IMG/VR virus record: IMGVR_UViG_3300000117_000106 | Location: 320 to 33,095 of that record | Origin: a virus | Length of the DNA stretch: 32,776 bases | Strand: one strand, 5' to 3' | Shown: in pieces, positions 1 to 32,776 of the stretch | How the letters are laid out: the number at the start of each line of letters is the position of its first letter | How positions within the stretch are numbered: the stretch's first letter is position 1 | The notes under the pieces: model-generated | Seen by the model: only the letters and a program-made list of their open reading frames with translations | Databases searched by the model: none | What the model was told of the DNA's origin: nothing | Made by a program: the position numbers and the translations under genes

Positions 1-1
1 T

Positions 2-1627
2 GCATATTACAAATTAGACAATTCAGCAGAGGATGAGAAAGGGAGTTATGATGGCGTTGAAACAGATATAGAATACAAATTTGGTCGCTTTGGTCAAGCT
101 GCGGTGTTTAATGGAACTAACTCTGTTATCACATTAGGAACAAATATATTTAAATATACTAACCTAACTGTGTCAGCGTGGATAAATCCAAATGTATCAA
201 ACACAAATGTAAAAACAATATATGGTAATACAAGCTACGTAAATGGTCAACAATTTCACGGAATTATAATTAGTGTACAAAACAATTCTAGTGCTGATAG
301 GATACTTGTGCAACATTATCCGTCTTCAACAAATGCTTATTCTGTAGAATCAATCCCTTTAGACACTTATACGCACGTTGCTGTTACTAGTACATCTTCA
401 GAAACAAAAATATATATTAACGGAAGCTTAGATTCTACGCATTCAGCTTCGTTAAGTTATAGTGCTAGTCAAACTGCAAAAGCGTCAATAGGTGCATACC
501 TTTTACACGATTATACTGGTAGCACAACTTATGACGAATTTAGCGGCAAAATTGATCAGGTTAGAATTTTTGAATCTGTTTTAAGTGCGGCAAATGTTAC
601 AAGTTTAATAGCAGAAAAACCTGAAACAGATACATCTAACTTTAAGGCGGTTTTGTATGAGGGGAATGCCTCTACTAATTATATTTCAAATGTTGGTATA
701 GATTTAGAAACTAATGGAGGATTTGTATGGACTAAATCACGCACAGATGCTTTTAATCATATGTTGTATGATTCTGTTAGGGGTGCAACTAATTATTTAG
801 CATCTAATAACACAACTCAAAACCAAACAAATGCAAATACTTTAATGTCTTTTGAAGCTAATGGTTTCTTTTTAGGTGCAAGTGATAATTCAAATTACAC
901 AAGTGGAGGAGATGGAGTTTCTTGGGTTTGGAAAGGCGGAGGAGATGCGGTTCTAAACGAAGTGGGTGATATTAATAGTCAAGTTAGTGCCAATACTGCC
1001 GCAGGGTTTAGTATTGTGAAATATAATGGAAATGGGTCAGCAGGTGCTACTATTGGACACGGACTTACTTCAATTGCCCCTCAACTAATTATAGTTAAGA
1101 GTCTGAATACTATTGGAGGTTCAGCTAAGGCTTGGACTGTCTATACAGAGATAACAGGCAACACTAAATTTTTATATTTAAACTCAACTGCTTCGGCTCA
1201 AACTTATAATTTTTGGAATAATACATCCCCAACAAGCGCTGTTTTTTCTGTTTCTTCAGATTCAAATGTAAATAGTTCTTCAGGAGAATACATCGCCTAC
1301 TGCTTCCATTCAGTTACAGGATATAGTAAGATAGGGAGTTATACAGGTGCAACTTCAGGAGTAACTGAAAATGTAGGCTTTGAGCCATCTTTTGTTTTAA
1401 TAAAAACCACTACGCAATCTAACTATTGGGGAATCTTTGATAATAAAAGACCAAGCGGAACAGGAAACAGAAGTTATATATACCCTAATACTGCCGATGA
1501 TGAAGATGTTTATGGTGGGAGTTTGTCTGGGGTAACTTTAACCTCAACAGGATTTGCCATAGACAATACAAATAGTCATATGGTTAATAAAAATGGAGAA
1601 ACTTTTTTATATATGGCATTTAAATAA
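2..1627 (+). CDS. Tail fibre / receptor-binding protein, 5'-truncated (LamG-like plus phage fibre domain)
   Basis: The frame is open from base 2, so the true start lies before the window; the first in-frame GTG (104) falls inside the domain and is not a start. The first ~190 residues read as a concanavalin/LamG-like jelly roll (KLDNSAEDEKG, FGQAAVFNG, VSAWINP, YDEFSGKIDQVRIF), a fold often used for sugar binding. The rest (GGFVWTKSR, YDSVRGATNYL, GEYIAYCFHSVTGYSKIGSY, FEPSFVLIKT, ETFLYMAF) matches a Trp/Gly-rich domain I know from many marine phage tail fibres, including a family annotated DUF7483. I infer that the protein sits at the tail tip and contacts the host surface. Its stop overlaps the next gene's start. 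The receptor cannot be told from sequence. Confidence 0.8.
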   Translation, partial: AYYKLDNSAEDEKGSYDGVETDIEYKFGRFGQAAVFNGTNSVITLGTNIFKYTNLTVSAWINPNVSNTNVKTIYGNTSYVNGQQFHGIIISVQNNSSADRILVQHYPSSTNAYSVESIPLDTYTHVAVTSTSSETKIYINGSLDSTHSASLSYSASQTAKASIGAYLLHDYTGSTTYDEFSGKIDQVRIFESVLSAANVTSLIAEKPETDTSNFKAVLYEGNASTNYISNVGIDLETNGGFVWTKSRTDAFNHMLYDSVRGATNYLASNNTTQNQTNANTLMSFEANGFFLGASDNSNYTSGGDGVSWVWKGGGDAVLNEVGDINSQVSANTAAGFSIVKYNGNGSAGATIGHGLTSIAPQLIIVKSLNTIGGSAKAWTVYTEITGNTKFLYLNSTASAQTYNFWNNTSPTSAVFSVSSDSNVNSSSGEYIAYCFHSVTGYSKIGSYTGATSGVTENVGFEPSFVLIKTTTQSNYWGIFDNKRPSGTGNRSYIYPNTADDEDVYGGSLSGVTLTSTGFAIDNTNSHMVNKNGETFLYMAFK

Positions 1628-1779
1628 TGGAAGATTTGAAAATATTCGGACTGTACGCAGCAAACCTATTTGCTTTAGCATTTAGCGTTAGCGAAATTAA
1701 CGCATACTTACAAATGTTTGTAATGGGTGCAACTTTAACATATACTATAATACAAATTTATAAAGCTTTAAAAAAATGA
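1627..1779 (+). CDS. Small membrane protein (50 aa)
   Basis: This short gene begins on the last base of the preceding fibre stop codon and ends in an ATGA overlap with the next gene, so both ends are fixed by neighbours. Residues ~5-20 (IFGLYAANLFALAF) and ~27-45 (YLQMFVMGATLTYTIIQIY) are hydrophobic, giving one or two membrane segments, followed by a basic tail (KALKK). Its position at the head of the lysis cassette suggests a holin-like or spanin-related role, but no family was recognised. Confidence 0.6.
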   Translation: MEDLKIFGLYAANLFALAFSVSEINAYLQMFVMGATLTYTIIQIYKALKK

Positions 1780-2306
1780 AACCAACTGTAACAAATATTC
1801 TAACTGACATTTCTAGTTCTAAAAAAATTGAATTAGCAAAAACCGATGATCTAAGTAAATTAATTAGTAGACTAGAAGCAACTGCCAAAGAAGCAAATTC
1901 AGCAATTAGCGACATTAGTGCTAATGGTAAAAAAGCAGAAGCTATGGCTGATCAATTTAGCGCTGCTAATGACAAATTAGAAAAGCTTGAAGAGGATTTA
2001 AAACAATTACAAGCAGATCGAGACGATGCAGAAGTAGAAGAGTCAGAAGCACAAAAAGACCTTGGTTATTTTCAAGATCTTGTAAGAATGTCTATTGATG
2101 AAGCAGACGATATTAAAATGAATTTAGACAATGGAATAGTTGATGTTGAAAATTTAATGGCAAAAATAGAACAACAAGCTAAAGAACTTGGAGTTAAACC
2201 TTCAAATATTAAAGAGTATGCAAAAGCTAAATCAAAAATATCTCAATTTGAAGATCTTATTTTAAAAATTGATTTAGAAATACGATCAGTTCCTTTTGGA
2301 ATTTAA
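1776..2306 (+). CDS. Coiled-coil protein of unknown function
   Basis: The 176-residue product is highly charged and almost entirely helical, with heptad-like stretches at ~residues 60-95 (KLEKLEEDLKQLQADRDDAE) and ~125-170. No signal peptide or membrane segment is visible. It lies between a small membrane protein and a holin-like protein, so it could be a structural accessory of the tail or a partner of the membrane proteins. No named family was recognised. Confidence 0.6.
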   Translation: MKPTVTNILTDISSSKKIELAKTDDLSKLISRLEATAKEANSAISDISANGKKAEAMADQFSAANDKLEKLEEDLKQLQADRDDAEVEESEAQKDLGYFQDLVRMSIDEADDIKMNLDNGIVDVENLMAKIEQQAKELGVKPSNIKEYAKAKSKISQFEDLILKIDLEIRSVPFGI

Positions 2307-2319
2307 AATTTTATAAAAA

Positions 2320-2709
2320 ATGAAGATGCCAACAAACGGAGTAGCAAAAGACATACGACATTTCGCAGGTAGTTTGCTAGTATTTTTTCTAGTGGTATTA
2401 ATATTGTTATATCTATCAAAATATCAAATACCAAACGAAAACGCACAAATAGTAAACACGCTAATAGGTATGATCGCAGCTAGTATTGCTATGGTTATAG
2501 CTAGTATCACCGGTAGGAATCCGGATGATCTTGACGCAGCTAAAAGAAAAATTAGTAACTTGGAGATGAAAATAGATATGCTTGTACAATCAAAAGATAT
2601 GCTAGAGGGTATGCTTATTAAAGTACAAGACGACACAATAGACCGTTTGCTTTTAAACAAAGCTATGGATTGTGATGATAAAAATTGTAAATGCAAAAAC
2701 AATGCTTAA
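2320..2709 (+). CDS. Holin-like membrane protein with coiled-coil tail
   Basis: The product has 129 residues. A strong hydrophobic segment lies at ~18-33 ([14 protein letters not shown]) and a second at ~45-62 ([20 protein letters not shown]). A helical, charged region follows (~72-108), and the end is Cys-rich ([11 protein letters not shown]). Two membrane helices plus a cytoplasmic coiled coil beside a peptidase and a second holin fits a lysis role. The start at 2320 (MKMPTN) is used; 2326 is an alternative. The end overlaps the peptidase gene by 8 bases. Holin function is inferred from topology and neighbours. Confidence 0.55.
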
Positions 2710-3058
2710 ACATTTTACATATGAAGAATTTGATTCGCCTGACGTACCCGGTAGCGGTGAGTATATGGACGATGATTTTCTTTCAATGCTCGACAACGCA
2801 CGTGACCTTGCAGGGATTCCCTTTAAAATCAATTCCGGATGGAGGACAATTGAACACAATAGAGAGGTTGGAGGAAAACCGAATTCATCGCATATTGTTG
2901 GAAAAGCGGTGGACATCGCTATACGAAACTCAAGAGAAAGATGGATTATACTTGAATCCTTACTACACGTTGGGTTTACAAGAATCGGTATTGGTAATAC
3001 CTTTATACACGTCGACTCTGACGACGTCAAAGATCCCGAAGTAATTTGGACATACTAA
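2702..3058 (+). CDS. Peptidase M15-type endolysin / L,D- or D,D-carboxypeptidase
   Basis: This is a peptidoglycan peptidase of the M15 zinc family. Visible signature residues in the 118-aa protein are SGWRT (45-49), SSH (62-64) followed by an Asp at 71 in GKAVDIA, and IHVD (102-105). These give the His-Asp-His zinc ligands of the family (H64, D71, H103). There is no signal peptide, so export would depend on a holin. ATG 2702 is chosen: an upstream ATG at 2672 would add ten residues and overlap the previous gene by 38 bases. The 3TM holin follows 3 bases downstream, giving an endolysin/holin pair. Confidence 0.85.
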
Positions 3059-3061
3059 AAT

Positions 3062-3436
3062 ATGTTAAAAGCTTTACTTAGCTTACTAAAAGGTAACAAA
3101 GGTCAATCTGCTATTGGTGGATTGGCTCTTGATATTAGGCAAGCTATAAAAGGGAAAGAACTAGATCCAAATCAAATATTAGAAATTCAAGCTAAAATAA
3201 ATGAAATTGAAGCACAACACAGGAGTATATTTGTTAGTGGGTGGCGCCCTTCCGTTGGTTGGGTATGCAGTCTTGCATTTGCTTATCACTTTGTTGCCTT
3301 TCCAATTATTAGAACTTTGTATCCGGATGTTGACTTTCCGAAACTCGATACTGAGCCATTATTTACAGTTTTAATGGGTATGCTAGGACTAGGAGGTTTA
3401 AGAACATACGAAAAGCTAAAGGGTAAGACAGGGTAG
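3062..3436 (+). CDS. 3TM holin (GTA_holin_3TM-like)
   Basis: The 124-residue protein has an N-terminal charged helical part, then HRSIFVSGWRPSVGWVCSLA at ~53-72. It continues into hydrophobic segments (~67-86) and PLFTVLMGMLGLGGLRTYEK (~99-118). The RS-x-FVSGWRP-x-VGW signature followed by membrane helices and GLxGLRTYEKLKG is the hallmark of the holin family first named from gene transfer agents (PF11351). It would make the inner-membrane lesion that releases the upstream peptidase. It is the last gene before a 178-base regulatory gap. Confidence 0.8.
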   Translation: MLKALLSLLKGNKGQSAIGGLALDIRQAIKGKELDPNQILEIQAKINEIEAQHRSIFVSGWRPSVGWVCSLAFAYHFVAFPIIRTLYPDVDFPKLDTEPLFTVLMGMLGLGGLRTYEKLKGKTG

Positions 3437-3614
3437 TATAAGCTATTTTAAGCAACTCTAAGAGACTTTTATCATCTGTTTAGTATAAATACTTATCTTT
3501 ACATTTAAACGCTCTTAAAAAGCTAATTTAAAAAGGTTTGCGTTATATGTATACAAATAGTATGTATTATACTAGTATGTATACTAAGTGTATTAATATA
3601 TATATATATAATAT
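3437..3614 (+). promoter_or_regulatory. Regulatory gap with promoter-like box and palindromic operator-like sites
   Basis: No gene is visible here. A Bacteroidota-type -7 box (TATCTTTA, 3494-3501) is overlapped on its upstream edge by the palindrome AGTAT-AA-ATACT (3482-3493). The same half-sites recur as AGTAT-N5-ATACT (3559-3573) and, directly abutting, AGTAT-GT-ATACT (3574-3585); TGTATACA lies at 3548-3555. A loose inverted repeat (AGCTATTTTAAG at 3441-3452, CTTAAAAAGCT at 3514-3524) flanks the box. No clear TTTG element sits at the usual distance, so promoter strength is uncertain. It likely controls the operon starting at 3615. Confidence 0.5.
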
Positions 3615-3863
3615 ATGCAAGAAATATTAAATGAGATGATACGAGAACAAGTAGACAAAATTATGTCCTACAAAAGTGTGTCAGATTCAAAAAAAGTTGA
3701 TAGATTGCTAGAGTTAAATTCTAACCAATATACAAAACTAGGCATCGACTCTACTAAGACTCAAAAAAGTAAAGTCAAAGCTACAAGTAAGTATATCTTT
3801 AGAGCAATTAAAAAACTAGATGAATCGTTTGGTAGACTTTTGTTAATAGATGCCCAGAACTAG
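3615..3863 (+). CDS. Hypothetical protein, first gene of the early operon
   Basis: An 82-residue, basic, helical protein with no recognised domain; the body is rich in Lys, Ser and Asp (VSDSKKVDRLLELNSNQYTK). It follows directly after the palindromic sites and overlaps the NinG-like gene by 14 bases, so the two are probably co-translated. A small DNA- or protein-binding role in early infection is possible but unsupported by any motif. Confidence 0.55.
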   Translation: MQEILNEMIREQVDKIMSYKSVSDSKKVDRLLELNSNQYTKLGIDSTKTQKSKVKATSKYIFRAIKKLDESFGRLLLIDAQN

Positions 3864-4239
3864 GACAAGGAAAAGTATTGTAAGGGGGTTAGATAAGATC
3901 TTTAGCCAATATATCCGTATGCGTAAAAGTAAAAACGGCATTTCGGAGTGCTATACTTGTGGTAAAAAAGATCATTGGCGTAATCTACAATGCGGACACT
4001 TTATGAGTCGTAAGCATTACTCTACAAGATGGGACGAGACCAATTGTCAAGTCCAATGTTACGCTTGTAACGTTACTCGATACGGAGAGCAATTTAGATT
4101 TGGCATAAGACTTAATAACGATTATGGAGACGGAACGGCAGAAAGCCTAGAAAGTCAATGCCGTAATATTGTCAAGTTTTCCAACCCGGATTTGCTAGAA
4201 CAAATCGAATATTACAAAAACTTAGTAAAGCAATTCTAA
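3850..4239 (+). CDS. ninG: NinG/Rap-like recombination protein
   Basis: NinG (Rap) of lambdoid phages is a small, metal-containing nuclease-like protein that promotes recombination and acts on Holliday-type junctions. The 129-residue product shows the family pattern: LDKIFSQYIRMR (14-25), a CYTCGKKDHW zinc knuckle (C34, C37), LQCGHFMSRKHYSTRWDETN (46-65) and CQVQCYACN (C66, C70, C73). These Cys/His clusters form an HNH-like metal core. It shares an overlap with the upstream small gene and precedes the helicase group, consistent with a recombination/replication role. The length is below the ~200 aa of lambda NinG. Confidence 0.8.
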   Translation: MPRTRTRKSIVRGLDKIFSQYIRMRKSKNGISECYTCGKKDHWRNLQCGHFMSRKHYSTRWDETNCQVQCYACNVTRYGEQFRFGIRLNNDYGDGTAESLESQCRNIVKFSNPDLLEQIEYYKNLVKQF

Positions 4240-4296
4240 AATTATTAACAGTTTTTTTATAACTTAGCCTTATATTAATTTTTTAAATTTTTTTTT
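4240..4296 (+). promoter_or_regulatory. Candidate promoter ahead of the helicase operon
   Basis: A 57-base AT-rich gap contains TATATTAA (4271-4278), fitting the TAnnTTTG -7 box partly. The upstream element is not a clean TTTG; ATTATTAAC (4241-4249) resembles TTGTTGATAA of the two better promoters. A T-rich tract lies directly before ATG 4297. Confidence 0.35.
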
Positions 4297-4695
4297 ATGA
4301 AAGGAACTATTAAAACTGTTACGAAAACCGGTGTGCTAGAAAAACTACACATATTAGCGGTTGAGTTTAATCACACACAAGGCGAAAAGATTAACTTCTA
4401 TTCTACTAAAGACCTTGACGACCCTACTTGTGTATACAAAGTGGGAAATGAAATTACCTATATTGTAAAACCTAATGGTAATGGAAAGCTAGTAAACGAA
4501 AATGGAACTAGTTATGCTAAACCGGAGTATTCTAAACCTAGTGGAGGCAGACCGGCTACGACTAACGATAGCATCTTACTACAAGTATGCTATAAAGAAA
4601 ATATGTCGGCTTTTGCTAAAGAGAATCGCTCTGAGGTTATGAGTAATACGATGGAAGATTTTAATGAATTAAGAAACTTTTTAAATAATTTGTAA
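4297..4695 (+). CDS. Hypothetical protein, possible OB-fold nucleic-acid binder
   Basis: The 132-residue product opens with alternating beta-strand-like segments (KGTIKTVTKTG, HILAVEFNH, KINFYSTKD, NEITYIVKPNG) resembling a small OB barrel. A Gly/Pro/Ser linker (~78-90, KPSGGRPATT) and a helical C-terminal part (DSILLQVCYKENMSAFAKEN) follow. Its stop overlaps the start of the next gene (TAATG), whose product ends in an SSB-like acidic tip, and the helicase follows. I infer a single-strand DNA-binding accessory to replication; there is no diagnostic motif. Confidence 0.5.
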   Translation: MKGTIKTVTKTGVLEKLHILAVEFNHTQGEKINFYSTKDLDDPTCVYKVGNEITYIVKPNGNGKLVNENGTSYAKPEYSKPSGGRPATTNDSILLQVCYKENMSAFAKENRSEVMSNTMEDFNELRNFLNNL

Positions 4696-5000
4696 TGGGA
4701 TTCGAGAAAAAAAAGAGTGACCAAAAGTTTATGCCTTCTCTTTGTAAAGAAGGGTCGCAAGATTGGATTGTGATTGAGCGTGCTTTTAAGCTAGAAGAAA
4801 TGATAAGACATTTAGAAAGCTTGAGAGTAAACGGAGAGAAAGATCCGGATCAATGGGTTAATACACAAATTAAAAGGGCGATGAACGATTCGTCTAAGGT
4901 GTATGAAAGCTTGAATACTTTTAAGCCGGATAAGTCTAAGGTATCTGCTAAAGAGCATATGCCCGACAGAGAAGAGGTGAGCGACGATTTGCCTTACTAA
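4695..5000 (+). CDS. Hypothetical protein with SSB-like acidic C-terminal tip
   Basis: A 101-residue, mostly helical protein with a central basic/acidic helix (EEMIRHLESLR, WVNTQIKRAMND) and a disordered charged tail. It ends EEVSDDLPY. Bacterial SSB proteins end with a tip of the form DDDLPF that docks replication partners, so this ending is suggestive. It overlaps both neighbours by one base (TAATG junctions), between a putative OB-fold protein and the helicase. A helicase-loading or SSB-like partner role is inference only. Confidence 0.5.
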   Translation: MGFEKKKSDQKFMPSLCKEGSQDWIVIERAFKLEEMIRHLESLRVNGEKDPDQWVNTQIKRAMNDSSKVYESLNTFKPDKSKVSAKEHMPDREEVSDDLPY

Positions 5001-5911
5001 TGATTATTGAGTATAATGACCATCTAAAGTATTTAGAGGACATTAGATCCGGCAAACTTAAAACCGGTTCTAAACTAGGTGTGGAGGCTTTTGACGAACA
5101 TTTTCGTTTTAAGCCTTCTAACTTTAATATAATACTTGGTCACGCTAACGTTGGGAAAACGTCTATTGCGTTATACTTAATGCTTTTGTATTCCGTATTG
5201 CACAAAAAAAGATGGCTAGTGTATTCTAGCGAGAATGAACCTTACACTCTTATTAGAAAACTAATGGAATTTCTAGAGCAATTGCCTATAAATAAAATTA
5301 GCGATGAAGGGTTTAAGCGGTCTAGTGAATTTATAAACACATATTTTAAGTTTATTGATACTGCTAAGATGTACACCTACCGTGAGATTATTACTCTAGC
5401 AACTGTCGTAAAAGACGCTTGGGATTATGACGGTCTTTTTGTAGATCCTTATAACTCTTTGAAGAAAGATGTAGACTTACTAAGATCTGTCGGAGGTCAC
5501 GAGTACGACTATCAAGCTTGTACGGAGTTTAGGATATTTTGTAAAAAGTATAATATAACTACTTGGCTTAATACACACGCTAATACGGAGGCACTACGAA
5601 AAACGCATAATAACTTTCACGAGTTTGCCGGGCATCCTATTCCTCCTATGGCTAGTGACGTAGAGGGAGGTGGTAAATTCGTAAACCGTGCGGATGATTT
5701 TATGGTTATACACCGTTATGTACAACACCCTACTGACTATATGTATTCTCATTTGCACATTAGGAAAGTAAAAGAGATAGAGACAGGAGGTCGCCCTACG
5801 TCTTTAGATAACCCTCTAAGGCTTCAATCTGTTATAAATAACGTAGGATATACACTAGGTGGAGATAACTTGTTAGAAGCCGTTAAAACGCCCGGAGGTT
5901 TGCCCTTTTGA
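5000..5911 (+). CDS. DnaB/RecA-superfamily replicative helicase-like ATPase
   Basis: The 303-residue protein has a RecA-type ATPase core. The Walker A motif is GHANVGKT (47-54), with a catalytic-acid region SSENE (76-80), Walker B in YDGLFVDPYNS (143-153), and a sensor-like NTHAN (~192-196). The GSKLGVEAFDEHF lead-in is typical of DnaB/Twinkle/RadA-like ATPases. There is no primase domain, unlike T7 gp4. It probably unwinds the phage DNA using host polymerase and primase, since no polymerase is visible. The C-terminus ends GGLPF, again like an SSB-type tip. It belongs to the operon starting at 4297. Confidence 0.75.
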   Translation: MIIEYNDHLKYLEDIRSGKLKTGSKLGVEAFDEHFRFKPSNFNIILGHANVGKTSIALYLMLLYSVLHKKRWLVYSSENEPYTLIRKLMEFLEQLPINKISDEGFKRSSEFINTYFKFIDTAKMYTYREIITLATVVKDAWDYDGLFVDPYNSLKKDVDLLRSVGGHEYDYQACTEFRIFCKKYNITTWLNTHANTEALRKTHNNFHEFAGHPIPPMASDVEGGGKFVNRADDFMVIHRYVQHPTDYMYSHLHIRKVKEIETGGRPTSLDNPLRLQSVINNVGYTLGGDNLLEAVKTPGGLPF

Positions 5912-5941
5912 AATAATTGCCTAACTTAGAGAAAAAAAAGG

Positions 5942-6112
5942 ATGGCATTTGACTTTCAATTTATACCGTTGTACGGCATTTCTCTAGGTGCATTATACTA
6001 CAATCCAAATTTAGAGCCGGATCAAGAAAATGTTTCTGAGGAAGATATGTACCATCAACTTACAATTATGTTTGTTTTATTTGGAATACACATTACTTGG
6101 TGGAGGTACTAA
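5942..6112 (+). CDS. Small hypothetical protein (56 aa)
   Basis: An ATG at 5942, preceded by an A-rich AAAAAAAAGG leader, opens a 56-codon frame filling the gap after the helicase. The sequence has aromatic, hydrophobic ends (FIPLYGISLGALYYNP; MFVLFGIHITWWRY) around an acidic centre (EPDQENVSEED), suggesting membrane contact. Its last 16 bases overlap the sigma-like gene. No family was recognised. Confidence 0.55.
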   Translation: MAFDFQFIPLYGISLGALYYNPNLEPDQENVSEEDMYHQLTIMFVLFGIHITWWRY

Positions 6113-6720
6113 AACTATTATATCAAAAACATAAATTATGGATACGACATTTAAGATCTTTAGGTTGTGCGGAAGATATATGCGAAGACATAATACAAGA
6201 GATGTATATTAAAATTCATACATATTTAAAAAAAACCGGCAACTCAATATTGTATCAAAATAACGAGATCAATATCTATTTTGTCTATTTGACTTTAAGG
6301 AGTATGTATTATGATTATTGCAGACGTTTAAAAAAATATAAGATTGTAGAGTTTAAAGATTGGATGCTAGACGAACAAGCTGCGTCAGGAGAAGATGAAT
6401 TTATAGAAGAAGTTTTTGGCGAAAAGGTCGAGGACATTTATGACAAAAGCAAAACAATTGAGGAGTGGTACAACGATGAATTGTATTTAAGTTTGCTAGA
6501 TGAAACAGACATAAAAGAACAAAATTACACAAAGAAAGATCTTGAACGTTATTATTTAAGACGAATATTCAAAGAGGTTTTTTATGATAAGACGGCATTG
6601 TCTAAATTATCAAAAGAGACTAAGATCACATATTGGAGTTTGCGCAATACCATAAACATTATTAAAAAACAAATAAAGAAAATATATGAAACTAGGAAAC
6701 ATACTAGCGACGATCTTTAA
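6097..6720 (+). CDS. Sigma-70-like (ECF-type) RNA polymerase sigma factor
   Basis: The 207-residue product has a region-2-like N-terminal half. LWIRHLRSLGCAEDICEDII (14-33) followed by QEMYIKIHTYL copies the helix that ends in the AEDLVQETF motif of ECF sigma factors; FVYLTLRSMYYDYCRRLKK resembles the next sigma2 helix. An acidic linker (~85-125) leads to a C-terminal helix-turn-helix-like stretch (LSKLSKETKITYWSLRNTIN), as in sigma4. It could redirect host RNA polymerase to phage promoters such as those at 7458 and 15434. No ATG exists near the conserved start; TTG 6097 or GTG 6100 must initiate, overlapping the previous gene. Confidence 0.65.
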   Translation: MVEVLKLLYQKHKLWIRHLRSLGCAEDICEDIIQEMYIKIHTYLKKTGNSILYQNNEINIYFVYLTLRSMYYDYCRRLKKYKIVEFKDWMLDEQAASGEDEFIEEVFGEKVEDIYDKSKTIEEWYNDELYLSLLDETDIKEQNYTKKDLERYYLRRIFKEVFYDKTALSKLSKETKITYWSLRNTINIIKKQIKKIYETRKHTSDDL

Positions 6721-6841
6721 ATACACCGGGATTAAATGGCTAGTCAAAAAAATTGTAATAGATCTACTTGGTTATGAATCTTGTGGATGCGACGAAAGAC
6801 AAAAAAAACTTAACGACATAGAAATAGATTTATGGAACTAG
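6686..6841 (+). CDS. Small CGC-motif protein (51 aa)
   Basis: This 51-codon gene starts inside the end of the sigma-like gene and ends 10 bases into the next gene, a typical phage overlap chain. It has an amphipathic N-terminal half (ILATIFKYTGIKWLVKKIVI) and the motif CGCDERQKKLN at ~33-43. I recognise similar CGC-x-x-R-x-x-x-LN small proteins in Bacteroidota phages, of unknown function. The two cysteines could bind metal. Confidence 0.6.
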   Translation: MKLGNILATIFKYTGIKWLVKKIVIDLLGYESCGCDERQKKLNDIEIDLWN

Positions 6842-7038
6842 CAGACGTACAATGGTGGTATGAATTTAAAAAACGATACAATGGAACAAAACTTGATGGA
6901 TCCGATTTTAACATTTTATGCGAGTTACACGCTAAGTATTTTAAGCATTCTTTTTATAAACCGTGTAGTTGTAATGGGGGAAAGGTTATTAAAGAGTGGG
7001 CGCAACAACTAGACGATAAGTTTAAAATCTACAAATGA
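6832..7038 (+). CDS. Hypothetical protein with CSC motif (68 aa)
   Basis: A 68-residue protein with an aromatic N-terminus (VQWWYEFKKRYNG) and a compact PCSCNGGKVIKEW segment (~44-56) that may bind metal. It is tightly packed: it overlaps the preceding gene by 10 bases and the next by 4 (ATGA). It resembles other small phage proteins of unknown function that end with a CxCxGG turn. Confidence 0.6.
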   Translation: MELADVQWWYEFKKRYNGTKLDGSDFNILCELHAKYFKHSFYKPCSCNGGKVIKEWAQQLDDKFKIYK

Positions 7039-7454
7039 ATATTAGCGAAGTTCATAAATGGGAACAAGCCATAGTACACGTGCTTAATTTTGACGATTGG
7101 GAACTAGAGTGGTGTGGTGGCAATTATGAACATTATGACGCTAAAGGCAAAACGCCAAAAGGGTTTGATTGTGTAATTGAGATGAAGTTTCGACAAAAGT
7201 ATTACGAAACTAAAATGCTAGAGAAATACAAATACGACCAATTAATGAGTATGCCTAAAGACATAGTCAAGTTATATTTTGTAAACGACACAAAAGCAAA
7301 CTATATGTTTTGGCTAAACAATATGTCTATGCCAAAAGTATCTTCATTGTATTGTCCGGACACTACGTTATGGACTAAGCAACGCAAAGACAAAGACGTT
7401 TATTTGCTAGAAGAATCCCAATCTACAATTACCAATTACAACGTATCTTATTAA
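7035..7454 (+). CDS. Putative PD-(D/E)XK-type nuclease
   Basis: The 139-residue product contains GFDCVIEMKFRQKY (~43-56), giving a D-x3-E-x-K pattern on a predicted beta hairpin. A helix carrying lysines (TKMLEKYKYDQLM) and a later strand (DIVKLYFVNDTK) follow. This arrangement fits the core of PD-(D/E)XK nucleases such as phage resolvases. It closes the first replication operon, 61 bases before the next start and promoter. The assignment rests on one motif and is tentative; a structure-based search would decide. Confidence 0.45.
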   Translation: MNISEVHKWEQAIVHVLNFDDWELEWCGGNYEHYDAKGKTPKGFDCVIEMKFRQKYYETKMLEKYKYDQLMSMPKDIVKLYFVNDTKANYMFWLNNMSMPKVSSLYCPDTTLWTKQRKDKDVYLLEESQSTITNYNVSY

Positions 7455-7457
7455 AAT

Positions 7458-7515
7458 TTTGTTGATAAGTATTTTTTTCGTATCTTTAAGTATTGTTTAA
7501 CTAAAACTTAAAAAT
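7458..7515 (+). promoter_or_regulatory. Bacteroidota-type promoter and leader (copy 1)
   Basis: TTTG (7458-7461), a 19-base spacer and TATCTTTA (7481-7488) match the known Bacteroidota promoter layout. AGTATTGTTTAA (7489-7500) and TAAAAC follow before ATG 7516. The same -33 region (TTTGTTGATAA), leader word and 27-base distance to the ATG recur at 15434-15492. Confidence 0.75.
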
Positions 7516-7776
7516 ATGAAAGCTTTACCTAAATGGTTTGACGGATGGGTCGGCTATAATTACGAAACTATTGAAAACCCTTTTACCGGGAGAAGTTATG
7601 AGTGTAACCCTAATGAAGTCGCTATGTACGATTTGATAATGGGTATACAAATTACGATAGATAAAAGTGGAGGTTTGTTAAATCCTAGAACTAGAGATTT
7701 GCAAATTAAATTAAGAGACGGTCTTGATTGGTTTAGAAAAAATAACGCTGAGGCGTATATGATTTTATTGGACTAG
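7516..7776 (+). CDS. Hypothetical protein, first gene behind promoter copy 1
   Basis: An 86-residue protein. The N-terminal part is aromatic (LPKWFDGWVGYNYETIENPF) and the C-terminal part helical (LQIKLRDGLDWFRKNNAEAY). No family was recognised. Its start is fixed by the conserved leader at 7489-7515. As the promoter-proximal gene of a run of small proteins it is likely expressed early, possibly against host functions. Confidence 0.6.
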   Translation: MKALPKWFDGWVGYNYETIENPFTGRSYECNPNEVAMYDLIMGIQITIDKSGGLLNPRTRDLQIKLRDGLDWFRKNNAEAYMILLD

Positions 7777-7778
7777 AT

Positions 7779-8087
7779 ATGGAGGAGAGAGCCGGTACTG
7801 ACAAAAAATTAGATTTGCTAAAAGCTATTGAGTTTGCTAATGATTTCGATATGATGTCTAATATCCTATTGGAATGGAAAGCTAAAAAGTCTAGCGAGGT
7901 TGTCGATAAAATGATAAGTGCTAATATCCGGATGTATTATTATTCCTTTAATATGGAGGAGTCTGTACGCTTAATGCGTAAAATGGTATCCGAGTATCGA
8001 GCCGACAAATTGAGAGCCGTAGAACGTTCGAGAAAGGCTGAGAAACGTATTGAAGAACTACAAGAGAAACTAAAACTAAAATTATGA
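7779..8087 (+). CDS. Hypothetical coiled-coil protein
   Basis: A 102-residue, highly charged protein. The C-terminal third (~70-102: EYRADKLRAVERSRKAEKRI then EELQEKLKLKL) is a basic/acidic coiled coil, and an internal helix has SSEVVDKMISANIRMYYYSF. It starts 2 bases after the preceding stop and overlaps the next gene by 4 bases (ATGA). Oligomerisation is likely; function is unknown. Confidence 0.6.
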   Translation: MEERAGTDKKLDLLKAIEFANDFDMMSNILLEWKAKKSSEVVDKMISANIRMYYYSFNMEESVRLMRKMVSEYRADKLRAVERSRKAEKRIEELQEKLKLKL

Positions 8088-8428
8088 AAATAGATGAAAT
8101 TGCTACTTTTAACGGATGGACTAACTATGCTACTTGGAGAGTCCATCTAGAACTTATTGATCCAAGAGCCGACGACTTTGCCGGTTATAATGCAGAAGAA
8201 TTGAAAACTTATGTGGTAGATGTTTTGTATGAGGAGAGTCCTATGCCTAACCTTTTATGTAGAGATTATGCTTATGCTTTTATACAGAACGTAAATTGGT
8301 ATGAGATAGCGGATCACTTGCGTGAAGAGTATGGCTTATGTAAAAGTTGTGATGAGCCTACTATGGATGAGTATTGTACCGAGTGCGAGAAAGATAACGA
8401 AACTATGATTAGCTATGATAAAGGATAA
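8084..8428 (+). CDS. Hypothetical protein with NYATW motif and zinc-ribbon-like end
   Basis: The 114-residue product carries FNGWTNYATWRVHLEL at ~9-24. This GWxNYxTWxVxL signature occurs in a common family of small phage proteins of unknown function (I recall it as DUF7249-like). The C-terminal ~30 residues have CKSCDEPTMDEYCTECEKD, two CxxC pairs that could bind one zinc. It overlaps the genes on both sides, so it belongs to the same small-gene operon. The added zinc knuckle may indicate nucleic-acid or protein binding. Confidence 0.65.
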   Translation: MKIDEIATFNGWTNYATWRVHLELIDPRADDFAGYNAEELKTYVVDVLYEESPMPNLLCRDYAYAFIQNVNWYEIADHLREEYGLCKSCDEPTMDEYCTECEKDNETMISYDKG

Positions 8429-8654
8429 ACTAATTGACGTATATGCTAAGATGGATCTAGAAGATAAAGAATTTATGATAGGTCTATTGCGAAAAGATAT
8501 TAATGTATTTGTAGAGGTAGATCCTATGGATGGAGATAGCACTAGAGGTTTTTGTATGGATTTAGATCCGGAGATGCCTGTTAACATAAATGGAATTTCT
8601 TTACAACTAAATTTAGATAACACTTGTAAACTATGGAAAGAAGTAAAAGACTAG
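8415..8654 (+). CDS. Hypothetical protein (79 aa)
   Basis: An acidic 79-residue protein with no recognised family. The start at 8415 overlaps the preceding gene by 14 bases, and the end overlaps the next small gene by 22 bases. The composition (DLEDKEFMIGLLRKDINVFV) suggests a compact mixed alpha/beta fold. It is part of the early small-gene run. Confidence 0.55.
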   Translation: MIKDKLIDVYAKMDLEDKEFMIGLLRKDINVFVEVDPMDGDSTRGFCMDLDPEMPVNINGISLQLNLDNTCKLWKEVKD

Positions 8655-8773
8655 ACACTGATATTGTTGTGAGACGACGATTGGTAAACAACACTTGGAA
8701 GATAACTATTGCGGATACGCAAGAGACTTGGTGGGGGTATGTAAAAAGAAAGTATTATGGAGATCGTAAGTAA
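8633..8773 (+). CDS. Small basic hypothetical protein (46 aa)
   Basis: ATG 8633 opens a 46-codon frame that fills the otherwise empty stretch after the preceding gene. The product is basic and Trp-rich (MERSKRLDTDIVVRRRLVNN; ETWWGYVKRKYYGDRK). Strong positive charge with aromatic residues could mean nucleic-acid binding. It overlaps both neighbours in different frames, as seen throughout this operon. Confidence 0.5.
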   Translation: MERSKRLDTDIVVRRRLVNNTWKITIADTQETWWGYVKRKYYGDRK

Positions 8774-8870
8774 TTGTTGTAGCGCACCCTTAATGCCTAT
8801 TGAGACCGACATATGTAGTAAGTGTAAAGAACATTGTGATATAATATATTTGTATGATACTGCTGATTGA
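8757..8870 (+). CDS. Small zinc-knuckle protein (37 aa)
   Basis: This 37-codon gene encodes SNCCSAPLMPIETDICSKCK followed by EHCD, two Cys pairs with spacing typical of a zinc ribbon. Very similar CCxAP...ICxxCxEHC mini-proteins occur in many phages of Bacteroidota. It overlaps the exonuclease gene by 17 bases. Function is unknown; a small regulator or interaction module is possible. Confidence 0.6.
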   Translation: MEIVSNCCSAPLMPIETDICSKCKEHCDIIYLYDTAD

Positions 8871-9567
8871 CGCTGACTCTTTAGTATTCGGTGCGTGTTA
8901 TCGTAGGAAGAAACACCCGGATGACTATCCTTATTACACCGAGATAGAAGATGCACAAGGAAAGTTTGATGAGGTATTCCACTCGATGCTAAACGACATA
9001 GAAGAGATTTATACTGTGGATGACGTATTGGTCTTTAGTAATTCTAGAGGCAACTTTAGAAAGTTGATAACCAAAAAGTATAAGGCTCAAAGGAGAAAGT
9101 ATGAATTGCCTCCTCTACTAAACGAGATGCACAATTACGTTACTAGGCAATATGATAGTATTGGAGGTTGCGGAGTAGAGACCGACGATGTGGTAGCTAG
9201 ATATTGGAAAGAGATATGCGAGACTGCCGGAAGAGACAACGTTATGATCGTATCGCTTGACAAAGATTATAAGCAATTCCCTTGTCTATATTACAACTAC
9301 CACTATAAGCATAAATGCGTTTACGATATAAGCTATGAGGATGCGTTGTATAATTTCTACGAGCAAATGATAGCCGGAGACGTTGCTGACAATGTAAACT
9401 ACTTTCCCGGTAAGGGAGTTGTATTTGCTAGAGAGTATTATGCTGAATGTAAAACTGAGTATCAATACCGTAGGAAGTTGTACGAATTGTTTAAATTGCA
9501 ATATAAATCTAAAGCCAAAGAGAAGTATGCCGAATGTTATAACCTATTAAAACTAAGAACAGAATGA
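8854..9567 (+). CDS. FEN/5'-3' exonuclease family protein (T7 gp6-like)
   Basis: The 237-residue protein has the acidic signature of flap/5' nucleases. These are LIDADSL (4-10), a basic region around TKKYKAQRRKYE (~73-84), GVETDDVVARY (107-117), SLDKDYKQFP (134-143) and GDVADNV (~175-181) with its following helix-hairpin-like lysines. Members such as T7 gp6 remove RNA primers and degrade or recombine DNA. No DNA polymerase is visible in the window, so this would act with host polymerase. The start ATG 8854 overlaps a small zinc gene; the stop overlaps the DnaA-like gene by ATGA. Confidence 0.8.
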   Translation: MILLIDADSLVFGACYRRKKHPDDYPYYTEIEDAQGKFDEVFHSMLNDIEEIYTVDDVLVFSNSRGNFRKLITKKYKAQRRKYELPPLLNEMHNYVTRQYDSIGGCGVETDDVVARYWKEICETAGRDNVMIVSLDKDYKQFPCLYYNYHYKHKCVYDISYEDALYNFYEQMIAGDVADNVNYFPGKGVVFAREYYAECKTEYQYRRKLYELFKLQYKSKAKEKYAECYNLLKLRTE

Positions 9568-9959
9568 GACACATTGAGATAAAAAGAATTGTAGATGATT
9601 ACTACAAAATAGATATTGCTAAACGCACTAGAAGAACTTTGTATGTCGAAGCAAGATTTATGTATTTTAAATTGTGTATGGAATTTGCTGACAAAAAAAC
9701 TCTAGCGTCTATTGGCGCAAGTATTAAAAAAGACCACGCTACTGTGCTACACGGTATAAGAAGTATTGACGGACATATGACCTATGACAAAGACGTTAAT
9801 AATAAGTACCAAGACTTGTATAATTTGTGTAGTAAAGATGCCGGTATAAAACACTATGCCGGTAGTATGTACCATTCTATGGTAAATCAAATACGAATAC
9901 TAGGAGAAGAAAACAGAGATCTAAAAAGCAAAATAGAAAAATATGAAACAGTTGAGTAA
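9564..9959 (+). CDS. Stand-alone DnaA domain IV-like DNA-binding protein
   Basis: Residues ~5-90 of this 131-aa protein follow the C-terminal domain of bacterial DnaA. They include an arginine/tyrosine start (RTRRTLYVEARFMYF), KTLASIGASIKKDHATVLHG (45-64) with the diagnostic DHATVLH (57-63), and a final helix. In DnaA this domain reads 9-base DnaA boxes; the ATPase domain is absent here. A helical tail (~105-131) replaces it. It may direct phage replication to an origin, or mask or mimic host DnaA sites. It is flanked by the exonuclease (ATGA overlap) and the glycosyltransferase (17-base overlap). Confidence 0.75.
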   Translation: MRHIEIKRIVDDYYKIDIAKRTRRTLYVEARFMYFKLCMEFADKKTLASIGASIKKDHATVLHGIRSIDGHMTYDKDVNNKYQDLYNLCSKDAGIKHYAGSMYHSMVNQIRILGEENRDLKSKIEKYETVE

Positions 9960-10560
9960 TTTAAAAATGATAATAATGACTTGCGATGGTCGTGAGCATT
10001 TTTCAAATGAGTTAAAAGAACAATTGCCGAACGCAATAATTAATCACGATGACTTTACGGATTCCGGTAAGATGACTACAACCGCTTGGAATAATTATGT
10101 GAGAGGTTGGGAGTTAGCCGGAGACGATCCTTGTCTACAAATGGACGATGATATAATTTTGACCGACAACTTTGAGGAGAAAATACATTATGCTATAAGC
10201 AAATTTCCTAACCACGTTATTCAATTCTTTTCAATGAGAAAAAAAGATCTAGAGATTGGAACAAGATTAGAACCCGGTAGAACCTTTATGATGCAACAAT
10301 GTTACTACCTTCCTCAAAGCGTTGCAAAAGGAATTGCCGGGTTTTCTAAAGAATTTTACGAATACACAAAAGAAGTTACTTGCCCTACGGATCATTGTAT
10401 AGCAGACTATCTTAGTAAGATGAAAATGAAATACGTTATATGGATACCAAACCTAGTAGATCACAAAGTTGCAAAGTCAGCTATTGATAAAAGAAGAAGT
10501 AGCAAACGACAAAGCTTAACTTTCCAAGCTAGAGATTGGGTTAAAACTGACGACGAATGA
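9943..10560 (+). CDS. GT-A fold glycosyltransferase-like protein
   Basis: The 205-residue protein starts with a strand and a loop (MIIMTCDGREHF, 9-20) typical of nucleotide-sugar binding. It has an aspartate triad in LQMDDDIIL (65-73), the DxD metal/sugar-nucleotide site of GT-A enzymes, and an acidic-histidine C-terminal segment (PTDHCIADYL; IPNLVDHKV). It would transfer a sugar to an unknown acceptor: DNA base, capsid protein or glycan. ATG 9943 is used; ATG 9967, nearer the first strand, is possible. It begins a chain of enzyme genes joined by ATGA overlaps, pointing to a shared pathway. Confidence 0.7.
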   Translation: MKQLSNLKMIIMTCDGREHFSNELKEQLPNAIINHDDFTDSGKMTTTAWNNYVRGWELAGDDPCLQMDDDIILTDNFEEKIHYAISKFPNHVIQFFSMRKKDLEIGTRLEPGRTFMMQQCYYLPQSVAKGIAGFSKEFYEYTKEVTCPTDHCIADYLSKMKMKYVIWIPNLVDHKVAKSAIDKRRSSKRQSLTFQARDWVKTDDE

Positions 10561-11078
10561 AAAGAGAACAACTAATAAAAGAAGTTATTGAAAAGTATAA
10601 CTACAAAACTATTGTAGAGGTTGGCACTTACAGAGGTCAATTTGCTAAGCATCTTTTAGAAACAAATCCGGATAGATTATATCTAGTAGATCCGTGGAAA
10701 AAGTTTGACGAAGAAGTATTCCCGGATTATACTCATTACGACCAAGACAAATGGGATAGTTTGTTTTTATCCGTTAGTCAAAAGTTTAATTTTCCTAATG
10801 TCGAAATTGTAAGAAAAACATCTGACGAGGCAATAGATCATTTTAGAGATCAATCGCTAGATCTAGTTTACATAGACGGCAACCATACATACGAATATGT
10901 AAGAAAGGATCTGAACTTATGGGCGCCAAAGGTACAATATGGAGGTATGATTTGTGGACACGACTATCAATTAAAAAGCGTTACAAAAGCCGTGCAAGAA
11001 TTTCTAAATGAAAATGATCTAGAGATTAATTACTTGTCTAGTGAAAAATTTTGTGGAACTTATTTTATAAAGATATGA
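10557..11078 (+). CDS. Class I SAM-dependent methyltransferase
   Basis: The 173-residue protein has a clear Rossmann methyltransferase order. Motif I is EVGTYRG (21-27), motif II LVDPWK (43-48), and motif IV-like DLVYIDGNHTYEYV (102-115), then GGMICGHDY (129-137). The IDGxHxYE and GGxIxGHDY pair is characteristic of Methyltransf_24-type enzymes, which often O-methylate sugars or small molecules rather than DNA bases; no NPPY-type motif is present. It overlaps the glycosyltransferase and the oxygenase genes by four bases each (ATGA), suggesting it modifies the same product. Confidence 0.8.
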   Translation: MKREQLIKEVIEKYNYKTIVEVGTYRGQFAKHLLETNPDRLYLVDPWKKFDEEVFPDYTHYDQDKWDSLFLSVSQKFNFPNVEIVRKTSDEAIDHFRDQSLDLVYIDGNHTYEYVRKDLNLWAPKVQYGGMICGHDYQLKSVTKAVQEFLNENDLEINYLSSEKFCGTYFIKI

Positions 11079-11578
11079 ATGTAAAGTGGGATGTTAAATT
11101 AAAAGATTGGCAAAACTCAAATCCGGTTTTGTATTACGAAACAAATGCCTACCCGAATAAGTTTGACTTTAATGAGGCAGACTTTAATTCAGTTTTAGAT
11201 GGTAAAGGACATCAATTAAAAACTTGGGGAGGTGCAGAGAGTACCGGAGATCCGCATTGGATTGGAGTAAGGAAAGCTACACCGTTACATACAGATCCAA
11301 GGTATCCTAGATACAGTTGGCAATTAGTATTAAAGGTTGATAACTTTGGGTTAAGGGGAGTTGATAAAGACGAATTGCATTTAGAGGACAATATGCTAGT
11401 GCTACTTGACACACATTCACCACATCAACTTTTCTCTAGGAGTAAAGACGCAATGTATTATTTGGCTTGTAGTATGGATAGCAAAACTTTAATTGGCAAA
11501 AGGAGAGCCAAAGAAATGCTAATTAATTTTGTAGACAATCATTCTTTAGTAGACGATACAAAAAGAATATTTAAATGA
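11075..11578 (+). CDS. Putative 2OG-Fe(II) oxygenase / double-stranded beta-helix enzyme
   Basis: The 167-residue protein shows PLHTDPRYPRYSWQLVLKV (70-88) and LVLLDTHSPHQLFSR (108-122). H72 and D74, with a distal His (114 or 117), would form the HxD...H iron triad of 2-oxoglutarate oxygenases, on strands consistent with a jelly-roll core. ATG 11075 is chosen because it makes an ATGA overlap with the methyltransferase stop; ATG 11051 would add eight residues. It sits between a methyltransferase and a PAPS-reductase-like gene. A cupin without oxygenase activity is the alternative. Substrate unknown. Confidence 0.6.
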   Translation: MNVKWDVKLKDWQNSNPVLYYETNAYPNKFDFNEADFNSVLDGKGHQLKTWGGAESTGDPHWIGVRKATPLHTDPRYPRYSWQLVLKVDNFGLRGVDKDELHLEDNMLVLLDTHSPHQLFSRSKDAMYYLACSMDSKTLIGKRRAKEMLINFVDNHSLVDDTKRIFK

Positions 11579-12723
11579 AGATCTACAAAAAAACCAACGT
11601 ATATGAAGAGGCATTAAATAGGATACGTTATTTATACGAAGAGTTTGACGATGTAGTCGTAGGTTACTCAGGCGGAAAAGACTCGACTGTGACGCTTAGA
11701 TTAACTGTACAAGTGGCTAGAGAACTAGGTAAGCTACCGGTCAAAGCATTATTCTTAGATCAAGAGGCAGAGTGGGGTGCGGTTATAGATCATATGCGAG
11801 AAGTAAATGAGGATCCCGACATAGATCTAAGGTGGTATCAAATACCCTTTAAGATATTTAACGCATCGTCTAATATTAAACAATGGGTTATCGCTTGGGG
11901 AGAAGGGGAGGAGTGGATGCGAGATAGAGAGCCAAACTCTATAACGCAAAACAATTATGGTACAGAAAGATTCTATGAGTTGTTTAATAAAATAATAGCA
12001 ACGGATTTTCCGGATCGCACCGTATTATTGGGGGGTGTAAGGTCAGAAGAAAGCCCTAGAAGGCACGTGGCTATGACTCAAGATGTAACTTACAAATACA
12101 TTACTTGGGGTAAAAAGCTTAACCCGGAGAAAGATCAATTTACATTCTATCCTATTTACGATTGGTCATACACAGACGTATGGAAGTCTATACACGATAA
12201 CAATTGGAGTTACACTAAAGTTTATGACTACCAATATATGTACGGTGTCCCGGTTAGGAATATGAGAGTGTCTAACTTGCATCACGAGACGGCAATACAA
12301 ACGTTATTTTATTTGCAAGAGATAGAAAAAGATACTTGGTTAGCATTAACAAAACGTATGTCCGGAATTGACACTGCAGGTAAGTTAAGTAAGGATGACT
12401 ATTTTGTAAAAGAGTTGCCGTTTATGTTTAAGTCTTGGGAAGATTACAGAGATTTCTTAACAGAAAAGCTAGTCAATAATGACAAAGTAAAAGCTAAGTT
12501 TAAAAAGAAGTGGACGTTGTACGATAATCGCTACGAAAAAATGCTCAATAGAAACAAACTTATAAAAGCAGAGATCAATACAATTTTAGCCAACGATGAG
12601 GATTTAACTAAATTGCGTAACTTTACAGAAACACCTGAGATGGAGGACTTTAGAAGATGGACTAGAGGAGAGCCAATTAAGTACACTAGAATTAAAAACA
12701 AATACATACCGGATGAGTTATAA
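11575..12723 (+). CDS. PAPS-reductase-like PP-loop protein (IbrA-like, DUF3440 type)
   Basis: The 382-residue protein has the PP-loop SGGKDST at 32-38 in VVVGYSGGKDSTV. Further family segments are ALFLDQEAEW, GGVRSEESPRR and YPIYDWSYTDVWKSIHDNNW, followed by a long C-terminal extension like that of IbrA/DUF3440 proteins. I see no cysteine anywhere in it, so it lacks the catalytic Cys of true PAPS reductases (ECGLH). It probably uses ATP to activate a substrate by adenylation. Its immediate partner downstream is an IbrB-like ParB protein, the pairing known from E. coli prophage ibrAB. It is coupled to the oxygenase gene by ATGA. Confidence 0.8.
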   Translation: MKIYKKTNVYEEALNRIRYLYEEFDDVVVGYSGGKDSTVTLRLTVQVARELGKLPVKALFLDQEAEWGAVIDHMREVNEDPDIDLRWYQIPFKIFNASSNIKQWVIAWGEGEEWMRDREPNSITQNNYGTERFYELFNKIIATDFPDRTVLLGGVRSEESPRRHVAMTQDVTYKYITWGKKLNPEKDQFTFYPIYDWSYTDVWKSIHDNNWSYTKVYDYQYMYGVPVRNMRVSNLHHETAIQTLFYLQEIEKDTWLALTKRMSGIDTAGKLSKDDYFVKELPFMFKSWEDYRDFLTEKLVNNDKVKAKFKKKWTLYDNRYEKMLNRNKLIKAEINTILANDEDLTKLRNFTETPEMEDFRRWTRGEPIKYTRIKNKYIPDEL

Positions 12724-13378
12724 GAAGGCTATCAAAAAAGAACTAGACAACGCAAAGGATCCCATAGAGTTTCTAGAACAAGTCAAAGAATACATAGACG
12801 AGATCTCTCCGCTAAACCATCAGCCTATAAACAGAGTGCGATGGGTAGAACTAGACCAAGTACAAGCTAATGACTACAATCCTAATAGTGTCGCTAAGAC
12901 CGAAATGAAACTATTGTACACCTCTATTTCACACGACGGATATACACAACCGATAGTTACAGTATATGACGAAAAGAAAAACAAGTATGTTATCGTAGAT
13001 GGATTTCACAGATACTTTACGTCAAAAAGATACAAAGACATAAGCGAGAGGAATCACAATAGATTGCCGGTGGTAGTAATCGACAAAGACATTAACGACA
13101 GAATGGCGTCTACTATAAGACACAATAGGGCAAGAGGTAAGCACTCCGTATCCGGGATGAGTAATATTGTATTCGAGATGCTAGATAACGGTTGGGAGGA
13201 TGTAGACATTTTAAAAGAACTAGGTATGGAGGCAGAGGAGTTGATACGTCTAAAACACATTACCGGATTCTCAAAACTATTCGAGGACACAGAGTACAAA
13301 CAATCTTGGGAACTAAAAAAACAATTGCAAATTAAAAAGAAATACAAAGATGAAAATCCAAAAGAAAAAATTATCTGA
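12713..13378 (+). CDS. ParB-like nuclease-domain protein (IbrB-like)
   Basis: The 221-residue product carries a ParB/Srx-like fold. It shows RWVELDQVQANDYNPNSV (43-60), DGYTQPIVT (75-83), YVIVDGFHRY (92-101) and RHNRARGKHS (136-145), then an HTH-like segment (DILKELGMEAEELIRL). The VDGFHR motif is the ParB nucleotide/catalytic site; RHNRARGxH is typical of IbrB. It overlaps the IbrA-like gene by 11 bases, so the two are likely made together and act as a complex. The biochemical role of the pair is not firmly established; nucleic-acid modification and transcription control have been proposed. Confidence 0.75.
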   Translation: MSYKKAIKKELDNAKDPIEFLEQVKEYIDEISPLNHQPINRVRWVELDQVQANDYNPNSVAKTEMKLLYTSISHDGYTQPIVTVYDEKKNKYVIVDGFHRYFTSKRYKDISERNHNRLPVVVIDKDINDRMASTIRHNRARGKHSVSGMSNIVFEMLDNGWEDVDILKELGMEAEELIRLKHITGFSKLFEDTEYKQSWELKKQLQIKKKYKDENPKEKII

Positions 13379-13892
13379 GATAAAGCCATATTGGAGAAAC
13401 GCTAGGAAAAATAACAAGACCGTAGATGCGTTGAAGAAGTCTATACAAAAGTACGGATTTAACCAACCTTTAGTGTTAGATAAAAAAAACGTTATAATAA
13501 CAGGACACGCTAGATACAAAGCACTAACACAACTTGGATATGAGGAGGTTGATTGTGTAGTCGCAGAACTAGACGAACAAAAGGCAAAGGAGTACAGAAT
13601 AGCAGATAACAAAACACACGAACTAACCATATGGGATAACGATGAGTTAATGGTAGAGTTGAGAGAGATAGGAAACAATGTAGATATGCAAGACTACTTT
13701 CAAAACATAAACCTAAACAATTGGCTAGACGATAGCGTGGGATTCAATATAGACGAAATAACACAAACCGACTACCAACAAAAGCAAGAGGAGATGGAGA
13801 GCAAATACAAAGATCCACTACAAAAGAAGGCTACCATAACTTGCCCACATTGTTTCGAGGAGTTTGAACTAGATAAAAAAGACATACTATAA
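13350..13892 (+). CDS. Second ParB-like nuclease-domain protein with Cys knuckle
   Basis: A 180-residue protein whose first ~110 residues form a ParB-like domain: LSEIKPYWRNARKN (8-21), YGFNQPLVLD (35-44), IITGHARYKAL (49-59) and EYRIADNKTHEL (81-92). In many phages this same domain is the N-terminus of DNA methylases; here the methylase part is absent. The C-terminus ends with TCPHCFEEFELD, half a zinc ribbon (CPHC, 165-168). It overlaps the IbrB-like gene by 29 bases and precedes the small terminase, so it could link DNA marking to packaging. That link is inference. Confidence 0.75.
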   Translation: MKIQKKKLSEIKPYWRNARKNNKTVDALKKSIQKYGFNQPLVLDKKNVIITGHARYKALTQLGYEEVDCVVAELDEQKAKEYRIADNKTHELTIWDNDELMVELREIGNNVDMQDYFQNINLNNWLDDSVGFNIDEITQTDYQQKQEEMESKYKDPLQKKATITCPHCFEEFELDKKDIL

Positions 13893-13904
13893 TAGCTAGA
13901 AATA

Positions 13905-13922
13905 GTTACCAAAAATTGTAAC
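13905..13922 (+). promoter_or_regulatory. Small hairpin in the leader of the small terminase gene
   Basis: GTTAC and GTAAC, separated by 8 bases, can form a 5-bp stem ending 2 bases before ATG 13925. It could affect translation start. The stem is short and may be chance. Confidence 0.2.
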
Positions 13923-13924
13923 TT

Positions 13925-14275
13925 ATGAGTGACAAAAGTGACACTAAAAAAAAGGCAATGATAGACGCACTAGAAAATTCACTAGGCATAGTATCCGTTG
14001 CGTGTAAGAAAACAAACATTAGTAGGCAAACGCATTATAGATGGTGCGAAGAAGATGCGGAGTATGAGAAAGAAGCCAAAGGTATAATTGAAGCAACTAT
14101 TGATTTTGTCGAGTCAAAGTTATTTGAGAATATATCAAACAACAAAGAGGCATCAATAATGTTCTACTTAAAATCTAAAGCAAAGCATAGAGGCTATGTA
14201 GAAAGACAAGAGTTAGATATGGGTAACAATAACCACTTCCGCATAGAGATCATAGATGAAGAGTTACCGGACTAA
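13925..14275 (+). CDS. terS: Terminase small subunit
   Basis: The 116-residue protein has an N-terminal helix-turn-helix, SLGIVSVACKKTNISRQTHY (19-38) followed by RWCEED, of the type used by TerS proteins to read the packaging site. A helical oligomerisation region (IDFVESKLFENISNNKEASI) and ASIMFYLKSKAKHRGYVER follow, a segment common to phage TerS and homeodomain-like phage proteins. It overlaps the large terminase by 20 bases. Together they recognise and cut concatemeric DNA. Gene position directly upstream of terL supports the call. Confidence 0.85.
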   Translation: MSDKSDTKKKAMIDALENSLGIVSVACKKTNISRQTHYRWCEEDAEYEKEAKGIIEATIDFVESKLFENISNNKEASIMFYLKSKAKHRGYVERQELDMGNNNHFRIEIIDEELPD

Positions 14276-15416
14276 CATAGTCTTTAGACATCTTGAACAA
14301 TCTAAAAAGAGAATTACGATTGAGCAAGGGGGAACTAGATCCGGGAAAACGTTTAACATTCTTTTATGGATCATATTCTCGTATTGCCTAAGAAACAAAA
14401 ACAAAACTATCTCAATTGCTAGAAAGACATTTCCTTCGCTAAGGACATCTGCAATGAGAGACTTCATAGAAATACTAAGACAAAGCGAATTATATGACGA
14501 CCTTCTTCATAACAAAAGTAGTGCTGAATATCGCCTTAACAACAATCTTATTGAATTCATTTCGTTAGACCAACCGGCAAAGGTGCGTGGTAAGAAAAGA
14601 GATTTGCTATTCATAAACGAGGCAAACGAATTGCATTGGGAAGATTGGCAACAATTAATATTCCGTACAAAAGAAAAGATCATTTTAGACTACAATCCGT
14701 CAGACGAGTTTCATTGGATCTACGACAAAGTAAAGACAAGAGAGGATGCGGATTTCTACATTACTACATATAGAAACAATCCATTCCTTGACAATTCTAT
14801 TAAGTCTGAGATAAAGCGTTTGAAGGACACAGATCCAAACTATTGGAAGATCTATGGACTAGGTGAGGTTGGAGCCGGCAAAAGCCTTATATTCAATTCT
14901 AGCTTAGCTGATAGCATTCCGGAAGAAGCGCAATTCTTATCATACGGTATGGACTTCGGATATACAAATGACCCGACGACACTAATTGGCGTTTGGAAGT
15001 ATGACACAAATTTGTATTTCAAAGAGTACATTTATCGCACCGGTATGACTAACCAAGATATTGCTAAGGAACTTGAAAGACTAGACATCGGAAGAAGGCA
15101 AGAGATCTTCGCAGATTCAGCAGAGCCAAAGAGCATAGATGAGATCTACAAATTCGGATGGAATATTAAACCGGCAACTAAGGGTAGAGACTCAATTAAT
15201 ATTGGGATAGATATGCTAAAGAGGTACAAGCTATTTGTAACTAAGGATAGCCAAAACACAATTAAGGAGTTTAGGAATTACAAGTGGAAGGAGGACAAAA
15301 ATGGTAACGTATTAAATCAACCTGTGGATATGTACAACCATAGTTTAGACGCTTGTCGTTATGCGACATATAACAAACTAGCAAGACCTAACTACGGCAA
15401 ATACGCAATCAGATAA
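14256..15416 (+). CDS. terL: Terminase large subunit
   Basis: This is the packaging motor and nuclease. In the 386-residue product the ATPase part shows Walker A GGTRSGKT (25-32), KTFPSLRTSAMRDF and Walker B LLFINEA (117-123). The RNase-H-like nuclease part shows GMDFGYTNDPTTL (231-243), FADSAEP (285-291) and a distal Asp in HSLDACRYA (362-370). The layout resembles PBSX-type terminases. Length is slightly short but all catalytic motifs are present. It docks on the portal (29905) during DNA filling. The upstream start 14256 lies inside terS and is the only one giving a full N-terminus. Confidence 0.93.
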   Translation: MKSYRTNIVFRHLEQSKKRITIEQGGTRSGKTFNILLWIIFSYCLRNKNKTISIARKTFPSLRTSAMRDFIEILRQSELYDDLLHNKSSAEYRLNNNLIEFISLDQPAKVRGKKRDLLFINEANELHWEDWQQLIFRTKEKIILDYNPSDEFHWIYDKVKTREDADFYITTYRNNPFLDNSIKSEIKRLKDTDPNYWKIYGLGEVGAGKSLIFNSSLADSIPEEAQFLSYGMDFGYTNDPTTLIGVWKYDTNLYFKEYIYRTGMTNQDIAKELERLDIGRRQEIFADSAEPKSIDEIYKFGWNIKPATKGRDSINIGIDMLKRYKLFVTKDSQNTIKEFRNYKWKEDKNGNVLNQPVDMYNHSLDACRYATYNKLARPNYGKYAIR

Positions 15417-15433
15417 AAATAGTTTATTAAAAA

Positions 15434-15492
15434 TTTGTTGATAACAAAAAAAAGTCGTATATTAGAGTATTGTTTAATTAAAACCTAATATT
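15434..15492 (+). promoter_or_regulatory. Bacteroidota-type promoter and leader (copy 2)
   Basis: TTTG (15434-15437), a 20-base spacer and TATATTAG (15458-15465) form the promoter. AGTATTGTTTAA (15466-15477) and TTAAAAC follow before ATG 15493. The upstream word TTTGTTGATAA and the 27-base distance from the leader word to the ATG are the same as at 7458-7515. Confidence 0.75.
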
Positions 15493-15681
15493 ATGAGTAG
15501 AATTATTAAATGCGAATTTTCCTCTAAGGAAATAAGTATTATTGAAAAAGCTTTGCGAGATGCTAAAACAAAAACTTATCGTGAAGGAAAAGTGGATCTT
15601 TCTCGCTCGATCCAAAATGTTAAATCTAAAATCCTTAAATTTGAGAGAGAAGGATTGGAAACTATAAATGTAACGATATGA
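15493..15681 (+). CDS. Hypothetical protein, first gene of accessory island (62 aa)
   Basis: A basic 62-residue helical protein (IIEKALRDAKTKTYREGKVD) without a recognised family. It follows the second copy of the conserved promoter/leader and overlaps the next gene by 4 bases (ATGA). Its location between terminase and tail genes, on its own transcription unit, suggests an early accessory function such as host takeover or anti-defence; there is no motif evidence for either. Confidence 0.6.
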   Translation: MSRIIKCEFSSKEISIIEKALRDAKTKTYREGKVDLSRSIQNVKSKILKFEREGLETINVTI

Positions 15682-15905
15682 TGAAAGTAGAAACTAAAAT
15701 TGAAAGAGCCGTTGACAAAGTTCGTGAAGAAGCTTTTGATAACCGTATGCGTGTCGCTAGAGAGATTGGAGGCGTGTTAGGAGAACTAGGTATTTTGAAA
15801 ATACAACTAGAGGTAAGAAATGAATCGGGTAGTAGTATTGATACTCTTGAAGTTATTGAAAGACTAGATGCGATTTATGAGAAACTAGATAAAATGAAAT
15901 TATAA
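15678..15905 (+). CDS. Hypothetical protein, second gene of accessory island (75 aa)
   Basis: A 75-residue charged helical protein. Amphipathic helices run at ~1-25 (KVETKIERAVDKVREEAFD) and ~55-75 (SIDTLEVIERLDAIYEKLDK), so it likely oligomerises. It overlaps the previous gene by ATGA and the next start by one base (TAATG). No family was recognised. Confidence 0.55.
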   Translation: MMKVETKIERAVDKVREEAFDNRMRVAREIGGVLGELGILKIQLEVRNESGSSIDTLEVIERLDAIYEKLDKMKL

Positions 15906-16207
15906 TGGATACTAGATTTGAACACTTAGGATACCACTTAGATTTGTATTGCCCTCGTACTAAAAAGTATGAGGGTAGCATTACTTTGTCCGACGACGTT
16001 GTAGAAACGTATGAAGGTCGTGAGATGGGTTACGTTGGACGTAAAGAAGAATTTATAATTGCCGAAGGCAGAAAGGGTATGAAAGAGAAGGTCTTTAGTG
16101 GCGATTATATTACCGAACTTGTACCGTTATGCGGTAGACTTGTCGGAGATAGGTTTAATACCTTGCGAGATGTACATCAAAGAACTATTGCTATGAGACG
16201 ACACTAA
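15905..16207 (+). CDS. Hypothetical protein, third gene of accessory island (100 aa)
   Basis: A 100-residue mixed alpha/beta protein beginning RFEHLGYHLDLYCPRTKKYE, with strands and a basic C-terminus (DVHQRTIAMRRH). No catalytic motif is evident. It is the last gene before a strong terminator at 16234, so the three-gene island is a closed transcription unit. Confidence 0.55.
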   Translation: MDTRFEHLGYHLDLYCPRTKKYEGSITLSDDVVETYEGREMGYVGRKEEFIIAEGRKGMKEKVFSGDYITELVPLCGRLVGDRFNTLRDVHQRTIAMRRH

Positions 16208-16233
16208 TTTGGTTTTAGTTAATTGGGAAAATT

Positions 16234-16262
16234 GGGTATCTTTACGGATGCCCTTTTTTTTT
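16234..16262 (+). terminator. Rho-independent terminator after the accessory island
   Basis: GGGTATC (16234-16240) pairs with GATGCCC (16247-16253) in a 7-bp stem with one G-T pair and a 6-base loop, followed by nine T (16254-16262). Confidence 0.85.
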
Positions 16263-16294
16263 GCTCAAATAATAAATAATGACGTTATATTAAT

Positions 16295-16963
16295 ATGGAA
16301 ATCAAAGTACAAATCCCGGACACATTAAATGAGATCACACTAGCGCAATACTCAAAGTATCTCGACATCGTAGATCAATACACAAGTATGCGTGAGGACA
16401 AAAGTTCAGATAGCTTTTATTTGCTAAAGACACTAGAGATATTTACAGGCATAAATTACGAAGATGGACTCAAGCTAAAATTAAGCGACGTAAGACGTAT
16501 TGTTTCCAAGCTTGAAGGTCTACTATCACAAAAGCCTGAACTAGTAAGAGAGTTTACGCTAGGCGATACATCGTTTGGATTTATACCCAAGCTAGACGAT
16601 ATGACGTTTGGAGAGTACATAGACCTAGATACCAACTTGTCGGATTGGTCAGAAATGTATAAGGCTATGGCGGTTTTATACAGACCGATACAAAAGAAGT
16701 ATGACGGTCTTTATACAATAGAACCATACAAAGGAGATGTATACTACGAAGCAATGAAGCTTATGCCTTTAGATGCGGTCTTTAGTAGCCTGCTTTTTTT
16801 TTATCATTTAGGGATGGAATTGTCGATAGGTATGACGAAATTTTTGGAAACGGAGAGCAAGGAATTAACCTTGACTCAACAACAAACTTTACAAGAAAAT
16901 GGGGTTGGTATCAGTCGATCTATACACTTGCTCAAGGAGATGTTACAAGATATAAAATTATAG
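16295..16963 (+). CDS. Tail assembly chaperone, zero-frame product (G-like)
   Basis: The 222-residue protein has an N-terminal part (~1-100) read as a small folded domain: LNEITLAQYSKYLDIVDQY, TFGEYIDLDTNLSDW. A helical C-terminus follows (FFYHLGMELSIGM, LTLTQQQTLQENGVGI, LLKEMLQD). Similar proteins with the QENGxGI...LKEML ending occur before tail genes of Bacteroidota phages. At residues ~167-169 the message holds nine T, where a -1 shift gives a longer form (see 16801-17061). By analogy with lambda G/GT the short form would coat the tape measure during tail assembly. It follows the terminator and opens the tail cluster. Confidence 0.7.
   Translation: MEIKVQIPDTLNEITLAQYSKYLDIVDQYTSMREDKSSDSFYLLKTLEIFTGINYEDGLKLKLSDVRRIVSKLEGLLSQKPELVREFTLGDTSFGFIPKLDDMTFGEYIDLDTNLSDWSEMYKAMAVLYRPIQKKYDGLYTIEPYKGDVYYEAMKLMPLDAVFSSLLFFYHLGMELSIGMTKFLETESKELTLTQQQTLQENGVGISRSIHLLKEMLQDIKL
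16794..16802 (+). promoter_or_regulatory. Nine-T slippery site for -1 frameshift
   Basis: Zero-frame codons are CTT (16793) TTT TTT TAT. A T-TTT-TTT heptamer permits a -1 slip into TTA (16801). The -1 frame has a TAG at 16783-16785 just upstream, so it can be entered only near this run. Nine T could also cause RNA polymerase slippage. Confidence 0.75.
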
Positions 16964-17061
16964 AGGAGATGAATTTAAACACTTGCTTATTGGCGTTGTG
17001 TTTCGAAAAAGAGAAGAGTGATCTAGAAGCCAAACAAATTAAAAACAGTTTTAAAAAATGA
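16801..17061 (+). CDS. Tail assembly chaperone, -1 frame extension (T-like)
   Basis: In the -1 frame after the T run, 86 codons stay open and end in TGA at 17059-17061, making an ATGA overlap with the next gene. The sequence reads like a real domain: RDGIVDRYDEIFGNGEQG, FTRKWGWYQSIYTLAQGDVT, then YKIIEEMNLNTCLLALCFEK and KEKSDLEA. The KWGWYxSIYxLAxGDxT...LxFEKEK pattern is one I know from the shifted part of phage tail chaperones. The first in-frame ATG is near the end, so it is not an independent gene. Fused to residues 1-169 of the gene at 16295 it gives about 255 aa. This form would recruit the tail tube protein. Confidence 0.8.
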   Translation, partial: LSFRDGIVDRYDEIFGNGEQGINLDSTTNFTRKWGWYQSIYTLAQGDVTRYKIIEEMNLNTCLLALCFEKEKSDLEAKQIKNSFKK

Positions 17062-17525
17062 GCGTAGGCGCACAAGGATTTTATTTATTGACCGACAAAA
17101 TTAAGGATGAGTTGCTAAGCAACGATCATATTAATACTGTTACGTTTGGAGATATTACAGAGATAGATCTAAGTAAGCAAACTATATTTCCACTAGGACA
17201 CATAATGATAAACAACGTTACTCAACAAGAGAGGGTGTTATCTTTTAGCATAACCGTAATGACTATGGACGTTGTAGACACATCTAAAGAGGCAACCGTA
17301 GATTTGTTTGCCGGAAACGATAACGAACAAGATGTCCTTAATACACAACTTGCCGTATCAAATAAGCTTGTAGAAAAGCTAAGATCCGGAACGCTATACA
17401 CTAGCAAATACCAACTAGATGGTAATCCGGTATGCGAACCATTTGTAGATAGGTTTGAAAATAAGATTGCCGGATGGGCAACCACAATAACTGTGCTTAT
17501 ACAAAACGATATTTACATATGCTAA
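17058..17525 (+). CDS. Tail terminator-like / tail completion protein
   Basis: A 155-residue alpha/beta protein. An N-terminal helix (LLTDKIKDELLSNDHINTVT) is followed by strands (HIMINNVTQQERVLSFSITV, GWATTITVLIQNDIYIC) separated by a helix with NTQLAVSNKLVEKLRSG. The pattern fits tail-terminator folds of siphophages, and its position between chaperone and HK97-gp10-like gene agrees. The call rests on fold appearance and synteny. It starts by an ATGA overlap with the shifted chaperone frame. Confidence 0.5.
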   Translation: MSVGAQGFYLLTDKIKDELLSNDHINTVTFGDITEIDLSKQTIFPLGHIMINNVTQQERVLSFSITVMTMDVVDTSKEATVDLFAGNDNEQDVLNTQLAVSNKLVEKLRSGTLYTSKYQLDGNPVCEPFVDRFENKIAGWATTITVLIQNDIYIC

Positions 17526-18043
17526 AGTTTGAGAATTTACAAAAGGCATTAACGAAGTACAGAGACATTGTAATAGATGAAGCTAAGAGCAACCTTTTAA
17601 GAGATGGAAAAGTAGCAAGTGGTAACCTATATAACTCCATAAAGGGATCGCCTGTTAAAACGTCTAAAAATAGCCTACAATTTAATATTGAGATGCCTTA
17701 CTACGCTACGTTTGTAGATAAAGGTGTAAGTGGTACAGAAAAAAAGTACAATACTCCATACGCATATACCGGATCTAAGAAGATGATACCACCTAGCAAA
17801 CTAGACAAATGGATAGTCAAAAGAGGTATCGCACCTAGAGATAAAGATGGCAAATTTATAACTAGAAAAAGTTTGCAATATGCTATTGCTACTAACATAT
17901 ATAAAAGAGGTATCAAACCTAGTTTGTTTTTTACTAAGCCATTCGAAAAGTATTTTGTAAACCTACCGGCAGAAATTGTTGAGTCTTTTGCATTAGACGT
18001 ACAAGAGTTTATGTCTTTAATAATCAAACAAAACCAAAGATAA
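17519..18043 (+). CDS. HK97 gp10-like tail/neck completion protein
   Basis: The 174-residue product starts at ATG 17519, 7 bases inside the previous gene; a longer start at 17474 would add 15 residues and a large overlap. It has a helical start (LQKALTKYRDIVIDEAKSNL), GNLYNSIKGS (~38-47), MPYYATFVDKGVSGT (~59-73) and the C-terminal FFTKPFEKYF. The GxLYxSI...YYxxxVExG pattern is the signature of the HK97-gp10 family that joins head and tail. Confidence is good on pattern, moderate on exact role. Confidence 0.65.
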   Translation: MLKFENLQKALTKYRDIVIDEAKSNLLRDGKVASGNLYNSIKGSPVKTSKNSLQFNIEMPYYATFVDKGVSGTEKKYNTPYAYTGSKKMIPPSKLDKWIVKRGIAPRDKDGKFITRKSLQYAIATNIYKRGIKPSLFFTKPFEKYFVNLPAEIVESFALDVQEFMSLIIKQNQR

Positions 18044-18044
18044 T

Positions 18045-19526
18045 ATGAGCAAGATTAATGCAAGGAGTCCATTCTACGTTTCATTTAGCACACCTACTCC
18101 ACCTACTCCGGAGTTTACTTGTGCGATAGCTAATGCTAGTGGATTTAGCATAGATCAAGAGGGAGTAATTACAGAGCCACAATTCGAGTTTGGAACACTA
18201 GATTCTTTTACAAGTAGCGATGCCGGATTTAGTAATGGCAAATATGCGGTTGTAACTAGCGACACAAATAGGACAGTAGTTTTTAGAATAGCAATACCAA
18301 GTGGCTTTAGTAATTCGGCTGATGGGTTTTTAAATTGTTCTTTAACATTCACACAACCTAAAAAGGTTACAAGTGGTGCAACGCCAAGTTGTTCGGGTGG
18401 TCCAACTGTAAACGGTAGTGTACCGGCTCAAACTTTAAATAGTGGAGGCAATACTGTTACAGTTAATCTAGCATCATATTTTACTCAAGGAACTTCTGCA
18501 ATAGCCGGATACACAATTAGTAATTATCACACCGGGTTTATGCAAGCGTCTGTATCGGGATCTACTCTTACAATTACAAGCGCTAATGTAGGTGGCACTA
18601 AAACGTTATACGTCGCAGCTTTTGACAACGACACAAATACTTGTACTGCCGTACAATCTGTTTCGGTTACTATAAATGTATCAACTGCATTTAGTTGTAC
18701 TACTGCAGGTTTAGTTGGAGGAAGTATTGCACAAAACGGAACAATTACAGACCCGGTTACAACGGGAACAATTACTGCTAGAAAACTAACATCGGGAGGT
18801 TCAACTATAACAAATGCGGGTGCAAATAACACAAGTAGTGCAGTTTCAAAAGATTTGTTTTTTGATATAACAGTTCCTTCAGGATATTCTAATACAGGCG
18901 CAACAATAGAGTGTTCTAAAACTTATTCTCAACCCGGAACAGGATTGGTAGCATTTACTTGTAGCGATCTTGTATTAACAAACCAAGGGATTTATACAGA
19001 TGGATCGATTAGGTTTGGAGAAACTAATGCAGGTACTTTAATTGATTTTAGTCCTAAAAGCTTTCCGGTTGTAGATACAGACACAAATAGAACTTTGACT
19101 TTAACAATAACCGCACCTAGCGGATACTCAAACTCCGGGTCAAATATAGATTGTACAAAAGTAGTAACGCAACCTGCAAATATTCCAATTTGTGGAACTG
19201 TATCTTATTACATAGCTTTAGATTTTGTAGCTACAGTAGAGAGTGACTTTTGTCAATCCGGTTATAGTTTAAGAGCAAACACACAAATACTTAGTACGGC
19301 AACCGATATTACAGACGCATACGGACATACGGTTTGTACGGCAGCCGGAACGCCATTTGCAGGAAGGTCTGATTATTATAGAGTAGATACTTATCTAAAC
19401 CCTGCACCTGTAAGTGCATCGTCTGGCGATTTTTTTATATGGCAAATAGATAATGCCGGAGTAATTGTAGACGTATGGAGATGGAATTGTGAAAGTGGAG
19501 GAGACGGTCAAGGATTTCAAACTTAA
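18045..19526 (+). CDS. Repetitive Ig-like structural protein (tail or decoration)
   Basis: In this 493-residue protein one module occurs three times, at ~24-105, ~216-297 and ~303-377. Each begins [EA]F[TS]C, has an internal G-x-[IL]-x-x-x-G-x-[IV] and ends I/APSG[FY]SN...[NE/D]C[ST]K...[TS]QP. Between copies 1 and 2 (~115-212) lies a cadherin/Ig-like domain (PAQTLNSGGNTVTVNLASYF). A distinct Cys-containing C-terminal domain (~383-493) follows. Paired cysteines at fixed positions may form disulphides outside the cell. It lies between tail completion and baseplate genes, so a tail-surface protein is likely. Confidence 0.55.
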   Translation: MSKINARSPFYVSFSTPTPPTPEFTCAIANASGFSIDQEGVITEPQFEFGTLDSFTSSDAGFSNGKYAVVTSDTNRTVVFRIAIPSGFSNSADGFLNCSLTFTQPKKVTSGATPSCSGGPTVNGSVPAQTLNSGGNTVTVNLASYFTQGTSAIAGYTISNYHTGFMQASVSGSTLTITSANVGGTKTLYVAAFDNDTNTCTAVQSVSVTINVSTAFSCTTAGLVGGSIAQNGTITDPVTTGTITARKLTSGGSTITNAGANNTSSAVSKDLFFDITVPSGYSNTGATIECSKTYSQPGTGLVAFTCSDLVLTNQGIYTDGSIRFGETNAGTLIDFSPKSFPVVDTDTNRTLTLTITAPSGYSNSGSNIDCTKVVTQPANIPICGTVSYYIALDFVATVESDFCQSGYSLRANTQILSTATDITDAYGHTVCTAAGTPFAGRSDYYRVDTYLNPAPVSASSGDFFIWQIDNAGVIVDVWRWNCESGGDGQGFQT

Positions 19527-19532
19527 AAAAAT

Positions 19533-20522
19533 ATGGCAACATTAAAAACCGCAACTTTAGAAGTGTATATTTATAGTGGTACGTCAGGTAGTTATAGTGC
19601 GTCTGATTTAAAATACACTCTACAAAAAGAAATAATAACAGGCGAAACTAAGATTGTCTTTGAAATTGCCGAACTAGTAAGGGACTATCTTGCTATGACT
19701 TTTAACAATGATTATACGTCAATCACTACGTGGGTCACAACCGTAACTACTTTGATAGACGATACAGGTGTAACGTTTACATATGGAAGTCCTGTAACTA
19801 GCACATATCTAGCTATGGACGGTTATGGGTATTATGAGGAAGCAATAAATCCGCAAACGTCTACGAGCGCATTAATAACGGCAAATACAATTTACCTTCC
19901 GGAAGGCGTAGCCGGAAAGCTACCATTATACGCACCGGGAGTGGGAAAAATAATAATTGATAGTACCACTACACAAATTACCGATTCGGGTAACTCCAAT
20001 CAAAAAATACAATATGCAACAATACCGGCTGATAGTTCAGAAGTTAAAGTTTATGATACAGATGATACTACCTTACTCAGAACTATTACAATTATTAATC
20101 AATGCGAACCCAAGTTTACAAATTACAAAGTTACGTTTGTCAATAAGAATGGTGCATTCCAAGATATGTACTTTTTCAAAAAAACGACGGAGAGTCTAAG
20201 TGTGACGGATGAGAACTTTCAAAGTAATATTATAGACAACTCTAGTGTTACTTATAACACATATAGGTCGCAACAAACTAGATACAACGTAAACGCCAAA
20301 ACTAAGTTACAATTAAACACAGGGTTTATAAACGAGGATAGCAATAGTGCAATAGAGGAGTTGTTCCTTTCTAAGAACGTTTGGATTAGATATGAGAGCA
20401 AAACCTTACCGGTTGTACCTACGTCAAAAGATCTAACGTTTAAAACGTCTCTAAATGACAAATTGATAAACTATACAATAGACTTTGAATTTGCATTTAA
20501 TAAAATAAACAATGTCAGATGA
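19533..20522 (+). CDS. Tail/baseplate structural protein, unknown family
   Basis: The 329-residue, beta-rich protein has LVRDYLAMTFNNDYTSITTW (~48-67), YLAMDGYGYYEEAINPQ (~91-107) and VTFVNKNGAFQDMYFFKKTT (~200-219). I have seen the DGYGYxEEGxNP and NKxGAxQDxxFFKK elements in structural proteins of Bacteroidota phages without assigned function. It overlaps the next, very large tail gene by ATGA, so the two are probably partners in the distal tail. Confidence 0.55.
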   Translation: MATLKTATLEVYIYSGTSGSYSASDLKYTLQKEIITGETKIVFEIAELVRDYLAMTFNNDYTSITTWVTTVTTLIDDTGVTFTYGSPVTSTYLAMDGYGYYEEAINPQTSTSALITANTIYLPEGVAGKLPLYAPGVGKIIIDSTTTQITDSGNSNQKIQYATIPADSSEVKVYDTDDTTLLRTITIINQCEPKFTNYKVTFVNKNGAFQDMYFFKKTTESLSVTDENFQSNIIDNSSVTYNTYRSQQTRYNVNAKTKLQLNTGFINEDSNSAIEELFLSKNVWIRYESKTLPVVPTSKDLTFKTSLNDKLINYTIDFEFAFNKINNVR

Positions 20523-23500
20523 TCGGACTACAACTTTATGTGGAAAACCAATTGGTAGAATTGTTTGATGATGAAAGCGTTACTCTTACACAAGCGATTC
20601 AAGATGTAAGAAACATAGACAAAATATTTAGTGATTTTAGCAAAACCTTTTCCGTACCGGCAAGCGAAACAAACAATAAAATATTTAAGCATTTCTACAA
20701 CTACGAAATTAACAATGGGTTTGATGCGAGAAAAAAAGTAGACGCTGAACTATATTTGAACTACAAGCTTTTTAAAAAAGGCAAAGTAAAGCTAGAAGGT
20801 ACAACGCTAAAAATAAACAAAGCGCACACTTACAAACTAACCTTCTTTGGCAATACTGTAAATCTAAAAGACAAAATAGGAGAGGCTACATTAAGCGATT
20901 TGCCAAACCTTACAGAGTTAGAGTTTGAATATAGCGACGCAAATATAAAATCATTATTAAATACTGCTACATCTAAAACGATGAACGGTGTTGTATTTCC
21001 AGACGTTTTGTTAGTGCCGTTAATAACACACACTAAGAGGCTCATATATAACTCCGGCAGTTCGGCAGCTAATACGGATACTTTAGCAAATGTATCATAT
21101 ACTGCGGGACAAAATAAAGGAGTTGAGTTTGACCAATTAAAACCTGCAATTAGAGTTCACGCTATTATAAAAGCAATAGAAAGAAAGTTTTTCTCAGAGG
21201 ATGGATTTACTTTTTCTAAAGACTTTTTCTCATCTAGCAACCCTAGTTATTACAGTTTGTTTTTATGGCTTCATAACAAAGTTGGATCTATGTTTAGCGA
21301 TCAACCGGAACAAGTTAAGTTTACAAATTTTATACTTGTAAGCAAAAGCGGATCTAAAAAAAATTCTGTAATTGATTTCTACAAAAATTACTTTGTAAAT
21401 AAAAGCAAACTATCTTCGGGCATACACAACGATAGAACTAGGCAACTAAGGTTTAGTGTAGCGACAACTAATCAATCTGCAAAATACACAATCTATTTGT
21501 ATAGAGATGGCGAGTTGCTAAAAGAATACAAAGACTTACAAGGCGACAAATTTCCGCAAGATTACTTTTTTATACTTGACGGAACTTACACTTTTGCAAT
21601 TACGTCTGACACAGTTGCTACTTTTACAATTAGTCCTAGAATAAAAACCACTTTAGGTAGCATAGGCATTAAAGGTACTGCGGTAACGATAACTAATAAA
21701 AAAGTACAAATTACTGAGCAGTTACCTAAAATTAAGGTGATAGATTTTCTTACAGGAATTTTTAAGATGTTTAACCTTACGGCTTTTATACAAGATGATA
21801 AGAAGATTAAAATACAAACGCTAGATAATTTTTATGCTAACAATACAACCTTTCGAGACATAACTGAGTTTGTAGACAAAGAGTCCTCTATTGTAGATAG
21901 CGTATTGCCATACAAACAAATCAACTTTAATTACAAAGGGGATAAGAGTTTTATGGCGTCAAACTTTGAGCAAATATTTAATCGAAAGTGGGGAACGCTA
22001 AATTATAATGCTAGCCAAAAATTTGACGGACAAGTTTACGAAGTGCAATTGCCTTTTGATCATTTTATGTTTGAAAGACTAAACAACGTTACAGGTGGCG
22101 CACAAACAAATATACAATGGGGTTGGAGTGCTGACGAAAAGCAACAAGCATATTTAGGTGATCCACTTTTGTTTTATCCTGTTCTTAATTCGGGAACAAG
22201 TATTGGTGTATTAGACTCTGGCGGAACTGTGTCAGAAGTTACGTCTTATTTTGTGCCGTCTAACTCTTTGCATTTAAGCAATTCTTTAAGTGATGACTCT
22301 AGCGACAACATAAATTTTAATGCAGAGACAAACGAGTATCAAGGCACTCCGTTTAATAAATCTTTATTTGAGAAGTATTATAAAAGCTACATAGAAGATG
22401 TCTTTGACATTAAAAGAAGATTGACAAAAGTAAAAGCATATTTACCTGTATCTATTTTACAAAATCTAACGCTATCAGATAAGCTAGTAATATTTAACAA
22501 GGTTTATAAGATCAATAAAATTGTAACAAACTTTGAAACATTATTAAGCAACCTAGAGTTAATAAATACTACAACCGAGCAAATACCAATTATACCTAGC
22601 AAATTTTTGCCTGTCTCGACAGATACAAATCTATCAGCAGATTCAAATGAATTTACGGTTGATAACGGTATTATAACTGTAGATAAGTATAACAACACAG
22701 AAGGCTTACAAGTAATTAGTACAGACGAAGTAGTGCCGGAAGATACAAGCGTTTCTAACATTCCAGAAGTAATTGTTAGTGGACAAGCGCTTATTGTTAC
22801 TCCTCCTAATTTGACCTACCTTAAAACTGCTGAAACTAGTTCAACGGTAAGTCCATCTTTTACTGTAACAAACTTAGGAAAAGTAGGTACGACACCGCAA
22901 ATAGATGAGTATGGATTCTTTTATTCTACAACTAGATCACATTTAAATTCAACCGACATAGATACTTTAAAGTCAGGATCTGCGACTAATATAAAATACA
23001 CCACTAGACCAACAAATAAAAACACATTATCCGGAAATATAATTTATCAAATTACAGGACTATCTGCCGGAGATGTCGTCTATTATAGATTTTATGGTAT
23101 GACTACAACCGACGAATCATTTGACATTTCTAGTGGCGAGATGCTTAGTCCGGTTTTATCTGAAAGAGCAACGCCAAGTATAAGCTACACTACTACAACT
23201 AGCACATATCTATACAACGTAATGAACTCAAGCGGCAGCGCTAGAGGAGATGGTAATACTACCTTTAGGATTAAAAACGGAGATGGAACATTCTTTGATG
23301 TCAAAGGTTTTTCAGGACCAAGTTTGTTTAGTCTAATAGTGCCGGTTGTAATTGAAGGAGATGCGGTAACATATCAATCGCAATTTTATGGAGGTAGCTT
23401 TACCGGAATATCAACACACAACACAAGTAGACAAGCTGTAGGAAATGATATTTTTGATAGAGAATTAGAGTCTTGTGGATTTCACACAACTAGCAGATTT

Positions 23501-23833
23501 AGTGCAGAAGAGTTTTCTAAAAACGCAGATTCGACAGAAGGATCTACATTATCTAATGGACAAAAATTAACTAGACTAGCTTTTTATAATCAAGGCAATC
23601 CGTCTAGTGAACCTTTGGCGGTATACAGACCGTTGAAAGAAGGGTTTGGATTAATGCAATTAACCACGTATGGCGTTTACCAAGAGAATGATGAAAGTAA
23701 TAAACTATTGTATGCAGAAGATGGGTTTTATGCTTTTTACAATAGTAATACAAGTGGCGAATATAAACCTGGTCAAGGTGTGTCGGGTCAAGTTGTAAAT
23801 GGAATAGTAACAAAAGTACAAACGTATTACTAA
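20519..23833 (+). CDS. Large tail protein (baseplate hub / distal tail), 1104 aa
   Basis: The N-terminal ~120 residues (LQLYVENQLVELFDDESVTL, IFSDFSKTFSVPASETNNKI) fit a conserved start of large tail proteins from Bacteroidota phages. A long beta-rich middle follows, with a possible carbohydrate-binding part near 310-380 (YTIYLYRDGELLKEYKDLQG). Residues ~760-880 look like a fibronectin III/Ig domain (NLTYLKTAETSSTVSPSF, YGFFYSTTR, GLSAGDVVYYRFYG). The C-terminal ~220 residues may bind receptors. It precedes the tape measure gene. I infer a tail-tip hub that carries the fibres; enzymatic motifs were not seen. Confidence 0.6.
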   Translation: MIGLQLYVENQLVELFDDESVTLTQAIQDVRNIDKIFSDFSKTFSVPASETNNKIFKHFYNYEINNGFDARKKVDAELYLNYKLFKKGKVKLEGTTLKINKAHTYKLTFFGNTVNLKDKIGEATLSDLPNLTELEFEYSDANIKSLLNTATSKTMNGVVFPDVLLVPLITHTKRLIYNSGSSAANTDTLANVSYTAGQNKGVEFDQLKPAIRVHAIIKAIERKFFSEDGFTFSKDFFSSSNPSYYSLFLWLHNKVGSMFSDQPEQVKFTNFILVSKSGSKKNSVIDFYKNYFVNKSKLSSGIHNDRTRQLRFSVATTNQSAKYTIYLYRDGELLKEYKDLQGDKFPQDYFFILDGTYTFAITSDTVATFTISPRIKTTLGSIGIKGTAVTITNKKVQITEQLPKIKVIDFLTGIFKMFNLTAFIQDDKKIKIQTLDNFYANNTTFRDITEFVDKESSIVDSVLPYKQINFNYKGDKSFMASNFEQIFNRKWGTLNYNASQKFDGQVYEVQLPFDHFMFERLNNVTGGAQTNIQWGWSADEKQQAYLGDPLLFYPVLNSGTSIGVLDSGGTVSEVTSYFVPSNSLHLSNSLSDDSSDNINFNAETNEYQGTPFNKSLFEKYYKSYIEDVFDIKRRLTKVKAYLPVSILQNLTLSDKLVIFNKVYKINKIVTNFETLLSNLELINTTTEQIPIIPSKFLPVSTDTNLSADSNEFTVDNGIITVDKYNNTEGLQVISTDEVVPEDTSVSNIPEVIVSGQALIVTPPNLTYLKTAETSSTVSPSFTVTNLGKVGTTPQIDEYGFFYSTTRSHLNSTDIDTLKSGSATNIKYTTRPTNKNTLSGNIIYQITGLSAGDVVYYRFYGMTTTDESFDISSGEMLSPVLSERATPSISYTTTTSTYLYNVMNSSGSARGDGNTTFRIKNGDGTFFDVKGFSGPSLFSLIVPVVIEGDAVTYQSQFYGGSFTGISTHNTSRQAVGNDIFDRELESCGFHTTSRFSAEEFSKNADSTEGSTLSNGQKLTRLAFYNQGNPSSEPLAVYRPLKEGFGLMQLTTYGVYQENDESNKLLYAEDGFYAFYNSNTSGEYKPGQGVSGQVVNGIVTKVQTYY

Positions 23834-23973
23834 TGATAGACAATATTTTAACGTTGCTAGAAGTAGCAAAAGAATATGACGTAGAAGGGGACTACATAAA
23901 AGAGGCATTAGGAAAACACAAACTACCTATGTCTTTTAAAGATGTTAAGAACAACCTAAAACTAAACAAATGA
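23833..23973 (+). CDS. Small hypothetical protein before the tape measure (46 aa)
   Basis: ATG 23833 overlaps the previous stop by one base, and the 46-codon frame ends in an ATGA overlap with the tape measure gene. The product looks helical (MIDNILTLLEVAKEYDVEGD; SFKDVKNNLKLNK). Perfect tiling of the gap supports it as real. It may be a small tail-assembly factor; no family was recognised. Confidence 0.6.
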   Translation: MIDNILTLLEVAKEYDVEGDYIKEALGKHKLPMSFKDVKNNLKLNK

Positions 23974-25823
23974 AAGAGGAGGTTATAAAATTACAGATGG
24001 ACGTTGAAGACGCAACAAAGTCTATCAAACGTATGACTGACGAGATGGAAGATTTCAGAAAAGAAGTCAAAAATTCTCTAGACGGCATAGAAGAAACAAC
24101 CGACAAAGGAGTAAAGGGATTCCAAAAGCTTACGAAAGCCGTAAAGGGTGTTGGGAGTGGTTTTAAGGGGATTGGATTAGCAATTAAAGCAATTGGGTTT
24201 ACTCTTATAGTTAAAGCCGTAGGAAAGCTTACAGAGGAGTTAGGGAAAAATCAAGTAGTAGCTGATGCGGTCAATACGGTGTTTAAAACTGTGTCTATTG
24301 TATTCGGTCAAATTGCAACCGCTATTGTCGAGGTTGTTAAAAATGTATCCGAAGCAACTAATGGGTTTGACGGTTTGCGTAAAGTATTAAGCGGTGGTTT
24401 TTCACTAGCGTTAAATCTTGTCGTAGGTGCTATACAAGGTATTGTCTTAAACGTTAAAAAGGCACAACTAGCGTTTGAGGAATCTATGTTTGGTGGCAAA
24501 GATGCTGACAAAATAAAATCTCTACAAAACGACATAGACGAAGTAGGGAAAAAGCTAGATGAGACCGGAGAGAGAATAGCAGATGCCGGGAACAATATTA
24601 AAGATGGCTTTTTGGAAGCAGTCGAAGAGGTTGGAACTTTAGCCGAAGCAGTAGCAACCGGTACTGCAGAAGCAATCTCTAAAATTAACGTAGAACAAGC
24701 TGCGCAACAAGCAAAAGCGTTAGTTGAGGCGGAGAAAAACTTTGAGTTACTTGCTTTACAACAACAAAGATTAGTAGAGGAATATGATCGACAAGCGGAA
24801 TCTCAAAGACAACTTAGAGACAACGAAGCAATAAGTATATCTGAAAGGATTGAGGCTAACAAAGAACTAGGCAAAATACTAGAGGATCAAGGTAAAGCTG
24901 AGAAGGCAACAGTAGATGCTAGAATAAAATCTATACAACAAAGGATAGCTATTGAAGGGGAGAGTGTAGAATTAACAAACGAGTTATACACTTTAAATAC
25001 TGAACTAGTTGCAATTGAAGCAAAGCTTACAGGATTTAGATCGGAACAAAAGACAAACGAAAACGCATTACGTAAAGAGTCTTTAGAGTTACTAAACACA
25101 GAAAAAGAAGCAGAAAATGAGATTGCTATTTCTAGAGCAAATTTTAATGCTGAGCAAATAAAAATTGAAACACAAAGAATAGACGCTCTAAGGGAGGCAT
25201 TAGATCTAGAGAAGCAAATAGAACTAGCTAGAGTACAAAGTCAAATAGACGCTGCTAAAATAGGCACACAAGCCTATGCAGACGCTACGGCAGAGAAGTT
25301 AAGACTAGAGGAAGATTATAGGCAACGTGAGGAAACGTTAAATGAAGAGTCTTTATTAGCTGAAGAAAATTTAAGACAACAAAAGCTACAAATAGTTGGA
25401 TCTACCTTTGGCGCAATATCTGACATACTAGGCAAAAATTCTAAAGCAGGTAAAGCAGCCGCAATTGCACAAGCCGTAATAAATTCTTATTTAGGGTTTA
25501 CAGAAGTGTTAGCAGCTGAGACTACAATCCCCGAGCCATTTGGAAGTATACAAAAAGGAATATCCGCTGCTAGTATATTAGCATCCGGTTTACAAACTGT
25601 AAAAAAAATTACTGCTACTAAACTACCACAAGGAGATGTCGGAGGAGGAGGCGCACCATCTGCACCGCCAAGCTTTAATATTGTAGGTGCGTCAAAAGAG
25701 AATCAACTAGCACAAGCTATCGGAGGTCAAGAGAAAAAACCTGTAAAAGCGTTTGTAGTATCGTCAGATGTTAGTAGTGCGCAATCTCTAGATCGTAATA
25801 TTGTAGAGGAGGCATCAATATAA
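23970..25823 (+). CDS. Tail tape measure protein
   Basis: The 617-residue protein has coiled-coil ends and hydrophobic stretches. The N-terminal coiled coil is at ~1-45, a Gly-rich hydrophobic block at ~55-85 (GSGFKGIGLAIKAIGFTLIV), membrane-like helices at ~95-160 (FGQIATAIVEVVKN, LALNLVVGAIQGIVL), and a long coiled coil at ~240-480. A second small-residue block (KAAAIAQAVINSYLGFTEVL, ASILASGLQTV) and a flexible tail follow. This matches tape measures, which fix tail length and exit with the DNA. By the usual ~1.5 angstrom per residue the tail would be roughly 90 nm (rough inference). Confidence 0.8.
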   Translation: MKEEVIKLQMDVEDATKSIKRMTDEMEDFRKEVKNSLDGIEETTDKGVKGFQKLTKAVKGVGSGFKGIGLAIKAIGFTLIVKAVGKLTEELGKNQVVADAVNTVFKTVSIVFGQIATAIVEVVKNVSEATNGFDGLRKVLSGGFSLALNLVVGAIQGIVLNVKKAQLAFEESMFGGKDADKIKSLQNDIDEVGKKLDETGERIADAGNNIKDGFLEAVEEVGTLAEAVATGTAEAISKINVEQAAQQAKALVEAEKNFELLALQQQRLVEEYDRQAESQRQLRDNEAISISERIEANKELGKILEDQGKAEKATVDARIKSIQQRIAIEGESVELTNELYTLNTELVAIEAKLTGFRSEQKTNENALRKESLELLNTEKEAENEIAISRANFNAEQIKIETQRIDALREALDLEKQIELARVQSQIDAAKIGTQAYADATAEKLRLEEDYRQREETLNEESLLAEENLRQQKLQIVGSTFGAISDILGKNSKAGKAAAIAQAVINSYLGFTEVLAAETTIPEPFGSIQKGISAASILASGLQTVKKITATKLPQGDVGGGGAPSAPPSFNIVGASKENQLAQAIGGQEKKPVKAFVVSSDVSSAQSLDRNIVEEASI

Positions 25824-25857
25824 AAACCAAATATTTAATTACAAACGTTATAACAGT

Positions 25858-26490
25858 ATGAGAATTGTAGAACTTATTATTGACGAACTAGATGAGAATA
25901 GTGGAATAGACGCTATCTCTATTGTAGAGAGTCCGGCTATTGAAGAAGATTTTGTTGCGTTATCTAAAGAGCCAAAAATAAAACTAGCAGAAGTAGACGG
26001 AGAAAAAAGAATCCTAATGGGCGCAATCTTAATTCCAAATAAACCCATATACAGACAAGAGGGAGACGATGAGTATTACATTTACTTTACAAAAGAGACT
26101 GTAAGAAAAGCGTCAGAGTTATATCTAAAAAAAGGCAATCAAAATAATTCTACATACGAACACTTCCAAGATATATACGGTTTGTCGCTAGTAGAAAGTT
26201 GGATAGTAGAGGACAAAGAGAAAGACAAAACTAGACTATATGGTATGGATCTACCTTTAGGGAGTTGGGTAGGATCTATGAAAGTGTATAACGATGAGGT
26301 ATGGCAAGAGTATGTTAAGACAGGTATGGTCAAAGGATTCTCAATAGAAGGTTATTTTGCCGACAAAGCAGAGCGACCAAAAGAGCAAATAAAAGACGAA
26401 TTAAAAGAGATTGAAGCCGGTAAGAAATTGCTACAAATTAAAAAAAGTTTAATCGAATATCAACAAAATGAGAGACAAAGTAAGGGGTAA
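25858..26490 (+). CDS. Prohead protease, XkdF / S78-like
   Basis: The 210-residue product shows IDAISIVESPAIEEDFVAL (17-35), MGAILIPNKPIYR (~54-66), a histidine in STYEHFQ (~98-104), LSLVESWIVE (~109-118), and PLGSWVGSMKVYND with MVKGFSIEGYF (~157-167). These are the conserved blocks of the PBSX XkdF-like prohead proteases; His ~102 and Ser in VESW fit a His/Ser catalytic pair. It would cleave the scaffold and capsid delta regions during maturation. Scaffold, decoration and capsid genes follow. The C-terminal ~35 residues form a basic helix. Confidence 0.75.
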   Translation: MRIVELIIDELDENSGIDAISIVESPAIEEDFVALSKEPKIKLAEVDGEKRILMGAILIPNKPIYRQEGDDEYYIYFTKETVRKASELYLKKGNQNNSTYEHFQDIYGLSLVESWIVEDKEKDKTRLYGMDLPLGSWVGSMKVYNDEVWQEYVKTGMVKGFSIEGYFADKAERPKEQIKDELKEIEAGKKLLQIKKSLIEYQQNERQSKG

Positions 26491-26617
26491 GTATTCAAGT
26501 CCAAAAGGAGGGAGAAGAGGGTGTTTGTGTTGGGATACTGAGACGTATTCTACAAAGTGTTGCGACGGACATTATAGATCGCAAGGCGTGGGTCGTGTAA
26601 CAAAATTGCCTAGTTAA
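26468..26617 (+). CDS. Small Cys-rich protein (49 aa)
   Basis: This 49-codon gene overlaps the end of the protease gene by 23 bases. It encodes GGRRGCLCWDTETYSTKCCD then GHYRSQGVGR, with CLC and CC pairs. I recognise the G-C-L-C-x-D-x-x-T-Y-S-x-x-C-C-D pattern from small proteins beside capsid genes in Bacteroidota phages. Metal binding or disulphides are possible; role unknown. Confidence 0.65.
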   Translation: MRDKVRGKYSSPKGGRRGCLCWDTETYSTKCCDGHYRSQGVGRVTKLPS

Positions 26618-26635
26618 ATTTTTTTTACAACAAAA

Positions 26636-26764
26636 ATGCAAAAAAAAATCATTAAACGTTATACTAACAGATCAAAGTATATTGAATATAAAATTTCTGA
26701 TATGCCTTATTCTAACTTTGTAGAAGAAAAAGGTATTTGTGCAATTTTTAAAAAAACAAAATAG
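26636..26764 (+). CDS. Small basic hypothetical protein (42 aa)
   Basis: The ATG at 26636 follows an A/T-rich leader typical of this genome, and the 42-codon frame ends 3 bases before the scaffold start. The product is basic and aromatic (KKIIKRYTNRSKYIEYKISD). No family was recognised; the tight fit in the gap supports expression. Confidence 0.5.
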   Translation: MQKKIIKRYTNRSKYIEYKISDMPYSNFVEEKGICAIFKKTK

Positions 26765-26767
26765 TTT

Positions 26768-27493
26768 ATGAGACCAAGTGAAATGCTAAACAAAATAACT
26801 TCACTACTAGGCACTAAAGTTGAACTAGGAGAGATGAAGTTAGAGAACGGTACTACTATTGAAGCTGATAGCTTTGCTAGTGGAGAAAGCGTCTTTATTA
26901 TTACCGAAGATGAAAAAGTGCCACTACCTGTAGGAGACTACAATTTGGAAGATGGCAAAGTCTTAGTGGTAGAAGAAGAAGGCGTTATATCTTCAATCGG
27001 AGAAGCAACTGAAGCTGAAGAAGAAAAAGAGCCGGAAGAACTAGACGCACAAGTTGCTACAGGATCCGAGCCAAGAGATTTAGAAGCAGAAAAAGACACA
27101 GAGGTAGTTGCTGAGGTTGTTTCTGAAAGTCCAAAAAAGAAAGAATCCAAAAAGGATCTATCTGAGGAAGTATCAAGTGAAGAAAACTTGGAGGAAGAAG
27201 AAAAAGACGAAATGAATAAGATAGTTGAGGAGGTAGTCGCTGCGGTTACACCTATCATCGATGAGATGAAACAAGAACTAGCTTATGTAAAAGAAGAACT
27301 TGGGAAAATGAAAGATGAGGATATGACAAAGGAGAAAGAGGTAGAAGAGTTAAAAGAACAACTTTCAGCCGAGCCTGCGACTAAGCCACTAAAGCATAAT
27401 CCGGAGTCAAAACCTGAGACTAAAGCAATTTTGTCAAAAGGTAACCGACCATTAGGTACAATGGATAGAGTATTAAGTAAGTTAAATCAATAA
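26768..27493 (+). CDS. Capsid scaffolding-like protein
   Basis: The 241-residue, very acidic protein has a beta-like N-terminal part (~10-80; VELGEMKLENGTTIEADSFA, PLPVGDYNLEDGKVLVVEEE). A disordered Glu/Lys-rich stretch (~80-150), a coiled coil (~150-200: NKIVEEVVAAVTPIIDEMKQ) and a basic C-terminal tail (NRPLGTMDRVLSKLNQ) follow. Acidic centre, coiled coil and basic end, between protease and capsid genes, are typical of scaffolds. The C-terminus would bind the capsid shell, and the protease would remove it. Confidence 0.75.
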   Translation: MRPSEMLNKITSLLGTKVELGEMKLENGTTIEADSFASGESVFIITEDEKVPLPVGDYNLEDGKVLVVEEEGVISSIGEATEAEEEKEPEELDAQVATGSEPRDLEAEKDTEVVAEVVSESPKKKESKKDLSEEVSSEENLEEEEKDEMNKIVEEVVAAVTPIIDEMKQELAYVKEELGKMKDEDMTKEKEVEELKEQLSAEPATKPLKHNPESKPETKAILSKGNRPLGTMDRVLSKLNQ

Positions 27494-27502
27494 AAATTAA
27501 TA

Positions 27503-27916
27503 ATGGCAACAACTATTTCAAATGATGTAACACGCATCTTTAAAAAGACTGAAATCCTTACTGCAGGGGACACATTAACCGCTGCGGAAAGCGGAAAAGT
27601 TATTTTCCTAAATGCTACAGGAGGGGGTACTGTTACTCTACCATCTGTCAAAGCCGGAACGTACTTTAAATTTATCATCGGTGCAACTGAACCAACCACA
27701 AATTGGATTATAGATAGCGCTGAGGGAGACAATATCGACGGAATCTTAGTCGTAAATGGAGCAAGTGTAGGTGCGATCGAAGAAGATCAAATCAACTTTG
27801 TTGCGTCTACTGCTTTAGCCGGAGACTTTATAGAGTTAGAATGTGATGGAACTAATTGGTTTGTAAACGGAGTTGGAAGTGCTGCCGGTTCAATTACTGC
27901 AACCGATCCAAGTTAA
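27503..27916 (+). CDS. Capsid decoration / head-fibre-like protein
   Basis: A 137-residue beta-rich protein: LTAAESGKVIFLNATGGGTV (~25-44), LPSVKAGTYFKFIIG, FVASTALAGDFIELECDGTN and a W near the end (NWFVNGVG). The SGKVI-x-LN...G-x-TVTLP pattern is known from trimeric beta-strand proteins of phage heads and fibres. Placement directly before the major capsid gene suggests a shell-decoration protein. It is preceded by an A/T-rich leader. Confidence 0.6.
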   Translation: MATTISNDVTRIFKKTEILTAGDTLTAAESGKVIFLNATGGGTVTLPSVKAGTYFKFIIGATEPTTNWIIDSAEGDNIDGILVVNGASVGAIEEDQINFVASTALAGDFIELECDGTNWFVNGVGSAAGSITATDPS

Positions 27917-27942
27917 TAATTAAAAAAATAAATATTTAAAAA

Positions 27943-28866
27943 ATGGCTACAACAACTTCAATTACTACAACTTACGCAGGTGAGTTCGCAGGTAAATACA
28001 TTTCCGCTGCTTTATTGAGTGGCAATACTTTGGCAAACGATTTAATTACTATCAAGCCAAACGTAAAGTTCAAAGAGGTAATGAAAAAAGTTTCAACTGA
28101 CGATATTGTAAAAGATGCGTCTTGCGACTTTGATCCTACCACTACTGTAACGCTAACTGAGAGAATCTTACAACCAGAAGAGTATCAAGTAAACCTTCAA
28201 TTGTGTAAAAAAGATTTCACTTCAGATTGGGAAGCAATTCAAATGGGATACTCAGCGTATCACAATATGCCTCCCGCATTTAGCGATTTTCTAATTGCAC
28301 ACGTTGCAGAAAAAGTTGCACAAAAAATAGAGCAAACTATTTGGAATGGCGCTAACGCTACTGCCGGAGAGTTTGACGGATTTTTAACCACTCTAGGTGC
28401 TGACTCAGACGTAGTAGACGTTTCTTCAACAAGTGTAACATCTGCAAACGTTATCGCTCAAATCGGTGCAATCGTAGACGCTATTCCTCAAACTGTTTAT
28501 GGAAAAGAAGATTTAATTCTATATGTTTCTTCAAACATTTACAGAGCGTATGTAAGAGCGTTGGGCGGATTTGCATCTAACGTTGGTGCTGCCGGTACAG
28601 ACTCTAAAGGTACGCAATGGTTCAACGGAGGTGCTTTAACATTTGATGGTATTAACATCGAATTATGTAATGGTCTTCCTTCAAACAAAGCCGTAGCTGC
28701 TGAAAAATCAAACTTATTCTTTGGAACAGGTTTACTAGCAGATACTAACGAGGTAAAAGTCATTGATATGGCTGATATTGATGGATCTCAAAATGTGAGA
28801 ATCGTAATGCGTTATACTGCCGGTATCCAACACGCTATTGGTAGTGACATCGTATTGTACGCATAA
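27943..28866 (+). CDS. Major capsid protein (HK97-fold)
   Basis: The 307-residue protein follows protease, scaffold and decoration genes. It shows YAGEFAGKYISAALLSGNTL (11-30), a fold-typical helix AFSDFLIAHVAEKVAQKIEQ then TIWNGA (~112-137), and YVSSNIYRAYVRALGG (~192-207). The C-terminal part has FFGTGLLADTNEVKVIDMAD and RIVMRYTAGIQHAIGSDIVL, as expected for HK97-like P- and A-domains of Bacteroidota phages. It makes the icosahedral shell. A strong terminator lies directly downstream, and an A/T-rich ribosome site lies upstream. I see no clear maturation cleavage motif. Confidence 0.85.
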   Translation: MATTTSITTTYAGEFAGKYISAALLSGNTLANDLITIKPNVKFKEVMKKVSTDDIVKDASCDFDPTTTVTLTERILQPEEYQVNLQLCKKDFTSDWEAIQMGYSAYHNMPPAFSDFLIAHVAEKVAQKIEQTIWNGANATAGEFDGFLTTLGADSDVVDVSSTSVTSANVIAQIGAIVDAIPQTVYGKEDLILYVSSNIYRAYVRALGGFASNVGAAGTDSKGTQWFNGGALTFDGINIELCNGLPSNKAVAAEKSNLFFGTGLLADTNEVKVIDMADIDGSQNVRIVMRYTAGIQHAIGSDIVLYA

Positions 28867-28887
28867 TTAAAATTGTTTAATCAAAGA

Positions 28888-28922
28888 GGGTAGGTGAGCC
28901 TTGAGCCTGCCTACCCTTTTTT
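28888..28922 (+). terminator. Rho-independent terminator after the major capsid gene
   Basis: GGGTAGG (28888-28894) pairs perfectly with CCTACCC (28910-28916) around a 15-base loop, followed by six T (28917-28922). It would reduce transcription into the tail tube and portal genes. Confidence 0.85.
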
Positions 28923-28935
28923 AATATTATAAAAT

Positions 28936-29460
28936 ATGGCTTGTTTACTAACAACCGGGAGAAAATTACCGTGTAGAGATTCCGTCGGGGGTTTAAAAAC
29001 CGTTTTTTTCGGAGACTACAATACTCTAGGTGCTTTAACAGTATCTAGTGGTGGAGAAGTAACCGCAGTTGCCGGATCACCTTCGCTATTTAAATTTGAT
29101 CTTAAAGGTAATTCATCTCTTGAACAAACAATAACTGCTTCAACGGAAAACGGAACTGTTTTCTATGAGCAAGTTTTAAACTTAACTTTAACAAAACTAG
29201 ACCTAGCTACACAACAAGAACTAAAATTAATCGTTCAAGCTAGACCGCATATTTTTGTTGAAGATTATAATGGCAATTATTTTCTAGTAGGCGCAGTACA
29301 CGGTGCGGAAGCAACCGGAGGAACAATTGTAACAGGCGCTGCTATGGGAGACCTAAGCGGATTTACCCTTACAATGACTGCGCAAGAGACTATACCGGCT
29401 TACTTTGTAACTGCATCAGTAGTAACTAGTGATACTAGTTCAACGCAAATTGCACCTTAA
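28936..29460 (+). CDS. Putative major tail tube protein
   Basis: The 174-residue protein has a Cys-containing N-terminus (LLTTGRKLPCRDSVGGLKTV), EQTITASTENGTVFYEQVLN (~64-83), RPHIFVEDYNGNYFLVGAVH (~103-122) and GLTLTMT-type strands near the end (DLSGFTLTMTAQETIPAYFV). The beta-sandwich pattern with an internal YEQxL helix and VEDxNGNYFLxG strand resembles tail tube subunits. It lies between two terminators, so its dose can be set separately, as expected for a highly used structural protein. Alternatives are a second head protein or head decoration. Confidence 0.5.
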   Translation: MACLLTTGRKLPCRDSVGGLKTVFFGDYNTLGALTVSSGGEVTAVAGSPSLFKFDLKGNSSLEQTITASTENGTVFYEQVLNLTLTKLDLATQQELKLIVQARPHIFVEDYNGNYFLVGAVHGAEATGGTIVTGAAMGDLSGFTLTMTAQETIPAYFVTASVVTSDTSSTQIAP

Positions 29461-29486
29461 AATTTCCTTTCTAGTTTCTTGAAAAG

Positions 29487-29515
29487 GGGTAGTCGAAAGA
29501 TTGCCCTTTTTTTTT
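29487..29515 (+). terminator. Rho-independent terminator before the portal operon
   Basis: GGGTAGTC (29487-29494) and GATTGCCC (29499-29506) form an 8-bp stem with two G-T pairs, closed by a GAAA tetraloop (29495-29498) and followed by nine T (29507-29515). Confidence 0.9.
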
Positions 29516-29548
29516 ATGCAAAAAACAAATATCTTGCGTTATATAAAT

Positions 29549-29908
29549 ATGAAAGTTTTAAGCAACACAGGCGCATCACAAACTATGAAAGTAATACCTA
29601 GAGAATACGTTACAGATGCTACATTAGAAGTAACAGACGATACAACAAACACAAAAACGACATACAATTTAAACAGTATGACTACGTCAGGAGACGAATT
29701 AAACGTTGCGGTTGCGTTTAGTCCTGTATTAAAAGAAGATACTTTTTATGATATGGTTTTAAAAAAAACTGATGGCAAAGTAATTTACAAAGACAAAATA
29801 TTTTGCACTAATCAATCTACTAATCAAACGGCAAACGAACATTACACAATAAATAGTGGCGTGTATACTAGTGATACAAGCTACGACGATGATTACATAG
29901 TATTATGA
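29549..29908 (+). CDS. Hypothetical structural protein before the portal gene
   Basis: Start ATG 29549 is used; upstream in-frame starts at 29501 and 29516 fall inside or against the terminator hairpin. The 119-residue product is beta-rich (MKVIPREYVTDATLEVTDDT, MVLKKTDGKVIYKDKIFC), with an extended C-terminus rich in Thr, Ser, Asn and Asp (INSGVYTSDTSYDDDYIVL). It overlaps the portal gene by 4 bases (ATGA). It could be a minor head or neck protein; no family was recognised. Confidence 0.6.
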   Translation: MKVLSNTGASQTMKVIPREYVTDATLEVTDDTTNTKTTYNLNSMTTSGDELNVAVAFSPVLKEDTFYDMVLKKTDGKVIYKDKIFCTNQSTNQTANEHYTINSGVYTSDTSYDDDYIVL

Positions 29909-31842
29909 GCATAAAAATTGTAAACTTACATAGCTACACAACTCCAAAAGTTGTTGAGGTAAAAAATAAAGATTGGGTAGCATACGGAGAAGATAATAAT
30001 TATTTTCAATATTTAATTGATAGATACACCGGAAGTCCTACTAATAATGCTTCTATAAACGGCATTTCTCAACTTATATTTGGAAAAGGTTTAGACGCTA
30101 CTGACTCAAATAAGAGACCGGAAGAGTATGCTAAAATGAAATCTATTTTTGACGATACTTGCGTACGAAAATTATGCAACGATCTAAAGCTAATGGGTCA
30201 ATGTAGCTTACAAATTATATACTCTAAAGATAGAACTAGAGTTGCACAAGTAGAACATTTTCCGGTAGAGACTCTAAGAGCAGAAAAGTGTAACGACGAT
30301 GGAGAAATAGAGGCATATTATTATTCACCAGATTGGTCTAAGCATAAGCCACAAGATGAGTTAAAAAGAATCCCGGCTTTTGGCTTTAGTAGTGAGTCTA
30401 TTGAGATATTATACATCAAACCGTACAAAACCGGATTTCATTATTACTCGCCTGTAGACTATCAAGGCGGGTTGCAATACTCCGAACTAGAAGAAGAGAT
30501 AGCAAACTACCATTTGAACAATATCTTAAACGGTCTAGCACCTAGTATGCTTATAAACTTTAACAACGGCATACCAACTGAGGAAGAAAGGCAAATGATA
30601 GAAAGCAGAATACAAGAAAAGTTTTCGGGATCTTCTAATGCCGGTAAATTTATACTAGCTTTTAACGACAATACGGAACAAGCTGCGACGCTAGAGCCGG
30701 TACAATTATCTGACGCACACAACCAATATCAATTCTTATCAGACGAATCTATGAGAAAGATAATGGTAAGCCACAGAATTGTTTCGCCTATGCTTTTAGG
30801 TATTAAAGATAATACCGGGTTTGGAAACAACGCAGACGAATTAGAAACTGCGTCTACATTAATGGATAATACCGTTATACGTCCGTTTCAAGATATGCTA
30901 ATAAACGCATTTGATCAAATACTAGCTATAAATGAAATATCACTTAAGTTGTACTTTAAAACTTTGCAACCACTAGAATTTACAGATCTAGAAAACGCTA
31001 CAACTAAGGAGCAAATAGAAGAAGAAACAGGACAAAAGTTGTCTTTATCATCTAAAGTAATTGACGGCAGAATAGCATTCGACACCAAAGAAGAAGCAAT
31101 AGCCGTTTCTGAATCTATGGGATGTTCGGGTTATCATACTCATAACTTAGACGGTCAAGATTGGTATATGCCTTGTGAATCTCACAACTTAAAAGCACCT
31201 TGTTGGGATGGGTATGAGCAATACGGTATGAAAAGAGACAAATCTGGAAAGCTAGTGCCTAATTGTATCCCAATAAAAGCAGCCGAAGAAGTCCGCAAAG
31301 CCGTTTTAAGCGCTTTAGAAGGTCTTGGAGAGGATGAGGGGGAAGATTACGTCTTAGTGGACGAAAGACCGTCAGACGTATTTAGAGACGCTGAGATGCA
31401 AAAGATGCTAAGGTTTGCAAACGTTATAAAAGGTAATCCATCTAAGAAAAGTGAACAAGACACATCGCTATTTAAGATTCGATACCAATACGCACCGTTA
31501 GATACAAGTCCTAACAGTAGAGAATTTTGCAAAGAAATGGTAAAAGCTAAAAAACTTTACAGAGTTGAGGATCTCGACAAAGATTTATCTATGAATCCGG
31601 GATTTGGTAAAGGTGGAACTGAGTCTTACAATCCGTTTTTATTTAAAGGCGGTGTAAATTGTAAGCATTTTTGGATGCGTAAGATTTATATGCGTAAAAA
31701 CAATAGAAAAATAACCGTCTCAAAAGCTAGAGAAATGATAAACGATCTAGAGCCAAGTGAAAGAGCAGACGCTAGATATGAATCTAACGACAAAAGGGTG
31801 GCGCAAATAGCCGGAGAGAATAATAACTTTTGGAAAGCATAA
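29905..31842 (+). CDS. Portal protein fused to Cys/His-rich and SPP1-gp7-like C-terminal domains
   Basis: Residues ~1-365 of this 645-aa protein look like a phage portal: GSPTNNASINGISQLIFGKG (43-62), LQYSELEEEIANYHLNNILN (190-209), GKFILAFNDNTEQA, LLGIKDNTGFGNNADELETA and a distal helix. A Cys/His block follows at ~405-456 (MGCSGYHTHNLDG, MPCESH, CWDGYEQYGMKRDKSGKLVP). A third part lies at ~522-598 (KIRYQYAPLDTSPNSREFCK, LFKGGVNCKHFWMRKI), seen in head-morphogenesis proteins. The usual portal is ~400-500 aa, so the extension is a fusion. It forms the DNA entry ring and may carry a minor head function. Confidence 0.75.
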   Translation: MSIKIVNLHSYTTPKVVEVKNKDWVAYGEDNNYFQYLIDRYTGSPTNNASINGISQLIFGKGLDATDSNKRPEEYAKMKSIFDDTCVRKLCNDLKLMGQCSLQIIYSKDRTRVAQVEHFPVETLRAEKCNDDGEIEAYYYSPDWSKHKPQDELKRIPAFGFSSESIEILYIKPYKTGFHYYSPVDYQGGLQYSELEEEIANYHLNNILNGLAPSMLINFNNGIPTEEERQMIESRIQEKFSGSSNAGKFILAFNDNTEQAATLEPVQLSDAHNQYQFLSDESMRKIMVSHRIVSPMLLGIKDNTGFGNNADELETASTLMDNTVIRPFQDMLINAFDQILAINEISLKLYFKTLQPLEFTDLENATTKEQIEEETGQKLSLSSKVIDGRIAFDTKEEAIAVSESMGCSGYHTHNLDGQDWYMPCESHNLKAPCWDGYEQYGMKRDKSGKLVPNCIPIKAAEEVRKAVLSALEGLGEDEGEDYVLVDERPSDVFRDAEMQKMLRFANVIKGNPSKKSEQDTSLFKIRYQYAPLDTSPNSREFCKEMVKAKKLYRVEDLDKDLSMNPGFGKGGTESYNPFLFKGGVNCKHFWMRKIYMRKNNRKITVSKAREMINDLEPSERADARYESNDKRVAQIAGENNNFWKA

Positions 31843-31845
31843 AAT

Positions 31846-32358
31846 ATGGCAACGGCATTATTTATAAAAAGAGCAGATCTAGTAAAAAACACCATTATAG
31901 ATGGTAATGTAGACACAGATAAATTTATACAGTTTATCAAAATAGCACAAGAGATGCATATCCAAAATTATCTAGGTACGGATCTCTACAACAAAATCAG
32001 TACAGATATTTTAGGTACAGGTGGTGCAAGTTTAACCGGCAATTATTTAGCTTTAGTAAACGATCACATACAACCTATGCTAATCCATTATGCTATGGTA
32101 GATTATTTGCCTTTCGCAGCGTATGAAGTAAAGAACGGAGGGTTGTATAAGCATAGAAGTGAAAACGCAGAAATAGCTACTAAAGAAGAAGTGGATTTTC
32201 TAGCGCAAAGACACAGACATTTTGCAGATTTTTACACTCAAAGATTTTTAGACTATATGAGTTTTAATGCGTCTAGTAAATTTCCAGAGTATTACACAAA
32301 TAATAATGAGGATATGTATCCGGATAAATCAAACAACTTTTTAGGATGGGTTTTATAA
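31846..32358 (+). CDS. Head-tail connector / adaptor protein
   Basis: The 170-residue, mostly helical protein shows FIQFIKIAQEMHIQNYLGTD (~27-46) then LYNKI, LVNDHIQPMLIHYAMVDYLP (~70-89), and YEVKNGGLYKHRSENAEIAT (~93-112). This is the pattern of small adaptor proteins (DUF6712-type) found after portal genes in Bacteroidota phages. It would sit under the portal and receive the tail. It starts 3 bases after the portal stop. Confidence 0.65.
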   Translation: MATALFIKRADLVKNTIIDGNVDTDKFIQFIKIAQEMHIQNYLGTDLYNKISTDILGTGGASLTGNYLALVNDHIQPMLIHYAMVDYLPFAAYEVKNGGLYKHRSENAEIATKEEVDFLAQRHRHFADFYTQRFLDYMSFNASSKFPEYYTNNNEDMYPDKSNNFLGWVL

Positions 32359-32435
32359 GGACATACATAATAAAAAAAGAGAATTTATCAAAGTTAATTA
32401 AATACGTCAAAAAGAAAAACACAACAAAAAAATAG
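32346..32435 (+). CDS. Very small basic ORF (29 aa), doubtful
   Basis: ATG 32346 lies in the end of the connector gene and opens 29 codons filling the gap, with a Lys-rich product (ENLSKLIKYVKKKNTTKK). The overlap is like its neighbours, but such a short low-complexity frame could be chance. Confidence 0.3.
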   Translation: MGFIRTYIIKKENLSKLIKYVKKKNTTKK

Positions 32436-32436
32436 T

Positions 32437-32598
32437 ATGTTTGGAACAATATATTTGACTAGCAATTTTGGAGTAGTCGAGGATTCTAGCTTTGGGAAAG
32501 CATATCCGTTTTTAGTAAAAGGAAGAAAATTTTTAGCAAGTATGACAAAAATACTAGTAGATTCTATAAAATACACCGTAGATAAAATAACATTATAA
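32437..32598 (+). CDS. Small hypothetical protein (53 aa)
   Basis: ATG 32437 opens a 53-codon frame that ends exactly on the start of the fibre gene (TAATG). The product has a Phe/Gly-rich start (FGTIYLTSNFGVVEDSSFGK) and a helical end (SMTKILVDSIKYTVDKI). No family was recognised; tiling supports it. Confidence 0.5.
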   Translation: MFGTIYLTSNFGVVEDSSFGKAYPFLVKGRKFLASMTKILVDSIKYTVDKITL

Positions 32599-32776
32599 TG
32601 GCAAAACAAACGATTAACATAGGTACTACTGCAAACGACGGAACAGGAGATCAATTAAGAGCAGCCTTCGACAAAGTAAACGATAACTTTACGGAGTTGT
32701 ATAGTGACGATACAGGAGACGTTGGCTCGATAGTAGCCGGTACAGGAATTAGTGTAAATCAAGCAACCGGAGATGT
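32598..32776 (+). CDS. Tail fibre N-terminus, 3'-truncated
   Basis: The product begins AKQTINIGTTANDGTGDQLR and continues AAFDKVNDNFTELY. This NIGxxANDGTGDxLRxAFxKxNxNFxELY start is a well-known tail-fibre attachment motif of phages. The gene runs off the window after 59 codons in the frame that would continue into base 2 of the window if the ends are joined. It would anchor the fibre to the tail. Confidence 0.85.
   Translation, partial: MAKQTINIGTTANDGTGDQLRAAFDKVNDNFTELYSDDTGDVGSIVAGTGISVNQATGD

Follow-up and report, generated by a model that had tools for sequence, protein, structure and literature searches.

A constant IbrA-IbrB-ParB2 core with an exchangeable enzyme slot in a phage genome: a probable modular DNA-hypermodification locus

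The six-gene run found upstream of the terminase genes in this window (the whole 32,776-nucleotide stretch of viral DNA that was analysed) is probably a modular phage DNA-hypermodification locus, in which a constant core is combined with a swappable tailoring slot. The gene content, the fixed core and an exact, repeated exchange of the slot are observed directly, and through this exchange these viruses can probably alter the chemical coat on their DNA. The original prediction regarded the six genes as a single pathway; comparison with relatives revised this, as the first three genes are exchangeable and the last three are found with many decorating enzymes or with none. It had also held that no described system contains all six parts, and our search of the open-access literature likewise found no description of the cassette; the survey of predicted base-modification systems by Iyer et al. 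2013 (NAR 41:7635) was outside that search and may overlap. If the reading is true, IbrA/IbrB, hitherto labelled as a regulator of virulence, a prophage co-activator or a helper in sulfur metabolism, would have a concrete role in DNA modification, and the presence of IbrA/IbrB beside the packaging genes of phages would be accounted for. The slot would be a site where phages swap their DNA chemistry while the remaining genome stays near-identical, and some of the viral "PAPS reductase/cysH" calls behind arguments for virus-driven sulfur cycling would be misread.

Gene run and conserved core

Coordinates and junctions of the six genes, which all lie on the plus strand (Table 1), were re-derived and bore out the predicted run of ATGA or longer overlaps: ATGA overlaps occur at junctions 1/2, 2/3 and 3/4, and 11 bp and 29 bp are shared at junctions 4/5 and 5/6, respectively. 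The start of gene 3 was taken as the ATG at 11075, the ORF tool having given a TTG upstream at 11051. Flanking gene matches confirmed that the run lies between replication genes and terminase. The series of overlaps already begins 5' of gene 1, with a 5'-3' exonuclease (8854-9567) followed by the DnaA C-terminal-like gene, which shares 17 bp with gene 1; the six genes are thus not delimited by gene overlap alone. Comparison with relatives divides them into two units, the exchangeable block and a conserved block from position 11573. The virus carrying the block is a marine-type bacterial virus.

Table 1. Features of the locus, with coordinates in the window and principal matches
Feature	Coordinates	Strand	Length (aa)	Matches and motifs
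DnaA C-terminal-domain-like DNA-binding protein (left flank of slot)	9564..9959	+	131	PF08299 6.4e-10
Exchange slot	9948..11572			no similarity to relative L004 inside
Slot gene 1, glycosyltransferase-like (GT)	9943..10560	+	205	PHROG 854 8.8e-10; DDD motif; weakly GT25-like
Slot gene 2, class I SAM methyltransferase	10557..11078	+	173	PF13578 4.9e-20; TylF 3.6e-5; PHROG 2675
Slot gene 3, double-stranded beta-helix oxygenase-like (OX)	11075..11578	+	167	AF2 model; H72-x-D74...H117
IbrA-like PP-loop protein	11575..12723	+	382	PF01507 4.9e-14; DUF3440 9.1e-6; PHROG 2302 1.6e-81
IbrB-like ParB/Srx-fold protein	12713..13378	+	221	PF02195 2.8e-6; PHROG 2159 1.6e-75; DGFHR motif
Second ParB-fold protein (ParB2)	13350..13892	+	180	PF02195 6.3e-8; PHROG 620 9.6e-48
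Small terminase-like protein (right flank)	13925..14275	+		PHROG 4044 1.4e-5
Large terminase subunit (right flank)	14256..15416	+		PF04466 2.1e-22; PF17288 1.5e-19

The predicted families and motifs were recovered by Pfam, PHROG and AF2 for all six products, i.e., a GT-like protein, a SAM methyltransferase, an HxD...H oxygenase fold, a PP-loop protein and two ParB_N proteins. The conserved core consists of the IbrA-like PP-loop protein, the IbrB-like ParB fold and ParB2, and is fixed to the terminase genes. The assignment of IbrA/IbrB as a pair agrees with the arrangement found, in which a PP-loop/DUF3440 protein adjoins a ParB/Srx-fold protein on the same strand, and the pair is kept in most related loci. 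IbrA carries the motifs SGGKDS and DQEAE and no conserved cysteine, and its closest defence-family matches in PADLOC are DndC (4.8e-12) and BrxP (2.1e-9); against the NCBIfam model TIGR03183 (DndC) it scored 33.5 bits with a cut-off of 290.4, and it was thus not classed as DndC. IbrB gave weak matches to Noc, SerK and SbnI. ParB2, which has a TGHAR motif and a CPxC at its C terminus, matches phage ParB-DNA methyltransferases over their N-terminal domain (PHROG 498 "DNA methyltransferase", 1.7e-33) and the PADLOC Type II methyltransferase (1.3e-23). Lachnospiraceae carry IbrAB as a pair on the chromosome, and phages FCV-1 and Phlyer also have it, in each case with no slot gene recognised; the core therefore has its own function. 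Cultured phages with the cassette, or in Phlyer with its IbrA-IbrB pair, include Hendrix, Rasputia and Leaf of Microbacterium and Phlyer of Mycobacterium.

Slot exchange and slot enzymes

In comparison to a close relative (L004), the window showed 88.8% identity to the left of the slot (8633-9947) and 91.9% to the right (11573-15502), with IbrA 96% identical, and the slot of that relative holds a small orphan domain, a GNAT acyltransferase and a DNA-methylase-like enzyme. For the other near-isogenic pairs, which are metagenome contigs, the right breakpoint lies about 6 bp or less from the IbrA start in most. The number of decorating-enzyme sets was 18 among 116 related loci, the slot families differ in 21 of the 42 pairs that share 85% or more IbrA identity, and the IbrA tree requires 62 slot-set changes. 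The observed conservation of the flanks suggests that the slot is replaced by recombination within them. Scattering of the genes in relatives had been named as an outcome that would speak against the original prediction, and this was found in part: the decorating enzymes change independently of the core, but they do so within one fixed slot beside IbrA.

The GT and OX families are tied to IbrA more than chance would give. IbrA lies within 2.5 kb in 60 of the 66 distinct loci recovered by the GT profile alone and in 14 of the 15 recovered by the oxygenase profile alone, and the gene maps of the loci without a nearby IbrA look like contig-edge truncations. The gene directly 5' of OX is GT in 32 cases, MTw in 3 and a 321-aa gene in 2 (a contig edge in 1), and the MTw and 321-aa genes each have GT before them in the gene maps. 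Among the enzymes that replace the window block in relatives, an N6_N4 DNA methylase is the commonest non-sugar partner; its family carries PF01555 in 20 of 26 members, an invariant DPPW and a SAM site, and its profile matches the DpnA, CcrM and MboIIA structures. The orphan "FAKT" domain gave no match in PDB profile, Pfam, PHROG, NCBIfam or PADLOC searches. Slot enzymes substituting for one another need not have a common substrate.

For the three slot genes of this phage, D36, D70 (within the DDD motif), D150 and H174 are invariant in the GT family (42 members), of which 4 match GT25 (PF01755; best 1.2e-6); the window protein has no such match, and a PDB profile search with GT gave nothing useful. 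Slot gene 2 is of the TylF/Methyltransf_24 type, resembling sugar O-methyltransferases, and its family is rare (5 of 116 slots). Slot gene 3 was assigned no family in the Pfam and PHROG scans, and as a single query it drew no match among phage records or in IMG/VR, its family being recovered only with an alignment as query. The AF2 model built from 40 sequences (pLDDT 94.5, pTM 0.90; pLDDT 35 only with a 5-sequence input) has a double-stranded beta-helix fold. In Foldseek/VIA comparisons this fold falls next to cupins, AspH, prolyl hydroxylases and AlkB homologues, with a best Z of 7.9. Both the fold and the HxD...H motif agree with a 2OG/Fe(II) or other non-heme Fe oxygenase. The metal triad H72, D74 and H117 is invariant in the 40 sequences and H114 nearly so; distal to the last His there is no conserved Arg/Lys for 2-oxoglutarate, and the nearly invariant R79 lies elsewhere. 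An assignment to TET/JBP was not adopted, with no Pfam sequence match and TET/JBP missing among the PDB matches listed, which still allows for kinship.

Target, proposed mechanism and alternatives

Protein families and analogy with known loci make DNA the most likely target of the cassette. DNA is favoured by the recurrence of an N6/N4 DNA methylase in the slot, by the match of ParB2 to phage DNA methylases at their N-terminal domain, by the sulfur modification of DNA by DndC and BrxP (PMC12839542), the nearest defence matches of IbrA, and by the position of IbrA-IbrB, which equals that of the proven dPreQ0 pathway in cultured mycobacteriophages. Between the two targets offered by the original prediction, the methylase partner and the dPreQ0 position thus point to DNA and away from a capsid glycan. 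The core (IbrA as PP-loop ATPase, IbrB and ParB2) would recognise phage DNA ahead of packaging and, at the expense of ATP, either activate a base or load it with a small reactive group, and the slot before IbrA would provide the tailoring enzymes. In this phage the oxygenase would make a hydroxyl, the glycosyltransferase would add a sugar there and the O-methyltransferase would cap the sugar, an order suggested by the family types and the OX-GT association; the predicted oxidised, glycosylated and methylated modification is to this extent upheld by the enzyme families. Close relatives substitute a GNAT plus a DNA-methylase-like enzyme, a SAM methyltransferase or other sugar transferases, and related phages with different DNA coats may escape restriction or modification-dependent nucleases. 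The chances seem about even for the bolder proposal that IbrA-IbrB-ParB2 is the core of an unrecognised DNA-hypermodification chemistry, in which a PP-loop-activated base adduct is combined with exchanged tailoring blocks (hydroxylation, glycosylation and O-methylation versus acylation and N-methylation) and close relatives carry chemically different DNA, like bacterial serotype variation.

The high variability of the slot sets and the existence of IbrAB without slot genes would also fit a hot spot where unrelated accessory genes (morons) collect, with core and slot genes having no shared product, which we consider unlikely given that the slot repertoire is small (transferases and the oxygenase) and not random cargo, that the GT and OX families occur almost only beside IbrA, and that OX accompanies GT. 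The sugar-type slot enzymes could instead work on protein or cell-surface glycans, and decoration of a virion protein or of a glycan on the host surface, as capsid glycosylation or receptor masking, is consistent with the GT25 (LPS and collagen type) matches of some GT relatives, the sugar O-methyltransferase-like slot enzyme and the protein hydroxylases, e.g., AspH, among the fold neighbours of OX; it appears a little less probable still, as an N6/N4 DNA methylase family substitutes in the same slot, the partners are ParB-type and the position is equivalent to that of the dPreQ0 pathway.

PP-loop ATPases frequently serve in tRNA modification, and a pathway modifying RNA, e.g., tRNA anticodons against host anticodon nucleases, would agree with the one MT2 protein that matches a PHROG named tRNA methyltransferase and with the tRNA genes just 5' of the cassette in phages Hendrix and Rasputia. 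With no tRNA gene in the window, tRNA in only 4 of the 60 related loci scanned, and a cassette tied to ParB and terminase, we regard this as improbable. The view of IbrA as a PAPS reductase, i.e., a sulfur-metabolism helper gene as named in phage annotations and PHROGs, draws on the PF01507 match and the name of PHROG 2302 and seems very improbable: the highest cysteine column reaches at most 59% in 150 relatives, the ECG-type PAPS-reductase cysteine motif EC.[ILMV][HN], expected near the C terminus, is present in 2 of 191 relatives, scores for the NCBIfam cysH and PAPS reductase models are far under cut-off, and IbrB comes after IbrA in most gene maps. The missing PAPS-reductase cysteine makes the usual name of IbrA doubtful.

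Comparison with known systems

The proposed DNA-hypermodification locus resembles the Rosebush/Tres dPreQ0/dG+ locus in having modification genes between a ParB-like gene and terminase. Rosebush DNA carries dPreQ0 at ~28% of G (PMC6884629), and Tres (Rosebushvirus, same species assignment) stands in for Rosebush in the gene comparison. Between the homologous ParB and terminase, Tres has TGT-QueC-QueD-QueE-GTPCHI and Phlyer has IbrA-IbrB in the same interval, both being mycobacteriophages from sister genera of one subfamily. In the Rosebush/Tres pathway GTPCHI/QueCDE make the deazapurine and TGT inserts it, whereas the window has no TGT/Que and joins exchangeable transferases to a core of PP-loop and ParB proteins. 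In marine and cultured phages, thymidine hypermodification clusters (aG/PT-PPlase, 5-hmU kinase) likewise apply several tailoring enzymes to a modified base (PMC9599517); no thymidylate-synthase homologue, kinase, aG/PT-PPlase or nucleotide-precursor enzyme was found among the window genes scanned.

With DNA phosphorothioation the locus shares the alignment of IbrA with DndC and BrxP (SspD/BrxP), and a ParB-fold protein, DndB, is linked to Dnd; it differs in that the window IbrA lacks conserved cysteines, no DndD/DndE was seen, and sugar and oxygen chemistry is added. The logic of hydroxylation followed by sugar addition, with OX accompanying GT, is similar to base oxidation and glucosylation of the TET/JBP or T4 type, while the window OX and GT come from other families. 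The IbrA/IbrB pairs of Escherichia, Lachnospiraceae, and Flavobacterium and other phages, described in the literature as virulence-related or as prophage co-activators, comprise the same two adjacent families in the order IbrA then IbrB, and the closest chromosomal pairs (IbrA 26-29% identical to that of the window) have no slot genes. Unlike those pairs, the window IbrAB sits with ParB2, decorating enzymes and terminase.

Gene layout and the recurring locus

The original prediction of a single six-gene coupled enzyme cassette was right in its observation and half right in its interpretation. All six genes are present on one strand, with mutually overlapping reading frames, between the gene for a DnaA-C-like protein and the terminase genes. 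In family searches gene 1 matched PHROG 854 (glycosyltransferase-like, GT), gene 2 was a class I methyltransferase (MTw; Methyltransf_24 / TylF), gene 3 (OX) matched no known family, the IbrA-type gene matched PP-loop 'PAPS reductase'/DUF3440, and two ParB-fold proteins were found among the six. The chain of overlapping genes extends further upstream, so overlap alone does not delimit a six-gene unit.

Scanning IMG/VR with the IbrA, OX and GT alignments gave 154 distinct loci, counting earlier loci and the window itself, and the maps showed a recurring order of [ParB2, small orphan domain] - variable enzymes - IbrA - IbrB - [ParB2] - small terminase (TerS) - large terminase (TerL). By these maps and by slot exchange, the relatives divide the six genes into two units, an exchangeable GT-MT-OX slot and an IbrA, IbrB and ParB2 core. 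The slot repertoire is small (GT, OX, a GNAT acyltransferase, the DNA-methylase-like enzyme DPPW, two SAM methyltransferase families and a second GT family), with 18 slot sets among the 116 loci that had sufficient upstream sequence. Published accounts present phage IbrA/IbrB as candidates for a virulence role or as co-activators of prophages (PMC4541368; PMC4490671). No description of the cassette or its exchange was found in the open literature searched, coverage of which was incomplete.

The small orphan domain (pattern FAKT...PHxYT...YWTM...INR, with P-H, Y and N invariant) is absent from the window. It has relatives in at least 70 of the 116 slots and is found with IbrA in most relatives, either as a separate protein or as a fusion with a methyltransferase. 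It occurs also in Rhizobium and Butyrivibrio plasmids, and had no match in Pfam, PHROG, NCBIfam, PADLOC or PDB. Four loci (L187, L190, L171, L177) are arranged differently: GT and OX come after IbrB, and terminase is preceded by two genes on the opposite strand that encode about 160 and 350 aa. IbrA-type loci were also seen on a DPANN archaeal MAG contig (L210) and an Actinarchaeum halophilum plasmid (L215).

Coordinates of the features, in the window unless stated, with L004 its closest relative
Feature	Position	Observation
Window in virus record	320-33095 of the record	record of 34,693 bases
Six-gene run	9943-13892
OX start	11075	ATG; ATGA overlap with methyltransferase gene
Left flank	8633-9947	88.8% identity to L004
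GT-MT-OX block	9948-11572	zero alignment to L004
Right flank	11573-15502	91.9% identity to L004
Orphan domain	4551-4820 of L004	about 90 aa

Exchange of the slot

On aligned sequence, the GT-MT-OX block is exchanged cleanly between close relatives. The IbrA of L004 is 96% identical to that of the window, and L004 carries the orphan domain, GNAT and DPPW at the exchanged block. Like exchange was found in seven further pairs (L129/L006, L064/L122, L160/L064, L071/L138, L079/L161, L051/L049, L146/L140), with the right breakpoint near the IbrA start; in most of these exchanges GT+OX is traded for GNAT and/or DPPW. Single assembly chimeras cannot account for a boundary that recurs in many independent contigs. 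Of the 42 pairs whose IbrA identity is 85% or more, 21 differ in slot families. The IbrA tree (111 rows, quick method, some long rows unsure) required at least 62 slot-set changes in comparison to a mean of 80.6 for shuffled labels, and the slot set is therefore partly inherited and often swapped.

Isolates also carry such loci. The record of the Microbacterium phage Hendrix, whose genome is circularly permuted (PMC7302621), has at one end two GT-family proteins, an orphan-domain/methyltransferase fusion, an acyltransferase and IbrA, and at the other IbrB, ParB2-type proteins and terminase; the slots of Rasputia and Leaf are related, yet different. The Arthrobacter phage LiSara has the order ParB-IbrA-IbrB-MT-HTH-TerL. 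The isolate genome of Treponema bryantii B25 holds a prophage-like version (L209: orphan domain, GT, two ParB2, methyltransferase, IbrA, IbrB, GT, DNA-methylase-like enzyme, TerS, TerL). The nearest chromosomal IbrAB pairs, which are from Lachnospiraceae and show 26-29% identity, lack slot genes, so the pair can function without them.

The GT, OX and IbrA parts belong together: in profile scans made without IbrA, 60 of 66 distinct GT loci and 14 of 15 distinct OX loci adjoin IbrA. The gene directly before OX was GT in 32 cases, MTw in 3 and a 321-aa gene in 2, with a contig edge in 1, and in the gene maps these MTw and 321-aa genes themselves come after GT. This association fits a hydroxylation that would create the sugar acceptor. 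The rare MTw is found elsewhere too, in slots with a sugar transferase, and its TylF resemblance suggests a role in sugar O-methylation.

Identity of IbrA and gene 3

IbrA carries the PP-loop motif SGGKDS and an invariant DQEAE. No cysteine is invariant among its aligned relatives, and just 2 of 191 carry the cysteine motif of PAPS reductases; IbrA scored far under the cut-off of the DndC, CysD and CysH models, and its top defence-family matches were DndC and BrxP. For these reasons IbrA is placed, by its sequence, only as a PP-loop ATPase with kinship to the enzymes of DNA phosphorothioation, rather than as a PAPS reductase or a DndC. The gene cysH is commonly reported from viromes as an auxiliary metabolic gene; because phage IbrA proteins carry the PAPS reductase annotation yet lack its cysteine motif, some viral sulfur-metabolism (cysH) calls may be of the IbrA family.

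For OX, folding from 5 sequences gave no confident model, while a model from 40 relatives reached pLDDT 94.5 and pTM 0.90. The nearest solved structures (best Z 7.9) were cupins, AspH, prolyl hydroxylases, a nucleoside-antibiotic hydroxylase and AlkB homologues, and H72, D74 and H117 are invariant in the family alignment, which supports OX as a predicted metal-dependent double-stranded beta-helix oxygenase. A dependence on 2-oxoglutarate would be tentative, since the Arg/Lys that normally follows the second histidine is not a conserved residue in OX.

DNA as the probable target

DPPW, which replaces GT+OX, matched the Pfam N6_N4 DNA methylase in 20 of 26 members, and a search with its profile recovers the structures of DpnA, CcrM and MboIIA. 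ParB2 gives matches to the domain at the N terminus of phage ParB-DNA methyltransferases, and a recent survey likewise describes phage proteins in which a ParB fold is fused to a methyltransferase (PMC12704722). Among cultured mycobacteriophages of the subfamily Bclasvirinae, the genes lying between ParB and terminase are TGT-QueC-QueD-QueE-GTPCHI for Tres, while KayaCho has a TGT gene there (homologous to Zemanar gp2 and Donny gp2) and Phlyer has IbrA-IbrB; the flanking ParB (48% over 146 aa) and terminase (57-62%) of Phlyer and Tres are homologous. In Rosebush, which belongs to the same species as Tres, dPreQ0 takes the place of about 28% of guanines (PMC6884629). That the IbrAB locus adjoins packaging genes was counted as a fourth argument for DNA.

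In the Bclasvirinae mycobacteriophages L276 and L279-L283 the interval from gp1 ParB to terminase is variable: it carries queuosine-type genes, only TGT, or IbrAB, and in Donny and AlanGrant a deacetylase/deaminase set. This interval may serve more generally as a slot for DNA modification.

We consider it fairly probable, and the likeliest reading, that the locus modifies phage DNA by means of an IbrAB/ParB core fitted with an exchangeable slot for tailoring enzymes. As its chemistry is so far a prediction, it is classed within phage DNA hypermodification rather than as a categorically new system.

Follow-up and report, generated by a model that had tools for sequence, protein, structure and literature searches.

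The window that we analysed, a stretch of 32,776 nucleotides, is part of a 34.7 kb metagenomic virus record, and the analysis suggests that this virus comes from a Bacteroidota-type host. The gene considered here, which we call the slip gene, lies on the plus strand. Its 0-frame ORF (positions 16295 to 16963) encodes 222 amino acids, matches PHROG 32199 (function unassigned), and yields an AlphaFold2 model with a pLDDT of 86.7. Within this ORF lies a run of nine T (T9; 16794 to 16802), the putative slip site, which is read in the 0 frame as CTT TTT TTT TAT and includes an in-phase heptamer T TTT TTT at 16795 to 16801. Just 5' of the run, two tandem TAG codons (16783 to 16785 and 16786 to 16788) close the -1 frame; past the run, that frame is open for 86 codons (16801 to 17058) and ends at a TGA (17059 to 17061) that overlaps, as ATGA, the start of the next gene at 17058. 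The -1 extension as a whole (16795 to 17061) carries a KWGWY motif and matches PHROG 38404 in relatives; its first ATG comes only about 59 codons in, too late to serve as a usable early start. The next gene (17058 to 17525, plus strand, 155 amino acids) matches PHROG 30964, likewise of unassigned function, and the order of these two genes is kept in relatives. A preliminary description of this DNA had given the end of the 0-frame ORF, the position of the run, the length of the -1 frame, the ATGA overlap, the first of the two TAG codons and the want of an early ATG in the -1 frame, and all of these hold base by base, with the second TAG codon added here. Read straight through, the gene would give the short protein of 222 amino acids; a slip into the -1 frame would give a long protein that shares its first ~169 residues with the short form and continues into a helical domain of ~86 residues.

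Runs of nine T are expected by composition in this AT-rich window, where we found five and shuffled sequences gave an expectation of 5.6. The case for a slip site therefore rests on conservation, and what is non-random about the run in the slip gene, as judged by comparison, is its position together with that conservation. Each of two further T9 runs (29507 to 29515 and 4288 to 4296) immediately precedes an ATG that lies at a gene start or close to one. The run at 29507 comes after the end of the gene before it and could be the tail of a terminator.

We searched with the 0-frame protein, with distant members of its family and with the extension, and after removal of identical sequences had 272 unique complete relatives, nearly all from viral contigs. 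Bacterial genomes, searched with profiles and proteins, contributed further loci from Flavobacteriaceae, and slip-gene loci were present in 28 of 101 genomes of one Bacteroidia family. The Bacteroidia set comprises 31 loci, nearly all of them prophage loci in bacterial genomes and one a viral contig (L405), and the genomic context is distinct at each. Among cultured phages, Nonlabens (Persicivirga) phages P12024S and P12024L have an identical T9 site with a protein identity of about 31%. A relative of the slip gene is also present in a metagenome-assembled genome labelled Euryarchaeota (L084), which is probably a wrongly binned virus contig.

All 80 close homologues have exactly nine T in the same phase. 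The run is nine T long in 254 of the 272 viral sequences and ten T long in the other 18; none has seven, eight, or 11 or more. By register, 249 have T9 as in the window, 16 have T10, five have T9 in a third register and two have further T10 forms. The 31 Bacteroidia loci all have exactly nine T, in a different register (NNT TTT TTT TTR). An in-phase T TTT TTT, which conforms to the X XXY YYZ pattern of slippery heptamers, is found in all 272 viral relatives and in all other split-gene relatives. We considered whether the peptide-based search might have favoured sequences with T-runs, and set this aside: most search patterns lay away from the site, both TTT and TTC were allowed when Phe was back-translated, and the genome searches with profiles made no use of the peptide patterns.

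Conservation of the -1 frame starts exactly at the run. Across the 272 viral sequences, residue conservation in that frame ranges from 0.24 to 0.69 over the ten codons leading up to the run; from the run onward the values are 1.00, 1.00, 0.92, 0.56, 0.97 and 0.96. On a tree of 106 divergent representatives, the two Phe codons in the run underwent 0 changes and 1 change at their third bases, against a mean of 31 changes for third positions of the gene; 24% of the Phe codons upstream of the run or elsewhere in these genes are TTC. Substitutions in the dual-frame overlap (16803 to 16960) follow the codon rhythm of the -1 frame, but the rhythm is damped. Moreover, among changes in the distal overlap that are silent in the -1 frame, those that would be radical in the 0 frame occur at half of expectation (P = 6e-5), and the region past the overlap has no such bias. 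The damped rhythm and the depletion of radical changes together indicate that both frames are read, with purifying selection on both and the stronger constraint on the -1 frame. Dual coding over ~160 bases, as the preliminary description had proposed, thus has statistical support over about 158 bases, and its reading of two products made by a slip into the -1 frame gains strong comparative support from the T9 or T10 in all 272 relatives and from the constraint on both frames.

Runs of a single base are error-prone, and one rival reading is that the gene is broken or that a mistake in sequencing or assembly altered it. We regard this as vanishingly improbable: no tool result favours it, the run recurs across hundreds of contigs of independent origin as well as in bacterial genomes and the records of cultured phages, with nine or ten T in the 272 viral and 31 Bacteroidia sequences, and purifying selection acts in both frames.

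It is also very unlikely that the two frames are separate genes, the second with its own internal start, as in the record of Nonlabens phage P12024S (genes 38 and 39), where a start for the second part is annotated at an ATG. The -1 frame is conserved from the run onward, starting well upstream of the annotated ATG, and 196 of the 272 relatives have no start codon there. We therefore rejected an independent internal start, for these reasons and because a clade with both parts fused exists. In this distant clade, from other Bacteroidota (L437, L440, L441-L450), the two domains form one ORF without a T-run at the junction. In L437, a single frame of 247 amino acids is matched both by the profile of the 0 frame (hhalign E = 3e-7) and by that of the extension (E = 6e-5); L440 is a second, weaker case, with a strong first domain (E = 2e-7) and a weak extension. 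The viral fused relatives number ten and are uninterrupted over the matched length. All share with the slip gene the two domains in identical order, and L437 and L440 also have similar next genes; they differ from it in being single uninterrupted ORFs with no T-run at the junction. We infer that the long product is a real polypeptide, because this distant clade encodes both parts as one protein. The preliminary description had taken single-frame homologues as a sign of assembly error; such homologues do exist, in the distant clade, but they do not point to an error, since in them the run is lost and the domains are fused. Taken together, the comparisons indicate that slippage at the T-run is selected, that both products are constrained, and that both parts belong to one polypeptide.

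The length of the run bears on how the slip occurs. Five flanking arrangements share a floor of nine T: NTT TTT TTT TAY/TGG; NNT TTT TTT TTT (T10); CAG TTT TTT TTT CTT; CGG TTT TTT TTT GCT; and, at all 31 Bacteroidia loci, GCT/AGT/GGT/AAT TTT TTT TTR. The Leu codon at the Bacteroidia run is TTR in 31 of 31 loci, as against 43% of Leu codons elsewhere in the same genes. Lineages that lack the 5' T (the T10 clade, L396 and Bacteroidia) all have extra T on the 3' side, and those that lack 3' T (L208, L266 and L286) have extra T on the 5' side. When flanks were permuted over lineages, the probability of never falling below nine T ranged from 2e-3 to 7e-5, depending on the number of ordinary lineages counted. 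That the run is never shorter than nine, although seven T would suffice for a ribosomal -1 shift, is on these alignments a new observation. Amino-acid constraint nevertheless explains much of the run length, since within any one lineage each T beyond seven also encodes a residue in one frame (V, L or I before the run, Y or W after it, or Leu or Phe in the -1 frame), and the length argument, as read from these sequences, rests on a handful of independent register changes. In L266, L268 and L286, which occupy two separate positions on the tree, the nine T appear to have moved against the surrounding sequence, with two bases gained on the 5' side and two lost on the 3' side, and both frames stay intact.

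RNA polymerase and the ribosome could each account for the slip. The RNA:DNA hybrid in transcription is 9-10 bp long, and a nine-T template would fill it; host RNA polymerase would then slip on this template, adding one U or dropping two, and the fraction of mRNAs that carry an altered run would encode the long product with no shift by the ribosome. Programmed transcriptional realignment has been recorded for T-runs longer than eight (PMC3711429), and the run in the slip gene falls within the general pattern of an A or T homopolymer of eight, nine or more whose length is kept. We lean towards slippage of RNA polymerase on the nine-T run as the source of the slip, because of the nine-T floor, the lack of heptamer turnover and the lack of detectable RNA structure nearby. 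The alternative is programmed -1 ribosomal frameshifting, in which the Phe tRNAs occupying the P and A sites would move back one base on U UUU UUU, on the model of lambda G/GT with a different heptamer. We consider this alternative possible but less likely. In its favour, every split-gene relative has the in-phase T TTT TTT that ribosomal slippage requires, the chaperone frameshifts of lambda and HK97 are ribosomal, and, to our knowledge, so is every tail-chaperone shift that has been studied experimentally. One tail-chaperone cluster also shifted at 6-7% when placed in reporters (PMC3711429). Against it, seven T would do, yet the floor is nine in several registers; there is zero turnover of the heptamer in more than 300 distinct sequences; and U_UUU_UUU is a weaker ribosomal shift site than A_AAA_AAG in E. 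coli (PMC5009743). Stimulatory RNA structure, which often though not always accompanies ribosomal frameshifting, also gave no signal downstream: in windows up- and downstream of the site in 78 sequences the mean z was about 0, although simple windows of this kind miss pseudoknots and long-range pairing. The same windows gave no signal for a terminator-like upstream hairpin that might act as a stimulator, inspection by eye found no Shine-Dalgarno-like stimulator upstream, and Rfam and tRNA scans were empty. The choice between ribosome and polymerase, which had been left open in the preliminary description, is thus tipped by run length towards polymerase, and the two may both act.

We next consider what the protein does. 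As in tail chaperones of the lambda G/GT kind, its gene has overlapping ORFs and a conserved programmed shift close to the end of the first one. By analogy, the slip gene is taken to work like lambda G/GT: the short form would coat the tape measure, as gpG does, and the long form would recruit the tail tube, as gpGT does. On balance, the protein is probably a tail chaperone. The short-form model aligns best with the HK97 chaperone (2ob9; Z = 3.6, rmsd 3.7 over 67 residues), a top rank tied with unrelated chains. The AlphaFold model of the extension is helical, at moderate confidence (76.8), and its matches among predicted viral structures are all unnamed or uncharacterised phage proteins, several of which, at 226-267 amino acids, may be fused forms. 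The gene follows the large terminase gene and precedes genes that resemble neck- or tail-completion genes. The chaperone label given earlier is plausible, but sequence comparison does not show it. No Pfam family matches the 0-frame protein or the extension; the PHROG matches, phrog_32199 for the 0-frame protein and phrog_38404 for the extension in relatives, have no assigned function; a PDB sequence search found no relative; Foldseek searches of the PDB with both models gave nothing under E = 0.001; and HK97 gp13 has no detectable sequence similarity to the family (hhalign probability 0.1). It is less likely, though well worth weighing, that the recoding is real and the protein is some other neck or tail assembly factor. 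The want of a chaperone profile match and the weakness of the fold match speak for this, as does the position of the candidate tape-measure gene (23970 to 25823, plus strand; PHROG 9483, tail length tape measure, E = 7e-6), which lies 7 kb and several genes downstream of the slip gene; adjacency is usual for G/GT, though not strictly required. A chaperone is favoured by the HK97 tail assembly chaperone heading a second-look structural alignment, by the fit of the two-product layout and small helical add-on domain, and by the lack of a rival candidate for the chaperone immediately upstream of the tape-measure gene.

The surroundings of the slip gene have several further features. An intrinsic-terminator-like hairpin (GGGTATC-TTTACG-GATGCCC, 16234 to 16262) leads straight into another T9, at a distance of 32 bases upstream of the slip-gene ATG, which suggests that a new transcript starts between this hairpin and the slip gene. 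The order of the module at 14256 to 31842 is unusual: terminase, slip gene, neck and tail genes, and the tape-measure candidate are followed by an XkdF-like protease, then by a gene of 307 amino acids in the usual place of the major capsid gene, with the portal last. In the portal protein (29905 to 31839), a long addition at the C-terminus matches DUF3721 (E = 5e-7). Upstream, at 11575 to 13889, a PAPS-reductase-like gene precedes two genes with ParB_N domains, and a methyltransferase gene lies upstream of these.

Recoded tail-chaperone genes are well known, and textbooks explain the control of phage tail length by ribosomal frameshifting, which makes two forms of one protein in a fixed ratio. 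The slip gene differs from lambda G/GT, whose slip heptamer is G GGA AAG, and from HK97 gp13/gp13-14 in having a nine-T homopolymer rather than a mixed heptamer, and in its long dual-coding overlap of 53 codons in the window and 7-84 in relatives. It also lies apart from the tape-measure gene, and HK97 gp13 shows no detectable sequence similarity to it. Programmed transcriptional realignment at A or T runs occurs in Shigella mxiE and spa13, in IS elements and in Thermus dnaX (A9); the slip gene resembles these in having a homopolymer of some nine bases whose length is strictly conserved, with an inserted or lost base opening the downstream frame, and differs in lying in a phage structural module and in also having an in-phase ribosomal heptamer. 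Genes 38 and 39 of phages P12024S and P12024L are homologous to the slip gene and have the identical T9 site, although their record lists two hypothetical genes and does not note recoding. We found no report of recoding for this family in open-access papers, the literature that we searched. What is new to that literature is the conservation of a nine-T homopolymer in phages and prophages of the Bacteroidota, together with the existence of natural relatives in which the two parts are fused.

We propose, with a probability of about 0.58 and on comparative sequence evidence, that in a group of tailed phages and prophages that spans the Bacteroidota RNA polymerase slips on a T-run kept at nine, a length that matches the polymerase hybrid, and that this slippage, in place of the ribosomal shift that such genes are assumed to use, fixes the ratio of the two tail-chaperone-like products. 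The work offers a function hypothesis for two PHROGs without an assigned function (32199 and 38404), and corrects the annotation of genes 38 and 39 in cultured phages P12024S and P12024L. Whether the ribosome or polymerase acts at the nine-T site is directly testable from the length of the run in RNA. If polymerase slippage is indeed the source, it would mean that the ratio between two forms of a protein can be set at transcription, as seen in a large and hitherto unannotated family whose conserved element is a run of nine T and not a heptamer.
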